Positions 1 to 64,000 of a stretch of 64,000 nt of DNA are shown piece after piece. Origin of the DNA: a virus. Every line of letters starts with the position of its first letter. Positions within the stretch are counted from its first letter, which is position 1. The stretch spans positions 1 to 64,000 of IMG/VR virus record IMGVR_UViG_3300032006_002011. One strand, given 5' to 3'. The translations under genes were made by a program, and so were the position numbers. The notes below the pieces were generated by a model. That model did no database searches. It saw only the letters and a program-made list of their open reading frames with translations, and was not told where the DNA came from.

Positions 1-299
1 AGGATTTGTTTGGTCTCGGCCGCGGTTGTGTTGTAAACCTTCACTCGCAATCTTGCCTTGTTGGGCAATAGACTCAAGTCACTAACACACGCACCATCAC
101 GTACGGTTATAGTATAATATCCATAGTCGTTGTGAACCTCTACGTGCTTTGGTTTGCGTTCCTTCACATCCCACAACACATACCCATGACCACGTGGGAG
201 TTCTCCGTGGTTTTGCTGAATCATGCTACCCGAGTAAACTACAACCGGTTTACTTGGATTGAGTCTTCGTATCTTTACGTATTTTTCTTTAGTTTCCAT
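1..299 (-). CDS. Mre11/gp47-like nuclease, C-terminal fragment (runs off window)
   Basis: Reading the minus strand from the ATG at 299 gives about 99 codons that stay open to the window edge. The stretch PVVVYSGSMIQQNHGE followed by HGYVLWDV matches what is known of T4 gp47/SbcD/Mre11 nucleases just after the last metal-binding histidine motif (capping-domain start). The phosphoesterase half of this protein is separate, at 1217-1921, with a glycosyltransferase gene between. The ATG overlaps the stop of that glycosyltransferase gene and has no good Shine-Dalgarno, so translation would depend on coupling. Seen: the conserved block and the overlap. Inferred: that the two pieces were once one gene and may act together as a two-chain nuclease. 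The alternative is a decaying pseudogene. Confidence 0.75.
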   Translation of the reverse strand, partial: METKEKYVKIRRLNPSKPVVVYSGSMIQQNHGELPRGHGYVLWDVKERKPKHVEVHNDYGYYTITVRDGACVSDLSLLPNKARLRVKVYNTTAAETKQI

Positions 300-1224
300 C
301 AAGTGCTATTCTTAAAATTTCCTCACCAACTTGGGCATCCGTTAAAAATGGATTTAACTCAACATGACCACCTTCTGGAAAATAAACATTTGGACCCAAA
401 AATGGTTTACGAGTTTCCAGACTATTTGTGTCACCTCCATTTTGTTGCCACCCAATTCCCTTTGGGCCGAACAGCTGATAGATATAGTCGGTGGTTATTA
501 TTGTCTTTGTACCGAGTGCCGATGAAACATTTGTAAGGCATCCTTCACCCCCAATAACATAATCACAATTCTTCATCAAACTTGCAGTAAATGAAAATTT
601 GCTAGTTGAATTCAAACAAGGATAATTCTTTGAAACCTTCTCATCAATACCCAATGCAAACAACATAATTTTTGGGGAAATCTCCAGGCAGTTAATTATG
701 TCAAATACATTTCGTTTTCCACTTCCGTACCCAGTTCCATCTTCTCCACCCTCCGCACGATAATATTCCTCTTCAGTAAACAGAAAACTTTTTCTGTCCC
801 AATCCGATTGGTATCCTATTTTAATCAAGTCATCGTCCCAATCACCAATTTGCGTCAACTCCTCCATACTTCTTTGTATAGAATAATCGAGTTGAGGATT
901 TGTAAAAACTTCAAAGGTATCATTGAAATTTTCAATTCCACACATTCGTTGAAACTGAGAAACTGCTGACTCATACGGACTTAATGTAGACACATCATCA
1001 TTCATCAATTGATATACTACATCATAATCTACATTTGCCGTTTCCTTGTAATACACTCCGTCTATATAAGGATTGTTGATAAGCAACTCCATAGGTTGCA
1101 AATAATTGACGTCATAATGAACAATGCAATTTGGATTCCGTTCTTTAAGTTTCTTTGCGACACTGCTTGAAAAAATCACATCACCTATGTGGATGTTCCG
1201 ACATCTTATCAGAATATTAGTCAT
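289..1224 (-). CDS. Glycosyltransferase family 9-like protein inserted within the Mre11-like gene
   Basis: 311 residues from the ATG at 1224, which has GGGAGG eight bases upstream; longer in-frame starts inside the neighbouring gene lack this. The N-terminus (ILIRCRNIHIGDVIFSSSVA, then a predicted 'NNPYIDGVYY' strand) and the C-terminal block FTASLMKNCDYVIGGEG plus SSALGTKTI resemble family 9 (heptosyltransferase/ADP-heptose type) glycosyltransferases: a GD near the N-terminus and a nucleotide-sugar pocket near the C-terminus. The acceptor and donor cannot be told. It overlaps the upstream nuclease fragment by 8 bases and the downstream fragment by 11, so it sits exactly in the break of that gene. 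Probably a transferred cassette. Confidence is good for the fold, low for substrate. Confidence 0.7.
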   Translation of the reverse strand: MTNILIRCRNIHIGDVIFSSSVAKKLKERNPNCIVHYDVNYLQPMELLINNPYIDGVYYKETANVDYDVVYQLMNDDVSTLSPYESAVSQFQRMCGIENFNDTFEVFTNPQLDYSIQRSMEELTQIGDWDDDLIKIGYQSDWDRKSFLFTEEEYYRAEGGEDGTGYGSGKRNVFDIINCLEISPKIMLFALGIDEKVSKNYPCLNSTSKFSFTASLMKNCDYVIGGEGCLTNVSSALGTKTIITTDYIYQLFGPKGIGWQQNGGDTNSLETRKPFLGPNVYFPEGGHVELNPFLTDAQVGEEILRIALDGN

Positions 1225-1921
1225 CACACACCTCCCATCCGTCAAGTACATACTTATCTGCCTTAGATTCAGGAACAAACAATGCTTCCGTATGATATTC
1301 TTGTAAGATTTGGTGTTTGTGAATATCACCCAACATCACCATGTCATACCCATCAAACATATACATCGGCACATCACCACCGACAATAATGTAACCCACG
1401 TCAGTTCTGCTTCTTTTAATTGCCCCATGATAAACTGCAACCTTTGTTGAAATTGATTTGTCGGTTATATCCTTTCCTCTGACATATTCACTTGGATCTT
1501 CAAATATACCGAACACACTAATTGCCACGTCACCAATTTTATAAACCCCAGTATCTCTTAAATAAAACAGATTGTCATTATCAAGCATATCAACGATTGG
1601 GGTCAATACATCCAATCTATCTGGATTGTTCAAGTTGCAATCGTGGTTTCCGGCAATTAATATTGTTGGATGTATTTCAGCACATTTATTAAAGAAGTCT
1701 GCAATCTCCGAAATGAGTTCAGGACTCATCTCCGTTTTTGCATGGGCAACATCACCACCAATAAAAATTATTGCGTTTTCAAGTGCATCATCTTCTAACT
1801 GCTTGTAAAAGTTTTCAAATACACTTCGGTATTCTTTATGACGCTTTACGTTTCTTAGGTGAATATCCGATACATGATAAATCTTTTCAACTTTTTTTAT
1901 CTTCGTGTCTAACTCATGCAT
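1217..1921 (-). CDS. Mre11/gp47-like recombination nuclease, N-terminal phosphoesterase fragment
   Basis: 234 residues holding the whole calcineurin-like metallophosphoesterase core: DIH at 19-21, GGDVAH at 55-60, GNHD at 91-94, YHG at 164-166 and GDIHKHQ at 198-204. These are the metal-binding motifs of Mre11/SbcD/T4 gp47, which with gp46 processes DNA ends in recombination-dependent replication. After residue ~210 the sequence leaves the family and ends with about 25 residues (…DGWEVCDD) before a stop. The capping domain that should follow is encoded at 1-299, beyond a glycosyltransferase gene. The start overlaps the primase stop by 13 bases. T4 gp47 is about 340 residues, so this is a two-thirds fragment with an intact catalytic core. 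Confidence 0.85.
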   Translation of the reverse strand: MHELDTKIKKVEKIYHVSDIHLRNVKRHKEYRSVFENFYKQLEDDALENAIIFIGGDVAHAKTEMSPELISEIADFFNKCAEIHPTILIAGNHDCNLNNPDRLDVLTPIVDMLDNDNLFYLRDTGVYKIGDVAISVFGIFEDPSEYVRGKDITDKSISTKVAVYHGAIKRSRTDVGYIIVGGDVPMYMFDGYDMVMLGDIHKHQILQEYHTEALFVPESKADKYVLDGWEVCDD

Positions 1922-2835
1922 AATTTTTGTTTCATCAATGCGTCAAATCCCATCACGGGGGTATTCCGAAGTTTTTCCACCATTCCTCGGAATCCGACGT
2001 CGGCGGCATCTTCGTTTCCCATTTTAACGAATCGCACCTTGATGTCCTCATTTAACAATGTTTCTGTAATTGCTACTGCATTTTTAATGGCATCTTCGTC
2101 AAGAACCACATAAACTTCAGAAACTTTGTTTTCAATCATTTTAATTTTCAATTTACTTGGGATATTTTTACCCAACAAAGCAATTGCGTTTCTCCGTATC
2201 GCAATCGCATCAAAAACTCCTTCACATAGCACAATGGGTTCGGAAAAATCTATTTGATTCTCAAACACCACTACATCTTTGCTGACTGGTGGATTTTTAT
2301 ATTTCAAATAAGCAGTTCCTGTAAAATCTCTTGCAATAAAATAATTTAATTTATTATCCCCATCAAATGACGGAACAATAATTCTACCCGCATAATCACC
2401 GTCAGAACAATATCCTATATCATATCTTTCAATATCATACGATTCAATATTTCGGTTAGATAGATAGTTCATTGCTTTTGTGTAAGAAAAATCCTTGTGT
2501 GCTTCGGTCAATCTTTTAAACTCATATGGCAATGACACATATTGTTCTTCGGTGTCTGCCAATTTCGTATTCTTGGGAAGTTTTACAATCTTCGATAATT
2601 CTGCAAAATAATTGGCAGGTACCTGCAACCTCTTAAACAATGCAAAGATGCTTCTTCCCTTTGCGTTGGTATCAATCCAACTCTGCCATCTCTGTGTGGT
2701 GAGATTTACTGCCAACTTAGGTTTTCTGTGATGTGAGAACGGACACATAAACATTGCCTCATCTTTTGAGACAATCTTACCTTCACCTAAAACTTTTTGT
2801 AATAAGGTAAGCAATTTCTGTTCGGAAATCCCCAT
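1909..2835 (-). CDS. DNA primase, T4 gp61-like, with eroded zinc ribbon
   Basis: 308 residues. The N-terminal 70 residues look like a CHC2/gp61 zinc ribbon (CPFSHH at 31-36, KLAVNL, then a W…W…KGRS stretch at 50-62) but only one cysteine remains where the family carries two CxxC-type pairs. The Toprim core is intact: CEG at 204-206 with GVFDA after it, ALLGKN at 219-224 and DED at 246-248 for metal binding. It should make RNA primers for lagging-strand synthesis with a gp41-type helicase that is not in this window. It lies 3 bases after the RuvC-like gene and overlaps the Mre11 fragment, so the three form one operon. Assignment as primase is firm; zinc binding is doubtful. Confidence 0.85.
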   Translation of the reverse strand: MGISEQKLLTLLQKVLGEGKIVSKDEAMFMCPFSHHRKPKLAVNLTTQRWQSWIDTNAKGRSIFALFKRLQVPANYFAELSKIVKLPKNTKLADTEEQYVSLPYEFKRLTEAHKDFSYTKAMNYLSNRNIESYDIERYDIGYCSDGDYAGRIIVPSFDGDNKLNYFIARDFTGTAYLKYKNPPVSKDVVVFENQIDFSEPIVLCEGVFDAIAIRRNAIALLGKNIPSKLKIKMIENKVSEVYVVLDEDAIKNAVAITETLLNEDIKVRFVKMGNEDAADVGFRGMVEKLRNTPVMGFDALMKQKLCMS

Positions 2836-2838
2836 TTG

Positions 2839-3360
2839 CTACTTATACCAGTGATAAAGAGATGCTACGGTTGCATCCAACATATCATAGTTCTTTTTAT
2901 CATAATTATTTCTACTATTATAGACGATAAACTTAGATAAATCAATCTTTTTCTCAAGTTGTTCACGTACGAATTGTTTACTATCCACTCCCTTTTCACG
3001 ACTTTTGCCAAAAACACCCTTTCTAAGAGTTGATACGTTTACATGCGTAATCTCGGTTTCAAATATTGCTTCAGTTACATAACTTACTACCGCATTGCAC
3101 TTTGCGAGTTTCACGATAGTTTGCTGACTAGTTCTTCCCCCACCAAATCCACTTAAACTATCCTCAACAATAATAACACCCGGAGTTCCTTCCAAGTCCT
3201 CAAGAACCCTTGCAACTTTATGTGCCTTGTCCCGTATAGTAGTTTCCTTGTGAATATCAATATAACCCGCTTCGGTTATTTTTTTCTTGGAGGTGGACAT
3301 ACAATATCCAACAACCGTTGAACTTATATCCAATCCCAAACAATAGGATTTTTTATGCAT
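2839..3360 (-). CDS. RuvC-like Holliday junction resolvase
   Basis: 173 residues of RNase H-like fold. Acidic residues expected for RuvC are present: D11 in LGLDISST, E66/D67 in IIVEDS, and D159/D162 in YDMLDATVAS near the C-terminus. A SREKG loop near residue 120 is also typical. RuvC-family enzymes cut four-way DNA junctions; in phages they resolve recombination intermediates before packaging. T4 itself uses the unrelated endonuclease VII (gp49), so this phage appears to have replaced that function. First gene of a replication operon with primase and the Mre11 fragment. The ATG has no Shine-Dalgarno and sits 8 bases after a likely -10 box, so the message may be leaderless. Confidence 0.85.
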   Translation of the reverse strand: MHKKSYCLGLDISSTVVGYCMSTSKKKITEAGYIDIHKETTIRDKAHKVARVLEDLEGTPGVIIVEDSLSGFGGGRTSQQTIVKLAKCNAVVSYVTEAIFETEITHVNVSTLRKGVFGKSREKGVDSKQFVREQLEKKIDLSKFIVYNSRNNYDKKNYDMLDATVASLYHWYK

Positions 3361-3368
3361 AACTTATT

Positions 3369-3397
3369 ATGTTATGCCAAATATATGAATTTTGCAA
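3369..3397 (-). promoter_or_regulatory. Candidate sigma70-type promoter of the RuvC-primase-Mre11 operon
   Basis: On the minus strand, TTGCAA, a 17-base spacer, then TAACAT, ending 8 bases before the ATG at 3360. Each box has about 4 of 6 consensus matches. The spacing equals that of the better promoters at 36870, 37579, 34161, 44716 and 56602, which is the main support. Confidence 0.45.
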
Positions 3398-3406
3398 GTA
3401 AGAAAC

Positions 3407-3841
3407 TTAACTGTTTGCGGATGTATTCGTGCGGAGGCCTTGGTTAAGACCATTAATTGCCTTTGAATCACCATACTTGTCTGCTTTCATGTAATTACGA
3501 TAAACACTCTTATCCGCAGCGGTTGACTTACCATTTGCAGTTCCTTCGTAATCAGATTCACCCATTGCTTGCTTTCCACAAACGAAACCTCTATTCTGAA
3601 TTTGTGGTGAAGCGGCCGCATTAAACTTACGAACGGTCGAACCATATCCAAAATAATCAGCCGCAACTCTATCTTCCTTCAAACCTGTGCTTGGGATTCC
3701 AGGAGCTCCTTTACCCGTTGGTGATGGTGCTGATTCTCTATAAACAGAGTTATACTGCTCTAACCTATCCAATAAATTGGTGTTAAGTGATGCTCTGCTT
3801 GTTTCGTTTTTAAATTCTGTCTTAGGTTGTGGTTTTGCCAT
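3407..3841 (-). CDS. Small hydrophilic protein of unknown function, probably virion-associated
   Basis: 144 residues, no family recognised. It is rich in Asn, Ser, Ala, Gly and Lys, with short elements such as DRLEQYNSVYRES and DYFGYGSTVRKF, one cysteine and no membrane segment. A strong Shine-Dalgarno (AAGGAGAG) lies before the ATG at 3841. It is the last gene of the tail block, 50 bases after the 2060-residue structural protein, and a further small gap separates it from the replication operon. Position and composition suggest a small structural or assembly protein; this is inference only. Confidence 0.6.
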   Translation of the reverse strand: MAKPQPKTEFKNETSRASLNTNLLDRLEQYNSVYRESAPSPTGKGAPGIPSTGLKEDRVAADYFGYGSTVRKFNAAASPQIQNRGFVCGKQAMGESDYEGTANGKSTAADKSVYRNYMKADKYGDSKAINGLNQGLRTNTSANS

Positions 3842-3891
3842 AATCTTCTCTCCTTAAAGGTTTGTTATTAATAAATATAATGTAATTTTGT

Positions 3892-6800
3892 TTAAGTGTC
3901 ATATTTCACCAAAAAATTAATTGGGTAGTTGGGAACTATCTTCACGGGTTTGCTTAACTTGGCAACCATTACCAAATCTAACCCACTGTATAATCCAACC
4001 GTGGTTACATACGGTGCCAGATAACTGCCCAATTGATCTTTTGCATCGTTCTCGCGATAGTCCACGAAATCTTGCAGTATTTCAATACCACGATTTTTAC
4101 CAGTTCTATCGTCCAAAAATTCTATTATTTGATACGCAACGGAACGTGTTTGTTTTATCGTTGCATTAGTAAACGTATCTATCAACCCATCAGTCAAATC
4201 TGTTCCGGTTCTGCCCACAAAATACCTAACAAGAAGTTTAGCATCCATGTGACTAACAACTCCGTCACCGTCTATATCAAGCAACCCACGTTCCTCCAAA
4301 GACTCCAACCTAGAAAGTATCAACTTATATTCATTTGCAGTAACCGTTCCTTCGGTTGAACGCAAAAGAACATTCATTAATACCACATCCTCCGACTCGG
4401 TTAAAACCAAATCATCATTTGGCCAACGAGTATTATTACCTTCCTCCATCTTAATGCCCGGAGCATAATCACCACCCGATGGAATTGTTAAAATCTGACC
4501 TACATATAAAGTCTCAGAACCAATTCCCGCATTGGCAGTTTGGATGGCATCCACAGTTACACCCGTAAACTTAGCAACTGACTGAATTGACTGAACTGAT
4601 CTAACAATGTGAACATAACCCGAAGAAAAGATCAGTTCGTCCCCAGGAACAATCGTATCATCGTACCTTAATTTATTACCAACAACCCCATTCGAATAAC
4701 TACGAATATCCAAAAATCCAAATGAAGACTCTACGGGTATCTTGCTTCGGGCATCTATATCATTTTTAGATGGATATGGTATGCCGTATTCTCTGCATAT
4801 TGTCTCCAATGTTTCCGAACCTACTACATATGTTTCCTTCGTATCATGTTTAATCTCCACCAGAGAACCTATCATATAACGATATATGTAAGCAAGATCC
4901 GTAATATCAAATTTCTTATCTACATTTACATCATAGTCAATATCGTCAAAAACAACAGATGTTGGATTCGTACTAACATTAAATTCGGAAGGTGAAACCG
5001 AACATAATATCTCATTCTCATATATTGCGTGTGTTCCACGATATGATACCTCAAATCCACTATCGGATGTTCCCGAAAACATATTTGAAAAATAATCAGA
5101 AGTATTCGTTATAACTGCTATTCCGTTCTTATAAAAAACATTTCCAACATAAACTCTCGATTGATCTCGTATTGATGCAACATCGTAGGCCAAGACTTTT
5201 CCTGCTATATCAATATCCATATTAGATAATCTACCCCATGCAATATCTCCATATTCGGAGTATATGGTAGAGCATTGCTCAAATAAACCTATATCCGCAC
5301 CCTCAAATGCCTCTACACCAGAGAGTGGAAAGTTTCCCATAATTGGACACCCTACATAGATATAATCAGAACTTAGTGTCACCGCAGTTCCATATTGATG
5401 CCTCACCCTGTGCGGATATTTATTCGTCTTTACGTTTGCCATCTTTTCTGCACCATCGGAGCCTATACGATAATAGTAAACATTTCCTTCCTCTGCACTT
5501 CGTTTTGTATAATAAACAAATTCTATGTCCTGTTCAAACCAACCGGTGGTTTCTGAGTTGTCTGCGATGTTTGTATCGACATCAACATAAAACCAAAGTT
5601 TGCCATCTTGAAACTTAGTCAAATCACGATATACTCCTCGGGTAACCGCACCCAAATTTTTTGTATATACATTAAGTCTACACCGAGAGTTTACCACTTC
5701 TCCTACATACGAAGTTCCGGATGAAATAAAATAAATCTTATTTGATGCGAGGGTTCCTGTTATTGTTACATGACCCATGAACTTATTATCTATATCATAT
5801 ATATCAATTGGAGACGGTGTGGCAGACGAATCTGTAACCACATCCGATAGCATCAATACACCGGGAGTAGTCCATACCGATGATATTATTCCTCGTTCAG
5901 TATCCGAAATCGCCACCTCAGGAGAAACTTCATATTCTCGGTGACCCCTCGGGAACTTAACCGAATGCAAAAGATTCTTATCAGTTTTAATAAAGTTTGC
6001 GGAAATCATAAACTCTGATATTAGGTCTAGATCAATAGTCATCGTATCAACTGATATTTTAACCGCAACATCGGGCATATCTCCACCCACATATATGCAC
6101 TCTGCATCTGTAAATACATTTACCTCAGATGTGTAGTATTTGTCTGATATATTCTTGGTCCCTCGTTTAAAGTCACGGACACCTACATTTTCACCACCAT
6201 CCAAAATTGAAATCTCACTTGCATCCGTACAGGGAGACCCAACTACAAAGTCCGTCCCTTTTAGTGATACACTACGGCCGTATTCACTTGAATATCTAAA
6301 CTCTTCATGTGGGTCAGAATACATCTTTTCAACAAATGAAAGTTTTCCATTTGTGGTGGAGTATACATAAGTTGCACCCGCACGATACTTGTCTTGTGTG
6401 TTGGAAGGATCGGTATACTCCCTGTCAAATGAATCACCAATAACCAGTGTATTCTCATTTGCATCCAACGATACTCCAAAGTTACCATCAACACTATAGT
6501 TATACTCATATGGATATTTCACACGTGAATTCCGTTGGGGTGTGTCATAATAAATTGGATTGATTGCCAAATTAATCCTAGATTGATGACCGACCAAAGT
6601 AGAATCTTTAGTGGTTCGGCCGAGGTATATATCATGGACTCCGTTTGTAAGTGTCAGTGCAAGTGTTCCTCCATCGATATGTGTTCCGTTGTGATTTACC
6701 AACTCTGTTTTAGATGACTCATTGAGTGGAGCATTAACACGATAAACAAACCCAGATTCGGCATCCGTGGCAGCTGCAATTGCCACCTTTATAAAAACCT

Positions 6801-9800
6801 CATTATCTTGTATTTCATAACTAATATCAGAAAATCCATCACCAAGGCCAACCGGGTCCGTATTAAAATTATATATACCATCTTTGGTTATATTATATGT
6901 GTGACGCCACCCAACTCCACAATCCGTAGGTTCATCTAACTTGCTCAACACACTACAATATTTAAATCGTGAACCCGGAGTCGTTGCATATATGGAGTTT
7001 GATGTCAACTTAACCCCCTCGCCCAGTCTACGAGAACCCGGAATCCTTATTACCTCAACCAACTCCCATGTCACATCACCCACGGCGTGAGCAGGAGACA
7101 TAGACCCATCTTCATACTCTGCATATCTCGGTGGTGGGAATCCAGTTACTGTTCCTTCGGTTGATATGGAAATTCCATCAAATGTTTCAATCTCCACCGC
7201 ATCAATGGAATCGCACGGTCCTTCTCTGTAGTCATCTGTATCAACTATATCATAAGGTGTCAATTTGCACTTGTTATCTACAATAACACCTGACTCACAT
7301 CCTACCGAACCCGATCTTTTAAAGTATATGTTCATGCTATACGGATTTCCGTAATATGTTATTGTGCCGAGAAGAATATTTCGGAAGTCATATACATCAA
7401 CCACATACGGTTGATTTCCATATTTTGTATCCGCATGAGAAAGTGATATTGTTCCGTTATATGTCCAAGATGATGACTTCACCCCCCAGTCCGAATCATC
7501 TATAACCAAGTCGGATGAAACTTCATATGTGTTAAACCCACTCTCGGTACACTCTTCTAACTCCAACTCAGGACCGGAAGTGTCCTTCAGTTGATGTCTA
7601 ATGTCGCACCTGCCCCCCTCAATTGAACCAAAAAATCTATCCCCAGTGGGAGTTGTAAAGTAAATAATGGACTGACCCGGATGACCCGAGTATGTAATGT
7701 GACCAACAAAGTTTTCATCTGCATCGTAAATATCAATTGGAAACGGTGTATTCGTAAGTGACGCATCGGATGGGGGAATTGATAGAATTCCCTCATATAA
7801 CCAACTAGACGAAACTACTCCACTATCTTGATCCCGTATCTCCGAGGTGGGTGATACTCTGTAATCATTTAAATCACTGGAAATTAATTTCCCAGACAAA
7901 GGTAACCCGTCCGATGGAGAAGATGAATCCCCCACTTTGGTCCCCGACATAACCAACTCAACAGGAAGAATGCATACGTGGTCATCAATCCTCCCATATA
8001 CACACGCAGAACTTTGGTCAGATGTTCTAAAATATAAATTCATGGATTTTGGTCGACCCGTATATGTTATGTGACCCACCAAGGTATTTGTGGAATCATA
8101 TACATCAACCGGATAAGGTGCAACTGATGTAGTCGAGTCTGAATCAGAAATTGACAATATTCCCGGTTTCATCCAGTTAGACGAAGTTACACCCGCAACT
8201 TTATCGTCTATCTTTTCGGAAAGGGACACTCGGTAGTCTGTGAACCCTGGTTCCGAACATTGATTTGGCAATATTCCTCCCGTCATTCTACACACATTAT
8301 TTTCAATAGTTCCACTTATGCAACTCGTCCCTCCCTCACCAAAAGAAAAATACAAACTCATAATCTTTGGTTTACCCGTATATGTTACATGGCCAAGGAA
8401 ATTATCCGATGAATCATATACGTCAACCGGATATGGGGATGAAGATTCTGACTGGTCTGCTGGGGAAGTTGCCAATATACCACTCATTGCCCACCCAGAT
8501 GTGGTTACTCCATTATCTTGATCTGATATGGGTCTGTCTGTAGAAATATCATATTGAATTAAACCCACCTCTGTACATCTCTTATACAATAGTTCACTAT
8601 CATCTCTATAAAAATGATTTAAGGTATCTGCGTTGGGTACAAGACTTGTAATGTTCCATTTAGAAATCCACTTATTATTTTTCTCAAGTATGTCACCCGA
8701 TGGTTTGCCTACATATACACCCTCACTATCAGACCACACATAATCATCATGCGAGTCAGAAATTCTCTTCCACGGATGATTTTCCGTTCGTACTCCCCGT
8801 TTAAACAAATATATCGCACCTTCGGACTTATTATGACCAGGTGCACCAACTGCCATATAATTTCCTTTTACTGACACCGAAGCACCAAACTCCGTTCCCG
8901 GTTCTCCCTCCAATACATTAACCAACCCCCAGTGGTCTGCACCTCCCTTTTCCTTATCATATACAAACACATGGCCAGTTGTACCGTTTTTACTACACAT
9001 TCCTCTGATGTGTGATTTTGAAGATCCTATTACACAGGTATTATGATTTAATTCAATCGCATCACCGAAATTATCATTTACGGAGTAATCTTCATTTACA
9101 AGAAGTCCCTCAAGTTCCGTCATCAAAAACCCCGTATTATCATTCTGTAATTCAATTGATAATCCGTTTTGCGTAAATGGATTTGTGAATTGTCGCAATA
9201 TCCTAAACTCACCCGTTTCATCATCCAACTTATACATAATTGCACGACCACTGTTTACTTCAGTTGGTGCATCTTCCATGACAGGTTGACCCGATAAAAA
9301 ATATTTTCCAGCAGATGCAAGTTTATACCCAAACGTTAAATCATTAAAATCAAATATCTTATTATTTTTATCAATCTTAGTAACACCAGATACACTACCC
9401 GACACTTCTTTAATCTCATTAAAAGACGATGTACTAATTACAAGATTTGTCGCACCATCATCTACAATTTCCAAAACTCCATAGGGAGAACTATAATCTC
9501 TAATTCTAAATTCACCTGGTTTGATTTTTTCTCCCATCTGCGAAGAATCAAACTGAACCACTATTATATCGTCCGAAATAAATCTTCGTTCATATTGACT
9601 GGGAGATTCTTTGTTAAATATCTGATTTTCCTCTTTGGACTGCATCATATAATTACCGGTCTCTGACCCAAATACCATTAGTGGGTTTTTAACATTACTA
9701 CCCGTGGCACTCATGGACGGACTGACACCATAATCATTATAGAACAAGTGTTTTATTGAATTATAGACCACGCGTTGGTATGTCCCATCTGGATTGGTGA

Positions 9801-10074
9801 ATTCGTGGGAAGAATCGTGCAGTTTATGACCCGTAGGATAAAATGTATCAGACGCATCGTATCGTTTTCCCCGACTAACTTTCAATGAAGTAGTTCTCTT
9901 CGATTGCTCGGGTGCAAGGATTGTTTGTTCGTCTATAAATAATGACAAGGGACCGGTTGAACTTTCCTGTTCAAGCAAAATTTCATCAGTAGAAGTTATG
10001 TTATCATAATTCCACTTTTTATGAGTTTTGAATCTCCTAACCGATTTGTCAGAAACTTTCAACGGCTTTATCAT
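3892..10074 (-). CDS. Giant mosaic tail/fibre protein (2060 aa) with FG-GAP, LysM, dockerin-like and repeated beta modules
   Basis: One uninterrupted frame. Seen in order: an N-terminal region that resembles the neighbouring structural protein; FG-GAP/integrin-type blades (FGASVSVKGNYMAVGAPG near residue 390, others near 1200, 1265 and 1560); four consecutive ~95-residue modules around residues 507-942 and a fifth near 1380-1470, each with SS.W, PYPVDVYD and GHITYTG; two calcium-loop dockerin-like helices (DVNVDKKFDITDLAYIYRYM near 1720 and DIDGDGVVSHMDAK near 1935) flanking a pair of LysM-like segments (1745-1861); and a final TTVGLYSG…VAKLSKPV tail shared with the next gene. Such folds bind polysaccharide or protein surfaces, so a host-contact role is likely. 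A late promoter (AATAAATA) lies 26 bases before the start. Confidence 0.85.
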   Translation of the reverse strand: MIKPLKVSDKSVRRFKTHKKWNYDNITSTDEILLEQESSTGPLSLFIDEQTILAPEQSKRTTSLKVSRGKRYDASDTFYPTGHKLHDSSHEFTNPDGTYQRVVYNSIKHLFYNDYGVSPSMSATGSNVKNPLMVFGSETGNYMMQSKEENQIFNKESPSQYERRFISDDIIVVQFDSSQMGEKIKPGEFRIRDYSSPYGVLEIVDDGATNLVISTSSFNEIKEVSGSVSGVTKIDKNNKIFDFNDLTFGYKLASAGKYFLSGQPVMEDAPTEVNSGRAIMYKLDDETGEFRILRQFTNPFTQNGLSIELQNDNTGFLMTELEGLLVNEDYSVNDNFGDAIELNHNTCVIGSSKSHIRGMCSKNGTTGHVFVYDKEKGGADHWGLVNVLEGEPGTEFGASVSVKGNYMAVGAPGHNKSEGAIYLFKRGVRTENHPWKRISDSHDDYVWSDSEGVYVGKPSGDILEKNNKWISKWNITSLVPNADTLNHFYRDDSELLYKRCTEVGLIQYDISTDRPISDQDNGVTTSGWAMSGILATSPADQSESSSPYPVDVYDSSDNFLGHVTYTGKPKIMSLYFSFGEGGTSCISGTIENNVCRMTGGILPNQCSEPGFTDYRVSLSEKIDDKVAGVTSSNWMKPGILSISDSDSTTSVAPYPVDVYDSTNTLVGHITYTGRPKSMNLYFRTSDQSSACVYGRIDDHVCILPVELVMSGTKVGDSSSPSDGLPLSGKLISSDLNDYRVSPTSEIRDQDSGVVSSSWLYEGILSIPPSDASLTNTPFPIDIYDADENFVGHITYSGHPGQSIIYFTTPTGDRFFGSIEGGRCDIRHQLKDTSGPELELEECTESGFNTYEVSSDLVIDDSDWGVKSSSWTYNGTISLSHADTKYGNQPYVVDVYDFRNILLGTITYYGNPYSMNIYFKRSGSVGCESGVIVDNKCKLTPYDIVDTDDYREGPCDSIDAVEIETFDGISISTEGTVTGFPPPRYAEYEDGSMSPAHAVGDVTWELVEVIRIPGSRRLGEGVKLTSNSIYATTPGSRFKYCSVLSKLDEPTDCGVGWRHTYNITKDGIYNFNTDPVGLGDGFSDISYEIQDNEVFIKVAIAAATDAESGFVYRVNAPLNESSKTELVNHNGTHIDGGTLALTLTNGVHDIYLGRTTKDSTLVGHQSRINLAINPIYYDTPQRNSRVKYPYEYNYSVDGNFGVSLDANENTLVIGDSFDREYTDPSNTQDKYRAGATYVYSTTNGKLSFVEKMYSDPHEEFRYSSEYGRSVSLKGTDFVVGSPCTDASEISILDGGENVGVRDFKRGTKNISDKYYTSEVNVFTDAECIYVGGDMPDVAVKISVDTMTIDLDLISEFMISANFIKTDKNLLHSVKFPRGHREYEVSPEVAISDTERGIISSVWTTPGVLMLSDVVTDSSATPSPIDIYDIDNKFMGHVTITGTLASNKIYFISSGTSYVGEVVNSRCRLNVYTKNLGAVTRGVYRDLTKFQDGKLWFYVDVDTNIADNSETTGWFEQDIEFVYYTKRSAEEGNVYYYRIGSDGAEKMANVKTNKYPHRVRHQYGTAVTLSSDYIYVGCPIMGNFPLSGVEAFEGADIGLFEQCSTIYSEYGDIAWGRLSNMDIDIAGKVLAYDVASIRDQSRVYVGNVFYKNGIAVITNTSDYFSNMFSGTSDSGFEVSYRGTHAIYENEILCSVSPSEFNVSTNPTSVVFDDIDYDVNVDKKFDITDLAYIYRYMIGSLVEIKHDTKETYVVGSETLETICREYGIPYPSKNDIDARSKIPVESSFGFLDIRSYSNGVVGNKLRYDDTIVPGDELIFSSGYVHIVRSVQSIQSVAKFTGVTVDAIQTANAGIGSETLYVGQILTIPSGGDYAPGIKMEEGNNTRWPNDDLVLTESEDVVLMNVLLRSTEGTVTANEYKLILSRLESLEERGLLDIDGDGVVSHMDAKLLVRYFVGRTGTDLTDGLIDTFTNATIKQTRSVAYQIIEFLDDRTGKNRGIEILQDFVDYRENDAKDQLGSYLAPYVTTVGLYSGLDLVMVAKLSKPVKIVPNYPINFLVKYDT
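5662..5942 (-). repeat. Fifth copy of the ~95-residue VDVYD/GHITYTG module
   Basis: Encodes EYEVSPEV, then SSVW, SPIDIYD, GHVTITG, KIYF and a closing CRL. Same order and spacing as the four tandem copies at 7249-8553 and the copy at 21383-21706, but diverged (ITITG-type variation). Confidence 0.75.
7249..8553 (-). repeat. Four tandem copies of a ~95-residue protein module
   Basis: Copies at about 8275-8553, 7957-8240, 7588-7866 and 7249-7533. Each has [YD]..VS at the start, a D..….GV.SS.W stretch, GILSI or similar, P[YF]P[VI]D[VI]YD, GHITYTG or near variants, an [IL]YF strand, and a closing G.I…C.[IL] pair. Conservation is clearer at protein than at DNA level, so the duplications are old. 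Confidence 0.85.
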
Positions 10075-10099
10075 GGATATAAATATATTTTATCCAGGA

Positions 10100-10107
10100 T
10101 ATTTATT
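10100..10107 (-). promoter_or_regulatory. Late promoter -10 element for the 2060-aa protein gene
   Basis: AATAAATA on the minus strand, fitting the NATAAATA late element of T4-like phages. It is 26 bases before the ATG at 10074 and overlaps the stop codon of the preceding gene. Confidence 0.6.
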
Positions 10108-11635
10108 AAAAATCAAGTTTTACCTTAATCAATGTCTCTGTATCAAAGCTCTTTAAAACTGGTACACTAAGTTTTGCTACTGCCACCAGTTCATTGTTTT
10201 CGTTGTATAGGCCAACGGTGGTGATATAAGTCTTTGAGTCATTTACAAATTCGTCATGTCGGACTCTTCCCAACCAATAGTTCTTGTCCGTGTTGGTTTG
10301 TGTTGCTTTTGCAATTGCTTCTTGGTTTTGATATACGAATGTTGGATTATTACTATAATTGAAGTCCGTATTTCTTACTCTAATAAAATAATGTTTAGAC
10401 GGAATGAACTCTGTACTACGACATTTGAAATTGCCCCCTTCCTTTAATGCAGTAAACAACTTTAAAAAGTTTTGATGATTTCTTTCCGTTCCGTTTGCCA
10501 AATCAGAATTAAGATTTGCACTGGGGTTAACGATTCCTGGCCAGGCAAGCATCTTTCCTACATTATTGACATTAGTAACATACTTGTCTTCTGGTAACGC
10601 ATCTATGTCATCTTGTATACTACCACCCAATTCATTTGCAAGTGCGTCTGGGTTAAGTATAATAATACCCAAGTCAGGATACACCAAACCAAAACCTTCC
10701 CCAACACCGACATTATCGGCATTTTGACTATTTGCATACTTTTGACTATCATGCAACTCGGTGTCCGCAATACTTCCCTTTACTATATTAAAAACCCGAC
10801 CAACCTTAGTCATCCCCGTCTGTTGCAATATTTGTGCCTCAAATCTACTATCATCTCGGAGAGTCAAAGACGCAGAAACCATAACTTCCGTCTCTAAGTC
10901 TTCTCCCGCGTCGTTTGATTTCGGATTGATTGTTTGGGACAAACTCAATGTAAACTCCAAATTTCCTTCATCTAACTTTTCACGCATCACCGAAGATGAA
11001 AAATTAATAACATATATATGATCTTTATCTACACCAGAGAGATTTCCACTTTTCTGAAAAGTAAACTTATCATCTCCAGGACCTAGCAAAATATTTCTAT
11101 ACTGGTTGTATATTGCCTTTGTGACATCCACTGCCTTTACCCCATTACCCGACATTCTAGAACCATACCCATGTCGGTGGCCATATGTAAGTGTCATTTG
11201 ATTTTTTGCACTTTCGTTAGAAACCCCTCCAACGGTGATGGGGTTGTCATACACATTGGCATAATAATCACCAAATGTTACATCGGTCCAGTTTTCTTCG
11301 TGGTAGTTTTTTGTTGCTTGGATGTTTAATGTTCCGGGTGCGTTATTAGATGTGCTATCATAATATCCATCATACGAACCCAAGTCCAAACTTTTTTGCA
11401 CAACATATTTACCATCGACAAGTTGAGCAGCGGTCTGGGTTTCTAATACATCCACCGACAGAGTGTCTGCTTCTGGATTTACAACATACCTAGATAAAGG
11501 AGTGTCCAACTCACCCTGCTCCGAAACATCCACATGAAATTGATCAAGATGGAATCCATCAGAAAAACTTCCAGATGAAACTTTTATAGTTCTGCCGAAA
11601 ACTTTGTCGGCATCCTCTATCTCTTTGTATATCAT
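10106..11635 (-). CDS. Tail/baseplate structural protein
   Basis: 509 residues, beta-rich, with no enzyme motif or membrane segment. The segment VTKAIYNQYRNILLGPGDDKF and the C-terminal block (ITTVGLYN…LVAVAKLSVPV…LIKVKLDF) are of a type I associate with structural proteins of large T4-like marine phages. The same C-terminal block closes the 2060-residue neighbour, so the two probably share a docking or oligomerisation domain. It follows the 221-residue structural gene after 8 bases and is likely co-transcribed from the late promoter at 12357. The exact position in the virion cannot be decided. Confidence 0.7.
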   Translation of the reverse strand: MIYKEIEDADKVFGRTIKVSSGSFSDGFHLDQFHVDVSEQGELDTPLSRYVVNPEADTLSVDVLETQTAAQLVDGKYVVQKSLDLGSYDGYYDSTSNNAPGTLNIQATKNYHEENWTDVTFGDYYANVYDNPITVGGVSNESAKNQMTLTYGHRHGYGSRMSGNGVKAVDVTKAIYNQYRNILLGPGDDKFTFQKSGNLSGVDKDHIYVINFSSSVMREKLDEGNLEFTLSLSQTINPKSNDAGEDLETEVMVSASLTLRDDSRFEAQILQQTGMTKVGRVFNIVKGSIADTELHDSQKYANSQNADNVGVGEGFGLVYPDLGIIILNPDALANELGGSIQDDIDALPEDKYVTNVNNVGKMLAWPGIVNPSANLNSDLANGTERNHQNFLKLFTALKEGGNFKCRSTEFIPSKHYFIRVRNTDFNYSNNPTFVYQNQEAIAKATQTNTDKNYWLGRVRHDEFVNDSKTYITTVGLYNENNELVAVAKLSVPVLKSFDTETLIKVKLDF

Positions 11636-11643
11636 TTTATAAC

Positions 11644-12309
11644 CTAACCAGTAATACTAGCAGTAACCGAGGCCTCTGGTTGTTCGCCCAAGTAAACTCT
11701 GACGGGAATTGTTCGTGAACCTCCACTTTCATTTCCAATAATAGTCAATTGTGCAGTTTCGTCTTTAGTAATGGATGCGTTTGGACGAAATGTAAATGTC
11801 AGACCAACCGCGGTAATTGCCTTCTCACTTGAAGTGTCCCCCAGAAACAACGAAGCAGATGCAGAGGCAGATGCCGAGACACCCTGGCCCTCCAATGTTC
11901 CCACCGCATTATTAGACAACACGGCGGTATACCCAAGAGTCGTGTTATAAACAGGATCGGTGGTTGGTGAAATTGTAACCACTCCTTGGTAGTTCTTGCT
12001 CAACAGAATATCTTGCTGACCCAACTCAATTACGGGAATCTTTTGTGTTCCCGTTGGGAGTGTGACCAACTTATATTTTAAGGATTGAGTTTCATCCGTA
12101 AGTGGTTCAAACACAGGCATACTACGCAACGCCGCATCAAAGTATTGCGAACCATCTGGGTGGTTCGGATCATACAGGGTATAATCAATTTCATCGTCTG
12201 CAAGAGCAAAACTCGTAATATTCAACCCGTTTTCGGAAGCAAGTAGTTCTCGGCCTTTACGGGTAAGAACCGCCTCAACCGTAATAGTTTCATTATTTAA
12301 ATATCCCAT
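11644..12309 (-). CDS. Structural protein with Ser/Ala-rich linker
   Basis: 221 residues. The N-terminal part (TITVEAVLTRKGRELLA, then ALADDEIDY and a P.HPDGSQYFD stretch) resembles conserved virion proteins of large T4-like and other marine phages, where 'LT.KGR..la..' followed by 'FAl.DDEIdY' is a recurring theme. Residues ~140-150 form an alternating Ser/Ala linker before a beta-rich C-terminal domain that looks Ig-like. It is the first gene after a perfect TATAAATA late promoter, and leads the pair of structural genes that follow. No enzymatic motif. A tail or fibre-attachment role is inferred. Confidence 0.65.
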   Translation of the reverse strand: MGYLNNETITVEAVLTRKGRELLASENGLNITSFALADDEIDYTLYDPNHPDGSQYFDAALRSMPVFEPLTDETQSLKYKLVTLPTGTQKIPVIELGQQDILLSKNYQGVVTISPTTDPVYNTTLGYTAVLSNNAVGTLEGQGVSASASASASLFLGDTSSEKAITAVGLTFTFRPNASITKDETAQLTIIGNESGGSRTIPVRVYLGEQPEASVTASITG

Positions 12310-12356
12310 AACGTTTCAATATATATATTAAACAACCAGTGTTTCATATACATAAA

Positions 12357-12364
12357 TATTTATA
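12357..12364 (-). promoter_or_regulatory. T4-type late promoter (TATAAATA)
   Basis: Exact TATAAATA on the minus strand, 47 bases before the ATG at 12309, in the 78-base gap that separates the LamG gene from the structural genes. It is the sequence recognised by gp55-type late sigma factors, one of which is encoded at 33016-33882. Confidence 0.7.
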
Positions 12365-12387
12365 TATCATTTTTTTTAACAAAATCA

Positions 12388-13347
12388 TTAAAGTTCTGTA
12401 ATCTCTCCCGGTAAAGATCTGAATTTTCCATCTGCAAATCTCCTTGTTTGTTCGTTGGGTCCACCGACTATCGTAAATTTCTGCTCATCAAGTTGCTCCG
12501 AAGACTGTCTTTTAAGTACGTCTTCCAGATAACTACCCGTTTCATTCATCTCCTTAATTGTGTTATTTATGTAATTGTCATGTGCTTCAACATACTCATC
12601 AGTCTGTTTATAATAAACGCGGATTCCATCTGTTTGCTTTATGAAATCACCAACCATTTCAATTCTAGTTGGTGATCTATCTATCGGTGTTTGTTCGTAT
12701 TCCGTTCGGTTTAGTGAATACATATACGCAACCTCATGTGTGGCAGGACTATTTAATGGTACATTTCCATAATCAAGGGTGTCCGAATAAAATGTAACAT
12801 TATCCAACAATCCGGCAAACCGACCAATTTTTATATTATCAAACACAACCTTCTTTCTAATATACCCCATGTCATGTTCAGCAACATATATATTATTTAC
12901 AAACAATCTGGAAAGGCCGGACTTATATACTAACAATAATACATGACTCCACTGATTGAGTGGTATTTCCACCCCAAAATCTACATCCATCTCGGCCTCG
13001 GTAGTCCCCCATACATATCCCAAATTTAATTGGGATTCATTTGCTCTTAACAACAACCCGTATAACTTACCATCTGCATCCGTATTTAAAACTATGCCGG
13101 CAGAAGGAGGTGATGCCCCCTCTGGGTTTATCCAACATGATATCGTGGCCACGTCGGTTTCAAATGGGTTGGTATTTCCAACTTCAATATAAGAATTAGT
13201 ATTATTCGGATCTTCCGATGTATCATTCGGGAGACGAGCAATGCTTTTATAGTTTCTATCTTCACCCCCCACCTCAATAGTGCCATTATGTAAAATTCCA
13301 CTTCTGGAATTTTTTGAACTATCCTTTATTTCGTAGCTATTTACCAT
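12388..13347 (-). CDS. LamG/concanavalin-like domain structural protein
   Basis: 319 residues. Residues ~45-200 form a LamG-type jelly roll: YIEVG…ATISCWINPEG, then LNLGYVWG, NQWSHVLLLVY, RLFVNNIYVAEHD and KIGRFAGLLDNVTFYSDTL, the usual order of strands in this fold. These domains bind carbohydrate or act as spacers in phage fibres. The C-terminal 100 residues are charged and probably helical and end with PGEITEL. It lies 15 bases after the giant baseplate/fibre gene, so the two proteins are made together. Receptor contact is the likely role, by inference from fold and neighbours. Confidence 0.75.
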   Translation of the reverse strand: MVNSYEIKDSSKNSRSGILHNGTIEVGGEDRNYKSIARLPNDTSEDPNNTNSYIEVGNTNPFETDVATISCWINPEGASPPSAGIVLNTDADGKLYGLLLRANESQLNLGYVWGTTEAEMDVDFGVEIPLNQWSHVLLLVYKSGLSRLFVNNIYVAEHDMGYIRKKVVFDNIKIGRFAGLLDNVTFYSDTLDYGNVPLNSPATHEVAYMYSLNRTEYEQTPIDRSPTRIEMVGDFIKQTDGIRVYYKQTDEYVEAHDNYINNTIKEMNETGSYLEDVLKRQSSEQLDEQKFTIVGGPNEQTRRFADGKFRSLPGEITEL

Positions 13348-13362
13348 ATTCTCTATTCCCGT

Positions 13363-16300
13363 TTATTGTTCAGTTGGTGTAGGACTTGGGCTTGGGGTGA
13401 GTGAAGTTTCAATTGTCCACTCGGGTGCAGTTGCCGTATAACAAGTTCCCTCGGATTCGTAATAAATTGTAGGTGTCTCTCCATCTGGATAAGTGTTAGT
13501 TGTGATTATCCTTGCCACAGTAAAATTTCCATCCTTGATAGCAATGGTTATTTCTTCGGTTGATGTTTCAGAAAACTCCTTTGGATTAAAACTTACCACC
13601 GCAGTTGGTAAACTTATGAGAATCTTAAACTCACCCATAACAATTTCCGAAGATGAATATGGTACTTCGATGTACTCATCTGTGGGTGTGCATTGTTGCA
13701 CGGGGGTCGGTGTGGGTGTTGGGGTAGGTGTAGGTGTTGGGGTAGGTGTTGGGGTCGGAGTCAACTCTACCGAGTCTTCAAACGAATATGAAAACTCAAT
13801 CTTCTCTTGTTTTTCCTCGGACAACATCGGCGAAACTATCAGGCCTGGGTCTTCTCTCACTACGGATACCACAGGGGTGTCATCTATGAACCAAAAATGA
13901 TCAGGAGACCCACTACCCGTGCGGGTTCTTACTATTGGTGAGGTGGAATTTAGATGCCCCGACAAGTTTGCGGTAGTTGAGACATCATTGACACCTCGGC
14001 CGATAATATTTCGTCTAAAATTACTTCTATGTATAGGAAACTTTTTCTTTGTAAACAGAGAACCAGGTGTTCCAATATTTACTAAATCACACAATTGAGT
14101 TGGTCGTTCAATCACATAATCAAATGGAATAGTTTTTGATACCTGACGTGTCCATGATTTAAGTTGATTACCGTCAGCACTGATTCCGTCACCTATTCCA
14201 TATTCAAACTCATCAACATGAACTGATGTGTGTATTTTCTCCGCAACATAATCTTCACGACATCTTGGTGTAATAACAATCTTAACATCCAAGGTAACGT
14301 CAGAAATCAAACCAGTATAATTAGGTATATTCAATTTGCTTGATATAACCAAAGGAGTTTGTTTAATTATTTGCTCGGAAGTGACCACTGCACTTCCACT
14401 CTCCTCAACTCCGAAAAATTCAGCAGACCAATTAATAAGAGAATTTCCATCATAACTAAAACTAACTTTAGTATTTTCTCTAGTATCCTTGGTGAATATC
14501 TCCGGTTCGTGGGTAACATCAATAGGCAAAGTTATTTTATATAAATTGCTCTGTTGTGATGATATTGGGGTGATGGAAAACTTCACGGATGAATCTAACT
14601 GAGATGAAATCTTTTCACTGGAAAGTGTATCGAGTTTAGTAATCACCGGTGTTGGGTGGATATGATATGAAGTTGTATTCGTGGTGGGTGAATAATCTAC
14701 CTCATACTCAAATGTATCATAATTCATATCAGAAATTGACATATCCGAGGGATTCTTCAATTTATTAAGATTATCAAGTTCCGTTATTTGTGTCTTCTGT
14801 GGATCTTTGAACTGACCCAATAAAAGTTTATAGTTAACTACCAAAAATGATTCGGGGTCTATGTTTCTAACATCACCGAGGGCCAATTTAGGTGCAGTTA
14901 TACTTGCAAGGGTATTGGTTGGGGTGGACTTGACACTATCAAGATCATCCGTTGTTAACTTAAATTTATAAAACACACCTTGCATAAAGTCGGCCGAATT
15001 GTGGTTTGTTGGATTAACCTCCGAATCGAATCTATCTACGTTCTCAAATACTATACCCGACAGTTGTGTTTCGTATTTATCGGTGAATACCCACTTTGAC
15101 TGGAATGAGTTGGGTTTGCGATCCATACAAGCAATAATCCAATTATTTCTATTTGCAAATGTATACGCATTACCATTCGAGTCCATAGTGCCCGTTGTAG
15201 TATATATACCATTGGCATCCTCAATATCACACTCCGAAACTTCAACGGTTGTTAAATCTATCAACTTTAGCATAGCAACCGATTGCCAATTATCACGCAT
15301 TCTATATTCACCGGGGTGGGGACATAACATTGTTGCTAATTTATTTACATTTTTATCATATGCGTCCTGCGGGACTCCATTTCGTTTCTGTAAACTTGCT
15401 TCGGGAGAAGCCTCTAATGGTGGGACATCTATTGTTTTCAACGAAACATATATGTCTCGGCAACTTGTCACTCCCTCGTTTTTCAATTCCGCAACACCTA
15501 TATCATACGATGGGTTGTTTGGATCAGAGCTGCTCGTTGATGAAATATAAAGTGGATCAGTGTCTGATTTTCTTTGTATTATATACTTTGTAGGATCATC
15601 TCTTTTTATAAATAGTTTGTCCCCCGGTGATGTTCCTGTGTTAGTTTCCTCACGACTCTCGGTGTATACTCCATTAAATGTCGCAGACGCACCTGTCCCA
15701 CAGGAAACTTCGATTGCAAGTTCACCACCAATTCCATATAAATATGGTTTATCTACACCCAAATTAAGTAAGTCACACCTAGCAATATTTGAATTTTTTT
15801 CAATATTATTTTCAACTAAACTCGGAGATGCATATGGATATGCTTTCAAATCACGACAATCTACATCACCAACGGCCTCTTTCTTTACATGACCCCAATT
15901 TATGTATAAATCTTCCGATATCTCATCGGTGGTAGACAATGGAACTTTATTCGTAACAGGAATCCTTGGATTAAACGGGATGGGGGCAGACGGTGTACGT
16001 CTTGTATAAAATACATTGGAGCTTCCCGTGGGGAATATTTCAGATTGTTTCTCTCTATAAGTGCAGTCGGGAGTTATAGTTACCTCCGTGGTGGATTTAA
16101 TATATCCCAATTTAGTTGCAAGTGTCTCAGTTTCTTGAAACGACATATCCCGATAATATTCAGAGTAGTTTGGTTTTGAAACATGACTAATAATCCACCT
16201 ATCAGGAGTATTCATTTTAGTAGATTTTTTCAAACGAATTTCATACTCCTCGGAGGTAGATCTAAAAATCACATCATCTTCCGTATCGGTTAAACTTATA

Positions 16301-19300
16301 TTAACCCGTGTATATATTCCGCGTGGAATTTTTTCATTCTTGGCCGTGTTGGAATAATACATACTTCGGGTAGGATCAACTTCAACCGAAACCGTATTAT
16401 AATCATCAGGTATCCAATTAAGTATAACTTCCGCACCACCACCCTCTCTTCTATAATTGCCAGGAATTGGAAGGGTTGGAGTCTTCCTCTTCGCCACAAT
16501 ACACCACGCAAGCTTTTCTATTGAAGCTGCTAAGTTATCTGATTCAAATCTCGCAAAGTGATGTGGGTTGGGTATCAATCTAAAAGAATTTCCCACCACA
16601 GGGCCACTTGACGCAGAAAGCATATCAAGTCTTTCTGGGCTGGATGTTATTGTATCTCTAAAATAACTTGCCGAGGACTGATAACTCAGTTTGTTCTTTT
16701 GTTCAAGGGATGGAATATATGCGTATCCCGTTTGTGGGGCATACCCAAGGCCATCCGAAGTTTGCTGGAATGTCTTGCCACCCAGTTTTATATACAAATC
16801 GGTTTCATCATGTGTAGAGAACTTATTATCTTCATTAATCCTACAACTGAATTCACGTGCTAAATTAATAACCCACTTTGTTGGCATATGAGTATTAAAA
16901 TACTTTGTCAGATTCAATTGCTGATATGTAGTTTTCATGGAATTTCGTATCTCTGTTGCGAGTGGAACACACTCCACAAGAACCCAAGTATACACATCCT
17001 CGTTCCAATACAAATACCACCCACGGCCGTTTGTATATGATGGATTTTCCCCGGAAACCCCATTTACTTTTCTATATAACCCGTTTGCAGATAGGGCGAC
17101 ATTCTTGAAACCAAAAAGTTTCACCGCAGACGGATCTCTGAATATGTACACCAATCCATTTCCGTCTGTGTCCAACCCAAGTGCTTCGGCTGACAACAAA
17201 TTAACATATCCCTCTTCATCATTGTTGAGTAAATCTACAACCGGAGTATCGGTATTAAGTTCATTTCTATGATAACCGACATCACCACCATATAAAGTGT
17301 TAAACTCTGGGTGAGTTGCGTCTTCCTTTCCATAAATCCACATTATATCGTGCCGAACTGGACTTTCATGCGGAATATACAATTTTTGTTCATCGGTAAA
17401 ATTAATAGAATAGTTATTGCTATGGAGGAGTATCCACCTGTGATTTATATCACTCCAAAAAATGTAGTTAACCTTTCGACCTATAAATCCCTTTGGCAGA
17501 AGGTGGGCATCTCCACTAATATCTCCTATTACATTCTGGCGGTAGTTGCCATCTATGTCACGATCATTTCTATATAAAGATTTTCCATTATATGTTCCGA
17601 TCTCCAAATAAGATCCATTCAACATATCCATCTGACCCTCAAACTCAGTTATATCAATTGAATTAAATTTAGTTAATTCATAGACACAAAAATAATTCCC
17701 CAGGGTATCTGATTGGTTATAAGTTACATCTTTATCGAACGGCAAAATTTCCAATTCATATTTGTATGAGGGGTTTTCAATCTTTATATCAATTGGTATG
17801 TGTAAGTTGTTCTTTGTATATACAATTTTATCCGCAGTTCCACCGTCAAAGCCAACATCTTGAGTGACTATACTGGAATCATATGCCAATCTATGTTCTG
17901 CAAATACACTCGACAACTCAACCGTGCCACCCGGTCTTAATAACCCATAACCCAACCGAGGTGTTGCAGACCACTCCACAATTTCATCCGAAAGTGACAC
18001 CTTATCCAAACCTTGCTTGTCCACAGAATGTTTGACTCTGTGAATGTGGTCTTCACTGCGTCCAGACACCTTCTTTGTTGTGACGGTTTCCTCCAAATAC
18101 CCCACCAACCATATATTTTGAACTACATGTTTTTTGTGCGGCGATGATCCCAGTGAGGGGGATTTAATGTGAAAGAAACACACCTTGGAAATATCATGGT
18201 TTTCCAACTCCGTTATATTATAGGTGTTATATATGTAATTTCTATCAGAAAGTTCGGTATCTACTGAGGCTATAGTTTGAGTTAAAACAGAATTTATTCG
18301 GGCGTCCCAGTTTTCGGGATCATTTGACCTCTGTTGTTCCGCCCTAGCAACAAAATCTCTATTCTCAATATACTCATTACCCGAGGTAAAATTTTGATGA
18401 GAATAGTCATATTCATATATGTACCCAGAAACACAATTCGACCCAGAAGATACTATACTTACGTCTGGATTAGTTGAATCCGTGGAATCTATGGAAAACT
18501 CAACATTAAGTGGTCGGTCAACCGCCTGTAATCCTGTTTTCATTTTAATTCTATAATATTTTGTGTGTTCGGGATCAAGTTCCGTGTGAGCAAGTACCTT
18601 AATATCACGGAGGGTAGTTCCTCGTAAATTGGCCGTTAATTCCACCGAGTAATCTAACAGGGTAGGAAATGAGAACGTATCTGTAGTTCTGTGGTTAACT
18701 GCTAGAGAATAACTACCCGAAATCCGTTGGTCTCCACCGTGCCTAAACTCCAATTTGTTTTGTACATCATAGTGTACATATGGAGAATCCACTTCACCAT
18801 ATCTAATAGTAGTGTTTTCGTAGGTTTTAAAAGTTGATGTAACTGGTACTAAATTAACCGAGTCAAACTCCTTAGTTATATAGTTTGTTTTAATTTGAAC
18901 AGTCTCATCAAGATTTGTTGTTATACTACCCGATTCTTTATTTACTATATCATTTATGCTATATATCGTAGCACCCACATCGTCCGTTGGAAGCGTCCAC
19001 GGATTATCACAATCATAGTAATTCGCAGAATTTACTGTTCCCGTTACTCTAAAGTCTCCTCCACCTTGACCGAGTGTTCCTCTCAATAACTTCCCACTGA
19101 ACTTACCGTCCATGAAAATAGTTTTACTCACACCATCTTTTTCAAAGTGATAATTAGTAACCTCATAATATCCGGTTTTGGGTTGCCAAACATCCTCATT
19201 ATTTATACGAGTCAGCACCTTATATTTGCCCGAAAAATTACCATATAATTCACAACTCAAATTACCGACAACACGACCACGATCATCCGGCACATTGTTA

Positions 19301-22300
19301 GTGTTGATAGACAAAATTCTATCATTCATAACAGATGCAGACGGTAACAGACCAGAATCCACCTGAGTAATAGAATTGTTATCGTAATATGCAGTATTAT
19401 CTTTCTTGTTTCCAACAAACCGGCATGGCCATGTATACACCATGTTCTCACACGAATCACCCGTATCAAATACCCACAACAACCCCTCCTTGGGGATTAA
19501 TAACCCACCTTCTTCACTTATGCTTGCTGGGTTCTCATTTACCAACACCCACCTTTCTCTAGACCTACTCCAAAATATAAACCATGTTTTTGAGTTATTT
19601 GAAAACGACAACTTACCATTAATAAGAATACCCGACCTATATACACCATTTGCTTTCGCGAACTCACCCACATATGTGCCATCACCATTAACCAACCCAT
19701 CTATTTTAATTATTACATCCGTGAGGCGATCATAGTCTACATCACTGCTCATATCATACTTGATAGGAAGTCTTATTTGATACGACCTTGGCAATGACTC
19801 CACTTTGTACATAGTTGAACCAATTGTATGGACTCCATATATGGACGAAACACCGTACATATCTTGGTCAAGGGCATTGCTAACATAATTCCCTGTATAA
19901 TTAAAATTAAATGTCCTGTTATGATCTGGTTCATTTGCACTATCTGCTCTTTTATATCCTGCGTTTGAAGAAAGCAATACCACCGAAGTATCCTTTGACG
20001 TACCTCCGGGTGTTCTGGGATTTGCGAAAGATGCTATACTGGTAGTGGTATCGTGACATGACAATTTTATGTTATGTAATCTAGTTATCTTTCTCTCATT
20101 TGTCGCCTTTTCAGTAATAGAGTTCAGTCCCAACGGGTTGTTTATATTTTCCAACGATTCACTTGAAATTTTATTAAACTCAGAACGAACTGAAGATACC
20201 AACTTGGCACTTCTGAATTTATTTCTTTCAAGTATGCTCGGTTCAACCAATAAACCCGATATCAAACGGGTTCTGGCGGGAGTTAACTTTTCGATATTTT
20301 CAAACAACGAAGCATCGACATATGCCTTCATAATGTTCAAGTACATAGACCAGTCTATCTGACCGAATCCCTCTTTATAAAACACCCTCTTAAATTGATT
20401 ATATCGTTCATACTCACTTTCATATAAATCCGATGGATCACCTATGTAGTCACCCAATTCAAAATTACCAAAGAATCTTAATATCTCTGTGTTAATCAAA
20501 TCCGTTGGACTGAAAAACACTCCAAGAGTGTTGGTATCGACCGCCAACCTGTCACCCGACTTCTCCGTTGCTCTAGAATAAGGACTTAGTGTTCCTGTTA
20601 GTTTCTGTTCCTCTATTCTGATTTTTTTATTATTAAATGCCTGAGCACCGAATAAGGGAAGTTTTGCGTATTGCCGTCTAGCACTTCCCGTGAAATCATA
20701 GGGAAATTCCCGCGAACGGAAATTCCAACACTCAATTTCTTTAGGAGCATCTTCCCTGAATGCACTATTTAAAATAACTCCATGTGGTGACTCGTCTTGA
20801 GCATGGCTTGGGTTTCCGGCAGCCGTTATATCATAAGGGTAGTCAAAGTTAGATTTAAAAATCAACGACTCATTTAGTGTAAGTGGATCGTCTATATCAT
20901 ATGACTGATTAAATAATATATGATTTTCAAATCGGTCTTCCGGAATTTCAATATTATACATTCTCAGTCGATTAAATGTTCCGCGGTATGTAGAAGAAGC
21001 ATAATTTCCAAAAAATATGTTATTGTAAGAGTTAAACTTGGTAAACGCATCAAATGTGGTAGGTATTAAACTAGAATAACTAACCACCACATCAGCATCC
21101 ACCACCTTCTTAACATACAACTTTAAATATCGTGAGAACTCGGCCGTTGACGAGGTTGATTTCACAAGCATTATGTTATAGTCTCCCGCACCCAATACAT
21201 TTACCGGTGGGTGTGATTTATCTGGACAATAATGTCTACCACTTGCTTCGGATTCGAAGTAAAATCTACCATATCCGTCTTGTTGACGTCCCGGGGAAAT
21301 CTCAACCCCAATCTCCCAATCTGACGAAGCATCCTCATCATTAAATGACTTATCAGAATTAACGAAAGAAATATCAACAGAAACTGGGTTTAGTATACAT
21401 TCGTTATCACTAATCTGACCCACCAAGGTTTCTCCCTCATATAAACCCTCGGTTGGGGTGTAATATATTTTTAACCCAGAAAGTGTTCCACTTGGTATAC
21501 CCGTGTAAGTTATGTGGCCTGCCAGCGTTCCCTCGGGTCCATATACATCAACTGGATACGGAGAGGAGGTGTCATCTTCCATACCGTATACGGGAACCTC
21601 CGTTGTTGCGGATGGTATTGACATACGACCCGACCATTGCCACGTGGAAGATGTTATACCCCCGTCTTGATCCACAATCGGGGTGGAACGAGATACTGCA
21701 TATTCTAATTGGCCGAATTCCGTAGATAAGTTGGTGGTTCTCAATGAATCATCAAATGATAGTTCAAACTCAAGTGTTCTAACCTCATACAAATCAGAAT
21801 TCCAAGGAATTGCAAGATACTGATCGTCCTCTGAAAACTCTAGTTTATAATCAAATATATCAAAACTAAAAACCGAATCGTCCGACTCACCACTCGTTGA
21901 ATATCTTACACCCCCATATTCCTTTATTTTAAAAAGGTGATCTGGGACACCGTAACACCGAAGCAAAGCAGATATAGATCTCTCAGTTCCAATAGTCTTA
22001 AGGATGTGAGGAAGGTTGTTTAATATCCTCCTCCATATTATATCACGACGTTGCTTAATAGACAATTTATCAGATGGTTGAGATGCCGAAATATCATCAC
22101 CCGAATCATCTTGGCCTGAGAATCTTATTCCGAGTGAATTCATTATAAACCATACAAGTTGATTTGGAACTCCCTTGGTTGATTTGTTTCTCGGTTTGAG
22201 AGATGCACCCATATTGGCAATGTAAGTATAAATCAAATCAAAGTGATTTCCGACCAAATTTAGAAAATCAACAAAATCTTCATTAGAATCATCACGAACC

Positions 22301-24528
22301 AAAAACTCTGGTATGTTATTTCCCAGTGCATCATCATTAACTTTATCATATTTATCTGCCTCGTTTGCCCTCTCCAAGTACCAATAATACCCCGCATCAG
22401 ACTTAAAGTCATTTAAATCTTGTGGAATATAACGAGGTGAACGGGATTTGTTATCACCCACACCAACACAATCATACGAAACACTAAATAATGTAGACTC
22501 ATCAAACCCCGAGTTATTAAGTGTGGTCACAACCGAAGAACCCTCGGTACGAGAAATCTCATGTGGTGTCAAATTATCAATTAACACCGAGTCACTAGTT
22601 CTGGACGAACCATAAGCAATCCAGTTTCCAGTTTTAAGGGGACCGGTGTCTGACAAAACCCACCCCAATTCATTACCATCCCAAAACAAGGACCAGTCCC
22701 CTGCTTGGTGTGTATAGATAGGTCGTTCATTAAAGCGACCATCTTCATAATACACACCTTCGTACAAGACCGACTGAAATTTGCTTGTGGATGATGTGGT
22801 GATTACTAAATCGTTCGTGCGGGGCCATGCATCATCACTATTAGTGTAAAACAAAAACCGTTCATATTCAGTAAACGCAGAAATCAACTCATTTGCTTCA
22901 TCGTTTATCTTAACTATATCCATTTCATTTAAAATGGAAACCGAGTCAATTGCAGTGGCCTCTGCTATTGTTCCTAGTAACGAACGGGTTTTTAGAGCAT
23001 AAATCTCATTCTCCGCGTCAGTTCTCTTTCTATACAACTTAGATAACTGAGTTAGTTTAAACACGAAGGCATCTAATTTTTTGCGGGCAGACGAAAACCT
23101 TACAAAATTAGAAAAATCAGAATAATCTATTGACAGCTCGGTGCCCGATGTAATCTTGTTGAAATAATTTGAAATACCCGAGGAAATTTCATTACCCAAT
23201 TCCAATTCATCACTTGTATATTTCTTCGTACCTGCTCCCGAAGTCAGTAATGATACTCTGTCGGGGCCTCTAAGTTTATATGTCGTTGACTTTACTTCTT
23301 CCGTTACTATTACAGTTTGAACGACATCATCTGAACTTGATATATTTGATATGTAAAATCCATCACCCACACCAATTTCGTGTGGAAGTGGTTCTGGTAA
23401 TTTTAATATAGTTGGTTGGTGCTTTACATCATCGTCTACATTCTGAGTCGATGGTGTGTGTTTTAATATTGGATAATTCTCCCCGTTGGTAAAATTCATT
23501 ACATTGGAAAAGTAATTATCAAATCTATTTGCATATAATTCCGTCAAAAAATCCAGATCAAATAAACATATAAATGCAGATTTATAGAAATCTCTCTCAA
23601 CTGAATTGGTCTTAAGTATTCCGAGTTTGGTATGTTTTGAAATTATATACTCAACGCATTTCAAATATTCATCATAAAAATCGGACGATGCAAACGAAGA
23701 ACCATATTTAGATGTAATTGTATTTTCATATAAATCGGCCAACTTAGAATATTGAGTTAAAATATCCTTAATAAGTTTGTTATGGTGATTTGGTTTTATT
23801 GAACTTGGATCAACCCCTAGCAACGTGACCAACGTAGTTTCCAAACTTTTTTCATAGTTGGTGATGGATGATTTTAATTTATCAGAAAACCCCAAACCGG
23901 TATCATCTAACATATAAGAAGTATCAGACCTAAGAAACTTCTTTGTGTCGTGGTATATATGTGCAACCAAAATTCTCTTGTTCAAAAAATTATCATAATC
24001 AAAATTCAACGATGCGTCTTGTGCTCTAATTGAATTTTTCAAACACTCGGGTATAATCTTGATTTCTGTCCGAGAGGGAGAAATTTCAGAAATTACAAGC
24101 TTACTATCCGAGTCGTGCGAACCAACTATATCACTCTTGAACGAAATGCCAACACGATAAATTCCGGACGCCAGGCCGATCTCCTTTAGTTCGGTGACAG
24201 GTGATAGTATAATATTGCCATTTGCTGACGGATATATAGAGTCAAGAACTCTTATGCTCGCGGTGGTTGTCTCCCCATCATAGTTTGTGAACCGCAATTG
24301 CTTTGTTGTATAATTTTCTGCTCCCGCAACTACACCCCACCCTAGCATATTCTCACCGGTAGAATCATACGCACTAAACTCTACTACATCCTTATGAGAA
24401 CTACCAAAGTCAACCCCAACTGGTATTTTTTCAAACGCAAGATCTAGTGTCCCTGGTTCAACATAATACCCACGGGAAAAATCTAAGGTTTGTGTGGATT
24501 CATCAACATATTTCAAATATTGTGGCAT
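13363..24528 (-). CDS. Giant baseplate/tail-fibre protein (3721 aa)
   Basis: A single frame of 11 kb. Residues ~825-870 carry the segment RRILNNLPHILKTIGTERSI, then ALLRCYGVP and IKEYGG, resembling the P2 gpI/T4 gp7-type wedge proteins known to anchor fibres. It is followed by a LamG-like jelly roll (about 900-1200) into which a 95-residue VDVYD/GHITYTG module has been inserted. Later parts contain several ~60-residue units with NG.Y … W.[IL].W … W[VI]L (near 620, 1640, 2320 and 2500). Near the C-terminus a Pro-Thr linker (about 3590-3612) leads to a terminal domain ending in SPSPTPTEQ. It is probably the main wedge-to-fibre protein, with the C-terminal part facing outward. Confidence 0.8.
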   Translation of the reverse strand: MPQYLKYVDESTQTLDFSRGYYVEPGTLDLAFEKIPVGVDFGSSHKDVVEFSAYDSTGENMLGWGVVAGAENYTTKQLRFTNYDGETTTASIRVLDSIYPSANGNIILSPVTELKEIGLASGIYRVGISFKSDIVGSHDSDSKLVISEISPSRTEIKIIPECLKNSIRAQDASLNFDYDNFLNKRILVAHIYHDTKKFLRSDTSYMLDDTGLGFSDKLKSSITNYEKSLETTLVTLLGVDPSSIKPNHHNKLIKDILTQYSKLADLYENTITSKYGSSFASSDFYDEYLKCVEYIISKHTKLGILKTNSVERDFYKSAFICLFDLDFLTELYANRFDNYFSNVMNFTNGENYPILKHTPSTQNVDDDVKHQPTILKLPEPLPHEIGVGDGFYISNISSSDDVVQTVIVTEEVKSTTYKLRGPDRVSLLTSGAGTKKYTSDELELGNEISSGISNYFNKITSGTELSIDYSDFSNFVRFSSARKKLDAFVFKLTQLSKLYRKRTDAENEIYALKTRSLLGTIAEATAIDSVSILNEMDIVKINDEANELISAFTEYERFLFYTNSDDAWPRTNDLVITTSSTSKFQSVLYEGVYYEDGRFNERPIYTHQAGDWSLFWDGNELGWVLSDTGPLKTGNWIAYGSSRTSDSVLIDNLTPHEISRTEGSSVVTTLNNSGFDESTLFSVSYDCVGVGDNKSRSPRYIPQDLNDFKSDAGYYWYLERANEADKYDKVNDDALGNNIPEFLVRDDSNEDFVDFLNLVGNHFDLIYTYIANMGASLKPRNKSTKGVPNQLVWFIMNSLGIRFSGQDDSGDDISASQPSDKLSIKQRRDIIWRRILNNLPHILKTIGTERSISALLRCYGVPDHLFKIKEYGGVRYSTSGESDDSVFSFDIFDYKLEFSEDDQYLAIPWNSDLYEVRTLEFELSFDDSLRTTNLSTEFGQLEYAVSRSTPIVDQDGGITSSTWQWSGRMSIPSATTEVPVYGMEDDTSSPYPVDVYGPEGTLAGHITYTGIPSGTLSGLKIYYTPTEGLYEGETLVGQISDNECILNPVSVDISFVNSDKSFNDEDASSDWEIGVEISPGRQQDGYGRFYFESEASGRHYCPDKSHPPVNVLGAGDYNIMLVKSTSSTAEFSRYLKLYVKKVVDADVVVSYSSLIPTTFDAFTKFNSYNNIFFGNYASSTYRGTFNRLRMYNIEIPEDRFENHILFNQSYDIDDPLTLNESLIFKSNFDYPYDITAAGNPSHAQDESPHGVILNSAFREDAPKEIECWNFRSREFPYDFTGSARRQYAKLPLFGAQAFNNKKIRIEEQKLTGTLSPYSRATEKSGDRLAVDTNTLGVFFSPTDLINTEILRFFGNFELGDYIGDPSDLYESEYERYNQFKRVFYKEGFGQIDWSMYLNIMKAYVDASLFENIEKLTPARTRLISGLLVEPSILERNKFRSAKLVSSVRSEFNKISSESLENINNPLGLNSITEKATNERKITRLHNIKLSCHDTTTSIASFANPRTPGGTSKDTSVVLLSSNAGYKRADSANEPDHNRTFNFNYTGNYVSNALDQDMYGVSSIYGVHTIGSTMYKVESLPRSYQIRLPIKYDMSSDVDYDRLTDVIIKIDGLVNGDGTYVGEFAKANGVYRSGILINGKLSFSNNSKTWFIFWSRSRERWVLVNENPASISEEGGLLIPKEGLLWVFDTGDSCENMVYTWPCRFVGNKKDNTAYYDNNSITQVDSGLLPSASVMNDRILSINTNNVPDDRGRVVGNLSCELYGNFSGKYKVLTRINNEDVWQPKTGYYEVTNYHFEKDGVSKTIFMDGKFSGKLLRGTLGQGGGDFRVTGTVNSANYYDCDNPWTLPTDDVGATIYSINDIVNKESGSITTNLDETVQIKTNYITKEFDSVNLVPVTSTFKTYENTTIRYGEVDSPYVHYDVQNKLEFRHGGDQRISGSYSLAVNHRTTDTFSFPTLLDYSVELTANLRGTTLRDIKVLAHTELDPEHTKYYRIKMKTGLQAVDRPLNVEFSIDSTDSTNPDVSIVSSGSNCVSGYIYEYDYSHQNFTSGNEYIENRDFVARAEQQRSNDPENWDARINSVLTQTIASVDTELSDRNYIYNTYNITELENHDISKVCFFHIKSPSLGSSPHKKHVVQNIWLVGYLEETVTTKKVSGRSEDHIHRVKHSVDKQGLDKVSLSDEIVEWSATPRLGYGLLRPGGTVELSSVFAEHRLAYDSSIVTQDVGFDGGTADKIVYTKNNLHIPIDIKIENPSYKYELEILPFDKDVTYNQSDTLGNYFCVYELTKFNSIDITEFEGQMDMLNGSYLEIGTYNGKSLYRNDRDIDGNYRQNVIGDISGDAHLLPKGFIGRKVNYIFWSDINHRWILLHSNNYSINFTDEQKLYIPHESPVRHDIMWIYGKEDATHPEFNTLYGGDVGYHRNELNTDTPVVDLLNNDEEGYVNLLSAEALGLDTDGNGLVYIFRDPSAVKLFGFKNVALSANGLYRKVNGVSGENPSYTNGRGWYLYWNEDVYTWVLVECVPLATEIRNSMKTTYQQLNLTKYFNTHMPTKWVINLAREFSCRINEDNKFSTHDETDLYIKLGGKTFQQTSDGLGYAPQTGYAYIPSLEQKNKLSYQSSASYFRDTITSSPERLDMLSASSGPVVGNSFRLIPNPHHFARFESDNLAASIEKLAWCIVAKRKTPTLPIPGNYRREGGGAEVILNWIPDDYNTVSVEVDPTRSMYYSNTAKNEKIPRGIYTRVNISLTDTEDDVIFRSTSEEYEIRLKKSTKMNTPDRWIISHVSKPNYSEYYRDMSFQETETLATKLGYIKSTTEVTITPDCTYREKQSEIFPTGSSNVFYTRRTPSAPIPFNPRIPVTNKVPLSTTDEISEDLYINWGHVKKEAVGDVDCRDLKAYPYASPSLVENNIEKNSNIARCDLLNLGVDKPYLYGIGGELAIEVSCGTGASATFNGVYTESREETNTGTSPGDKLFIKRDDPTKYIIQRKSDTDPLYISSTSSSDPNNPSYDIGVAELKNEGVTSCRDIYVSLKTIDVPPLEASPEASLQKRNGVPQDAYDKNVNKLATMLCPHPGEYRMRDNWQSVAMLKLIDLTTVEVSECDIEDANGIYTTTGTMDSNGNAYTFANRNNWIIACMDRKPNSFQSKWVFTDKYETQLSGIVFENVDRFDSEVNPTNHNSADFMQGVFYKFKLTTDDLDSVKSTPTNTLASITAPKLALGDVRNIDPESFLVVNYKLLLGQFKDPQKTQITELDNLNKLKNPSDMSISDMNYDTFEYEVDYSPTTNTTSYHIHPTPVITKLDTLSSEKISSQLDSSVKFSITPISSQQSNLYKITLPIDVTHEPEIFTKDTRENTKVSFSYDGNSLINWSAEFFGVEESGSAVVTSEQIIKQTPLVISSKLNIPNYTGLISDVTLDVKIVITPRCREDYVAEKIHTSVHVDEFEYGIGDGISADGNQLKSWTRQVSKTIPFDYVIERPTQLCDLVNIGTPGSLFTKKKFPIHRSNFRRNIIGRGVNDVSTTANLSGHLNSTSPIVRTRTGSGSPDHFWFIDDTPVVSVVREDPGLIVSPMLSEEKQEKIEFSYSFEDSVELTPTPTPTPTPTPTPTPTPTPVQQCTPTDEYIEVPYSSSEIVMGEFKILISLPTAVVSFNPKEFSETSTEEITIAIKDGNFTVARIITTNTYPDGETPTIYYESEGTCYTATAPEWTIETSLTPSPSPTPTEQ
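13702..13759 (-). repeat. Pro-Thr repeat tract (6-base unit)
   Basis: Short tandem CCNACN-type units encode about 20 residues of alternating Thr-Pro, forming a stiff linker just before the last ~90 residues of the giant protein. Confidence 0.85.
21383..21706 (-). repeat. VDVYD/GHITYTG module nested in the giant protein
   Basis: Encodes EYAVSRSTP, SSTWQWSG, SPYPVDVYG, GHITYTG, KIYY and CILNP, aligning with the five copies in the 2060-residue protein 12 kb away. It interrupts a LamG-like domain whose strands continue on both sides. Confidence 0.75.
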
Positions 24529-24548
24529 AACCTATAACCTTTTGTATT

Positions 24549-25136
24549 CTATGTTCCCATAAAAGGAAAACTCTCCCTCGGTAAATCGTTAGATAATTTC
24601 TCAGTAGAAGTTAATGGCAAAAATGGAAAGACCTCAGAAAAATCTGATGGGGAATTTCCTTCACCCGCTGCTATCCGTTGAGTTATGATTATATCCCGTG
24701 ACGCATTGAATGTCTGCACCGCATCTTCCTTGAACCGCACAGACTTGTCAATTTCTTCATCCAACTTTTCGCTCAACTCATCAATTTGAGATTGAAGTAG
24801 TTTCTGCTCATCTATATTTTCCTCAACCTCGTCAAGCACATCCAAGAGTTCACTAGTCTGAGTCGGATCTTCTGTCCCATCTCCTTGTGCGTCTGGGAAC
24901 TCTGAAATTGACGTATCATAAAATGTCTCTATCTGTTGTGGGATTTGTTTTCTTTTTTGTGTTGGTACTCCAATCAAATAATCACCCACATTAGAACCCT
25001 CAGCGGGATCTCCAAATTTAACAATTAAATTATTCATGGCATCCCGTTGATTATTAAACTTTCCCGACTTCAACGATTCATCAAGTTCACTTTGATTAAA
25101 CTCATGTGCTTCTATATATTCAGGTAACTTATACAT
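24549..25136 (-). CDS. Coiled-coil protein of the baseplate block
   Basis: 195 residues. The middle (about residues 95-140) is strongly heptad-like and acidic (ELLDVLDEVEENIDEQKLL then QSQIDELSEKLDEEIDK), so a parallel coiled coil is expected. The N-terminal part (MYKLPEYIEAHEFNQSELD) and C-terminal FPFLPLTSTEK are of unknown fold. It sits between the DNRLRE-like gene (4-base gap) and the giant protein (20-base gap), which suggests an assembly chaperone or a connector of the baseplate rim. No family recognised. Confidence 0.6.
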   Translation of the reverse strand: MYKLPEYIEAHEFNQSELDESLKSGKFNNQRDAMNNLIVKFGDPAEGSNVGDYLIGVPTQKRKQIPQQIETFYDTSISEFPDAQGDGTEDPTQTSELLDVLDEVEENIDEQKLLQSQIDELSEKLDEEIDKSVRFKEDAVQTFNASRDIIITQRIAAGEGNSPSDFSEVFPFLPLTSTEKLSNDLPRESFPFMGT

Positions 25137-25140
25137 CTTA

Positions 25141-26667
25141 TTATGACCTCACAATAAATCTTCGTTTATCTTCATGCACCACATCACCCTCATCAGATTC
25201 CACTAGTATTAAAAACTTATATATTCTACCCACAGGGAGACAAGTGAAATCAAAATTAAAATAATGGCCAGACGCGTCGCAACTTATACGACTATATTCG
25301 TCAAAATCAACAATTACCTCATCTGTCTCCGCATCCCTGACCGAATATTTCATGGTGTGCAATGTATAGTTATTCAAATCATAAGATGACTTTGATGAGA
25401 ATGTTTTGGTTGGGTGCTTTGTCCGAACCCCCACCGAAATCCTTTGTCTTGATAAAGTTCTGTATTCCTTCTTTACCCTCTTTATGTGCGGGACAATATC
25501 TTCATCAACCTGATTAAGATTTGGTTCTAACTCGACTACCTCAATACTATACGGTGGTACGTCTTTCTCACTTACGGAACTAAGACAATTTGTAATAACC
25601 ACCCCAAGTAAAGCATCTGTTGTATCATTATCTGTGGTGGTAATCTCGGTAATGGTTCCCGAAACAAGACTGCCCGATTCTAGGGTACCCGAAAATAAAT
25701 TATGTGGGTCTAGTGTGTCAAATGATAAACTACCCGATTCAATAGTACCCGAAAACAGACTTCCCAGTTCAATAGTACCCGAAAACAGACTTCCCGATTC
25801 AATGGTACCAGAAAACAGACTTCCCGATTCAATGGTACCAGAAAACAGACTTCCCGATTCAATGGTTCCCGACTCGGGGCACATGTGGTGACTTGGAGTT
25901 GGTGTCGGCAACGTAACCTTACCAACTGCGGGAGTTGGGCATACCAACTTTCTAACTTTTCTTTTTTGGCATGGATTAAAAAAGTAATCATCATAGGAAA
26001 CTTGCAAATATGGATAATAAATTGTATTAGTATCACTAGAATAAAACTTTACATTCCCACTATCTTCCTCCGATTCTTGAGAAAACTTTATTATTACTCC
26101 ATAATTAGGAATGCTTCCTTCCAACCAATAATTTACTATTTTCGTAATATCAACCTTAACATCCGAGAAATTCTTAACAAATTGAAACGAACAATCAATG
26201 TCTGTCGGTGCGGTGGATATATCAAGACACAATTCCTTGTCATACCAACCTCCTCCACCAGTAGAATCTCTATGTGAGCCCTGTTCCCACATGGTATCCT
26301 CACCATCCGTGTACTTCCAGTTTGCACCAGGACTAAAATACTTTGCATCCGAGGAAGGGACGAATCTTCCATTTCCCTCCACCCAAGGTTTGGTTAAAGG
26401 ATACACATTTATCTTATCCAGTGGCATCAACTCTGAAGAAGTCATCAACCGCAGATTCAACACATACTTTGCTGAAGTTAGTTTCTCCTTAACAGAGTTT
26501 ATTCCCGACAAATCAAACTGCATGAGTATTCGTGACAGATCATGACCGACTGCTTCATCATGGATATTTGACAATTCAATAACTTCGTCCGAACCTGCAT
26601 TAAGCAATCTGTGTTTTTTCAGCTTATACAATGTAGTGTCTTTTGATGGATAAAGAAAAAAGTTCAT
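25141..26667 (-). CDS. DNRLRE-like structural protein with decapeptide repeats
   Basis: 508 residues. Residues 1-230 resemble the DNRLRE/carbohydrate-binding jelly roll found in extracellular and phage tail proteins: YPSKDTTLYK at the N-terminus, DLSRILMQFDLS, paired LNLRL and INVYPLTKPW strands, and VDITKIVNYWL. A PTPTP linker (~residue 255) leads to a run of near-identical 10-residue units (SGTIESGSLF, five or more) and then a charged domain with RQRISVGVRTKHPTK and a fibronectin-like C-terminus. The start overlaps the stop of the gp6-like gene by one base. A short fibre or decoration protein is inferred. Confidence 0.7.
   Translation of the reverse strand: MNFFLYPSKDTTLYKLKKHRLLNAGSDEVIELSNIHDEAVGHDLSRILMQFDLSGINSVKEKLTSAKYVLNLRLMTSSELMPLDKINVYPLTKPWVEGNGRFVPSSDAKYFSPGANWKYTDGEDTMWEQGSHRDSTGGGGWYDKELCLDISTAPTDIDCSFQFVKNFSDVKVDITKIVNYWLEGSIPNYGVIIKFSQESEEDSGNVKFYSSDTNTIYYPYLQVSYDDYFFNPCQKRKVRKLVCPTPAVGKVTLPTPTPSHHMCPESGTIESGSLFSGTIESGSLFSGTIESGSLFSGTIELGSLFSGTIESGSLSFDTLDPHNLFSGTLESGSLVSGTITEITTTDNDTTDALLGVVITNCLSSVSEKDVPPYSIEVVELEPNLNQVDEDIVPHIKRVKKEYRTLSRQRISVGVRTKHPTKTFSSKSSYDLNNYTLHTMKYSVRDAETDEVIVDFDEYSRISCDASGHYFNFDFTCLPVGRIYKFLILVESDEGDVVHEDKRRFIVRS
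25733..25879 (-). repeat. 30-bp tandem repeat, about 5 copies
   Basis: Units begin at 25733, 25763, 25793, 25823 and 25853, exactly 30 bases apart. The 25793 and 25823 units are identical and the others differ at one to three positions. They encode the decapeptide SGTIESGSLF. The last unit is partial. Diverged half-copies extend on both sides (25670-25732). Confidence 0.95.
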
Positions 26668-28628
26668 TACACAACCCTCCCCACAATATCTCTTCCTGGA
26701 AACTTCAATTCAAAAATTGAAGGGTCCATTGAAGGATAAAGAATCTTATTGATTGTTGCTCCGTTGATGTCATATTCGTTTTCAGAATAATCTCCATCTT
26801 TAACAGTTAAGTTCTTAATATCAAGACGAGAAATTGACTTAACTCCAGCAACCTTAGAAAGTTCAAGTTCTAAATTTCCCAATTCAACTGGTTGTGATAT
26901 TTGCCACTTGTCTATGTTGAAAAAGTTCCTTACGGAATCAATAGCAGAATATAGAACTTCCTTCTTGTTATAGTTATGAAATACTGAAATCTCAAACTCC
27001 ACTCCAATGTTTATTATGAATGCACTCGTTATATTCAGGCCGTCTGTTACGAGTCTATACTGAGATAAGTATGTGCTCAAATTCTCCAGTACCAACTTGT
27101 TTGGGTTTACCAACTTCTTCTCTGCATTATAACTCAATATATATAAATTTACTGCGAACGGATTGTTAATCTCCCCATAAACCGTATTCATCCCGTTTGG
27201 AATCACCTCGTCATCCAACTCACCCGTGGACTTTAGTATATCCAACTGAGACTTAGTGTCTAAAATGCCATCCTTGGTAACAAATGCCTTGGCAACACTC
27301 CCAAACCTAGTTGGCATTGAATATGATCGTATCACATAATCATCTCTCGTTACTGCTCGATTTTGTGAAGAAAAACTGGCAAGGCCTTTTATTCGTATTT
27401 CATCAATACTTTCCTCGTCACGACCCCCAAGTGCAGGTTCTGGATTATTGACCGTAACACTGCCCTTAATAGTTTCTAAGATATTTTGTTCAGTCGTACT
27501 TAAATATTGATCAGTATCATTAAACTCAATGGTGCTTATGTTATTTAAAGTATTGGACTTAACATTTGAACTTAACCCACCACCCGCATAATAATTAACG
27601 GTTAGTGTGGTGTTTGATGGGGATTCTCCATACGAGTCTGTCTTTAAAAAATTTGCAGGATCATAAGGCACATCAAAATTTTTATTTGAGCCAACTGCAC
27701 GTCCTATGCTATCAAGTGAAGGTATTATGAGTTCTTCGTCTAACCTATCTGTTCCTTGGCCAAATTCCAATGTAGTTGTATTGTCGGAATTCACCAAAGT
27801 CGTAAATCTCTTTGATGTCTTCAGATACCTCATAATGTATGGTACCAGATTTGCATATTTCGATGTATGTGGGCTAAACTTATCAGAGTTTGGTTCTTCC
27901 ACCAAAACCGTATCTTGTGATAAGTATGGAACTTCATGCCACTTGTTTCCCATTGAATCCGTGACCGACTCGATTTCCAAAACATTGGAATCTGGAATCT
28001 CTATTTCAAAAAACTCCTCGGGTTCACCGACCACCACATTTAGTGTCTTAGCTTCACCGGCCGAGGCTTTAATTTTCTTCCTTAACAGATAAAATGTAGG
28101 TTGGCCGTTGGCATCGCGTTGGAACACATTAATATCGGTTGGATTCCGAGGGTCTGTTTCAGAAAAATTAACACTATCAACTGTTCGGAATACTACACTT
28201 GTATCACTTGCCGCCAATATTTCCATACCCGGTCTAATATTAAGTGCAAACTTCATATCAGGAACATTTCTGCCATCTTCACCCACCTTCGATGGAACTA
28301 GTTGCATAATATCCAAGTCGGTGGTGGCGGCCGTTGATGGTCTTGGTTTATACCCAAGATAGTTCGCAAGCGTTACAACGTTGTTTCGTTCCGATGCATA
28401 TTGTATAAAGCCTTCCTTGAACTGATAGTCAATATAATATGAAAGTACATCACCGACATAACTTGCCAATTCAATAAACATCATACCCGTTGAGTTCTCA
28501 CTAAAATCCTTATACGTACCTGGGTAGTAGGATTTTACATACTCAACCAAATTGCGTTTAAAACTATTAAAGTCCTTGCTTAAATAGTTTATGTCTTTTC
28601 CCGAAGTTAATTGTGAATAGTCATCCAT
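26667..28628 (-). CDS. Baseplate wedge protein, T4 gp6-like (baseplate J family)
   Basis: 653 residues. The N-terminal block is diagnostic: DINYLSKDFNSFKRNLVEY, YYPGTYKDFSENSTGMMFIE, LASYVGDVLSYYIDYQ and VVTLANYLGYKPRPS. It matches gp6-type wedge subunits, two copies of which form the ring that clamps each wedge and drives the sheath-contraction switch. The Baseplate-J core lies in the middle (GGRDEESIDEIRIKGLA, then NRAVTRDDYVIR and SYSMP). It is encoded 3 bases after the gp25-like gene, as expected for a T4-type baseplate operon. High confidence. Confidence 0.92.
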   Translation of the reverse strand: MDDYSQLTSGKDINYLSKDFNSFKRNLVEYVKSYYPGTYKDFSENSTGMMFIELASYVGDVLSYYIDYQFKEGFIQYASERNNVVTLANYLGYKPRPSTAATTDLDIMQLVPSKVGEDGRNVPDMKFALNIRPGMEILAASDTSVVFRTVDSVNFSETDPRNPTDINVFQRDANGQPTFYLLRKKIKASAGEAKTLNVVVGEPEEFFEIEIPDSNVLEIESVTDSMGNKWHEVPYLSQDTVLVEEPNSDKFSPHTSKYANLVPYIMRYLKTSKRFTTLVNSDNTTTLEFGQGTDRLDEELIIPSLDSIGRAVGSNKNFDVPYDPANFLKTDSYGESPSNTTLTVNYYAGGGLSSNVKSNTLNNISTIEFNDTDQYLSTTEQNILETIKGSVTVNNPEPALGGRDEESIDEIRIKGLASFSSQNRAVTRDDYVIRSYSMPTRFGSVAKAFVTKDGILDTKSQLDILKSTGELDDEVIPNGMNTVYGEINNPFAVNLYILSYNAEKKLVNPNKLVLENLSTYLSQYRLVTDGLNITSAFIINIGVEFEISVFHNYNKKEVLYSAIDSVRNFFNIDKWQISQPVELGNLELELSKVAGVKSISRLDIKNLTVKDGDYSENEYDINGATINKILYPSMDPSIFELKFPGRDIVGRVV

Positions 28629-28631
28629 GTG

Positions 28632-29027
28632 TTATACCTCCACCTTTATTTCAATTTCTTGTTCCGACTCTGGTATGTTGTTTACACTAAATGTAATGTT
28701 TAGGGTGGCCACATAAGGATTATTTTCCAGGTCGCGAGTAGTGACTACACCCAATATGTCTACTTCAGACATCCATGTTTCAGCTGCATCTTTTACCGCA
28801 TCTTCAAATAACTCGTCCACATAATCGGGGGTGTTGGGGTTGAACAACAACGCACGTAGGTCACTTCCGTAGGTCGGCATCATTGGTCTTTCACCCTTTG
28901 CAGTCATAAGCAAAAATGCAAGATTTGTTCTTGCACGTTCCAGCATAGAGTAAGTTTGGGCAAAGAACCCATCTCCTTCTCCTCTTGAATATGGTATTGT
29001 AATACCTACTGGAACTTCATTTGCCAA
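28632..29027 (-). CDS. Baseplate wedge protein, T4 gp25-like
   Basis: 131 residues, the usual length of gp25/W-type proteins. The stretch RTNLAFLLMTAKGERPMMP, followed by YGSDLRALLFNP, carries the conserved gp25 core (sheath-initiator EPR-type motif, here GERPM.P.YG.dLr). The C-terminal beta strands end with NIPESEQEIEIKVEV. The protein nucleates sheath assembly and links gp6 to the hub. It is adjacent to the gp6-like gene and a 144-residue protein in the same operon. Confidence 0.92.
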   Translation of the reverse strand: MANEVPVGITIPYSRGEGDGFFAQTYSMLERARTNLAFLLMTAKGERPMMPTYGSDLRALLFNPNTPDYVDELFEDAVKDAAETWMSEVDILGVVTTRDLENNPYVATLNITFSVNNIPESEQEIEIKVEV

Positions 29028-29029
29028 AA

Positions 29030-29464
29030 TTAACTACCTCCTTTTTTCTTGTCCACCAAATTAAGCAACTCGGAATAATCACGTGTTAGTGCATTGGAAA
29101 CATGATCTGGTAACGCATCTACATCAACCTCCTGACCCTGAAAGTCTGTAACTTGTTCTGTTGGTTGCTCCACACCACTTACCATAGAACCTTCTTGTGG
29201 CACTCCACCCACGGTTGCGTTTAGTGCTTCGTTCAAAGCTGCATTTCGTGTAAACTGAACCGTTGGTGTTTTCTTTGGTGTTCTTACCATTTTCTTGGGG
29301 GAATCCTCTAAAACTTTTTTAGTTAGTTCCACGGGATCCGCCGTCTGCGTTTTCACAGACTTAAGACATTTATTTACACTTTCTGTAACCAATTTGGGTA
29401 AATAATCCTTTAGTTCTGCTCTGACCGCAATCCTAATTACTTCTATTAACTCACTTTTTTTCAT
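29030..29464 (-). CDS. Small charged protein between hub and gp25 genes
   Basis: 144 residues, not recognised as a known family. The N-terminal 40 residues are helical (SELIEVIRIAVRAELKDYLP, then VTESVNKCLKS). The middle is basic (KKMVRTPKKTPTVQFTRN) and the tail carries DYSELLNLVDKKKGGS. A gene of this size and composition recurs at this place in T4-like marine phages, in my general knowledge. A role as a hub assembly factor or a small baseplate subunit is inferred from position only. Confidence 0.6.
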   Translation of the reverse strand: MKKSELIEVIRIAVRAELKDYLPKLVTESVNKCLKSVKTQTADPVELTKKVLEDSPKKMVRTPKKTPTVQFTRNAALNEALNATVGGVPQEGSMVSGVEQPTEQVTDFQGQEVDVDALPDHVSNALTRDYSELLNLVDKKKGGS

Positions 29465-29479
29465 TGTTTAATAACCTTT

Positions 29480-32400
29480 CTAACCAGCTATAAATACTCT
29501 GGTACTTAATAATGTTGGCAATCTTGCCCGTAAACCTGCTAATTGTCCTTGTTGAGCGGGACTTGAGGTGGTAATATATGGGTCGTGGTGAACATGGCCA
29601 CTCAACCAACCACACAAACTGCCTAACCATGCAGTTGCTACATCTCCTTTCAAAACGGGATGCCTTCTTGTTATATATTCTCCGAGGTGAATTGTGGGTG
29701 ATACCACAGATGTATGTGTAGCCGTTACAGTTACAAGTCTCTTTACGCAATTTAAAGTCATTTCATCATCGGTGGTCATACCAAACTTGCCCTTTCCATA
29801 AAACGCAAGTTCTTTGGTTTTTGCTGATACGATAATTCTCTCAGAATTCAATATTATCTGATTTCCGTCAAGTTGGGGAAGTTGCTTTCCGAACATAATA
29901 TTGCCACCGTCTTGTTCTTCCTCAACTTTTTTTTCAACCGCATCCATTTTTTTATTGAACTCATTATCCTTTTTCTTCTTTGCCTCATTGATATCATCAT
30001 TAACCTGTTTTGTATCTTTCAAAGAATTCAAATCTTCTGGGTGGAGAAGTGAGACTGCATTCATGTCCGCATTTTCCAAATGAGTCCCAACCAAATCACC
30101 TTTTGAAATTTCCTCTCCGTTATGGAAATTCTTTACAGTGTCAGGATTTTGAGGAACTTGCCCCGAGTCGGTTGTCGTGGTTGCGGGAGGAGTTGGGGAT
30201 GGACTTGCAAGTTCAGTAGATGGTGTTGGTGTTGGAGATGCGGGTGACGATGGTGTGGTTGTGGACGAGGGTGCAGATGAAGATTGGTCTGAGTCGGTTA
30301 ATGTTGAGGTTGTTGTGACAGCTGTGGTGGAAGTTGTTGACGCCGTTCCCGTATATTGAATTCCCCCTGTATTTGTCGTATCATAGGATATTGTTCCCAT
30401 GTTTGGTGTTACGGGTGTGTCTAATGATTCTGCGGTTGGTGTGGGTGGGGTTTCTCTGTATAAACCCGAGATGGGATCAAACGACATGGTTGCAACCTGA
30501 GAAGAGCCTTTATTCAAAGACAACGAAGTTTGTCCGAACATTCCAGCAGCTGCTTTCAGAGCCGAACCATCTCCTATTAAAGATTTATACTGCATATCAA
30601 AGTCTGGGTTACCTCTTGCATAAGCATCGTAATTGCCATCTTGCATCAGTTTATTTCCGGCAAACATAGTTAGTTCTTTTGGATTAAGTGCCTTGGTTGC
30701 TTCACTTTTAAAAGTATCCGCAAGACTTGAACCATACTCAATTTGATTTACCCAGTCACACAAATCAAACAACAAATTATTCAAATCAAACCCAAGAAGT
30801 GAACCGATGTTGAATTTAAGATCACGGAGTCTTGCGAAAATCGCCGCAAGGATGGCAAGCAATTCCAAGTTTATTCCAATTGACAACAACCACCCGAGTT
30901 CGTCCTCGGTTCTTGAACCGTGCTTCTTATCCTTTAGACCTGCACAAATAGAACGGAGTCCAAAAGATGCCAACTTAAAAACCTTAAACATTGGACTATC
31001 ACTTGGTGTCATTCCCATCGCAGATGCTCCTGGTATATCGATGCCAAGAGAATTTGCAGCGGAAATTGCAGGACCCGACTTTGATGACATCAGTGAGTCC
31101 TTTCCAGCCTTGGTACCCGATTTAATAGAACTAACTATACCCGTTTCAAATGTAGGGTTTAATGTAAATGCACCGCGGCCTACGTCGGCCATGAACTCTG
31201 CTTTGGGTGACTTAGTTCCAACCGAAGCAGCGATTCCCATACTTGACGAACCACCACTCGCAGAATTGGCCTTCAGGGCATCTGACGATGGGCCCGTGTC
31301 TATGTATTTAGCGGCCCGGTTGGCCGACATACCATCGAATCGTTTACCAACTGCTTGACCATTGTCAGAACCAAGGGCTGCACTGAAACTTGATGTCATT
31401 GACCCACCCAAATCGGAGTTCGCTGCAAACTTGGCAGCTGCTATCTGCGGTCCGTATGCTGTTTCTGCGTATGTCTTTCCCGCCTTTACCGCAAGATCAC
31501 CCGTAACTTTTGCAGTATCAAGTGCAGGTTCTGCAATGTCCTTAATGCCCTTTGACCCCACATCAGACTTAGCAAGATTTGAAAGACCATCCAATCCACC
31601 TTTTTTCTTTTTCTTCGGTTTTGGTTTGGGTCCTACTAATGTATGCTTAAACTTTGAAATTGTTTTTCCAGACGTAATATGAATAGACGAACCATCTTTG
31701 TTTATGTCTTCAAGAATAGTGTGTTGAAATATTTTTTCATTGTCTTTGTCTTTTGTGTCGGGTCCTGGAATTTTTAGAGGGCGTTGGCGATTTCTAATTA
31801 ATATCATGGGGTTTCCACGATTAGCATCGTAGTTTTCTCCATGCCCTTCCGCAGTTCCTATATCAAATTTAGGGTTGTCCTCATAACAACCAAACCTAAC
31901 ACTTGAACCAAACCTACTCTCCAATACAGTATCTCCCTCAAAGTGTTTGAGGGGGCGTATCCAGGAGTTGGCCTTGAAATATCGTCCCAAATAACTTGCA
32001 ATTGAATTACACTCTTTGCTAATATTTGACTTATTCTTAGCATTTTTTAACGCAGGACTTTTTAACTTAGTAATAGGAGTTGATCCTGAAAACTTGGGCT
32101 CCCACCTATAATCCCCTGAATGATTTATAAAATTTCGTGAATTGATTTTTCTATGATAATACCAACCATCTAGATATTTTACAACCACCACCATTTCATT
32201 GACAAGTGGCCATTCCTTGTAGGTACTATCCATAGGAATCATCCAAGTAAGTTCTGACCAAGGGGTTTGGGCCTGACTATGTATTGGTCTTGCTTTTATT
32301 CTACCTATAAACGAGTAATCTGGTTTAGTGGAGTCATTCCACCCTTCTGGCCATTCCGTCTCTACTATTTTCGGTTCTTTCCCACCTTCTTTGAAAATGG

Positions 32401-32560
32401 GGTGGTTTTCATCTTGTATGACATCCAAAACAACGGCCGCCTCAAGCTCATAAAACATAACCGTGTCGGGGGTTTCTAATTTTAACCCACGCAAGGTGGC
32501 CAACGCGTTAGTTGACAATTCCTTTTTTACGGACTTTTTAGTATAAGTGCTATATGCCAT
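29480..32560 (-). CDS. Baseplate hub/central spike protein with OB-fold (gp5-like)
   Basis: 1026 residues. Residues ~50-290 resemble the gp5-type OB domain that starts the tail spike (VETEWPEGWNDSTKPDYSFI, GRIKARP, WPLVNEMVVVVKYLDGWYYH, NPMILIRNRQRP). A long Ala/Ser/Gly-rich helical region with one hydrophobic segment (LELLAILAAIFARLRDLKFN) occupies ~300-660. A Ser/Thr/Pro linker (~720-800) leads to a beta-helix-like C-terminus (GNQIILNSERIIVSAKTKE, LAFYGKGKFG, VVSPTIHLGEY) like the needle of gp5/VgrG. No lysozyme domain is recognisable. Ends overlap the next gene's start by 11 bases. Confidence 0.75.
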   Translation of the reverse strand: MAYSTYTKKSVKKELSTNALATLRGLKLETPDTVMFYELEAAVVLDVIQDENHPIFKEGGKEPKIVETEWPEGWNDSTKPDYSFIGRIKARPIHSQAQTPWSELTWMIPMDSTYKEWPLVNEMVVVVKYLDGWYYHRKINSRNFINHSGDYRWEPKFSGSTPITKLKSPALKNAKNKSNISKECNSIASYLGRYFKANSWIRPLKHFEGDTVLESRFGSSVRFGCYEDNPKFDIGTAEGHGENYDANRGNPMILIRNRQRPLKIPGPDTKDKDNEKIFQHTILEDINKDGSSIHITSGKTISKFKHTLVGPKPKPKKKKKGGLDGLSNLAKSDVGSKGIKDIAEPALDTAKVTGDLAVKAGKTYAETAYGPQIAAAKFAANSDLGGSMTSSFSAALGSDNGQAVGKRFDGMSANRAAKYIDTGPSSDALKANSASGGSSSMGIAASVGTKSPKAEFMADVGRGAFTLNPTFETGIVSSIKSGTKAGKDSLMSSKSGPAISAANSLGIDIPGASAMGMTPSDSPMFKVFKLASFGLRSICAGLKDKKHGSRTEDELGWLLSIGINLELLAILAAIFARLRDLKFNIGSLLGFDLNNLLFDLCDWVNQIEYGSSLADTFKSEATKALNPKELTMFAGNKLMQDGNYDAYARGNPDFDMQYKSLIGDGSALKAAAGMFGQTSLSLNKGSSQVATMSFDPISGLYRETPPTPTAESLDTPVTPNMGTISYDTTNTGGIQYTGTASTTSTTAVTTTSTLTDSDQSSSAPSSTTTPSSPASPTPTPSTELASPSPTPPATTTTDSGQVPQNPDTVKNFHNGEEISKGDLVGTHLENADMNAVSLLHPEDLNSLKDTKQVNDDINEAKKKKDNEFNKKMDAVEKKVEEEQDGGNIMFGKQLPQLDGNQIILNSERIIVSAKTKELAFYGKGKFGMTTDDEMTLNCVKRLVTVTATHTSVVSPTIHLGEYITRRHPVLKGDVATAWLGSLCGWLSGHVHHDPYITTSSPAQQGQLAGLRARLPTLLSTRVFIAG

Positions 32561-32975
32561 CAGAACTCTCGACTTCGTCCGTTTTTTCTTTGAGGGACTT
32601 GAGTTCTTCCGTTATTTTCTGTTCTTCTTCGACCGTTTCCGACAACTCGTCCCTCACAGTATCAAGTAGTGAGGCCTTTTCAGCCTCCGATAACCCACCC
32701 GATGAAAAATCCGACTCTGAAGAAGAACCCGAGTTAATAACTCTCTGCAATACTGCGGATAACTTGATTAGTTGATCATCGTTTTTAACCCCCACATCAA
32801 GATAATCTTTTATCATAGGAGCAACCACAGTTGCCGAGCCCACGTCTTTAACCATCGTGTGCAAATCCTTGATGATTTGATTTATTTGGTCTCTCTTATG
32901 CGAAGAATTGCTATAAATATCACGGGCAAGTGATGAAAAAGTTTTTCCTTCAAATATTTCAGGGTCGGAATCCAT
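32550..32975 (-). CDS. Small helical protein, unknown function
   Basis: 141 residues. Residues 1-75 contain SLARDIYSNSSHKRDQINQI and YLDVGVKNDDQLIKLSAVLQ. The latter pattern, a short loop KNDDQL before a helix, recurs in hypothetical proteins of T4-like marine phages as I remember them. The C-terminal 60 residues form a Ser-rich linker and then an acidic coiled coil (TVEEEQKITEELKSLKEKTD). It precedes the hub gene with 11 bases of overlap, so it could be a hub chaperone. Function not assigned. Confidence 0.55.
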   Translation of the reverse strand: MDSDPEIFEGKTFSSLARDIYSNSSHKRDQINQIIKDLHTMVKDVGSATVVAPMIKDYLDVGVKNDDQLIKLSAVLQRVINSGSSSESDFSSGGLSEAEKASLLDTVRDELSETVEEEQKITEELKSLKEKTDEVESSDGI

Positions 32976-33015
32976 AAAACATAAATATAAATGTATATAT
33001 GTTTTTTACAATAAC

Positions 33016-33882
33016 TCAGTCTAAATCTATCCTACCTTGGTCAATATATTTCCTATGCAAAGCAAATTGTGTTTCCTTCATCTTATTAACGACCTTGGTT
33101 ATATTTTGAGTTTTGCAATCAGTCATTTCACGTATATACAAATACAATGCCTTTTTATTGAAATTTTCAATTGAATCGCAGTTTCTGAATATCTCCACTA
33201 CGGCAGCTGCGATTCTTAATTCTTGTGGTTTCTTAAAAAACTTTTCGAGGTTTTCGTCCCAGTACCCTATCATCAGTTTTATAAATTCACTTAACTCTTT
33301 CTTTTTAATTTCCGACTTTGGACTTACAGTTAATTCTTTTTGTTCATATACAATTTCGTCATCGTCCACACTTGTATGTCGTTTAAACTTCTTATAGTTT
33401 CCGTTATTATATAAAATTAAAAAGTTTTTTGCTATAATACTAAAATACGAAAAGGCCTTTCCGTTTTCTTGTTTATATTTGTGAATATTACTTACCAAAT
33501 TACTAACAGTTTCCCGCTGAACATCTTCATGACTACATTGAAAATAAGAAAACTTAAAAGTATTTAGTATGTTCTCTGCAAGTTTGTCGAACGGATAACT
33601 TATTGACTCGTTATATATTTTATTTCGTTTTATAGTACACTCTGTCGAGTTATACAACACAATTGCATCTTCGGTTTCTTGAGTAAAATATAACTTTTTC
33701 TTTGTCTTGGAACGCCTGCGCCTTCTTTTTTTAGGGGCTGGTTGTTTATCTACCTCGACCTTAACATTAGAAACTTTCTTCTTAGTAGTTGCCTTCTTCT
33801 TGGAAGCTGCTTTAGTAGTTGCAGCCTTCTTAGAAGTTGCTTTAGTAGTTGCCTTCTTCTTGGCAGTTGCCTTTGCTTTCAT
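33016..33882 (-). CDS. Late-transcription sigma factor, T4 gp55-like, with histone-H1-like N-terminal tail
   Basis: 288 residues. From ~65 onward the sequence follows gp55-type late sigma factors: YFTQETEDAIVLYN, KIYNESISYPFDKLAENILN, TFKFSYF.C..EDVQRE, KYKQENGKAFSYFSIIAKNF and LYNNGNYKK. These recruit host RNA polymerase to NATAAATA promoters, several of which occur in this window. Residues 1-62 are instead almost only Lys, Ala and Thr in imperfect AT[KS]KK repeats, ending with PKKRRRRRSK. Such a tail should bind DNA without sequence preference. The start overlaps the upstream membrane-protein stop (ATGA). It is probably transcribed from the sigma70-type promoter at 34161. Confidence 0.85.
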   Translation of the reverse strand: MKAKATAKKKATTKATSKKAATTKAASKKKATTKKKVSNVKVEVDKQPAPKKRRRRRSKTKKKLYFTQETEDAIVLYNSTECTIKRNKIYNESISYPFDKLAENILNTFKFSYFQCSHEDVQRETVSNLVSNIHKYKQENGKAFSYFSIIAKNFLILYNNGNYKKFKRHTSVDDDEIVYEQKELTVSPKSEIKKKELSEFIKLMIGYWDENLEKFFKKPQELRIAAAVVEIFRNCDSIENFNKKALYLYIREMTDCKTQNITKVVNKMKETQFALHRKYIDQGRIDLD

Positions 33883-34154
33883 ATTTCGTCCTCATTAATT
33901 TTACTATCTAAATCCAGTATTATATCTCGTATACCAGAATATACCACACCCACCTCATCATCACTCTCAAATAACTCCTTTGAGTCAATGTCCTTAATAT
34001 CATTACTCAGTTTAGTTACCGAGTCTCTGGTTTCCAGTATCCACTGCTCATATACACCATTTTTAATATATAAATTTCTTATAATATATATTAATAGAGG
34101 TATAATAATTACCCAAGAAACTGCCAACGCAATTATATAATACGTTTCATACAT
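33879..34154 (-). CDS. Small membrane protein upstream of the late sigma factor
   Basis: 91 residues from the ATG at 34154. One N-terminal membrane helix (IIALAVSWVIIIPLLIYIIR) is followed by an acidic cytoplasmic domain with SVTKLSNDIKDIDSKELF and the block ESDDEVGVVYSGIRDIILD. A similar 'FESDDEVG' protein occurs beside late-transcription genes in T4-like cyanophages, in my memory. A GTG at 34160 is in frame, but the promoter at 34161-34189 ends its -10 box 6 bases before the ATG, which favours the ATG on a leaderless message. Translationally coupled to the sigma gene by an ATGA overlap. Confidence 0.7.
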   Translation of the reverse strand: MYETYYIIALAVSWVIIIPLLIYIIRNLYIKNGVYEQWILETRDSVTKLSNDIKDIDSKELFESDDEVGVVYSGIRDIILDLDSKINEDEI

Positions 34155-34160
34155 AGGCAC

Positions 34161-34189
34161 TGTATATTATATATATATTTATTTGTCAA
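34161..34189 (-). promoter_or_regulatory. Sigma70-type promoter of the late-sigma operon
   Basis: TTGACA, a 17-base spacer, then TATACA on the minus strand, ending 6 bases before the ATG at 34154. The -35 is a perfect match. It would let the host sigma factor make the late sigma before any late gene is on. Confidence 0.65.
34176..34183 (-). promoter_or_regulatory. Late-type element AATAAATA within the same promoter region
   Basis: NATAAATA match in the spacer of the sigma70-type promoter, 21 bases before the ATG at 34154. It may allow self-sustained late expression of the sigma operon, or be chance in an A+T-rich stretch. Confidence 0.4.
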
Positions 34190-34198
34190 CAAAATAAA

Positions 34199-35098
34199 TC
34201 ATTTGTTATCTTTTTGTGAATCGTCTTTTTTGTCCGATTCTTTTTCTGTGGGCATATTACCAAGTGTACTTCCTGGTATATATTCCCTATCTCTTTTGTA
34301 TCGTTTTCTTATAATATATTCTTCATATGCTTTCATTGAAGTTTCTTTCCAAGGCACATAATATGGACCTTTATTAAATCCTGCTGGGTCTAATTTATTC
34401 ACCTTAACAAACTCTTCCCACTCATCTTCATTATCATACATAGGAGTTGACATAACATTATCATCTTCTTGTTTTTTTGGAGTCGGGGTCGGGGTCGGGG
34501 TTGGAGTCGGAGTCGGGGTTGGTGTTGGAGTCGGGGTCGGGGTTGGTGTTGGAGTCGGGGTTGGTGTCGGGGTTGGAGTCGGGGTTGGTGTTGGTGTTGG
34601 AGTCGGGGTTGGTGTTGGAGTCGGGGTTGGTGTCGGAGTCGGGGTTGGTGTCGGGGTTGGAGTTGAAAATTCCTCACACGCATCTGGTAATAACAATGTA
34701 TCGTCTGTCCATTCTGTATCTTGATATGGAAACTCAACATCTTCGGCCATTCCCACTAGTTGCCACGGATGGGCATCTTCTCTGCTATGGTCCGTCTTGT
34801 GCCACCCCATTGCCCAAAAGTTGTCAATTGATGTCCAGAAAATCCATCGTTCGTTTTCCATGCCGATATACTCATCGGAGCAGCTGCCTTCACATCGTTT
34901 TACCCACGCAGGTTTTCCCTGCCACAACTCGGAATCAAGGTGATATTCCCCACTATATGCAAACGAGTCTTCGGTTTTTGAAACACATATAACAGAAGAT
35001 GGTTGTGGAGTTGGGGTGGGTGTAAAGTCACTCTCCTCTTGATACCTATCAGCAAAGGGAAGATTGTCTATCCAATTTTTTTTTTCGGGGTGTCTAAT
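34199..35098 (-). CDS. Pro-Thr-rich protein, probably the frameshifted C-terminal half of the upstream coiled-coil membrane protein
   Basis: This frame is open from 35098 but has no ATG, GTG or TTG until a TTG at 34927. The codons before that TTG clearly encode protein: a first TPTPTPQP linker and an EYHLDSELWQ stretch. It overlaps the end of the gene at 35068-36168 in the -1 frame across ten A's (35076-35085), so a -1 slip would fuse the two into about 655 residues. Visible parts: a Trp-rich domain (ENERWIFWTSIDNFWAMGW, with four cysteines around it), about 65 residues of Pro-Thr repeats, and a charged C-terminal segment with EWEEFVKVNKLDPAGFNKG. A sequencing error in the homopolymer would give the same picture. 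Function unknown. Confidence 0.7.
   Translation of the reverse strand: MRHPEKKNWIDNLPFADRYQEESDFTPTPTPQPSSVICVSKTEDSFAYSGEYHLDSELWQGKPAWVKRCEGSCSDEYIGMENERWIFWTSIDNFWAMGWHKTDHSREDAHPWQLVGMAEDVEFPYQDTEWTDDTLLLPDACEEFSTPTPTPTPTPTPTPTPTPTPTPTPTPTPTPTPTPTPTPTPTPTPTPTPTPTPTPTPTPTPTPKKQEDDNVMSTPMYDNEDEWEEFVKVNKLDPAGFNKGPYYVPWKETSMKAYEEYIIRKRYKRDREYIPGSTLGNMPTEKESDKKDDSQKDNK
34479..34664 (-). repeat. Long Pro-Thr coding repeat (6-base units)
   Basis: About 31 six-base units, mainly ACTCCA, ACCCCG and ACACCA on the minus strand, encode a Thr-Pro chain of about 62 residues without interruption. The DNA is C-rich on the coding strand and prone to slippage, so copy number may vary between phages. Confidence 0.95.
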
Positions 35099-36168
35099 TC
35101 ATCGTCACGGGTTAACTTTCCACCCGATATAATGTTGTATGCAAGAACAAGTGCAACCGCAAGTGGATCAAACACGATAACAATTACAATGATAAACCAC
35201 TTAACAACTTGGTCGATTGGAGTATTAAACGAATCAGCAATGAACTGAAAACTTCCTATGTCCGTATTTCTAATAGAGTCCTTTTCCTCAAGAATGCGTT
35301 GCTCGTTTTTTCTTAACTTCTCATAGTTTGCTTCAATTGCGGGTGTGTTATCTATCTTATTAGACTCATCTCGTAAACTATTTACCTTTCCCGTGAAGAT
35401 CCCGTATTCTCTTTCAATTTCCGCGTCAATTGCGTTGATTTGTTCATTGTATAGGGCAACCGCGGATGTTTCTTCATCATCAATTTTTTTCATAGACTCT
35501 GCAATGGATGCCCGTTCTGGTGCCTGAGCCTTTGCAAGTTCTTCAAGTTTCTTCTTCTTATTGGAGAACAAACCACCACTTGATGCTTCTAACTCACTTC
35601 TTGCCTTGTCAAGTATTGCAAGTCTATCCAATAGTTGTTGCCTTCGTGATTGACGGGTTTCGGAATCAGACTTGTGTCTATCTGACAGAGATGCTTGTCT
35701 TGCTCGTCTATCCTCAACAAAGTCATCATAAATTTTTTGGAATCCAGCAATGGTTTCCGTTGATTTGTTGTCAACTGTGTCCGATGATTGCTTGAGTGAT
35801 TCCATCTCACCTTTAATATGTTCGTTCTCTGCTTGTATTTGGACGATGTTATTGTTGTGCATTTCAACCTTTGCACGTGTATCGTCATACGCATCACTTA
35901 AAAATCCATAAATACCAAGTGACGTTATCCCCACTAGGGTTATCACCGCAGTAGTTGAATATATTTTCAACATACGTGGAACTCGGTCCCAATATCGATA
36001 TAGAAACGAAGTCATTACCAATTTTCCTGCTTCAAGGACACCTGCCATTATCATAGCGGCGATGGATGCTCCTGCAAATAATAAACTTATTCCCCAAACT
36101 GAAAAGAAGGCTGCCGTTCCCGCCACCGCAAGTGCCAAAAGGCCGACTATTGCCGTAAACATCTTCAT
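35068..36168 (-). CDS. Membrane-anchored coiled-coil protein, possibly frameshift-extended
   Basis: 366 residues. Three hydrophobic segments at the N-terminus (AIVGLLALAVAGTAAFFSVW, ISLLFAGASIAAMIMAGVLE, and TTAVITLVGITSLGIYGFL) precede a ~200-residue charged coiled coil (about 95-300), then one more membrane helix (WFIIVIVIVFDPLAVALVLA). The last residues DDELDTPKKKIG lie on an A10 run where a -1 slip would continue into the Pro-Thr-rich frame at 34199. A good Shine-Dalgarno (GGGAGG) precedes the ATG. The general plan recalls conserved membrane proteins of large marine phages. Role unknown. Confidence 0.75.
   Translation of the reverse strand: MKMFTAIVGLLALAVAGTAAFFSVWGISLLFAGASIAAMIMAGVLEAGKLVMTSFLYRYWDRVPRMLKIYSTTAVITLVGITSLGIYGFLSDAYDDTRAKVEMHNNNIVQIQAENEHIKGEMESLKQSSDTVDNKSTETIAGFQKIYDDFVEDRRARQASLSDRHKSDSETRQSRRQQLLDRLAILDKARSELEASSGGLFSNKKKKLEELAKAQAPERASIAESMKKIDDEETSAVALYNEQINAIDAEIEREYGIFTGKVNSLRDESNKIDNTPAIEANYEKLRKNEQRILEEKDSIRNTDIGSFQFIADSFNTPIDQVVKWFIIVIVIVFDPLAVALVLAYNIISGGKLTRDDELDTPKKKIG
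35076..35085 (-). promoter_or_regulatory. A10 slippery run: candidate -1 programmed frameshift site
   Basis: Ten A's on the coding strand, 5 bases before the TAG of the membrane protein. The -1 frame enters the Pro-Thr-rich reading frame, which has no start codon of its own nearby. Slippage by polymerase or ribosome, or a one-base sequencing deletion, would each explain it. Confidence 0.55.
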
Positions 36169-36235
36169 AATAATATATATCCTCCCATTAGTTTATTTAA
36201 TCCGTATCATCCTCATATAAATATAATATAATTAT

Positions 36236-36267
36236 AAAAAAACGGAGGTTTTTTTAAAACCCCCGTT
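36236..36267 (-). terminator. Intrinsic terminator after the hsp20 gene
   Basis: On the minus strand, a 12-base-pair stem (AACGGGGGTTTT with AAAACCTCCGTT, one mismatch) and a 3-base loop are followed by a run of T. It starts 28 bases after the Hsp20 stop, separating this operon from the downstream membrane-protein gene. Confidence 0.8.
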
Positions 36268-36294
36268 CAAAACGAATTGTTTTAAGTTGTTATG

Positions 36295-36789
36295 TTAAAG
36301 GATTTTTACCTTTTTTGATTTAGTCTCGATTACTTCCTTCTTGGGAATTGTAACATTGAGAATTCCGTTATCGAACTTTGCGGAAATATCTTCTACTTCA
36401 AGAGTAGAATCGTCTACCTTAAAAGAACGCTTAAACGAAGAACGTTTCAGTTCCTTATACACATACTTTACATTGGGTTCTTCAATCTCAGTTTTCTTTT
36501 CACCTGAAATTGTAAGCAATCCGTCTTCGTATTCTACCGAGACATCTTCCTTGGTTAACCCCGCAATTTCTGCTTCAATAAGTATTGAGTCTGATGTATC
36601 TGCTACATTTACCCTTGGATACGAGCTATTTCCAAAAAAGTTTACTCCGAATTCTTGACCGAAGTTTGGAAATGCTTGATTTACTACCTTATCAAACAAC
36701 GAGTCGAATGGTGTTAAAAATTCGTCTCGCAACGATGGAACGTGTTTATTAAGTCCTGTTCCGTTGGACTTATATCCGTATTTTTTCAT
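36295..36789 (-). CDS. Small heat-shock protein (Hsp20/alpha-crystallin)
   Basis: 164 residues from the ATG at 36789, preceded by AGGAAAA. An in-frame ATG at 36855 lies only 14 bases from the promoter -10 box and lacks a ribosome site, so it is less likely. The alpha-crystallin domain is complete: PRVNVADTSDSILIEAEIAG, LTKEDVSVEYEDGLLTISGE and FDNGILNVTIPKKE, with the classic G.L.[IV].[IVP]P closing strand. Such chaperones hold unfolded proteins; in T4-like marine phages they are thought to help virion assembly or stress resistance. It has its own sigma70-type promoter and terminator. Confidence 0.93.
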   Translation of the reverse strand: MKKYGYKSNGTGLNKHVPSLRDEFLTPFDSLFDKVVNQAFPNFGQEFGVNFFGNSSYPRVNVADTSDSILIEAEIAGLTKEDVSVEYEDGLLTISGEKKTEIEEPNVKYVYKELKRSSFKRSFKVDDSTLEVEDISAKFDNGILNVTIPKKEVIETKSKKVKIL

Positions 36790-36869
36790 GTTATTTTTCC
36801 TATTTGAATTACGAACCCCAAGTTGGGCATCCGCCGAACAACCTCGTTTGAGCATTGTTCTATATTATA

Positions 36870-36898
36870 AATATACCACAAAATATTAAATTTGTCAA
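36870..36898 (-). promoter_or_regulatory. Sigma70-type promoter of hsp20
   Basis: TTGACA, a 17-base spacer and TATATT on the minus strand. The predicted transcription start near 36863 leaves a ~70-base leader before the ATG at 36789, which carries a ribosome site, unlike the leaderless genes nearby. Confidence 0.75.
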
Positions 36899-36900
36899 AA

Positions 36901-37572
36901 TTATGGGTCAAATTTCATAATATCGTCTTGTTGAGACTTCTCAACCAAGCAGGACATATGGTCTGCCCAATGAACTATTCTTGGTAGTTCGGTCTTCAAT
37001 CCGACCTCCTTTGAAAAGGCCTTTAGATATTGAATGTTTGAATCGTCATACATACCATCAGACAACTTGATTCCCAAAAATTCCTTTTCAGTCAAAGCAA
37101 TTCCAAAGTGCTGAAGAAGAAACACCGACCTATCCGTAACGGACATCCAATGAATGTCTGGGTTTATATTATATAGTTTTCCTTGATTCTTTCTGTGCCA
37201 CTCACTATCATTATAGACATATTGTTCACCATCAAGAGTTCCTAACTTTCCCAAATCGTGATTAAGTGCAGAAAACATCATTTCGTCATCGGTAAAGTCT
37301 ATTTTAGCACCCAAACTCTGCACAAGTACCTTAACCCCACGCACCGCACGGCAGACACCCATTACATGGTCTATATAACCCCCATCATACGCATTGTGAA
37401 ATCTATCTATGCTTGATGCGGGTGATGTCAATGCTCGTAGTCCAAGGCATCCATCGTCCGTTCCATACATATGAAGGAGTTTTTCTTGTCGTTCTCCTTC
37501 AAAGGTGTCCTCAATAAATTTCAGAAAGTTTGTATAATTTGTTTCTAATTCTGCTTCTGTATAATTTTTCAT
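36901..37572 (-). CDS. HD-domain phosphohydrolase-like protein
   Basis: 223 residues from the ATG at 37572 (a GTG at 37593 is inside the promoter). The HD signature is seen as GGYIDHVMGVCRAV with a His, then ALNHDLGKLG (the HD pair plus GK) and a later RIVHWADHMSCL. HD proteins hydrolyse nucleotides, cyclic nucleotides or nucleic-acid ends; which applies here is not clear. Related genes occur in T4-like marine phages. The gene follows a glycosyltransferase gene by about 30 bases, but has its own leaderless-type promoter, which is evidence for early or middle expression. Confidence 0.75.
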   Translation of the reverse strand: MKNYTEAELETNYTNFLKFIEDTFEGERQEKLLHMYGTDDGCLGLRALTSPASSIDRFHNAYDGGYIDHVMGVCRAVRGVKVLVQSLGAKIDFTDDEMMFSALNHDLGKLGTLDGEQYVYNDSEWHRKNQGKLYNINPDIHWMSVTDRSVFLLQHFGIALTEKEFLGIKLSDGMYDDSNIQYLKAFSKEVGLKTELPRIVHWADHMSCLVEKSQQDDIMKFDP

Positions 37573-37578
37573 GGTACT

Positions 37579-37607
37579 ATAATATAACACCACAGGTAAT
37601 TCGTCAA
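37579..37607 (-). promoter_or_regulatory. Sigma70-type promoter, leaderless arrangement, for the HD-domain gene
   Basis: TTGACG, 17-base spacer, TATTAT, then 6 bases and the ATG at 37572. The -35 overlaps the stop codon of the preceding glycosyltransferase gene. Confidence 0.65.
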
Positions 37608-38338
37608 GTAAAATTAGTTCCCATATATTCGATTGAATGTTCCGAGTCAGTTGTTTGAATCATGGATTTTCTTGTATTGGAATACATTTTATAATTGTTG
37701 TCCACGTGGGTTTGTGGTGGTCTTTCATGAAAAAGATGATATGCAGTAGTGTCCACGGACCCAACCCGTATATCGGTTGGTAATCTATTTTCAACAAAGT
37801 CCAAGTCTTGAAACCCCCATCCGATGAAGCGTTCGTCCATACCGCCCACCGACTCAAAAACCTCCCGTTTAACTATAAAGGAAAACTTACCCGTTTGGTT
37901 GTTTGCAGTATAATCACCTCCAATAGTTAGTTGACCTGTGGTGATTAGTTCGTCAGTTTCGTCATCAGTTAAAAACAACACCGATTCAAACGGACGAACC
38001 AGATCATGTTCACACTCTTCCATATAATTGATTATCTCTTGATATTGAGTGAAGAAATCCGCATCTATCACCCACACATAGGCGGTGTTCACTAGACTAA
38101 CCGAGTGGTTTATTAACGCAGATTTATGAATTTCATTCGCACCCTCAACCGATAAAGTGGTATACATCGCACCACATTCACTTACATACTCACCGACACT
38201 TAGATCGCTAGTCTGCTCACATACCATAACATCACACTTAAGTTTCGTAATGTTTTTAAGGACAAACCTAAAATTTCTCAATCTTTGACCCGATAATCTG
38301 TATACGGGTATTATTATCGTGAGAGTTGTACTCTCCAT
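37604..38338 (-). CDS. Glycosyltransferase family 2-like (GT-A)
   Basis: 244 residues. The N-terminal LTIIIPVYRLSGQRLRNF and the DxD-type VIDADFF (about 91-97) mark a GT-A fold that binds a nucleotide sugar through a metal ion. The C-terminal block GGMDERFIGWGFQDLDF, then AYHLFHERPP resembles the galactosyltransferase-type C-terminus of family 2/27 enzymes. Donor and acceptor are unknown. Found between fibre genes and an HD-domain gene, it could glycosylate a virion protein. It is read in the same direction as the upstream structural genes and follows them by 14 bases. Confidence 0.8.
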   Translation of the reverse strand: MESTTLTIIIPVYRLSGQRLRNFRFVLKNITKLKCDVMVCEQTSDLSVGEYVSECGAMYTTLSVEGANEIHKSALINHSVSLVNTAYVWVIDADFFTQYQEIINYMEECEHDLVRPFESVLFLTDDETDELITTGQLTIGGDYTANNQTGKFSFIVKREVFESVGGMDERFIGWGFQDLDFVENRLPTDIRVGSVDTTAYHLFHERPPQTHVDNNYKMYSNTRKSMIQTTDSEHSIEYMGTNFT

Positions 38339-38352
38339 ATTACATATCTAAA

Positions 38353-40452
38353 TTAACCACACGATTGTGGACACCCAACGGTGGTGTTGGATAATAGTCC
38401 CGCAGTACACAACTCCTGAATTGTGTAGTGAGTGCCTTCTATTGTTCCATTGAAGGTGACTGAAAGACAACATTCGGTTCTTGCCGTTCCATAATTTAGC
38501 GTCACTTTGATGGTTTCCCCATTAAGGGTATCTTGTGCTCCGATTTCTGCAAGAACATATCTGGGATCGTAATCAAACTGATCCATTTCTTGACCCTCTA
38601 CGTGCGGTCTTGCTTCATTTGAGTAAATAGTCATAAACGCAGGTTCGGTGCCTGCTTGGATTCCAGAATTGTAGCATATCTGAATATCCTCTCTTACGTT
38701 CTTCCATGACACCTCAAGTGCATCGGCAGGTGCTTGACCACCCGGCCAAACTATATTGGAGTCATCGGACATGGTGTATAATCTTGCACCATCTGCGTTA
38801 TTAATCAGAGTGGTGTCCGTTCCACCAAGAAGTGGTGTAATTGATACCGATGTACCTATGTTGCTTCGGATAATGGCCTTTCCTGATCCACAACACATCG
38901 CATCACTACACAGATTTGGGAATGTCTGTTGCGATAGGTAACTTGCCCAGTGACCTTCTGGTAGTTCACCGGATACACCCTTAACTCTAAGGGTTACCAT
39001 CTTCTCGGTGATTCCTCCACCTGCTTCGTTTACAGGGAATACCTCCACCGCCGAATCAACATTTCCATCTTGATCAAGGTCGGCGGGTAGTTTAAATGTT
39101 GTTGTTGCACTATCTGTCTGCGATGAATCTGCTTCACTTTCCCACTCCATCTCAACTGCAAGTGTTATTGGCATTGGAATTACGAAATCAACGGTGTCCT
39201 CGGTGGTAGTTCCTCCTACTCCCGCAACACTTGATATTTCAAACATAGCACCCTCATTAATCGTTAGATTCTCGTCTCCACCTGCAATATCGTTATGAAT
39301 GTCACTTTGTTGTTCCTCGGCGCAACGACCTTGAATTTCAAGTTTTGGAATTGAATAAATCGTATTGCTGGATGCCTTTGGTGTTACAATTCTTCCTGCT
39401 CCAACGAAGTCAGTCGTGGGGCGGCCATCAACGGTGTCAGAAAATATTTCCACAAACAAACTACCCACACCATTGACACCCTTGCTTCCATACGATGAAG
39501 TAGTTCCAAATTCAGCAGACCCAGAAGTTACTTTAAACTCAAATTCATTCTCACGTTCTTCAGAACCACTTACATTTGCTTGTGGAAGACTCCTCAATTC
39601 ACCTATATGCTTGCTCATGTGTGTTGGGCCACCACCCACCATTTGATTGTAGTGTAAGATGGCAACCAATGGGTTTCTGCTTGCAAGGTTTCCTATGTTT
39701 ACAACCTTAACATTCCACCCACCAGGAATCAATGTAAGTTCAATAATGTAATCTTCTGTTTCAATCTGACCCCCAGAGGAGGAACCTGTCATCGGTCTGT
39801 AGTGTGTTACAATCCCTTTATTTTTACCCGTGGCAAGTAGCATTGGTTTGCTTATGGCAGGTTCTGCAATCGATAAGTTGTGAGAAAACTTAACTTGATT
39901 AACTGAACCCCTGTCATGTAGGAAATATGTCGTACCTGGTATCAGTGCGTTATTTACCAAGTCCACGTTTTTGAATTCAATTTCACCGAACATAACAATG
40001 GTGGCATCTGCCGTTGAGGATACACTTGTTCCGTCACATGAAGTTTCCACACTTTCAACTATTCCCATTGCCTCGGTTAAGTGTTCAAGATCATTGTTCG
40101 CGGCATTGTTGTCGTATGTTGCCCATGCGAGGGCATATTCTCCGTTGACATAATCATAACGAACGACATCCCCAACTTTTGGACAATCATACGATAATTT
40201 TGCAGGAAATGCAATTCGTCTCCCGTTAATTCCATGATTGGCCAGATGATCGTTTATTGCGTTGGAAACCGCATTTTTTAATGCCTGTTCCGTTTGGTTT
40301 GCAAGTAGTTCTGCTTCAACATTCAAAGAATCGGTTAAATTCTCCGTCTGTTCGTGCTTTACACGAACCGTGATTTCCGAACCACACGCACTTGCACCCG
40401 CAGCCCCACCTGTGCTTGAGCATCCTCTTAAATTGAAAGTAGAACCTGGCAT
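38353..40452 (-). CDS. Fibre/virion structural protein (699 aa)
   Basis: 699 residues, no enzyme motif. An N-terminal Gly/Ser/Cys-rich start (GCSSTGGAAGASACGSE) leads to a helical stretch and then the module FGEIEFKNVDL … GTTYFLHDRG … KPMLLATG…GIVTHYR, which occurs twice more in the neighbouring 630-residue protein. The middle and C-terminal parts are beta-rich with WEVF-poor Ig-like strands and a Cys-rich end (CCLSVTFNGTIEGTHY, then TVGCPQSCG). Likely a tail-fibre or receptor-binding component by position and module sharing. Confidence 0.65.
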   Translation of the reverse strand: MPGSTFNLRGCSSTGGAAGASACGSEITVRVKHEQTENLTDSLNVEAELLANQTEQALKNAVSNAINDHLANHGINGRRIAFPAKLSYDCPKVGDVVRYDYVNGEYALAWATYDNNAANNDLEHLTEAMGIVESVETSCDGTSVSSTADATIVMFGEIEFKNVDLVNNALIPGTTYFLHDRGSVNQVKFSHNLSIAEPAISKPMLLATGKNKGIVTHYRPMTGSSSGGQIETEDYIIELTLIPGGWNVKVVNIGNLASRNPLVAILHYNQMVGGGPTHMSKHIGELRSLPQANVSGSEERENEFEFKVTSGSAEFGTTSSYGSKGVNGVGSLFVEIFSDTVDGRPTTDFVGAGRIVTPKASSNTIYSIPKLEIQGRCAEEQQSDIHNDIAGGDENLTINEGAMFEISSVAGVGGTTTEDTVDFVIPMPITLAVEMEWESEADSSQTDSATTTFKLPADLDQDGNVDSAVEVFPVNEAGGGITEKMVTLRVKGVSGELPEGHWASYLSQQTFPNLCSDAMCCGSGKAIIRSNIGTSVSITPLLGGTDTTLINNADGARLYTMSDDSNIVWPGGQAPADALEVSWKNVREDIQICYNSGIQAGTEPAFMTIYSNEARPHVEGQEMDQFDYDPRYVLAEIGAQDTLNGETIKVTLNYGTARTECCLSVTFNGTIEGTHYTIQELCTAGLLSNTTVGCPQSCG

Positions 40453-40465
40453 CTTAAATATTTCC

Positions 40466-40915
40466 TTACTGATTTTCCTGTTGTGTTGGGTTTATGTGAT
40501 CAGCTGGGTTTACTGATTTGGTTGGACTGGAGGTAAGCATCCATTGTTGCTCGGTTTCCCCCGTATAGCCACCAACCACCTTAACCGTAGATCTGCGGAA
40601 TATGTATATATTTTCAACAAGAATAACTCCGGTGGAGTCTTGTTTTATATAAGTTATAAACGCAGTATCGTCTTCTGCATTATATCCGAAAATGGCATCC
40701 CTTGGCCAAACCTTATGAAGAAAGCTCTGAAGTTGGCCTATTAAGTTAGCAAATTTAACATCATGTTCTGCCTTGGCAGCTGCGTTATCTGCTTCAGACA
40801 AAGCAGGATTACTAACATACTCCTTGTCAAGTGGTGTATATTCACTTGCATCTCCACGCGAATAGAACGTAAAGTGCTTATATCTCATGTTTCCTATGTC
40901 GTACAATGAACCCAT
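40466..40915 (-). CDS. Structural protein between two fibre genes, unknown fold
   Basis: 149 residues from the ATG at 40915, one base after the stop of the upstream 630-residue gene; a longer frame would overlap that gene heavily. It contains RYKHFTFYSRG, KFANLIGQLQSFLHKVWPRD and FITYIKQDSTGVILVENIYI, mixed helix then strands. It is flanked by related fibre-like proteins, so a chaperone or linker role for fibre assembly is inferred. No family recognised. Confidence 0.6.
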   Translation of the reverse strand: MGSLYDIGNMRYKHFTFYSRGDASEYTPLDKEYVSNPALSEADNAAAKAEHDVKFANLIGQLQSFLHKVWPRDAIFGYNAEDDTAFITYIKQDSTGVILVENIYIFRRSTVKVVGGYTGETEQQWMLTSSPTKSVNPADHINPTQQENQ

Positions 40916-40916
40916 A

Positions 40917-42809
40917 TCATATTCCCTCACTTTCTGTGACCTCGGTCCAGTTTCCATAGACCCCCAAAGCACTGACATCCGCGGACAAGTACCACTTCTT
41001 TGTAACGAACTCTCCTGGGGCCTGAATAAATGTATCCGTACCACTCCACCCCGTGTGTGTTATATATGTGTAGTCATTTTCTTGGGCATGGGGAAGGGCC
41101 GATTTTAAAAATTTATTAGCGGTTACATTATCATATGGTTGATCGGTGGTGGTTAAATTCGTAGTTTTGTTTGCGTCACCGCAAAAAGATGATGATGTTG
41201 GATCTGGGTTGGTTGCATTACATTGGTCTATCGGTGATGGATATGCAGGTGAGTTGAGCAATAAAATTTGAGTATCACTGACTGCATAGAACACTGGTTT
41301 TTCATAAACAGTTACCTTACCCGTAACGGAATCACGTTGAAACGGATTGTGTATCGTCACATTTCGGAATGGTGTTATACCAGTTGTTACATCTAACATA
41401 TCCGTATCTGCCCACGTTGCACTTGTGGGATCTTGAAACGCATCCTCGTATTGCTGAGATGTATAATCATACACCGTATTTGACAACCTTGTCTGTGATG
41501 TCGATGTAGTTTGACCCGACTCTGGTTCAAACGAATTCAAGTAGTATGTGTATCCTCGTTTAAAAATTGCATTTGGTCGGTTTTTCTTAACATCACTATT
41601 GACGATACCATTTGGTTTTTCAAAATTTATCATACCCGATGTCTGAACTTGGAAATAGTCGGGGGTTGAAACAATTACAATGCCAAGTATATCGGTGTAG
41701 TAAGAACGGTCTTCATCGGGTATTGGGTTGGTATCATCTCCATATGCAGCTCTTGCGTTTGACATAATATAGTCTCCGTCAATAACCACATCAAGATATG
41801 AAGGTTTTGCACCCTCGTTTACCTCTTCAAACGGTGATGTCGGTGCAGTTCCAAAAGTTTTATCTGCATTTCTTCTAATTTTTCGTTTAAGACGGAGTAT
41901 ATCACCGACCTTGACATTACTACAAGACGCATCAACCTCTATAATAAACTTATGAGGTTCTTCTCCACTCTCACATATCAACCCTCTGTAATTAACAAGA
42001 ACCCCGGATGATTCCGAGGTAGCTACCAATACAGGTTTGGATACATGACTCAACGCGTCACTAAAAGAAGAGGCGGGATCGGTGCTTGAAAGTAGTCCGT
42101 CTAAATTATCCGTGTTGTCAGATGACAGAAAATAAGTGCGACCATCTGAAAGTGGTGTTGGTTGCGGGGTACCCTGTGACATGACGTCTTGGGTAACAGG
42201 TTGCACCGGACTTCCGTCAGGTGCTTCAAATTGTACATGACCCCCAAATGCAATATTAATATGAGTGATCTCAGAAGAATCATCTGACGGGTCTTGTCTT
42301 TTTATTTTTCGGATTACTCCCACAACCTCCATTAGTGATTGGTCGATGATTGCATCGGTTTCCTCAGATTTATAAATTGATGATGCCCTTCGGTATTTGT
42401 TTCCATTTCTAGTTAAGATGTACCCAACTTTATATTGATCGTTGAGAGTGCTTCCCTCGGGGATATAAAAATTTGATATTCCATTGGAGTCAACTGCGGG
42501 GATGGATAACTCGGACGCACCTGGAGAATCTGTAAAGGATACTCCGTCTTCTGATTCGTTTATTTGCAGGTAACCTCCACCCCAACCCGAATAATCGTTA
42601 GGTACATCCGAGAGAGCAGGGAGACTAATACCTACATCTCCTTGATGAATTTCTGCAAGTTGAGACGCAAGTGTAGTTGCCTCAATAGCCATCGTTTCAC
42701 CTGTTGATGAACCCGATATCCCCGAGGCGTCCGTATCCACTACTAGAAGTAAATCCGATTTGGATAACTTCTGCATCTTGTTTAAATCTGTTATTTTTTG
42801 GTTGGCCAT
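40917..42809 (-). CDS. Fibre/virion structural protein with repeated TYFL module (630 aa)
   Basis: 630 residues. The N-terminus (MANQKITDLNKMQKLSKSDL, then LLVVDTDAS) is the type seen at the start of many T4-like marine phage fibre proteins. Two copies of a module follow: VVGVIRKIK … FGGHVQFEAP … GRTYFLSSD … SKPVLVATS…GVLVNYRG, and a second with ILGIVIVS … GMINFEKP … GYTYYLNSF … EKPVFYAVS. A third copy lies in the 699-residue protein. The last 60 residues hold HAQENDYTYITHTGWSGTD. The 64-base A+T-rich gap upstream contains no clear late promoter. A fibre role is likely. Confidence 0.7.
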   Translation of the reverse strand: MANQKITDLNKMQKLSKSDLLLVVDTDASGISGSSTGETMAIEATTLASQLAEIHQGDVGISLPALSDVPNDYSGWGGGYLQINESEDGVSFTDSPGASELSIPAVDSNGISNFYIPEGSTLNDQYKVGYILTRNGNKYRRASSIYKSEETDAIIDQSLMEVVGVIRKIKRQDPSDDSSEITHINIAFGGHVQFEAPDGSPVQPVTQDVMSQGTPQPTPLSDGRTYFLSSDNTDNLDGLLSSTDPASSFSDALSHVSKPVLVATSESSGVLVNYRGLICESGEEPHKFIIEVDASCSNVKVGDILRLKRKIRRNADKTFGTAPTSPFEEVNEGAKPSYLDVVIDGDYIMSNARAAYGDDTNPIPDEDRSYYTDILGIVIVSTPDYFQVQTSGMINFEKPNGIVNSDVKKNRPNAIFKRGYTYYLNSFEPESGQTTSTSQTRLSNTVYDYTSQQYEDAFQDPTSATWADTDMLDVTTGITPFRNVTIHNPFQRDSVTGKVTVYEKPVFYAVSDTQILLLNSPAYPSPIDQCNATNPDPTSSSFCGDANKTTNLTTTDQPYDNVTANKFLKSALPHAQENDYTYITHTGWSGTDTFIQAPGEFVTKKWYLSADVSALGVYGNWTEVTESEGI

Positions 42810-42873
42810 ACCTTTAGTGCTAACAATATATATAATAAATATACATATATTTTTATATTTTCATAAATATTAT

Positions 42874-43617
42874 CTATCTTAAACTTTTTATCCTCTTGAC
42901 TATGAATTTTACTAGTTCTGAACGAATTATGTCATCTTCGTTAAATTCAAAGCTATAGATTCCTTTACTTTTTGATTCATCGTCAGAAAAAAGATTAATG
43001 ATATTCTTAAGTCCTCCTTTGTTTCCAATGTCACTTTGCATAACATCGCCGCATATGAAAACTTTAGTGTTTTCTCCGATACGAGTCATCGTAGTAATAA
43101 GTTCTTTTTCGGTCATATTTTGAGCTTCGTCAAGTATAACAAACTTATCATTCCAACTTGCACCACGGAGGAATCCAACGGGGATTCCGTATATTCTTTC
43201 CTCTTCCTGTAAGTATCTCACGTCAACTGCCGACAGGAATTCTTCTAGTTTATCTTTGAATGGTTCTAGGTAAGGAGCCATTTTGTCTTCTTGTGCTCCT
43301 GGGAGAAATCCTAATTTTGAATCGGAACTTTCAACTGCACTTCTAATATAAACAAGTTCACTCACTTTTGCATTACTAATTAATTCTAGACCACAATATA
43401 CACTTAAATAAGTTTTAGCACAACCGGCCGGACCTTGAATGAACATCATTTTTGTATCTTCATTTAAAGCTATATCAATGAATGCTTTTTGTTTGTCTGT
43501 GAACGGTTTGTGCTTTATTTGCAATTTCCGAGCCAACTGGTTGCTTCTCATGTTATCTTGTAGATGGCAATCGTGAATTAAGTTTTTCGTAACCGTTTTT
43601 GATTTCTTGCTTGACAT
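42874..43617 (-). CDS. PhoH-like ATPase
   Basis: 247 residues. Walker A is GPAGCAKT at 62-69 (the AKT form usual for phage PhoH) and Walker B is ILDEAQNM at 161-168, with FTDKQKAFIDIAL before them and RIGENTKVFICGDVMQSD after. The family is a P-loop NTPase related to superfamily 1 helicases and is common in marine T4-like phages. Its role is unsettled: a phosphate-stress label is historical, and a part in RNA handling is the better guess. The ATG has an AGGAAAAG ribosome site. It is the first gene of the minus-strand block that faces the plus-strand accessory block. Confidence 0.9.
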   Translation of the reverse strand: MSSKKSKTVTKNLIHDCHLQDNMRSNQLARKLQIKHKPFTDKQKAFIDIALNEDTKMMFIQGPAGCAKTYLSVYCGLELISNAKVSELVYIRSAVESSDSKLGFLPGAQEDKMAPYLEPFKDKLEEFLSAVDVRYLQEEERIYGIPVGFLRGASWNDKFVILDEAQNMTEKELITTMTRIGENTKVFICGDVMQSDIGNKGGLKNIINLFSDDESKSKGIYSFEFNEDDIIRSELVKFIVKRIKSLR

Positions 43618-43658
43618 GATGCTTTTCCTGTTTATTATGACGTGAGTCCGATGTTCTG

Positions 43659-44021
43659 TTAGTCTTGTTCAGCTTCTCCGTCTTTATTATTCATATTTTC
43701 TATTTTATTTATAATGTCTTTTATACTAGCGCAACTTTCATATTCTTCTAGTTCTATATAATAGTCTAGCAGATTTTGTAAGTTTGCTATATAACTTTCT
43801 GATTTGACAACCACTTCAAGATTTGTATTCTTAAATCTAAAAAGAGTTATTTTCTCAGGTGCGTTTTTTATAAAATCAATGGATTCAAAGGTTTCAAGGA
43901 TATGATTCATATAATTTGGTTTACGAGATTTTATATCCGCATCAAGTGATTCGTTGTCCTTGGGTATAACAAAAATGTCCTCATTCATCATATATAAGTA
44001 TTTGAGTTTCTTCAATTTCAC
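43659..44021 (-). CDS. Small protein with UVR-like motif
   Basis: 120 residues from a GTG at 44021; ATGs at 43988 and 43985 are alternatives and none has a good ribosome site. The C-terminal part LQNLLDYYIELEEYESCASI, then KDIINKIE resembles the UVR motif (a helix pair with EEYE.CA..rd.I) used for protein contacts in UvrB, ClpC and McsA. The first 85 residues are charged with no catalytic motif. A protein-protein adaptor role is possible. It precedes phoH in the same direction and stands back to back with the zinc-ribbon gene at 44040 across an 18-base gap. Confidence 0.55.
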   Translation of the reverse strand: MKLKKLKYLYMMNEDIFVIPKDNESLDADIKSRKPNYMNHILETFESIDFIKNAPEKITLFRFKNTNLEVVVKSESYIANLQNLLDYYIELEEYESCASIKDIINKIENMNNKDGEAEQD

Positions 44022-44039
44022 GAAAGGTTATTAAATCAA

Positions 44040-44450
44040 ATGGGAAAAGTTTTTAAAAGGTATAAAGGTAACGATAATACACCCACTCCGGTGAAGTCCA
44101 AACCAATTCCAACCAATACCACCCCAATACCAACACCAACCCCAACGGTCGTTAAAAATAAACCACACCAAACACAAACCCCTTCGGCCGAGGAAACTCC
44201 CAAACATGGGTTCTTTGGTCTTGCTAAAAATTTGGCAACTTCTTTAATAGCATGGCAAAAGGCGGGTAGACCCGTGGTAACATCGGAGCAATGGGATGCA
44301 AGACTCGCAATATGCAGAGGTTGTGAATATTGGCAAGAAATAGGAACTACTAATGTAGCAAGATGCAAAAAGTGTGGGTGCAGTAGTGGGAAATTATTAC
44401 TTGCAACTAGCAGATGCCCACTAAACCCACCAAAGTGGGATAGTGTATAA
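44040..44450 (+). CDS. Zinc-ribbon protein with Pro-Thr N-terminal linker
   Basis: 136 residues. The first ~55 form a basic Pro-Thr linker. The C-terminal half has the pattern CRGCEYW … RCKKCGC … LLLATSRCPLNPPKW, at least five cysteines set like a zinc ribbon. I remember similar 'C..C.yW' proteins in many marine phages and prophages, but no function is established. An Ala/Trp segment (FFGLAKNLATSLIAWQKAGRP) lies between. A TATAAGTA near 43993, one base from the late consensus, could drive it. It is the first gene of the plus-strand accessory block. Confidence 0.65.
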   Translation: MGKVFKRYKGNDNTPTPVKSKPIPTNTTPIPTPTPTVVKNKPHQTQTPSAEETPKHGFFGLAKNLATSLIAWQKAGRPVVTSEQWDARLAICRGCEYWQEIGTTNVARCKKCGCSSGKLLLATSRCPLNPPKWDSV

Positions 44451-44517
44451 TTATAAAAACTCGGGTAAAAACGAGATAGATGAAACGAAAAGTATTTTTC
44501 AGTTATATTTATGGACA

Positions 44518-44715
44518 ATGAACGATGCTAACTATAAGTTGACTACTGTAAAAGTTTTGTCAGAAAACTACTCCGAATTTAAAATGAAAACCTTAAATTC
44601 AGACATGACTTTGCAAAAATTGGTAAATCGTGCGATTCACTTATATTTGACTGATCCCGATTTCAAGAAACAACTTACCGACACTTCCCCGATAACTGAT
44701 AATAAAAAGTATTGA
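44518..44715 (+). CDS. Ribbon-helix-helix (CopG/Arc-type) DNA-binding protein
   Basis: 65 residues from the ATG at 44518; a longer frame starting at 44443 would overlap the upstream gene and adds no recognisable domain. The sequence YKLTTVKVLSENYSEFKMKT, then LVNRAIHLYLTD follows the RHH pattern: one basic strand, helix A, a turn with the T.Q.L start, and helix B. Such dimers bind inverted repeats. One candidate site is the inverted repeat at 56601-56620. It is followed by 35 bases that hold the promoter of the glycosyltransferase operon, so it could regulate that operon. Confidence 0.6.
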   Translation: MNDANYKLTTVKVLSENYSEFKMKTLNSDMTLQKLVNRAIHLYLTDPDFKKQLTDTSPITDNKKY

Positions 44716-44744
44716 TTGACTTATCTACATAAACATAGTATTGT
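44716..44744 (+). promoter_or_regulatory. Sigma70-type promoter of the glycosyltransferase operon, leaderless arrangement
   Basis: TTGACT, 17-base spacer, TATTGT, then 6 bases and the ATG at 44751. No other ribosome-binding site precedes this ATG. Confidence 0.65.
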
Positions 44745-44750
44745 TTAGGT

Positions 44751-46010
44751 ATGAAGAAAAAGATATTGCTCCTTGGAGATGATATTCGAGTCGTGTCGGG
44801 GGTTTCCCGTATTTGCAAACAATTGATACTGTCGGGTATACACACATATGATTGGGTGCAGGTCGCTGCTCAAAAAAACAATCCCGACAACGGAAATGTA
44901 ATTGATGTGTCAGATTCGGTCAATTCACTCATGGGTAGTGATGATGCTTATGTTAGACTTTATTGTACTTCGGGGTATGGAAACCAAGCAACTATACGAC
45001 AGATTCTAGCAGAAGAAAAACCCGATGCACTTTTACATGTAACTGATCCAAGATACTGGGGTTGGTTATATAGAATGGAAAACGAAATTAGAAAAAATAT
45101 TCCATTGTGTTATTATCATGTGTGGGACAACGAACCAGTTCCTTTGTATAATAAGACCATATACGAATCATGTGATTGGATTGGTTGTATCAGCAAGGTA
45201 ACTCATAAATGTGTAGAGGGTGCAAGTGGGGTGAACAATCACTCATATGTCCCGCACGGAGTGGATACATCCACATATTGTCCATTAGATAAAGATGTAT
45301 CTATTAAGTGTAAGCAAAACTTACTTGAATCGTCCTGTGAGTTTATGCTATTTGTAAATAATGCAAACATGAGGCGTAAGCAGATGTTACTAACACTTGA
45401 AGCATTTGATAAGTTTTGTAGTAAACTTAAACTAAGTGAATCGCAGTCTGTTGCGATAATGTTGCACACAAACCCAACTAATAATGTTGGTTCAAATCTA
45501 AACATTGCAATTGACAATTTATACCCAAACAGAAATATAATATTCTCCACGTCGGTGGTTTCCGATGAAACCCTAAACCAAATGTATAACTCGGCCGACG
45601 TGACGTTAAACTTGGCAAGCAATGAAGGTTTTGGTCTGGCAACACTGGAATCACTTTCCGCAGGAACTCCGATAATAGTGAATAAGTCGGGTGGGTTGTC
45701 TGAGCAAATTGATGATGAAAACACTTGGGGAATTGGAATCAACCCAAAGGTGCGTAATTTAATAGGTAGTCCAAATGTTCCGTATATATACGATGATATA
45801 TGTTGTGCGGATGACGTTGCTGAAGCAATATATGAAATGTATCAAAAAACCTACGAGGAAAGATGTACAATGGGTCTTGCTGGACGTGACTTTGTAATGA
45901 ACTCGGGGTATACCAATCAAGATATGTGCGAAGGAATTTACACAGGTCTTGAAAGTGCAATAGATAATCATACCCCACGTGAAACATTCAGGTGCTTGAA
46001 AGTAACATAA
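44751..46010 (+). CDS. Glycosyltransferase family 4-like (GT-B)
   Basis: 419 residues. Residues 1-40 (ILLLGDDIRVVSGVSRICKQ) fit the N-terminal Rossmann half with its glycine loop. The C-terminal half shows YVPHGVDTSTYCP near 165, EGFGLATLESLSAGTPIIV (the E.G.G…E…G.P family 4 signature) and NKSGGLSEQI. It should transfer a sugar from a nucleotide donor to an unknown acceptor. It heads the plus-strand operon: the TAA overlaps the next ATG (TAATG), and its own promoter lies just upstream. Phage-encoded enzymes of this type may modify phage DNA, virion proteins or host glycans. Confidence 0.85.
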   Translation: MKKKILLLGDDIRVVSGVSRICKQLILSGIHTYDWVQVAAQKNNPDNGNVIDVSDSVNSLMGSDDAYVRLYCTSGYGNQATIRQILAEEKPDALLHVTDPRYWGWLYRMENEIRKNIPLCYYHVWDNEPVPLYNKTIYESCDWIGCISKVTHKCVEGASGVNNHSYVPHGVDTSTYCPLDKDVSIKCKQNLLESSCEFMLFVNNANMRRKQMLLTLEAFDKFCSKLKLSESQSVAIMLHTNPTNNVGSNLNIAIDNLYPNRNIIFSTSVVSDETLNQMYNSADVTLNLASNEGFGLATLESLSAGTPIIVNKSGGLSEQIDDENTWGIGINPKVRNLIGSPNVPYIYDDICCADDVAEAIYEMYQKTYEERCTMGLAGRDFVMNSGYTNQDMCEGIYTGLESAIDNHTPRETFRCLKVT

Positions 46011-47254
46011 TGAAAGAAAACAAAATATTATTTATAGGACCCGTTGCATCACGAAGTGGTTATGGAGAACATGCGCGTGAAATTGCAGACTATCTATGTA
46101 AGTGGGATGCGGACTTTCTCGTTACAAGTTGGGGAGATAATCCCATGACTGCACTTGAGAATGAAGATGAAATCACCAAGAAAATTACAGAACGAATTGT
46201 GCCGAAGGCAACGAAAGGTTCATATGACGTGTGTATTCACCTTGGTATGCCAACAGAATTTCAAAAAATTGGAAATTACAATATAGGAATTACTGCTGGA
46301 GTGGAAACGGATAGATGCCCAGTTCAGTTTTTAAAGGGATGCAATGATGTTGACTTGGTAATCGTACCTTCGGATTTTTCCAAAAGCACATTCTTGAATA
46401 CAGAGTGTATAGAAGACGGAAAACAAATTAAATGCACAACTCCAATTGAAGTTATATCCGAAACAGTTAACCCAGCATTCCACTACAAGGAGAACGCACA
46501 CTCAGACACATTAAATTCCAAACTAAATGCAATAACCGAAGATTTTTGTTTTATGTTTGTTGGTCAGTGGGTTTCATCTCAAACAGATGACGGGGGTCGG
46601 AAGAATGTAAATTCACTTATATCAACATTCTGTGAGACATTTAAAAACGAATCAAACCCACCTGCGTTAGTGTTGAAAACCAATGGAGTAGATTTCAGTT
46701 TATTTGACGAGGTTAACACACGACAACTCATTGAATCCGTTACCGATAACTTTGAAAATCCTCCTAGCATTTATTTAATACACGGGGAATTAACAGAACA
46801 TGAAATGGCATCATTATACAACCACCCCAAAATTAAATGCCACATCAGTCACACACGGGGAGAAGGATTTGGCAGACCTTTGTTGGAAGCATCGTTAAGT
46901 GGTAAACCCGTTATCGCACCCAAGTGGTCGGGTCACTTAGACTTTCTTCCCAAGAAAAATAACTTGTTGATTCCGGGTAAGATGAAACCAGTCGGAGTAG
47001 TTAATTCACTATTTGCAGATGGTGCTCAATGGTTTGATGTGGACGTTGACCGCAGTCGTGAATTAATGAAAGATGTCTATGTAAATTACGACAAACATCA
47101 GAAACGTGCAATTGCATTGGCAGATGATAATCTTGAAAAGTTTAGTAGAAAGTCAATATTTAATATATATGACAATATATTCAATCAATATATTCCCCCC
47201 AAGAAACGGGAAGTTGAATTGAAATTACCTAACATTAAAAAACTACCGACTTAA
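46010..47254 (+). CDS. Second glycosyltransferase family 4-like protein
   Basis: 414 residues from the ATG at 46010, which overlaps the previous stop. The N-terminus ILFIGPVASRSGYGEHAREI carries the GxG loop of GT-B enzymes and the C-terminus has HISHTRGEGFGRPLLEASL, then GKPVIAPKWSGH, the family 4 E-x7-E arrangement. It differs strongly from the gene before it, so this is not a recent duplicate. Sugar and target unknown. It is followed after one base by an unrelated 240-residue gene. Confidence 0.85.
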   Translation: MKENKILFIGPVASRSGYGEHAREIADYLCKWDADFLVTSWGDNPMTALENEDEITKKITERIVPKATKGSYDVCIHLGMPTEFQKIGNYNIGITAGVETDRCPVQFLKGCNDVDLVIVPSDFSKSTFLNTECIEDGKQIKCTTPIEVISETVNPAFHYKENAHSDTLNSKLNAITEDFCFMFVGQWVSSQTDDGGRKNVNSLISTFCETFKNESNPPALVLKTNGVDFSLFDEVNTRQLIESVTDNFENPPSIYLIHGELTEHEMASLYNHPKIKCHISHTRGEGFGRPLLEASLSGKPVIAPKWSGHLDFLPKKNNLLIPGKMKPVGVVNSLFADGAQWFDVDVDRSRELMKDVYVNYDKHQKRAIALADDNLEKFSRKSIFNIYDNIFNQYIPPKKREVELKLPNIKKLPT

Positions 47255-47255
47255 A

Positions 47256-47978
47256 ATGAGAACTTTTTTTCCTGCATACCGACGTAAAATGGTGGCGGGA
47301 TTTGTTCCCACCCACATATCACGGATACTTCGGGGTCAAATAATTACATTTAGATACCCCGAAGACAGAAACCGAGTACCAACGGGAGGAACAGGTACAG
47401 TACCAAGATTGGTATTTGTTTTAAACAACCGAATCAATCCAAATGGTAACGGACGATTGTTACACGGATTAAATCTGTCTCACATACCTTGGGTGCAATT
47501 TAGAACATTTATTAAAAAACTAATGGTTCAAGATACCTTGACATTAATCAAAAGAAGATACGACATAAAAGCACCTATTAATGAATTGATTGAAAGACCC
47601 AAAACATTCTACTCACAATATATTAAAACATATCTGGGGGATGTTCATTGTTATCGTACATATTTTGTACATTTAATAAAACAACCCAAAATGGGTATGC
47701 TAAATTATGCTTCGATATTTCCACCTGCAAACAAAACTGCACGGGAGTTACTTGTCAGTAAAACCGAAACACTAAAAGATATACAGGAAGAAGTTAGAAT
47801 ATTAAATGATATTATTAACGTAAATACAATGAAATTAAAAGACGATAATTTTAAGCAAATAATAATGTCTCGGTTTGGTAGTGTTGAAAACTTTGTGGAA
47901 GCTGTTCTTGATATCGAAAACTATATAGATGAAACTTCTACAACTGACATGAACGAGATAGACGATTTATTAAAATGA
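47256..47978 (+). CDS. Unknown protein within the glycosyltransferase operon
   Basis: 240 residues, basic in the first half. The block VFVLNNRINPNGNGRLLHGL, then NLSHIPWVQF recalls an LGLNL.yLP motif in a conserved hypothetical protein of T4-like marine phages, but I cannot name it. The rest is helical and acidic at the C-terminus (DMNEIDDLLK). Its stop overlaps the next ATG by 4 bases (ATGA). Its presence amid sugar-transfer genes may be incidental. Confidence 0.5.
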   Translation: MRTFFPAYRRKMVAGFVPTHISRILRGQIITFRYPEDRNRVPTGGTGTVPRLVFVLNNRINPNGNGRLLHGLNLSHIPWVQFRTFIKKLMVQDTLTLIKRRYDIKAPINELIERPKTFYSQYIKTYLGDVHCYRTYFVHLIKQPKMGMLNYASIFPPANKTARELLVSKTETLKDIQEEVRILNDIINVNTMKLKDDNFKQIIMSRFGSVENFVEAVLDIENYIDETSTTDMNEIDDLLK

Positions 47979-48649
47979 GCAAATCAATAAGTTATGCAAT
48001 AACCACCCACAACGAAACCGATGTATTGGGCGAGTTGATAAATACTTTACAAGCGTATATAAAAGAAGAGGATGAGATGGTTATACTTGATGATCATTCA
48101 GATAACCCACAAACTTGCAATATACTAAAGAACTTACCAAACGTACATAAATCAAAGTTCACCGGCAATTATGCCGACCACAAAAATAACTTAAACAACA
48201 AATGTAAAAAGGATTATATTTTTCAGTTGGACGGTGATGAAGTTCCCACCGAATTGTTATTATACAATATAAAAGAAATTATAAACTCAAACGATGTTGA
48301 TTTAATTTACTTGCCACGGGAAAACATAATAAACGGCATTGAGGACTTTCATCTTAAAAAGTGGAAATGGTCAAAGGATGACAAAGACCGAATAAACTAC
48401 CCAGACTTTCAAGGAAGGGTTTACAGAAATACAGAGCAGATTAAGTGGGAAAGACCACTACATGAATACATAACAGGTCATGTAACTTGGTCAAAGATCC
48501 CACCAAACTCGGGATTGGATCTTATTCATATAAAGGACATAGAAGTTCAAGTACAAAGCAACAACAGATACGACAACGACTACGATAGAAATGATAACTT
48601 TTCTTATCGTCAATCGGTCACCAAGCAGAAAGATGAAGACGGAAAATGA
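47975..48649 (+). CDS. Glycosyltransferase family 2-like (GT-A)
   Basis: 224 residues. ISYAITTHNETDVLGELINT, DEMVILDDHSD and the metal-binding FQLDGDEVP (near 87-95) give a GT-A fold. The protein is short and lacks the usual acceptor domain; the C-terminal 40 residues are polar. It resembles small family 2 enzymes in which a DGDE motif replaces DxD. Its end overlaps the next gene's start by 17 bases, so the two are probably made together. Confidence 0.8.
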   Translation: MSKSISYAITTHNETDVLGELINTLQAYIKEEDEMVILDDHSDNPQTCNILKNLPNVHKSKFTGNYADHKNNLNNKCKKDYIFQLDGDEVPTELLLYNIKEIINSNDVDLIYLPRENIINGIEDFHLKKWKWSKDDKDRINYPDFQGRVYRNTEQIKWERPLHEYITGHVTWSKIPPNSGLDLIHIKDIEVQVQSNNRYDNDYDRNDNFSYRQSVTKQKDEDGK

Positions 48650-50420
48650 AAAGCACCAAGACGATAAACTTGGAGTAGTATGTTGTTATTTCAATCCATG
48701 TAATTATCTTTCGCGATATATAAACTTTATATCATTCTATCAAGGTCTTCGTGAATATCCAAATATCAAGTTGCTTGTTGTAGAGTCTTATTCAGATTCT
48801 TCAAAATATAGAATATCAAAAGTTTGTCCTGACGTAATATCAATAGAATCTTCCGAGATATATTGGCAAAAGGAGCAACTCCTTAATATAGGACTTGAAA
48901 AATTATACAAGGAAGGATATGAATGTATAACTTGTCTCGATGCGGATATAGAATTTTCAAATAAAGATTGGGTAGAAAACTCAATCTCTGCAATACGAGA
49001 ATATAAAATGGTTCAGTTATTTGATAAATGTATCAAAAAACTACCGAATAGTAAAAAACGCATTATCTCAAAATCTACGTGTGCGTATTTTAAGAATCAA
49101 CTTCCTCCTGTCGATAAACTTCTGCAACGACCAGGAGAACCTGGGTTTGCATATGGCTACCACTCCAGTATACTAGAAACTTTTAGATTATACGAAAATG
49201 CCATTATGGGTTCGGGTGATTTCCTGAACTTGTTGGGGTGTATTTATGATGGGAATGATTTGTCTGTCATGAAATCAGATAGATTTTTTGCAGGAGGCAA
49301 TGAAGAATTTTTCAATGATTATATAGAGTGGGTATCTCGTAATGATTTGGAAATCGGTGAAATTAACACCGCAAACAATACAATCTATGTTGAATACCAC
49401 GGCGAATATATGAAACGTTCTTATGTAGGACGAGAAGTAATATTAAAAAGAACCAACTACAATCCCAAGGAAGATGTAACTTTATTAAAAACGGGATTGT
49501 ATAAAATCAACAACCAATCTTTGAGACAACAAATTTTATCCTACTTTCAGTCTAGAGATGAAGATGGTTTTATCGGAGTGGTTAACCGAAATCGTCCGTT
49601 TAGAAATAAGATATTAAAATTAATACTAAACAACAACCCCGATTATGATATAACTCAAACAGAACTTGATAATTTGAATGAACTTGAATACAAAGAACCA
49701 CCTGAACTTCATTGTGATATTCCCAAACTTTCAAACGACACAAATCGTGTGGTGATTGCATCAAAGACAACCGAGGAATTTTTCGCGGTCAAAAGAATCT
49801 CAGCTGACGAACACATTGTGGTAGATAAATCAAAATACCCACAGAGAAATACAATCAAATCAACAAATGGTTCAGGAGACGCAGAAACATACTTAAGTTT
49901 CATAATCAAAAATTATGAAATTTTACCCGAGTGTTGTGTGTTTATATCAGATAATCTTAAAAGAAAAACAAGAGAGTATCAACCTTTGGTCAACAAAGTC
50001 TTGAAAACAAACCCGACCCCCGATGACAAATTAATCTATATAGTTGATTCATACAACACAATATATGTTGATAAAACTATTCATATAAAGGGTACTATAA
50101 AAGTAACGCATAAAACCAAGCAATATGTAAACTCATTGATGCCGAGTAATTACAACTATACAAACTGGGTGGAACACTTTATATCCAAGGAGAAGTTTCA
50201 AGTACTAAATAGGAGTGTAAACAAACTCACACAGACAATGATACTGAAAGATGGAGTCCAATTAAAATATAATCCGAATAATTCATTCTTAATAAGTGGT
50301 GATAAAATTAGAAACCGAGAAAAGTCATTTTATGAAACACTATACTCTCGGTTGGTTGGAGAACACAATACAGAGGAATCGTTATATATAAACAGAAGTT
50401 GGGATATTATATTCAAATGA
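48633..50420 (+). CDS. Bifunctional-looking glycosyltransferase with DUF3431-like C-terminal domain
   Basis: 595 residues from the ATG at 48633 (48591 also possible). The first ~260 residues are a GT-A domain: GVVCCYFNPCNYLSRYINFI, LLVVESY, and ITCLDADIEFSNKDW with its DAD. The second half (about 370 onward) has VVIASKTTEEFFAVKRI, then AETYLSFIIKNYEILPECCV, the pattern of the DUF3431/putative glycosyl-transfer family 'YL..II.NY..LP...vFi'. Two catalytic-type domains in one chain suggest sequential addition of two sugars. The start overlaps the previous gene and the end overlaps the next by 4 bases (ATGA). Confidence 0.7.
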   Translation: MKTENEKHQDDKLGVVCCYFNPCNYLSRYINFISFYQGLREYPNIKLLVVESYSDSSKYRISKVCPDVISIESSEIYWQKEQLLNIGLEKLYKEGYECITCLDADIEFSNKDWVENSISAIREYKMVQLFDKCIKKLPNSKKRIISKSTCAYFKNQLPPVDKLLQRPGEPGFAYGYHSSILETFRLYENAIMGSGDFLNLLGCIYDGNDLSVMKSDRFFAGGNEEFFNDYIEWVSRNDLEIGEINTANNTIYVEYHGEYMKRSYVGREVILKRTNYNPKEDVTLLKTGLYKINNQSLRQQILSYFQSRDEDGFIGVVNRNRPFRNKILKLILNNNPDYDITQTELDNLNELEYKEPPELHCDIPKLSNDTNRVVIASKTTEEFFAVKRISADEHIVVDKSKYPQRNTIKSTNGSGDAETYLSFIIKNYEILPECCVFISDNLKRKTREYQPLVNKVLKTNPTPDDKLIYIVDSYNTIYVDKTIHIKGTIKVTHKTKQYVNSLMPSNYNYTNWVEHFISKEKFQVLNRSVNKLTQTMILKDGVQLKYNPNNSFLISGDKIRNREKSFYETLYSRLVGEHNTEESLYINRSWDIIFK

Positions 50421-51277
50421 TAATCATATCAATACATCTGTTTCCACACGAAATAAAAAGATTTAGGCGTATCGTCCAAACTTTTAAAAAGTCCGTTCCG
50501 TATATAGAAGACACCTCCCAAATAAAAATGTTAGTTACTCTAAATACGAACTCTAAGTTAATTGACTGGGGTACTGAATCTGATGATATAGTATGTGCGG
50601 AGTTTGAAGAAATATGCAAAACAATTCCGTTTGCAGTTTGTTGGGAAATAAAAAACGAACCCACTTATTTGGGAGTTAACGAACACAGAAGAAATTCTAT
50701 ACACACATCCTTGCTTGGTGATACAATAATATTTCTAGACACAGATTTATACTTTGAAGAGCGACTTCTTGCACACCAAATAAATGCAATAAGTTTAATT
50801 AAAACATTAAATGAGTATTATGTAATATCCCCACAGATATTAAGATTATGGGATGCTACGTGGGATTGTATAGTTAATAAAAAATATCTAGATAAACCAC
50901 TTGATTATTACAAAACCGCAACTCCAATAGATCATGTAAACGTAGACCACGGAAGTGTTGGGGTACTTCCCATTCAAACTTTCAAATGGGGTGGTGGTTG
51001 GTTCAATGCAATTTCCGCAAACCTTTTAAAATACATTGGACTACCCGAGTCATTTGTGGGATACGGACCCGATGACACATTTGTCATGGAGTGTTGTAAG
51101 ATAATGAAAAAGCATAACAAAGACATACAACAATATGTGCTTTCAAATATGATAGTAATGGAAGATCAAGAACCCATTGAAAGTTCAATAAAACTTAAAA
51201 ACAACACTCTCAACTTTAGAGAAGAATGTAACAAACACTTTTTATCCGAGATTTCCAAGTTTACACAAAAACTATAA
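50417..51277 (+). CDS. Glycosyltransferase-like protein (GT-A)
   Basis: 286 residues. IIFLDTDLYFEE (near 108-119) provides a DxD site, and GGGWFNAISANLLKYIGLPE, then FVGYGPDDTF is the acceptor-side block of family 2/27-like enzymes. It differs from the neighbouring enzymes. The start overlaps the preceding gene by 4 bases. It is the last of the five plus-strand glycosyltransferases. Substrate unknown. Confidence 0.78.
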   Translation: MIIISIHLFPHEIKRFRRIVQTFKKSVPYIEDTSQIKMLVTLNTNSKLIDWGTESDDIVCAEFEEICKTIPFAVCWEIKNEPTYLGVNEHRRNSIHTSLLGDTIIFLDTDLYFEERLLAHQINAISLIKTLNEYYVISPQILRLWDATWDCIVNKKYLDKPLDYYKTATPIDHVNVDHGSVGVLPIQTFKWGGGWFNAISANLLKYIGLPESFVGYGPDDTFVMECCKIMKKHNKDIQQYVLSNMIVMEDQEPIESSIKLKNNTLNFREECNKHFLSEISKFTQKL

Positions 51278-51290
51278 AAATTTCATATAT

Positions 51291-52103
51291 ATGGATATGA
51301 AACTGCGACATATTCTAACCTCAGGAACCATCCTTGCACTGGCACTTATGAACCAGGGTTGCTTTAATGTAACATGGGGATTAAAAGAACAACGAACAGA
51401 AATTGCAGGAGAAATTGCAAGAAAAGAAGGTGAACTAGACCGGCACACAAGAGCATTCGTTTCGGGAACTGTAGACGCCCTGTCCCTTTCAGAAGAGAAA
51501 TCCAAGGAAGATTTGGTGGCACTTAATCTCGCACAAAAGGCACAAGAAATAATCGGACTACCACAACCGGGTGATAAAATTCATGTTGAAGACGTAATCA
51601 ATCAAAACGAACTTGCTTTGGAAAATCTATCCGACAGAGACACCGATGTCATTAAACTTAGCAGACGAAAGGAAATGCTCGGCCACGACTTAAAGGATAC
51701 CGAAGAAAAACTTATTAGTTTGGGAGAACTCAAAGCACAAGAAGAAAAAGACGGATTCTTTTCCTCATTGTGGGGGTGGTTAACGGGAACATTCGGCTTA
51801 CTCGGAGCAATCGCAGTTTGCATAATAGCAGGTCCTGCATTGCTCCCACTCATAACCCAATTATTCGGTTGGTTGGTAGGTAAGATACCAGGACTAATTA
51901 CATGGTTGGGAATTACAAGTAGTAGGATGACAAGTAATATCATTAAGGGTGTCCACGATGCCAAAGAAAAAATTCGTGCGGTGGAAGATGACAAGAAATT
52001 CAGTAAGAACGAAGTTTTGGGAATATTCGGTTCATCTCTTGGAAACTCAACCAATGACACCGACAAAAATGTCATTGCGAGAATAAAACGCAGATTCAAG
52101 TAA
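51291..52103 (+). CDS. Signal-peptide membrane protein, possible lipoprotein
   Basis: 270 residues. An N-terminal signal-like segment (ILTSGTILALALMNQGC) ends at a cysteine, but the lipobox is weak (NQGC). A helical, acidic domain follows, then a long hydrophobic region around 160-205 (TFGLLGAIAVCIIAGPALLP, LITQLFGWLVG) which could span the membrane twice. The C-terminal 60 residues are basic and soluble. It might be an envelope protein acting in lysis or superinfection exclusion; no holin, endolysin or spanin was recognised elsewhere in the window. Function not assigned. Confidence 0.6.
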   Translation: MDMKLRHILTSGTILALALMNQGCFNVTWGLKEQRTEIAGEIARKEGELDRHTRAFVSGTVDALSLSEEKSKEDLVALNLAQKAQEIIGLPQPGDKIHVEDVINQNELALENLSDRDTDVIKLSRRKEMLGHDLKDTEEKLISLGELKAQEEKDGFFSSLWGWLTGTFGLLGAIAVCIIAGPALLPLITQLFGWLVGKIPGLITWLGITSSRMTSNIIKGVHDAKEKIRAVEDDKKFSKNEVLGIFGSSLGNSTNDTDKNVIARIKRRFK

Positions 52104-52112
52104 TAAACCCCC

Positions 52113-52139
52113 ACCTTTGTTATATTTATAACAAAAGGT
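52113..52139 (+). terminator. Weak hairpin between the membrane-protein gene and the sugar operon
   Basis: Arms ACCTTTGTTAT and ATAACAAAAGGT form an 11-pair stem with one bulged base and a 4-base loop. No T-run follows on the plus strand, so termination is uncertain; it may instead stabilise the mRNA end. Confidence 0.35.
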
Positions 52140-52173
52140 TATACCGCATTTTAATTTATGGAGATTGCGTTAT

Positions 52174-53049
52174 ATGAAGATTGGAGTTGTTGGTAATGGG
52201 TTCGTGGGTCATGCAATGACATTGCTTAGACCACACGTTGAAGTATTGGTATGGGACATAGTTGCCGAAAAGAGAGATCCAAAGACATTGGATATTGAAA
52301 CATTTGTCGAAGAGTCCGAAATTATTTTCGTTGCAGTTCCTACACCGATGAATTCAGATGGTAGTTGCAACCTAAACATTGTTCGTGACGTATGCGAAGA
52401 AATACAAGAAATAGATGACACCAAGTATATAGTGTTACGTTCTACAGTTCCTCCTGGAACAAGTGAAGAACTTGACGTGGCATTCATGCCGGAATTCCTC
52501 ACGGAAAAGAATTGGAAAACCGATTTTAAAAATTGCGATCAATGGATACTTGGTTCAACCGATCCGTTCTTGTATGAAAAAATGAAACGTATGTTTGAAC
52601 TTGCCCACGACAATGGTAATGGTTCGGTAATAAACAAGAGCGTTATTCAGTGCAAACCAAGTGAAGCAGAAATGATAAAGTATTTAAAGAACGTATTTCT
52701 TAGTGTTAAGGTTGGGTTCTTTAACGAACTTGAGTCAATATGCTCAGAGTTGGACATTAATTATGAAAATGTTCGTTGTATCGCAACCCAAGATAAACGA
52801 ATTGGAAGTGGTCATACTAAAGTTCCTGGACATGATGGACACCGAGGTTTCGGTGGAACGTGTTTCCCAAAGGACACCAATGCACTCGCAAGTTTTGCAG
52901 AAGACAATATGATACCAACTCCGATTCTTGATGCGGTTATCAAAAGAAATGAAGAACTTGATCGTCCAGAAAAAGATTGGATGGCAGATAAAGGTCGAGC
53001 AGTCTCCGCAGAAATCAAATCAAAGAAATCCAAAAAAGAAACCGAGTAA
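52174..53049 (+). CDS. UDP-glucose/GDP-mannose dehydrogenase-like enzyme, lacking the C-terminal domain
   Basis: 291 residues from the ATG at 52174, with GGAG ten bases upstream. The NAD site GNGFVG (7-12), VAVPTPM near 53-59, LRSTVPPGTS near 92-101 and the catalytic Cys in GFGGTCFPKD (about 229) are all present. Full family members reach 390-450 residues because of a second nucleotide-sugar-binding domain, missing here. It should oxidise a nucleotide hexose to a uronate. Start of a plus-strand set with DHH, sulfotransferase, cupin, cytidylyltransferase and epimerase genes. Confidence 0.85.
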   Translation: MKIGVVGNGFVGHAMTLLRPHVEVLVWDIVAEKRDPKTLDIETFVEESEIIFVAVPTPMNSDGSCNLNIVRDVCEEIQEIDDTKYIVLRSTVPPGTSEELDVAFMPEFLTEKNWKTDFKNCDQWILGSTDPFLYEKMKRMFELAHDNGNGSVINKSVIQCKPSEAEMIKYLKNVFLSVKVGFFNELESICSELDINYENVRCIATQDKRIGSGHTKVPGHDGHRGFGGTCFPKDTNALASFAEDNMIPTPILDAVIKRNEELDRPEKDWMADKGRAVSAEIKSKKSKKETE

Positions 53050-53052
53050 GAT

Positions 53053-54006
53053 ATGGACTACTACGATTTCTTTAATGGTGATGCGGATGGTATCATAAGT
53101 CTACATCAATACAGAACGCACTATCCAAAGAACTCCAAGTTGTTTACTGGAGTCAAACGTGACGTGAAGTTACTTAGACATTGTACCGACATAAAAGACT
53201 CCATGTTTACTGTGTTTGATATATCCTTGCTTTCCAATGCAGACTATATAAAACCAATATTGGATAATGGAAATCATGTCAAGTGGTTTGACCACCATGA
53301 ACCAGGTGAAACGGAACTGGGAGATAACTTTAGCATCAAGGTGGATGCAGACCCCAATTGTTGCACAAACATATTGGTTGATGAGTATTTGAATGGTTTG
53401 TATCGTCCGTGGACAATATGTGGAATATATGGAGATAACCTCCACGAACAAGCAGACAAATTTAATCCATGCTTCAACAAAGAGTCAATGAACAAATTAA
53501 AGGAAGTTGGTGAAACATTAAACTACAATGGATATGGAAACGAGGAACTTGACTTGACTGTTCACCCCAAAGACGTATATCTTGACCTGAAGGATTATGA
53601 ATCTCCGTTCGAATACAGAAAGAAGTCGGAAACCTATCACAAGATTCACACACAGATGACCTCAGACGAAGCAGAATTAAGTTCTTCGGAAATTATATAC
53701 GATACGGAAGTTGGAATGGTTATCATCTTACCCAACACAAGAGCATCAATAAGATATTCGGGAATTTATAGCAATCAACAAACAACAGATAATCCAGACA
53801 AAGCATTTGCAATACTTACTTCAGTAGACGGAGGGAACTACCGCATCAGCATTCGTTCACCAAAAACAAATCCATACGGAGCAAGCAAACTGGCATTGCA
53901 GTTTCCAACGGGGGGTGGGCGTGAGAAAGCTGCGGGAATAAACGAACTCCCAAAGTCAGAACTAATAAATTTTATTTCAAAGTTTGAAGAAGTATACGGA
54001 AAATGA
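53053..54006 (+). CDS. DHH-family phosphoesterase (NrnA/pAp-phosphatase-like)
   Basis: 317 residues. NGDADG (8-13) and the DHH of WFDHHEP (about 79-85) give the DHH domain with its metal site; GGGREKAAG (287-295) is the substrate-binding DHHA1 motif. The family includes RecJ, nanoRNases and pAp phosphatases; NrnA does the last two. Here it overlaps the sulfotransferase gene by 4 bases. Sulfotransferases release 3'-phosphoadenosine 5'-phosphate, so pAp removal would fit. That link is inference. Confidence 0.85.
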   Translation: MDYYDFFNGDADGIISLHQYRTHYPKNSKLFTGVKRDVKLLRHCTDIKDSMFTVFDISLLSNADYIKPILDNGNHVKWFDHHEPGETELGDNFSIKVDADPNCCTNILVDEYLNGLYRPWTICGIYGDNLHEQADKFNPCFNKESMNKLKEVGETLNYNGYGNEELDLTVHPKDVYLDLKDYESPFEYRKKSETYHKIHTQMTSDEAELSSSEIIYDTEVGMVIILPNTRASIRYSGIYSNQQTTDNPDKAFAILTSVDGGNYRISIRSPKTNPYGASKLALQFPTGGGREKAAGINELPKSELINFISKFEEVYGK

Positions 54007-54632
54007 TTGTATCTCATAAGCACAAGTTCATATTTTTCAAACCGTGGAAAGTCGGTGGTAATAGTGTTGAACATAATTTGATTGAGCATTGTGGTGATAA
54101 AGACTTAATAGACACAACACACAGAAATCCCAAAGACACCCTTGACATAATAGGAAAACGAAAGTTCAACAAGTACTTTAAGTTTACAATCGCAAGGAAT
54201 CCTTGGGATAGAATGGTTTCTTATTTTTGGTGGCAAGACGGGGGTTTGGTAGGAAAGAATCACAGAAAGAACATTAACAAACTTGTAAAGATGCAGTTTA
54301 ACGGATATCAGTTCAAAGAACAATTTGCTCGTTGGATTGGAAACTATTCCCACTTCAACCAACCTTTCTATTTTGATGACAAAGGAAATCCAATAATGGA
54401 CCACTATATGAAGTTTGAGAACCTGGACAACGACTATAAGAAAATTTGCAAGAAGCTAAAGTTACCATACAAGAGTCTTAAAAAAATAGGAACATTTCCA
54501 TTCAAGAAAAAGAATGAAGAATATTGGAAATATTACAACTATGAGTCGGGTGCGGTAATTGCACAACGACACAAAAAAACAATAGAAATGTTTAATTATA
54601 CGTGCGGTCCCGCACCAAAGAAAGATATTTAA
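54003..54632 (+). CDS. Sulfotransferase-family protein
   Basis: 209 residues. The 5'-phosphosulfate-binding loop is KVGGNSVE (16-23) and the 3'-phosphate-binding stretch is ARNPWDRMVSYFWW (about 64-77), as in type 2 (carbohydrate) sulfotransferases that use PAPS. The C-terminal half is basic and Trp/Tyr-rich. The acceptor is unknown; a glycan made by the neighbouring glycosyltransferases is the natural guess. The start overlaps the DHH gene by 4 bases (ATGA), the closest coupling of the set. Confidence 0.85.
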   Translation: MIVSHKHKFIFFKPWKVGGNSVEHNLIEHCGDKDLIDTTHRNPKDTLDIIGKRKFNKYFKFTIARNPWDRMVSYFWWQDGGLVGKNHRKNINKLVKMQFNGYQFKEQFARWIGNYSHFNQPFYFDDKGNPIMDHYMKFENLDNDYKKICKKLKLPYKSLKKIGTFPFKKKNEEYWKYYNYESGAVIAQRHKKTIEMFNYTCGPAPKKDI

Positions 54633-54636
54633 TTAT

Positions 54637-54888
54637 ATGAAGTTATCAGATGTCAAAATAGAAAACGATCAAATAGTTCTGAAATTTGATTATCGTATGT
54701 ATGGCATTGGTGATGATATTACCATGATGCACGATTTGAAATTGTGGTCAAACCCAAAGAAAGTTTGTGAAGACTTGGTAAATACCGCAAATGGTATTAT
54801 AGATATATTAGAACTTGATATGGAAATTAAATCGGTAGAAACAAAGTCCGACATTTCTTCACAAGACTTGTCCGACAGATGGGGATAA
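54637..54888 (+). CDS. Small acidic protein, unknown
   Basis: 83 residues, not recognised. It has two strand-like segments at the start (IENDQIVLKFDYRMYGIGDD) and acidic C-terminal stretches. It lies 4 bases after the sulfotransferase and 4 before the cupin gene, so it is in the operon. Confidence 0.5.
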   Translation: MKLSDVKIENDQIVLKFDYRMYGIGDDITMMHDLKLWSNPKKVCEDLVNTANGIIDILELDMEIKSVETKSDISSQDLSDRWG

Positions 54889-54892
54889 AATT

Positions 54893-55264
54893 ATGAGTGA
54901 ACAAGACGAAAGCATTAGACCTTGGGGAAATTACGAAATTCTCCTAGACGCAGATTACTGCAAAGTTAAACGCATCTTTGTAAAACCCGGACAACGACTT
55001 AGTTATCAGTACCACCACAAACGACAAGAAGCATGGACGGTCGTTAGTGGAGTTGCAAGAATAACCTTGGATGACGTTACCGAAGATTACAAACCAGGTG
55101 AAACTGTTTTGATTCCACTTGGTGCAAAGCATCGCATGGCAAACCCAAGTGATGACGAAATGATGATTTTAATTGAAGTTCAAACAGGAACTTATTTTGG
55201 TGAGGACGATATTGTGCGTGTTCAAGATGACTATGATCGTCCAGAAAAACACGAATCGGAGTAA
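54893..55264 (+). CDS. Cupin, mannose-6-phosphate isomerase (type II C-terminal) like
   Basis: 123 residues. RPWGNYEILLDADYCKVKRI, PGQRLSYQYHHKRQEAWTVV and the closing GETVLIPLGAKHRMANPSDD follow the C-terminal cupin domain of mannose-1-phosphate guanylyltransferase/type II isomerases. The metal ligands HH…E…H are visible. It should isomerise a sugar phosphate such as mannose-6-phosphate/fructose-6-phosphate, feeding GDP-sugar synthesis. It is followed 4 bases later by the cytidylyltransferase gene. Confidence 0.85.
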   Translation: MSEQDESIRPWGNYEILLDADYCKVKRIFVKPGQRLSYQYHHKRQEAWTVVSGVARITLDDVTEDYKPGETVLIPLGAKHRMANPSDDEMMILIEVQTGTYFGEDDIVRVQDDYDRPEKHESE

Positions 55265-55268
55265 CCTT

Positions 55269-55676
55269 ATGAAAACAGTAGCAGTTAGTGGATACTTTGA
55301 CCCAATTCATGTGGGACACTTGGAATACCTTGAGTTGGCAAAAGAACTTGGTGATCGTCTTGTTGTTATCGTAAACAACAATCATCAATGTGTTCTTAAA
55401 AAAGGCAAACCATTTATGGATGAAGCAGACCGAGTAAAAATCGTAGAAGCACTCGGAATCGTTGATGAGGCATTTCTCAGCATTGATAAGGACAAAAGTG
55501 TATGTGCTTCACTCGATGCAATTAAACCAGACATCTTTGCAAATGGTGGAGACAGAAGTGTGGGTGAAGTTCCAGAAAGTGTTGTTTGTAAGAAACATGG
55601 AATAGAAATGGTTGATGGTCTCGGCGACAAAATCAGAAGTTCTTCTGACCTGACTGGACTAAAAGAAAAGAAGTAA
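55269..55676 (+). CDS. Cytidylyltransferase-like enzyme (HxGH nucleotidyltransferase)
   Basis: 135 residues from the ATG at 55269; the longer upstream frame runs inside the cupin gene. The start SGYFDPIHVGHLEYLELAKE holds the HVGH motif (14-17), and IRSSSDL near the C-terminus replaces the usual ISSTxI motif. The family joins CTP or ATP to a phosphorylated alcohol or sugar (glycerol-3-phosphate, ethanolamine phosphate, D-glycero-heptose-1-phosphate). Which substrate applies is not visible. It follows the cupin by 4 bases. Confidence 0.85.
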   Translation: MKTVAVSGYFDPIHVGHLEYLELAKELGDRLVVIVNNNHQCVLKKGKPFMDEADRVKIVEALGIVDEAFLSIDKDKSVCASLDAIKPDIFANGGDRSVGEVPESVVCKKHGIEMVDGLGDKIRSSSDLTGLKEKK

Positions 55677-55695
55677 GGTTTGTCTACTTATAGTT

Positions 55696-56601
55696 GTGGA
55701 CAAAGTACTTATAACAGGTGGTGCGGGATTTGTCGGAACTGCACTAATTAAAAAACTTATACGCAAGTATAAGAACATTGAAATTGTTTCCATTGACAAT
55801 TATAGTAGTGGTTCGGTGAACAATCATGTAAAGAGCAAGAAAGTAACTTATCTTGATAAGGATACTCAAAACTTAGTTCCCAAAAAATTCGGCATGAACG
55901 ATACCAAGATGGACATTGCCGATGCATTTGAACCAGATGTCGTTTTTCATTTCGGTGAGTTCTCAAGAATCGTAACGAGTTTCGATTCTTTTGATAATTG
56001 TTGGGACTACAATATGCAAGGCACAAAAATGGTTCTTGATTATTGTGTCGCAAAAAAAGCAAAGTTGGTTTATAGTGCAAGTTCAAGTAAGTTCGGAAAC
56101 GATGGGAAGGACGAAAACCTTTCTCCATATGCTTGGATGAAAGCAAAGATGGTTGAACTAATTAAAAACTATTCAGAGTGGTTTGACTTAAAATATGAAA
56201 TCACCTATTTCTATAATGCGTATGGACCAGGACAAATAAGAACTGGGGATTATGCAACCGTCATCGGAATCTTTGAAGAGCAATACTCCAAGGGAGAACC
56301 ACTTACAGTTGTAGAACCAGGTGAACAATCAAGAGACTTTACCCACATCAGTGATATTGTACGGGGAGTTATACTGGCCGCAGAGAAAGGAAGGCAAGAT
56401 GAGTATCCCCTCGGCACGGCAATTTCACATAAAATTATTGATGTGGCAAAAATGTTTAACCATGAATATGTTATGATTCCAGAAAGGAGAGGTGAGAGAT
56501 TTTACGGAAAAGCAATTCCCTCACTAACTTATCAGCATCTTGGTTGGGTAGCAAAAATTAAGTTGGAAGATTATATTTCAAAAATCATATGTAAAAAGTA
56601 A
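55696..56601 (+). CDS. NAD-dependent sugar epimerase/dehydratase (SDR family)
   Basis: 301 residues from a GTG at 55696. TGGAGFVGTALI (7-18) is the NAD-binding glycine loop; the catalytic Ser is in YSASSSKFG (near 124) and the Tyr/Lys pair is in YAWMK (about 145-149). The extended-SDR pattern NAYGPGQ then SRDFTHISDIV fits nucleotide-sugar epimerases such as UDP-glucose 4-epimerase. Substrate not determined. No clear ribosome site before the GTG, so it may depend on readthrough from the cytidylyltransferase gene 19 bases upstream. Confidence 0.85.
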   Translation: MDKVLITGGAGFVGTALIKKLIRKYKNIEIVSIDNYSSGSVNNHVKSKKVTYLDKDTQNLVPKKFGMNDTKMDIADAFEPDVVFHFGEFSRIVTSFDSFDNCWDYNMQGTKMVLDYCVAKKAKLVYSASSSKFGNDGKDENLSPYAWMKAKMVELIKNYSEWFDLKYEITYFYNAYGPGQIRTGDYATVIGIFEEQYSKGEPLTVVEPGEQSRDFTHISDIVRGVILAAEKGRQDEYPLGTAISHKIIDVAKMFNHEYVMIPERRGERFYGKAIPSLTYQHLGWVAKIKLEDYISKIICKK

Positions 56602-56620
56602 TTGACTTATTTTAGTCAAT
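56601..56620 (+). promoter_or_regulatory. Inverted repeat over the -35 box of the five-gene operon (operator candidate)
   Basis: Arms ATTGACT and AGTCAAT, 7 bases each, separated by 6 bases. The left arm contains the -35 box, so a bound dimer would block polymerase. A ribbon-helix-helix protein is encoded at 44518. Confidence 0.5.
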
Positions 56621-56630
56621 GGGCTATAAT
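56602..56630 (+). promoter_or_regulatory. Strong sigma70-type promoter of the AsnB-to-methyltransferase operon
   Basis: TTGACT, 17-base spacer, TATAAT. The ATG at 56641 follows 10 bases after the -10 box. A perfect -10 and 5/6 -35 make it the best promoter seen in the window. Confidence 0.75.
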
Positions 56631-56640
56631 ATATGATACA

Positions 56641-58287
56641 ATGTGCGGTATATTAGGCGGTAACCAATTCAACGATATAGAACAGGTCAAAACTGGTCTG
56701 GCATCTATCATGCATCGTGGTACGGACGGAAACGTAGTGTTCCACTTCAAAGAAAATGACTTCTATATGTGTCATAACAGGTTGTCTATTCAAGACTTAT
56801 CAGAGTCAGCAAATCAACCGCTCATATCAGAAGATGAAAAATTTATTTTGGCATTTAACGGGGAGATGTGGAAACCATTCTTTAGGAAGTTCAATTCCAA
56901 ACTAAGAAAAAAATACAACTTCAAGACTGAGCGGAGTGATTCGGAGTTGTTACTTTATTACTTAATAGATAATCGTGACAACATATTGAAGTCAATGAAG
57001 AAACTTGACGGAATGTTTTGTTTTGCTTTTTATGACATAGAAAGAAACGAACTTACGTTGGGCAGAGATTTCATCGGAAGGCTTCCTTTATACTATGCGT
57101 TTGAAAAAAACAAAATAGTTTTCTCAAGTGAAGTAAAGGGAATACAATCGGCAAAACCAGAATATAAGTTTTTTAATGTAGACAGAAGTCGTAAACCACC
57201 CGAGGGACAGGAAGAGAAAATAAAGGTTGTAGAACCAGGAACAATTGTAACGGTTTCCAAAAATTTCTTTGGTACTATCAGTTGCGAAATCAAACGATGG
57301 AACGATTTCAAACCCGAGTTCAACCCAGAGAACCCAACCCTATATACTCGTTCCGAGACAGACTTAACCCTACTTGAAGGGGAGGACTTAGGAATTGACT
57401 ATTACGCATCCGAGTTCAGAAAACGGTTGGAAAAAGCAGTTGACGATGAATTGATTAGTGACACCCCAATCTGTACGATTTTAAGTGGTGGCATTGATAG
57501 TACAATCATCACATATCTTCTAAAAAAGAAGAACCCAGACATTGAAGCATTCGTGGTAAACGTAACGTCAAACAGAAAGCAGACACTAAAAGATGACTTA
57601 TATTATGCCAAGATAGCTGCCAACGAATTGGGAGTTAGGTTACACGAAGTTAATGTCAGCAAAGACGATATTGAAAACAATCTAAAAGAAAGCATCTGGG
57701 CATCCGAGACTCATAAGTGGACACAGGTATCTCCTGCGGTTGCTCAACTATTCTTGTCGTGGGAAATCCGTGACAAAGGATATAAGGTTGTATTTGGTGG
57801 AGAGGGAGCAGATGAAATCTTTGCAAGTTATGGAGACGTCAAGAGATTCTGTTGGCCCGACCCACTTGCTTGGCATCAAAAAAGAGTCAACCTCATCAAC
57901 AACCTTCACAAGAATAATCTCATCAGAACCAACAAGGCAATGATGTATGGTGGCAAGGTAGAATTGAGAACTCCGTTTCTAAACAAGGAAGTTATTGATT
58001 TCGGTTTAAGGATTCCGACCAGATATAGAGATGAAGCAGATGGTAAGGGAAACATAATGAAGTATGTTTTGCGGAAAGCATTTGAGGGAGAGATTTCAGA
58101 AGAACTTCTCTGGAGACCCAAAAAGACTTTTCAACAAGGATGTCACACGGATTACTTAAAGAAGGAGCAGGAGACCATAGATAAATACTTTAATGAATTG
58201 TTCGTTGAAAACAAAGTTCCTGCCAAATATATTGGTAGGAGTATTGGTCATGTATCTGCTAGAATCAAAGTAAAGGAGATGGCATGA
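56641..58287 (+). CDS. Asparagine synthetase (glutamine-hydrolysing) family amidotransferase
   Basis: 548 residues from the ATG at 56641, which puts the catalytic Cys at position 2 as required for a class II glutamine amidotransferase. The N-terminal domain has MCGILGG, HRGTDG and FNGEM. The ATP-pyrophosphatase domain has LSGGIDST (about 280) and GGEGADE (about 386). AsnB uses glutamine to amidate a carboxylate; relatives such as WbpS do so on uronic acids in O-antigens. The stop overlaps the next gene by 4 bases. First gene of five overlapping ones. Confidence 0.88.
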
Positions 58288-59093
58288 ACATATTACTAAA
58301 AGACAAATCAGACCTCGGTGAAGTAGACAAGTTTATCCCCAATGCCCATGTTCTTGGAGCAATGCAAAAAGCAGACGGCATTCCAACCCAAGACATTAAA
58401 GTAATATCCACCAAGTTCAGCAAGGTGGGCAAGACCACCCTAGACAAATACCCAAACCTTGAGTGGGTTGTTCACAGAGGTCATGGGGTTGATTCGGTCA
58501 ACCTAAAGTTATGCAAACAACATAACGTGGGAGTCGTTGCAACAAGCCCAAACACAAACGGATGTGCTTACTGGATAAAGGATAAACTGATTGAGGGTGA
58601 TTGCGTTATATTCGGCAACGGAGTCATTTCCAAAAAAGTTCAAGGTATCGTTGAAGAAAATTTTGAAATTATAAATTCAAAGACGGATAGTGCAACAATT
58701 AAACAGATAGTGTCACTTCCCAATATCAAAAACATAATCACAACAGTACCGTTGAATGATTCCACAAAAAATATGTTTGATGCAGAATTGTTTGAAAACT
58801 GCAACTCGGTGAACTTTGTATCCATCAGTCGTGCGGAATGCCATGACAATTTAGCCTTGCTTTCTCTGATAAACGGTGGTAATATAGCATCCGCACATAT
58901 TGATACATTGGGAACAGAGTTAAGGGAAGAACTAATCGACACCGAAAAAGTTAAATACTACAATCACACCTCATGGGATTTCCTTGGGGAAAAGAACGAT
59001 CATAAAAAGTTGAGTGAGATTATCAACGATTGTTTGAATGACAAAGTAAGCAATGCAATTTTAGAAAGGCAAGAAAACAAATGGTTTCAGTAA
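58284..59093 (+). CDS. D-isomer 2-hydroxyacid dehydrogenase-like protein
   Basis: 269 residues, shorter than the usual 310-330. The N-terminal domain has [14 protein letters not shown], the NAD-binding loop FGNGVIS is visible (normally GxGxxG), and the likely catalytic Arg in SISRAE, Glu in GTELREEL and His in YNHTSW occur in family order. It should reduce a keto acid or oxidise a 2-hydroxy acid (or 3-phosphoglycerate) with NAD(P). Substrate unknown. Overlaps of 4 bases upstream and 13 downstream show tight coupling. Confidence 0.7.
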
Positions 59094-60289
59094 AAGAAAA
59101 GAAGACACAGAAAGTCAAAGTCAAGGATGACATTTCAGATGAAGTTAAGGATGCGTTTAGGAAACACGCAAAGTTTTATCAGGAATACGATGTTCCACCA
59201 CAGTGGAAAGACCAACCCATTGCGTGTAAAGAACCCAACCTAGATCCATTTAAGAAAATTAATTGGAAGAACTTATGGGAAGCAGACCGAAAGGGAAGGT
59301 TGTTTTGGCACGAAGATGAAAACAATGAAATTGTATGGAGTTACATTTGTGCGGAAGCAAAGTCGAGTCGTGGTATCAAGGATATAGCAGAAGATGTCGT
59401 GGCAACCATCAAGGCAGGTGATTTGCAAATCTCACGATTCGCATATGCACCCGAATGGAAGCAAGAGTTAATTGATGACATTGAATCCAAACGTGAATTG
59501 GAAAACGACTTCTTCAACACCAAGAGAGACTTATTTTTTACAGACGTCAACATGGAACTTCAACAAGACAAAGATGTCTGCGAGGCACTAAATGCAACTT
59601 GGTTGAGTAGCAAGGTAACCGCAGTTGGATCGGAAGTCCGTGGTATTTGGTATGAAGGCGAATTGAAGCAACCCGGTGTATCCAAGTACGAAGACATCAA
59701 AATTAAAAAGATGAAACTATCTTCTATCAACAAAAAGGAATGTGCGGAACTTGTTCAAGAAATCAAAGATTACAAGGAAGCAGTTAATCCTTGGAGTTAT
59801 GATGGAATCAACGGAAACTACGGAGGACCAGAAAAGACTTGGTACACCATTGAAGTAGTTCCAATTAATCCCAATAGTGAAACTGACTATACGATTCTTG
59901 AGAAACTTCCCAAACTTGCCAAGATTGTAAACGAAATAACTTCAGTTGACAAATGCACTTGGTTGGTTATCACAAGAGTAGAACCAAAGAAGGGAGTCAT
60001 TCAACGGCATACCGACATTGGTCACGATAGTTGGGACTACCAAACCAAAAATGGTCCTAAACTTGGTCGTTCTCTGCGAGTACACTTCCCAATTCAAGTT
60101 GACGAAGATTGTGTATTCACTCAAGTTGGACTTGACGGAGAAACCGAAGACTTCCGTTTAAAGACGGGGGAATATTACTATATGGATAAACGCAAACCTC
60201 ACTGGGTTGTAAACAACTCCGAAGATTATAGGTTTCATGTAATCATGGATTTGGAGTGTGAACAAAAACACTTGGATGCTCTCCTTTAA
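59081..60289 (+). CDS. 2-oxoglutarate/Fe(II) hydroxylase-like protein (aspartyl/asparaginyl beta-hydroxylase type)
   Basis: 402 residues. The C-terminal half carries the double-stranded beta-helix site: His and Asp in RHTDIGH (about 310), the second His in KPHWV (about 374) and the co-substrate Arg in YRFHVIMD (about 384), preceded by LRVHFPI. This is the Asp/Asn beta-hydroxylase order. The first ~230 residues are not recognised. It should hydroxylate an unactivated carbon of a peptide or small molecule with 2-oxoglutarate and O2. The next gene starts inside its last codons (14 bases). Confidence 0.75.
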
Positions 60290-61157
60290 TTTCAATACTC
60301 CCACCGAAGAATATTCTTGTGATGGTCGTTCTGTTTATGTAAAACGGGATGATTTGCTCAACGGAGATATGGACTTACCTCCTTGGGCAAAGATGGAAGG
60401 CATCCGCAGGGTACTTGAAAGTGGTGACCTAAACAAAGATATTCCAATTATACACTTATCAGTTCGTGTAAGTTATAGTGGTTGGGCATTGGCATATATA
60501 GGTCGTGAACTTGGGTTTGACATTAAGATTGCTTATCCAGATAGTAAGGACTACCCAAAAGAAGCACTTAAAAAGATAGAGAGTTTCGGTGCGGAAACGG
60601 TGCCAATTAAACCCAACCTACTTAGCATTGTGCTGAACCGAGTTAAGGCAATGGCAAAAGAAGAAGGATTTCAAATGATGCCGTATGCGTTTAATCACCC
60701 TGCTTATATTGATTATTTCCAAACAAGGATGCAAGATATATTAAAAGAAACAGATTTTGACCACCTTGTTATTAGTGGTGGTAGTGGGGTTACGGGTTCG
60801 GGTTTAATCCGTGGGTTTATGGACTTTGATAGTTTTTTCCCCAAGAAGAAAGTCCACATTATTTCTACTGCATCGGAGAATTCCATTGCAAACGTATTAA
60901 AGAAGTGGAACGCATATCACAGAAGCAACATCCGAATTCACGAAACCGAACATGATTTCTTTGATGACATGGATTGGTGCGAAGTTCCATTTCCGTGCAA
61001 CGGAAATTGGGATAAGAAAGCATGGATATGGTTACAAGAAAATGCTCGCAATTTAGACGGAAGCGTACTATTCTATAATCTTGGTGGACATAGTGCATCA
61101 TATTTTTGGAAAACACAAAATGAAGAAATACTTTTACGAGAAGAACAACCTAACTGA
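60276..61157 (+). CDS. PLP-dependent enzyme, fold type II (ACC deaminase/D-cysteine desulfhydrase-like)
   Basis: 293 residues from the ATG at 60276. VYVKRDDLLNGD near the N-terminus, the cofactor-phosphate loop SGGSGVTGSGLIRG (about 168-181) and LGRE/LGF helix spacing fit the ACC deaminase/D-cysteine desulfhydrase group. The usual schiff-base Lys should fall in PPWAKMEGI (about 35). The normal substrate-binding QSN is replaced by RVSYSGW, so the substrate probably differs. Overlaps the hydroxylase by 14 bases and the methyltransferase by 38. Confidence 0.72.
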   Translation: MLSFNFNTPTEEYSCDGRSVYVKRDDLLNGDMDLPPWAKMEGIRRVLESGDLNKDIPIIHLSVRVSYSGWALAYIGRELGFDIKIAYPDSKDYPKEALKKIESFGAETVPIKPNLLSIVLNRVKAMAKEEGFQMMPYAFNHPAYIDYFQTRMQDILKETDFDHLVISGGSGVTGSGLIRGFMDFDSFFPKKKVHIISTASENSIANVLKKWNAYHRSNIRIHETEHDFFDDMDWCEVPFPCNGNWDKKAWIWLQENARNLDGSVLFYNLGGHSASYFWKTQNEEILLREEQPN

Positions 61158-62709
61158 GTGTAAGGTCAATATCACATTTCATGAACTTCTTCAGAAGAAC
61201 GGAGAAGAACTTGAACAATGGATAGACGAACTTAGAAACTATATCGTTGAGACATGGGATAAGCAGGGGTTACCACCAAGAACAGGTAAAAACGAAAAAG
61301 ACATCATCGCTCAGTTCAATAAACTTCAACGATACGACACCAAGAAGTTTCTACATAAAGATGAAATGGATGGAACTATGACCATCGTAAAGAACTTCAA
61401 TAAGTTTGCAACTGTCATTGACCAATTCTTTCCAACGATGCTCAAGACCAAAATTGGTTCAAGCAAACACACGTCTTGGAGTGTATATGATTGCTTTGCC
61501 AATCCAGAGAAACGAGAAAGTTTTCATACTTGCATGAGACGAACGATACGCAGAGATTCCTTTTTTGCTCATGGAAAAACGATAGGAAAAAACGATACCT
61601 CAGTTCCGTGTCCAACTGAAGATGGTGAGGAGTGGGTTAGGAACTTTGTCAAGGAAAAGGAACTTCACCCCGAGAACGACTTTTGGATTATTGAATTGTT
61701 CACCGAAAAGAAGTTTGACTCGTATGAAGAAAGTAGTTTGATGTTGACTGCAAAGCAAATCAAGAAATTGTACAAAGAAGGTTTACTCGAAACAAACAAC
61801 ATTAGAAATCTTGAACGAACCGCAAACTTCGGTGACGATATGGAAAACCTAAACGACACCATCATTGAAGATGAGAAGGAAGTTAATTTTAAATTCAGCA
61901 TTCGTTATTACGACAAGACTTCTCGTATTTTTCCTTCAGCAATGGAAGCATTCAAACTTGGGTTGAGTCAACCGGCGGTAAACTTTCCTCCTCTGACTGC
62001 AAAATATATATACCAGAAGTACACGGATCACGTGGACAACAAAGATGATATTACCATATATGATCCAAGTTCTGGGTGGGGTGGAAGAATTCTCGGTGCT
62101 ATGAGCATTGATGATAGGCAGATTCATTATGTTGGAACTGACCCAAATACCGACAACTATATTGATGAAATTGGAAAGTCTCGTTACGAATATGTTGCCG
62201 ACTTCTTCAATGAAAAGACCAATGGTGGTAATCCGTTCTTTGGCCATCGTAATACATATGATGTTTATCAAGACGGAAGTGAGGACATTCACAAGAACCC
62301 ACGATTTCAGAAATACAAAGGTAAACTTGATTTGGTTTTTACAAGTCCACCATATTTTAATCGTGAACAATACTCAGCTGACGAATCTCAGAGTTTCAAA
62401 AAGTTTCCTGAGTATGAAGATTGGAGAGACAACTTTCTTCGTCCCACGTTGAAAACCGCATCGGAATATCTAAAGCATGATCGTTATCTATTGTGGAACA
62501 TTGCGGATATCGGTGATGGGGATGGATTCATGCCACTTGAGCAAGATAGCAAAGATATTCTTGCGGAATACGGACTTGAGTATGTTGAAACTCTTAAGAT
62601 GCTTATGACAACAATGAGAGGAGTCAAGGCAGAACAGGTAAAGAATTGTTGCAAGATAAACGGAGAACTACAGAAGTACGAACCTATATTTGTGTTCTAC
62701 AAGAAGTGA
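61120..62709 (+). CDS. DNA methyltransferase-like protein with long N-terminal extension
   Basis: 529 residues from the ATG at 61120. The SAM-binding motif I is DPSSGWGGR (about 315-323) and the catalytic motif IV is TSPPYF (about 408-413) as in amino-group (N4-cytosine or N6-adenine) methyltransferases. The first 300 residues are unfamiliar in restriction systems (HELLQKNGEELEQWIDELRN, CPTEDGEEWVRNFVKE), but recur in phage proteins as I recall. No restriction enzyme gene is adjacent. Because it overlaps a PLP enzyme gene by 38 bases, a role in an unusual base modification is possible. Its stop abuts the next gene's stop. Confidence 0.8.
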   Translation: MKKYFYEKNNLTECKVNITFHELLQKNGEELEQWIDELRNYIVETWDKQGLPPRTGKNEKDIIAQFNKLQRYDTKKFLHKDEMDGTMTIVKNFNKFATVIDQFFPTMLKTKIGSSKHTSWSVYDCFANPEKRESFHTCMRRTIRRDSFFAHGKTIGKNDTSVPCPTEDGEEWVRNFVKEKELHPENDFWIIELFTEKKFDSYEESSLMLTAKQIKKLYKEGLLETNNIRNLERTANFGDDMENLNDTIIEDEKEVNFKFSIRYYDKTSRIFPSAMEAFKLGLSQPAVNFPPLTAKYIYQKYTDHVDNKDDITIYDPSSGWGGRILGAMSIDDRQIHYVGTDPNTDNYIDEIGKSRYEYVADFFNEKTNGGNPFFGHRNTYDVYQDGSEDIHKNPRFQKYKGKLDLVFTSPPYFNREQYSADESQSFKKFPEYEDWRDNFLRPTLKTASEYLKHDRYLLWNIADIGDGDGFMPLEQDSKDILAEYGLEYVETLKMLMTTMRGVKAEQVKNCCKINGELQKYEPIFVFYKK

Positions 62710-64000
62710 TCACTCAGAAAACAATTCTATCTTTCCGTTTATACCACACGTGGCAAGTTTGATACCAAAAAACTTTTGCAGATAATCAAGTGCTTTTGCA
62801 CCTTGTTTCTTTATCCAGGCAAATGCCTTGGATACTCTCTCGGAAATCCAATTCCAAATCTTAACAAACCGGTCTTTAACTTTATTACTTACAGATGCGA
62901 TTCCATCTCGGACTTTCTTAATCATTTGCCATTCATTAAGATTTTGAAAACTCGATTCGGTTAAAAGTCGTTTTCCAAATTCGTCTTGCTCAAGACCTTG
63001 TTGGATGATTGTAGAAAAGGTTGGACATATCGCTGAAAAGTTTTTATTTTCCATTATCTGCTTTTGCATCCAAGCAGTAACCTTTTTTGGGTCTTGCTCC
63101 ATGTTCCCCCGAAGTGCCATATAAGGAGTGCTATTCCCACTTGTCTTGAATGACAAATAAAACTTGTATTGACTTGCAAGAGAAGAAATATCCTTTACGG
63201 TATTCATTTTATAATTTGATGTGATCTTACCACTATTGGTATCTATTTCCACCATAGTATCAGCACGACTCTCTGAAGAGTCACCAAACTTTACTGAACC
63301 AGTTGCGGCCTCAAACACAAATAAGTCTTTAAACTTTGCATCCGACAAAAACAGACGATTCATTTCAGACGTAATATACTTTCCATCCTCACGTGCTTGT
63401 TTAAGATTGTCAACGACTGGTTTTAGTTTTTTCATTTTCTTGGGGTCTGCCTCACTTGCCTTTATATCTTTTTCAAGAGAGTCTATGCTACCTCGGTAAC
63501 CACTTTCCGATAAATCAAGAACTGCGGTTTTGAATTTATCCAAGATTTTATTTACTTCACTTGGATAATTCTTGCCATACATTCTAACCGCCGCACCAAA
63601 CGTAGATGCAGCCTCTGCTTGCTTGGCACTCATTGCTTGAGAACCACCTGCTTTCTTTAATGAAATTTTCTTTGAACCACCCTTAATGTCAGTCTTGGGG
63701 GTTTTGTTCATTGTACCACTTCCATACTCCTTGAATATATCTCCCCACTCACCGGACACACCAGCACCACCCTTCCCACTACCTGTTTGTGAGATTGGAG
63801 AATATCCATTCTTCTTAAATGCAGACGCGAGTTTTTCAGCAATGTCTCTATTAAAATCATCATTCCAGAATCCCTTTCTCTCTATTCTACTCCATTCGTC
63901 TGGAACTTCTTTAGAAGGATCTTTCTTCTGAATAGTTGCAAGACCGATAGCAATCATTGCTTCCCAATCTTCACCACTTGGATTTCCACTACTGGCACCA
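62710..64000 (-). CDS. Large basic virion- or assembly-associated protein, partial (5' end outside window)
   Basis: The frame stays open to the window edge: upstream of an internal ATG at 63957 it reads …ASSGNPSGEDWEA, so the true start lies beyond. At least 430 residues. It has two Gly/Lys-rich linkers (KGGAGVSGEWGDIF; KTDIKGGSKKISLKKAGGSQ), a helical middle and an acidic C-terminal domain ending in ATCGINGKIELFSE with amphipathic helices (KVKDRFVKIWNWISERVSKA). The SGEDWE stretch recurs in T4-like marine phage hypothetical proteins. Function unknown. It converges on the methyltransferase gene, with the two stops sharing TGATCA. Confidence 0.65.
   Translation of the reverse strand, partial: GASSGNPSGEDWEAMIAIGLATIQKKDPSKEVPDEWSRIERKGFWNDDFNRDIAEKLASAFKKNGYSPISQTGSGKGGAGVSGEWGDIFKEYGSGTMNKTPKTDIKGGSKKISLKKAGGSQAMSAKQAEAASTFGAAVRMYGKNYPSEVNKILDKFKTAVLDLSESGYRGSIDSLEKDIKASEADPKKMKKLKPVVDNLKQAREDGKYITSEMNRLFLSDAKFKDLFVFEAATGSVKFGDSSESRADTMVEIDTNSGKITSNYKMNTVKDISSLASQYKFYLSFKTSGNSTPYMALRGNMEQDPKKVTAWMQKQIMENKNFSAICPTFSTIIQQGLEQDEFGKRLLTESSFQNLNEWQMIKKVRDGIASVSNKVKDRFVKIWNWISERVSKAFAWIKKQGAKALDYLQKFFGIKLATCGINGKIELFSE

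Follow-up and report, generated by a model that had tools for sequence, protein, structure and literature searches.

A phage Mre11-Rad50 gene kept in two pieces around a glycosyltransferase gene, probably after fracture by a homing endonuclease

How does a phage come to carry a recombination nuclease gene in two pieces with an entire glycosyltransferase (GT) gene between them, and what made the break? The question is raised by one end of the stretch of DNA analysed here (the window), the first 64 kb of a 77.6-kb IMG/VR viral record (IMGVR_UViG_3300032006_002011). Window position 1 is the contig end, so the C-terminal piece of the nuclease is merely cut off there. The features concerned are as follows.

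1909..2835, minus strand: DNA primase gene, directly upstream of the N piece (phrog_47, E 1.7e-35)
1217..1921, minus strand: N piece, 234 aa, Mre11/SbcD phosphoesterase core up to the GDIHK motif, then a C-terminal tail
1220..1294, minus strand: N-tail, 25 aa, HTEALFVPESKADKYVLDGWEVCDD (from alignment, tail HMMs and a collection scan)
289..1224, minus strand: glycosyltransferase, 311 aa, GT9/heptosyltransferase-like, inside the break (from TIGR02201 matches and an AlphaFold2 model)
3..299, minus strand: C piece, first 99 aa, cut by the contig end (phrog_100, positions 224-303)
258..299, minus strand: C-head, 14 aa, METKEKYVKIRRLN (from alignment and the clade table)

A sequence-only reading of the window had described a nuclease split by a complete GT gene, and its coordinates, frames and overlaps were all correct on re-check. 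N piece, GT and C piece occupy three different reading frames; the N piece overlaps the GT by 8 nt (ATGACTAA) and the GT overlaps the C piece by 11 nt (ATGGAAACTAA), while the GT frame that separates the fragments is intact over 289-1224. The primase frame and the N piece share 13 nt. A RuvC-like ORF of 173 aa, recognized by eye (start CLGLDISSTVVGYC; 2839-3360, minus strand), immediately precedes the primase. The window also holds two giant minus-strand ORFs, of 3,721 aa (13363-24528) and 2,060 aa (3892-10074); the latter, by eye, has repeat units of ~90-100 aa with the pattern EYRVS...GVxSSxW..G.

That both fragments belong to one nuclease family, as first supposed, is borne out by their consecutive matches to the SbcD-like family phrog_100: positions 18-222 for the N piece (E 1.3e-13) and 224-303 for the C piece (E 4.1e-6). 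PF00149 also matches the N piece (9.3e-9), and the phosphoesterase motifs with their metal ligands are present. The break had been placed at the natural domain boundary, with the C fragment beginning the capping domain. The cap is indeed there, preceded by more of the core: the C piece runs from its 14-aa head through the last Mre11 core strand (YSGSMIQQN) to the capping domain. Since it opens with that last phosphoesterase strand, the break falls in a loop within the nuclease domain and not at its boundary. The nuclease core is thus not in one polypeptide, being broken after GDIHK..QEY in the window and in 35 further contigs.

The full extent of the C piece can be seen in L083, a locus on a contig 97-100% identical to the window, where it is 868 aa long and includes Rad50 after the cap, with a CEYC zinc hook and a DEGWGSLD Walker B/D-loop; its Rad50 ATPase part matches the SbcC-like family phrog_77 (3.2e-46). 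The junction was looked up in intact relatives, as the sequence-only reading had proposed, and 85 unsplit loci (at most about 54% identity) have one open frame across it. Where complete, the unsplit gene encodes about 1,050-1,080 aa, Mre11 then Rad50 in a single chain; in L077, for example, the Metallophos domain takes up the first 196 residues and the phrog_77 match residues 352-1050. Microcystis phage Mel-JY01 has such an Mre11-Rad50 fusion with a primase upstream, as in the window. What was split is therefore this single-chain fusion, which the first reading did not foresee, and not a separate gp47 of the T4 kind. Two unsplit loci have peculiarities of their own. The frame of L139 (4350-7178) stops at 942 aa, against about 1,064. 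In L122 (3366-7532) an intein-like insert of ~320 aa (CYSEDHELLTQSGW...ISICGN), found by eye, breaks the GNHD metal motif. It is a second kind of homing element in this gene, which such elements have thus targeted repeatedly.

A recent disruption had been offered as one reading of the locus; the 35 other IMG/VR contigs with N piece, GT and C piece in the same order, together with purifying selection on both halves, exclude it. Identity to the window across these contigs is 64-97% for the N piece and 74-100% for the C piece. The N piece is 234 aa in all 35 homologues. The C piece is 866-868 aa wherever complete, with the single exception of L008 (773 aa), which changes frame near its end, after 'YEDRH', relative to L007 and so falls short of 866 aa, possibly through an error in sequencing or assembly. 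All 23 representatives have the 8-nt N/GT overlap at one and the same place; the GT/C overlap is 8-14 nt, mostly 11, and the C start codon overlaps the GT stop. Median pairwise dN/dS (NG86, leaving out saturated pairs, about half) is lowest in the C piece (0.09) and the N core (0.10), followed by the tail (0.17), the GT (0.25) and the 13-codon head (0.31). The GT loci cluster on a single branch (support 99) of the Mre11-core tree, amid unsplit relatives. By these comparisons the split is old, and kept through deep divergence.

Old as it is, the split could still have inactivated the enzyme, leaving the halves as relics while a host or other phage enzyme substitutes. This would suit a break within the catalytic domain, and sequence is no proof of activity. 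Against it, both halves are under purifying selection, lengths and overlaps are constant over deep divergence, and the metal motifs and nearly all invariant residues are kept: the window retains 45 of the 50 positions that never vary in unsplit relatives and has a V-to-I change at one, and the contig ends before the other four are reached. A full-length second gp47 had been named as the finding that would undo the split-gene interpretation; no second Mre11 or Rad50 was found in eight GT-clade contigs of up to 170 kb, all of which may be incomplete. We regard a degenerate locus as very improbable. The first reading's other proposal, that the enzyme works as two chains with a cassette sitting in the break, is much the better supported, by the 35 contigs, the selection and the lack of a second copy in those eight.

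Two chains would not be needed if the halves were joined after all, by intron splicing, split-intein ligation, ribosomal bypass or frameshifting. Phages do join the parts of certain other genes in such ways, through group I introns, the split inteins of fractured genes or the bypass of T4 gene 60, and the relative L122 carries a complete intein at another place in this very gene. Here, though, the halves are separated by an entire GT frame, which has a start and a stop of its own and overlaps both of them, and the C pieces begin with a start codon that overlaps the GT stop. A group I or II intron around the insert was rejected, there being no intron match in Rfam; so was a split intein at the junction, as the 25-aa tail and 14-aa head are too short for intein halves and have no Pfam match. 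A pseudogene and a frameshift fusion were likewise considered and rejected. The chance that one chain is made seems to us slight, and two separate chains remain the preferred reading.

What made the break is suggested by relatives in which the same site is found in other states. An ORF of 305 aa occupies the break in the uncultured phage LR756508 (484 kb); it has a TnsA-like nuclease domain (5.8e-6) and matches the HNH-endonuclease family phrog_1271 (3.5e-15). A scan for relatives of the LR756508 N piece confirmed none. The break of L172 (on the same contig as L038) holds an HNH-family ORF (1.2e-7) cut by the contig end. That of L175 contains 103 aa that match the homing endonuclease families phrog_9084 (2.1e-9) and phrog_559 (2.4e-13) and, judged by these matches, are a decayed fragment of a Vsr-like homing endonuclease. 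L173 (6694-6799) is a vacant split, with ~100 bp and no gene between separate N and C frames. L177 (6001-9219) and L178 are in one frame again, with a scar, QEYSCEELVVNESKLTTKKIKHIKPA, where unsplit sisters have a short turn, and we read them as re-fused genes that keep the tails as a scar of ~20 residues. Homologues that are contiguous, with no insert, comprise the 85 loci plus L176 and others.

Unlike the GT loci, the endonuclease-group loci are scattered among empty ones on the Mre11-core tree, L172 being sister to the empty L176 (support 99) and L175 to the re-fused L177 (97). L172 and L176 come from different metagenomes. Over 5.96 kb they share 97.4% identity, 98-100% for the most part, but only 75-84% in the last 300 nt before the break. 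Such a divergent tract is as expected from co-conversion of the flank in homing, the data giving no direction; a recombination event with an empty donor that removed the insert could leave a similar tract.

A possible link between the endonuclease and GT breaks, besides the shared site, lies at their edges. Alignment with unsplit relatives shows additional residues there, a tail on the split N piece and a head on the split C piece. The tail reads E..L.KYL..GW in the endonuclease group and.DEYKLDGW in the GT clade, and the head Y.K.KR or K.K.KR; in the GT clade, the L172 group and LR756508 the break falls in the same codon interval and the patterns are similar, the tail being acidic with.Y...GW after that and the head basic with Y.K.KR. 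Mean tail charge is -3.1 in the GT clade and -7 to -10 elsewhere, and mean head charge +2.1 and +2 to +6, respectively. When an HMM of the endonuclease-group tail was run against all six-frame ORFs of the fetched loci, its best non-self matches were the window-group tails (E 0.12) and that of LR756508 (E 0.28), at the homologous place, and the reverse HMM ranked the L172 tail first (E 1.4). By score the case for tail homology between GT and endonuclease breaks is weak (E 0.12-1.4); it is position that argues for it. On other genes the endonuclease-group pattern was not seen, an IMG/VR scan returning only the known split loci; the tail peptide gave chance-level matches only in INPHARED, no match in Pfam, and weak matches to small unknown proteins in PHROGs. 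The window's tails have counterparts in endonuclease-occupied relatives, which the first reading had not anticipated, nor had it considered a homing endonuclease, rather than the GT, as the likely cause of the break.

The GT gene might instead have made the break itself, inserting directly by illegitimate recombination, with the endonuclease breaks as independent events in the same vulnerable loop and the two-chain enzyme working all the same. No endonuclease remnant is found in the GT clade (endonuclease-type ORFs occupy the break only in LR756508, L172 and L175), the GT clade and the endonuclease group are on different branches, and the cross-group similarity of the tails is low by score; all three favour this account. 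It leaves unexplained why the codon interval is shared, why tail and head patterns are similar in the GT clade, the L172 group and LR756508, and why each tail HMM, its own group aside, matches best the tails of other groups in the homologous position. We also know of no site-targeting means for a glycosyltransferase, and count this against direct insertion, which we judge unlikely.

A structural role for the tails is suggested by the naturally re-fused gene. An AlphaFold2 model of L177 (mean pLDDT 86.8; 65-93 over the scar part) is Mre11-like, its top structure matches being 3qg5, 3tho and 3thn (the nearest solved structures are Mre11 and SbcD). In it the scar forms an extended antiparallel hairpin with strands at 202-216 and 219-233, a position at which unsplit relatives have ~20 residues fewer by alignment. 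From this model we infer that the tail and head strands would pair between chains in the split phages. The GW codons of the tail (GGxTGG) lie ~12-17 nt before the GT start, and these G-rich codons may be kept in part as a ribosome-binding site for the GT.

The present occupant appears to be a metabolic enzyme. TIGR02201 (heptosyltransferase III) matches 20 of 24 GT members, the best at 8.5e-6 and far below the curated cut-off, and the top Foldseek matches of the AlphaFold2 model are the GT9 enzymes 3tov, 1psw and WaaC at a moderate TM of about 0.5; the predicted fold is GT-B of the GT9 type, heptosyltransferase-like. INPHARED gave no match to the GT. Relatives at 31-39% identity occur in other phages, away from any Mre11 gene within the fetched flanks, and in the two sets examined their neighbours include a PfkB kinase, an NAD-epimerase and another glycosyltransferase, so that the GT was probably recruited from such a sugar-gene cluster. 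The window has a glycan cluster of its own at 44751-56601 (plus strand), with glycosyltransferases (phrog_2170, GT1, GT2), UDP-glucose/GDP-mannose dehydrogenase, a sulfotransferase and an NAD epimerase. GT and N trees conflict: the grouping of L024 with L018/L019/L035, a supported branch for the N piece, is rejected for the GT (p 1.5e-7; groups named after the trees were seen). GT alleles have therefore been exchanged between lineages while remaining in the break.

Taken together, we consider it probable that a homing endonuclease fractured the fusion gene, that the halves were kept as two chains and that a GT9-like gene replaced the endonuclease. The ancestor would have been a single Mre11-Rad50 fusion gene, and a free-standing homing endonuclease cassette would have entered the codons of the beta-hairpin tip just after the GDIHK metal motif. 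The cassette would have brought new codons on both sides, so that each half gained a tail. In the clade of the window the endonuclease would later have been swapped for a GT9-like glycosyltransferase from phage glycan clusters, a step we infer because no GT-clade member still holds an endonuclease. The three genes, now read in overlapping frames, would be translationally coupled. Contact between the halves would most likely be non-covalent: the acidic strand of the N-tail and the basic one of the C-head would lengthen the original hairpin, and the extended hairpin would rebuild the nuclease fold to give a two-chain Mre11/Rad50 enzyme. We give even chances to the further proposal that the tails are a beta-strand clasp left by the homing endonuclease, through which a DNA-repair nuclease broken within its active domain works in two chains, and the break a stable slot, exchangeable by recombination, in which a metabolic gene has replaced a selfish one.

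Fracture by a homing endonuclease with function retained is already known. In Aeromonas phage Aeh1, insertion of the free-standing homing endonuclease gene mobE splits the essential ribonucleotide reductase gene nrdA in a critical region into genes-in-pieces, NrdA-a and NrdA-b, whose two polypeptides assemble with no splicing; the gene 43 DNA polymerase of Aeromonas phages 25 and 44RR and the T4 topoisomerase (mobA), both replication genes of T4 type, are also functional two-chain splits (PMC2988022). The present locus resembles Aeh1 nrdA as a phage enzyme gene split in a critical region with short tails at the break. It differs in its target, an Mre11-Rad50 fusion, in having a GT in the break with the endonuclease gone, and in the range of its relatives' states (empty, occupied, decayed, vacant, re-fused). 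The short tails left by the element in Aeh1 reportedly act as interaction domains (Crona 2011). In gene 43 and the T4 topoisomerase the intervening piece is an endonuclease or untranslated filler; here it is a metabolic enzyme, and the gene is another one. Fractured genes with split inteins are also broken around a free-standing endonuclease gene, and the Vsr-like nuclease in the L175 break recalls them; unlike those, neither half here has intein sequence and the chains are not ligated. Fold and motifs are common to the nuclease of the window and to phage and cellular Mre11-Rad50, SbcCD and T4 gp46-47, from which the present family differs in that unsplit relatives are single-chain and the GT clade is split inside the nuclease domain. 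We found no report of a split phage Mre11-Rad50 in the open-licence literature. New features are the gene that was hit, a fracture point within the nuclease core, the complete series of states among relatives, and a metabolic gene that has apparently moved in.

A phage clade thus keeps its nuclease broken beside the last metal motif, while relatives show the break empty, occupied, decayed, vacant and re-fused, and this series makes the making and reassembly of permanently fragmented enzymes directly testable. The niche of a selfish gene has apparently been taken over by a metabolic one, and the locus supplies a natural split site for a two-part nuclease.

Follow-up and report, generated by a model that had tools for sequence, protein, structure and literature searches.

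A five-gene enzyme block in a viral DNA fragment as a candidate cassette for DNA-base hypermodification

The locus raised the question of what five overlapping genes, encoding enzymes of five different families, make together in a phage. The window, the whole stretch of 64,000 nucleotides that was analysed, was part of a 77.6-kb virus record (G000), which is probably itself a fragment. No published description of the five-gene set was found in a literature search (a 2013 survey by Iyer et al. and a 2022 pathway paper lay outside its scope). A DNA-level search of isolate phages gave no match to the block, and the full five-gene block was absent from every isolate phage searched.

Genes and promoter of the block

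The block consisted of five genes on the plus strand, and recomputation gave exactly the overlaps of 4, 13, 14 and 38 bases that the initial annotation had reported. The first gene (56641–58287; 548 aa) encoded an AsnB-like glutamine amidotransferase (Pfam Asn_synthase and GATase_7), the second (58284–59093; 269 aa) a short D-2-hydroxyacid dehydrogenase-like protein (Pfam 2-Hacid_dh), the third (59081–60289; 402 aa) a 2-oxoglutarate/Fe(II) dioxygenase of the Asp/Asn beta-hydroxylase type (Pfam Asp_Arg_Hydrox), and the fourth (60276–61157; 293 aa) a fold-type-II PLP enzyme (Pfam PALP). The fifth gene (61120–62709; 529 aa) encoded a SAM-dependent transferase, designated as MTase1; the Pfam search gave no match for it, and phage DNA-methyltransferase PHROGs matched over its C-terminal part.

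The start of the first gene had been placed at a TTG at 56602. This TTG is the -35 box, and the true start is the ATG at 56641, which gives an MCGIL N-terminus with the catalytic Cys2; class II glutaminases require an MCGI start. The predicted sigma-70-like promoter TTGACT-17-TATAAT (56602–56630, plus strand) was located 10 nt upstream of the AsnB start codon and was the sole exact match to its pattern across the window. It had been called the best promoter of the window; with 11 of 12 consensus bases, it ranked best in the stretch of 44.5–64 kb that the ranking covered. A similar promoter was present at the equivalent place in two relatives (L006 and L011) and was less well kept in L045, and comparison of relatives showed that it was not kept in L003–L005. 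The operator reading of the inverted repeat TTGACT..AGTCAA was rejected, since the repeat was one of 182 with 6-bp arms in the window, a chance-level frequency, and was not conserved in relatives.

Upstream of the block, positions 52165–56601 carried a nucleotide-sugar set (UGDH, DHH-like, sulfotransferase, cupin, cytidylyltransferase and epimerase genes), the sulfotransferase of which was not found in L006 and L011. On the minus strand of the window, very long ORFs were located at 13363–24528 (3721 aa) and 3892–10074 (2060 aa).

Catalytic residues were present in all five proteins, and all five genes were under purifying selection (pN/pS 0.07–0.37, with synonymous sites near saturation). In AsnB, the Cys2 nucleophile and a loop motif of 10 residues were intact. 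The dehydrogenase kept R183, E216 and H228 together with the nucleotide-binding loop, and no relative of it was found in 50,697 phage records. Alignment of the hydroxylase showed that H310, D312, H374 and R384 were invariant, corresponding to the HxD...H iron site and the 2-oxoglutarate arginine. The PLP enzyme had its PLP lysine at K39 and a PFPCN..DxKAWxWL signature in common with the PLP enzyme of phage M6. Its structural model was good (pLDDT 87), with D-cysteine desulfhydrase, threonine deaminase and ACC deaminase relatives nearest; these neighbours of the model do not fix its reaction.

MTase1 consisted of an N-terminal region of about 270 aa followed by a Rossmann core with DPSSGWGGR and TSPPYF motifs; both motif I and the [DNS]PP[YFW] catalytic motif of DNA amino-methyltransferases (N4-cytosine or N6-adenine) were found. 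The SPPY motif was present in 144 of the 145 MTase1 proteins. The AlphaFold model was moderate (pLDDT 78) and gave no substrate, because the Foldseek matches were only generic class I methyltransferases; a PDB search with the MTase profile returned nothing below threshold.

A second SPPY methyltransferase paralogue was encoded by the same virus (G000 74237–75454; L284:10237–11454), and a similar second copy was found in 6/6 relatives searched. It was directly followed by an ordinary-looking C5 cytosine methyltransferase with PCQ and GNAVP (G000 75433–76575; L284:11433–12575), which was not found in the 12 other cassette records. These two enzymes at the record end show that the phage of the window also has other DNA methyltransferases.

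Co-inheritance of the genes and exchange of the enzymes around MTase1

A total of 2.9 million viral contigs were scanned, which, together with a few loci that other tools contributed, yielded 278 loci in 179 clusters. Co-inheritance was counted on distinct contigs (clusters) of at least 12 kb, a non-random sample, the loci having been fetched by scans with these same genes. Among the 37 such contigs with the PLP enzyme, AsnB was present in 32, the type-1 SPPY MTase in 28, the dehydrogenase in 22, the hydroxylase in 13 and a thymidylate-synthase-like gene in 12. The scans confirmed 146 relatives of the PLP enzyme and 97 of AsnB; both genes are thus rare, and their co-occurrence is not due to chance. 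At least five gene orders were observed (AsnB-HADH-AspH-PALP-MTase; MTase-PALP-HADH-AsnB-AspH; MTase-AsnB-..-HADH-AspH-PALP; AsnB-HADH-PALP-MTase2-AspH; MTase-PALP-HADH-MTase-AsnB-..-AspH), indicating that the association was kept through rearrangement. The proposal that the genes form one pathway-like block was borne out by this conservation in relatives, and they are not chance neighbours. Occurrence of the genes apart from one another had been named as evidence against such a system; subsets did exist (the MTase alone, or the MTase with the PLP enzyme), but AsnB, the PLP enzyme and the dehydrogenase travelled together.

Neighbouring genes, as read from the sequence, placed the block between a DNA polymerase and a RecA-like gene in L007 and L008, and between RNR/thioredoxin and DNA polymerase genes in L021, L183 and L187; MTase1 adjoined sliding-clamp or clamp-loader genes in L021, L183, L187 and L268. 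Next to the cassette in L187 (6549–7718), a fused ABC-ATPase and acetyltransferase protein was encoded; PMC7824862 mentions a coupled protein of this kind where it treats DNA modification. The cassettes of L010 (7570–9214) and L012 (7657–9259) contained a pair of inserted, conserved genes without a family assignment, one ParB-like and one HNH-like by eye. A distant Asp/Asn-hydroxylase gene was found beside an SPPY methyltransferase, without other cassette genes, in L026–L039 and L212–L215, and in L029 and L214 a small acetyltransferase gene lay between the two.

In the close relative L199, the upstream sugar genes, MTase1 (88% identical) and the downstream gene were all kept, but the place of AsnB-HADH-AspH-PALP was taken by another hydroxylase, a small ORF and another PLP-like protein. 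The swapped cassette (L199 7422–13158) carried these genes before two tandem MTase1 copies; the PLP-like protein had no Pfam match, but it matched PLP profiles and kept the C-terminal signature. This exchange uncoupled the block from the sugar genes and left MTase1 as the constant member. MTase1 is therefore the constant hub around which the other cassette genes are swapped, and the suggestion that the methyltransferase comes last was not supported.

In 12 contigs, a thymidylate-synthase-like gene took the place of the dehydrogenase alongside AsnB and the PLP enzyme. The short proteins encoded at L143:7826–8509 and L183:7790–8485 (228–232 aa) had Asp at the 177 position, with the methanogen type as the best NCBIfam match. 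The 16 distinct motif strings listed for the 25 copies of this homologue all had Asp where the dUMP enzyme of M6 has Asn. Asp at this position has been tied to modified cytosine (PMC8670742), and this dCMP-type variant points to cytosine as the putative target. In a tree of the PLP enzymes (FastTree, no formal test), dehydrogenase-bearing and synthase-bearing cassettes interleaved; the dehydrogenase and the synthase homologue therefore look like alternatives in one pathway.

Candidate function and rival explanations

Relatives of three of the enzymes were found in isolate phages, in recognisable DNA-hypermodification loci, at distant identities of 24–33% to the enzymes of M6, LilMcDreamy and TurkishDelight. 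A PLP profile built from the cassettes without M6 found the M6 enzyme at 5e-29, and at 0.001 it matched no solved PLP-enzyme chain in the PDB. The M6 gene, whose product we take to be the PLP decarboxylase of the published pathway, was flanked by a Pfam amino acid:DNA transferase and a radical-SAM gene. A scan of a genome collection gave one match, itself an M6-like cluster. In mycobacteriophage LilMcDreamy, the relative of the hydroxylase adjoined an amino acid:DNA transferase, in a row with ParB and a weak Tet_JBP match. The AsnB relative of phage TurkishDelight, which bears the glutaminase, adjoined CmoX-like and CmoA-like genes; the locus had two ParB genes and a C5 enzyme with the SPPC and GRAVP marks of CmoX, and its CmoA-like gene scored below the family cut-off.

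Judged by these data, the five genes probably form a DNA-base hypermodification cassette. A hypermodified DNA base, which had been proposed initially, was thus the best reading of the product, as a candidate. We infer that the enzymes act on DNA, with a target base, a product and a sequence of reactions as follows. The constant DNA-facing enzyme would be MTase1, whose SPPY type modifies exocyclic amino groups (N4 of cytosine being the most likely), and the other four enzymes would work on an amino-acid-like group attached to that base. The PLP enzyme would remove or rearrange groups at the alpha carbon, AsnB would use glutamine and ATP to amidate a carboxylate, the dehydrogenase would interconvert a 2-oxo acid and a 2-hydroxy acid, and the Fe/2-oxoglutarate enzyme would hydroxylate a carbon. 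Their combined action would yield a bulky base modification able to block host nucleases and to hide the viral DNA from bacterial defences. If DNA bases are hypermodified, cytosine is a somewhat likelier target than adenine.

The group that MTase1 transfers may be methyl, carboxymethyl or aminocarboxypropyl. No enzyme loading an amino acid on DNA was found in the cassette records, which speaks against the hypermodification reading in that the amino-acid group lacks a source. It is tentatively conceivable, although we would not expect it, that MTase1 transfers from SAM the aminocarboxypropyl (amino acid) arm, and not the methyl, to N4 of cytosine or to a different exocyclic amine, and that the PLP enzyme, AsnB, the dehydrogenase and the hydroxylase then rework this arm. 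An amino acid would thereby become attached to DNA with no need for an amino acid:DNA transferase. This would add one more hypermodification route to those that use hydroxymethyl-pyrimidine and carboxymethyl handles, and would account for the minimal pairs of MTase1 and PLP enzyme.

Close to the alternative raised at the outset, the four enzymes other than the methyltransferase could also work with the upstream nucleotide-sugar genes and supply a surface glycan with a modified amino acid or amide. The block directly followed sugar genes in the window, L003–L006 and L011, and AsnB-like enzymes occur in capsule and LPS loci; but it was present without sugar genes in L007, L008, L010, L012, L021, L183 and others, L199 retained the sugar genes while the block was swapped, and the nearest recognisable settings of the PLP enzyme, the hydroxylase and AsnB were DNA-modification loci. 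The L199 swap and the cassettes in replication modules without glycan genes thus weakened the glycan reading, which we consider unlikely. About equally improbable is that MTase1 works as an ordinary DNA methyltransferase, with a separate metabolic pathway, formed by the remaining four enzymes, adjacent to it by chance in some phages. MTase1 was alone in many contigs (no partner was detected in 25 of the clusters of at least 12 kb) and may, being so often partnerless, be an ordinary methyltransferase; in several lineages it lay 2–9 kb away from the PLP gene. However, the type-1 MTase accompanied the PLP enzyme in most of the contigs counted above (28/37), a distant PLP enzyme abutted or overlapped MTase1 in eight loci (L199, L202, L205, L211, L248, L253, L255 and L269), and a ParB-MTase gene was paired with a PLP gene in mycobacteriophage Vincenzo.

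Modification of RNA (e.g., tRNA) or protein instead of DNA was also considered. Most of the known aminocarboxypropyl and carboxymethyl chemistry comes from tRNA. This background (see also PMC12783734) and the mixed fold matches of the MTase in the PDB, with RNA and small-molecule methyltransferases among them, would fit such a role; the near-universal SPPY motif, the matches to DNA-methyltransferase PHROGs, the location in replication modules and the relatives in DNA-modification loci argue against it and make it very unlikely. A defence-system reading was rejected, as PADLOC gave only weak generic methyltransferase and QueC matches.

Comparison with known hypermodification systems

Phage DNA hypermodification itself is of a known kind, and the cassette was compared with four systems. 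With Mom of phage Mu (N6-carbamoylmethyladenine), an amide end product may be common, and there was no Mom-type acetyltransferase among the five genes. With the LilMcDreamy locus, the cassette shared an Asp/Asn-hydroxylase-type enzyme beside DNA-modifying genes; LilMcDreamy differed in having a TET/JBP-like dioxygenase (a weak match) and an amino acid:DNA transferase, the latter not found in the cassette records.

The thymidine hypermodification system of Pseudomonas phage M6 (5-NedU) shared the PLP-enzyme family with the cassette, the match extending over the full length and including the PFPCN..DxKAWxWL and VFWN motifs, and the two have in common the idea that additional enzymes reshape an amino acid once it is appended. 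It differed in that the record of the window has the SPPY transferase, AsnB, the dehydrogenase and the hydroxylase instead. The amino acid:DNA transferase (PF18724) was found in none of the 13 cassette records, while the same search was positive in M6, LilMcDreamy and L278. The HMUDK helical domain was not found in these 13 records (fragments, searched without a positive control), and no thymidylate synthase, including the dUMP type that gives 5-hydroxymethyl-dU, was found in the record of the window or its close relatives, which are fragments. M6-type membership was rejected on these three absences, although the PLP enzyme is of the M6 family.

With the CmoA-CmoX-CmoY system of Synechococcus phage S-B43 (PMC12783734), the cassette shared a base-modifying transferase of the SAM family and an AsnB-like amide ligase. 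In that system, the ligase was shown experimentally to join glycine to carboxymethylcytosine in DNA, and the glutaminase-bearing type is the second largest ligase cluster (PMC12783734). The cassette transferase is of the SPPY amino type, whereas CmoX is of the C5 type with SPPC and Arg, and the cassette adds a PLP enzyme, a dehydrogenase and a hydroxylase. The Cx-SAM synthase CmoA (TIGR00740) was found in 0/13 cassette records, which are fragments, a host copy being possible. A CmoX-type C5 transferase (SPPC and Arg) was likewise found in 0/13, only G000 having a C5 enzyme, the one with PCQ and GNAVP. CmoAXY membership was therefore rejected. As CmoA, the amino acid:DNA transferase and HMUDK were not found in these 13 fragmentary records, the cassette is assigned to neither of the two published pathways, although an enzyme of the host might stand in, and MTase1 is consequently the only candidate for a putative first step on the base.

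In marine phages, at least three sets of partner enzymes, exchangeable for one another, occurred around the MTase1 hub. To our knowledge, the phage DNA hypermodification routes described so far begin with hydroxymethyl-pyrimidines, carboxymethylcytosine, deazaguanines or Mom; in the cassette, a transferase of the SPPY type was the only enzyme seen that would attack the base. If the hypermodification reading is true, a family of unknown cytosine derivatives is predicted, with the genes making each of them named.
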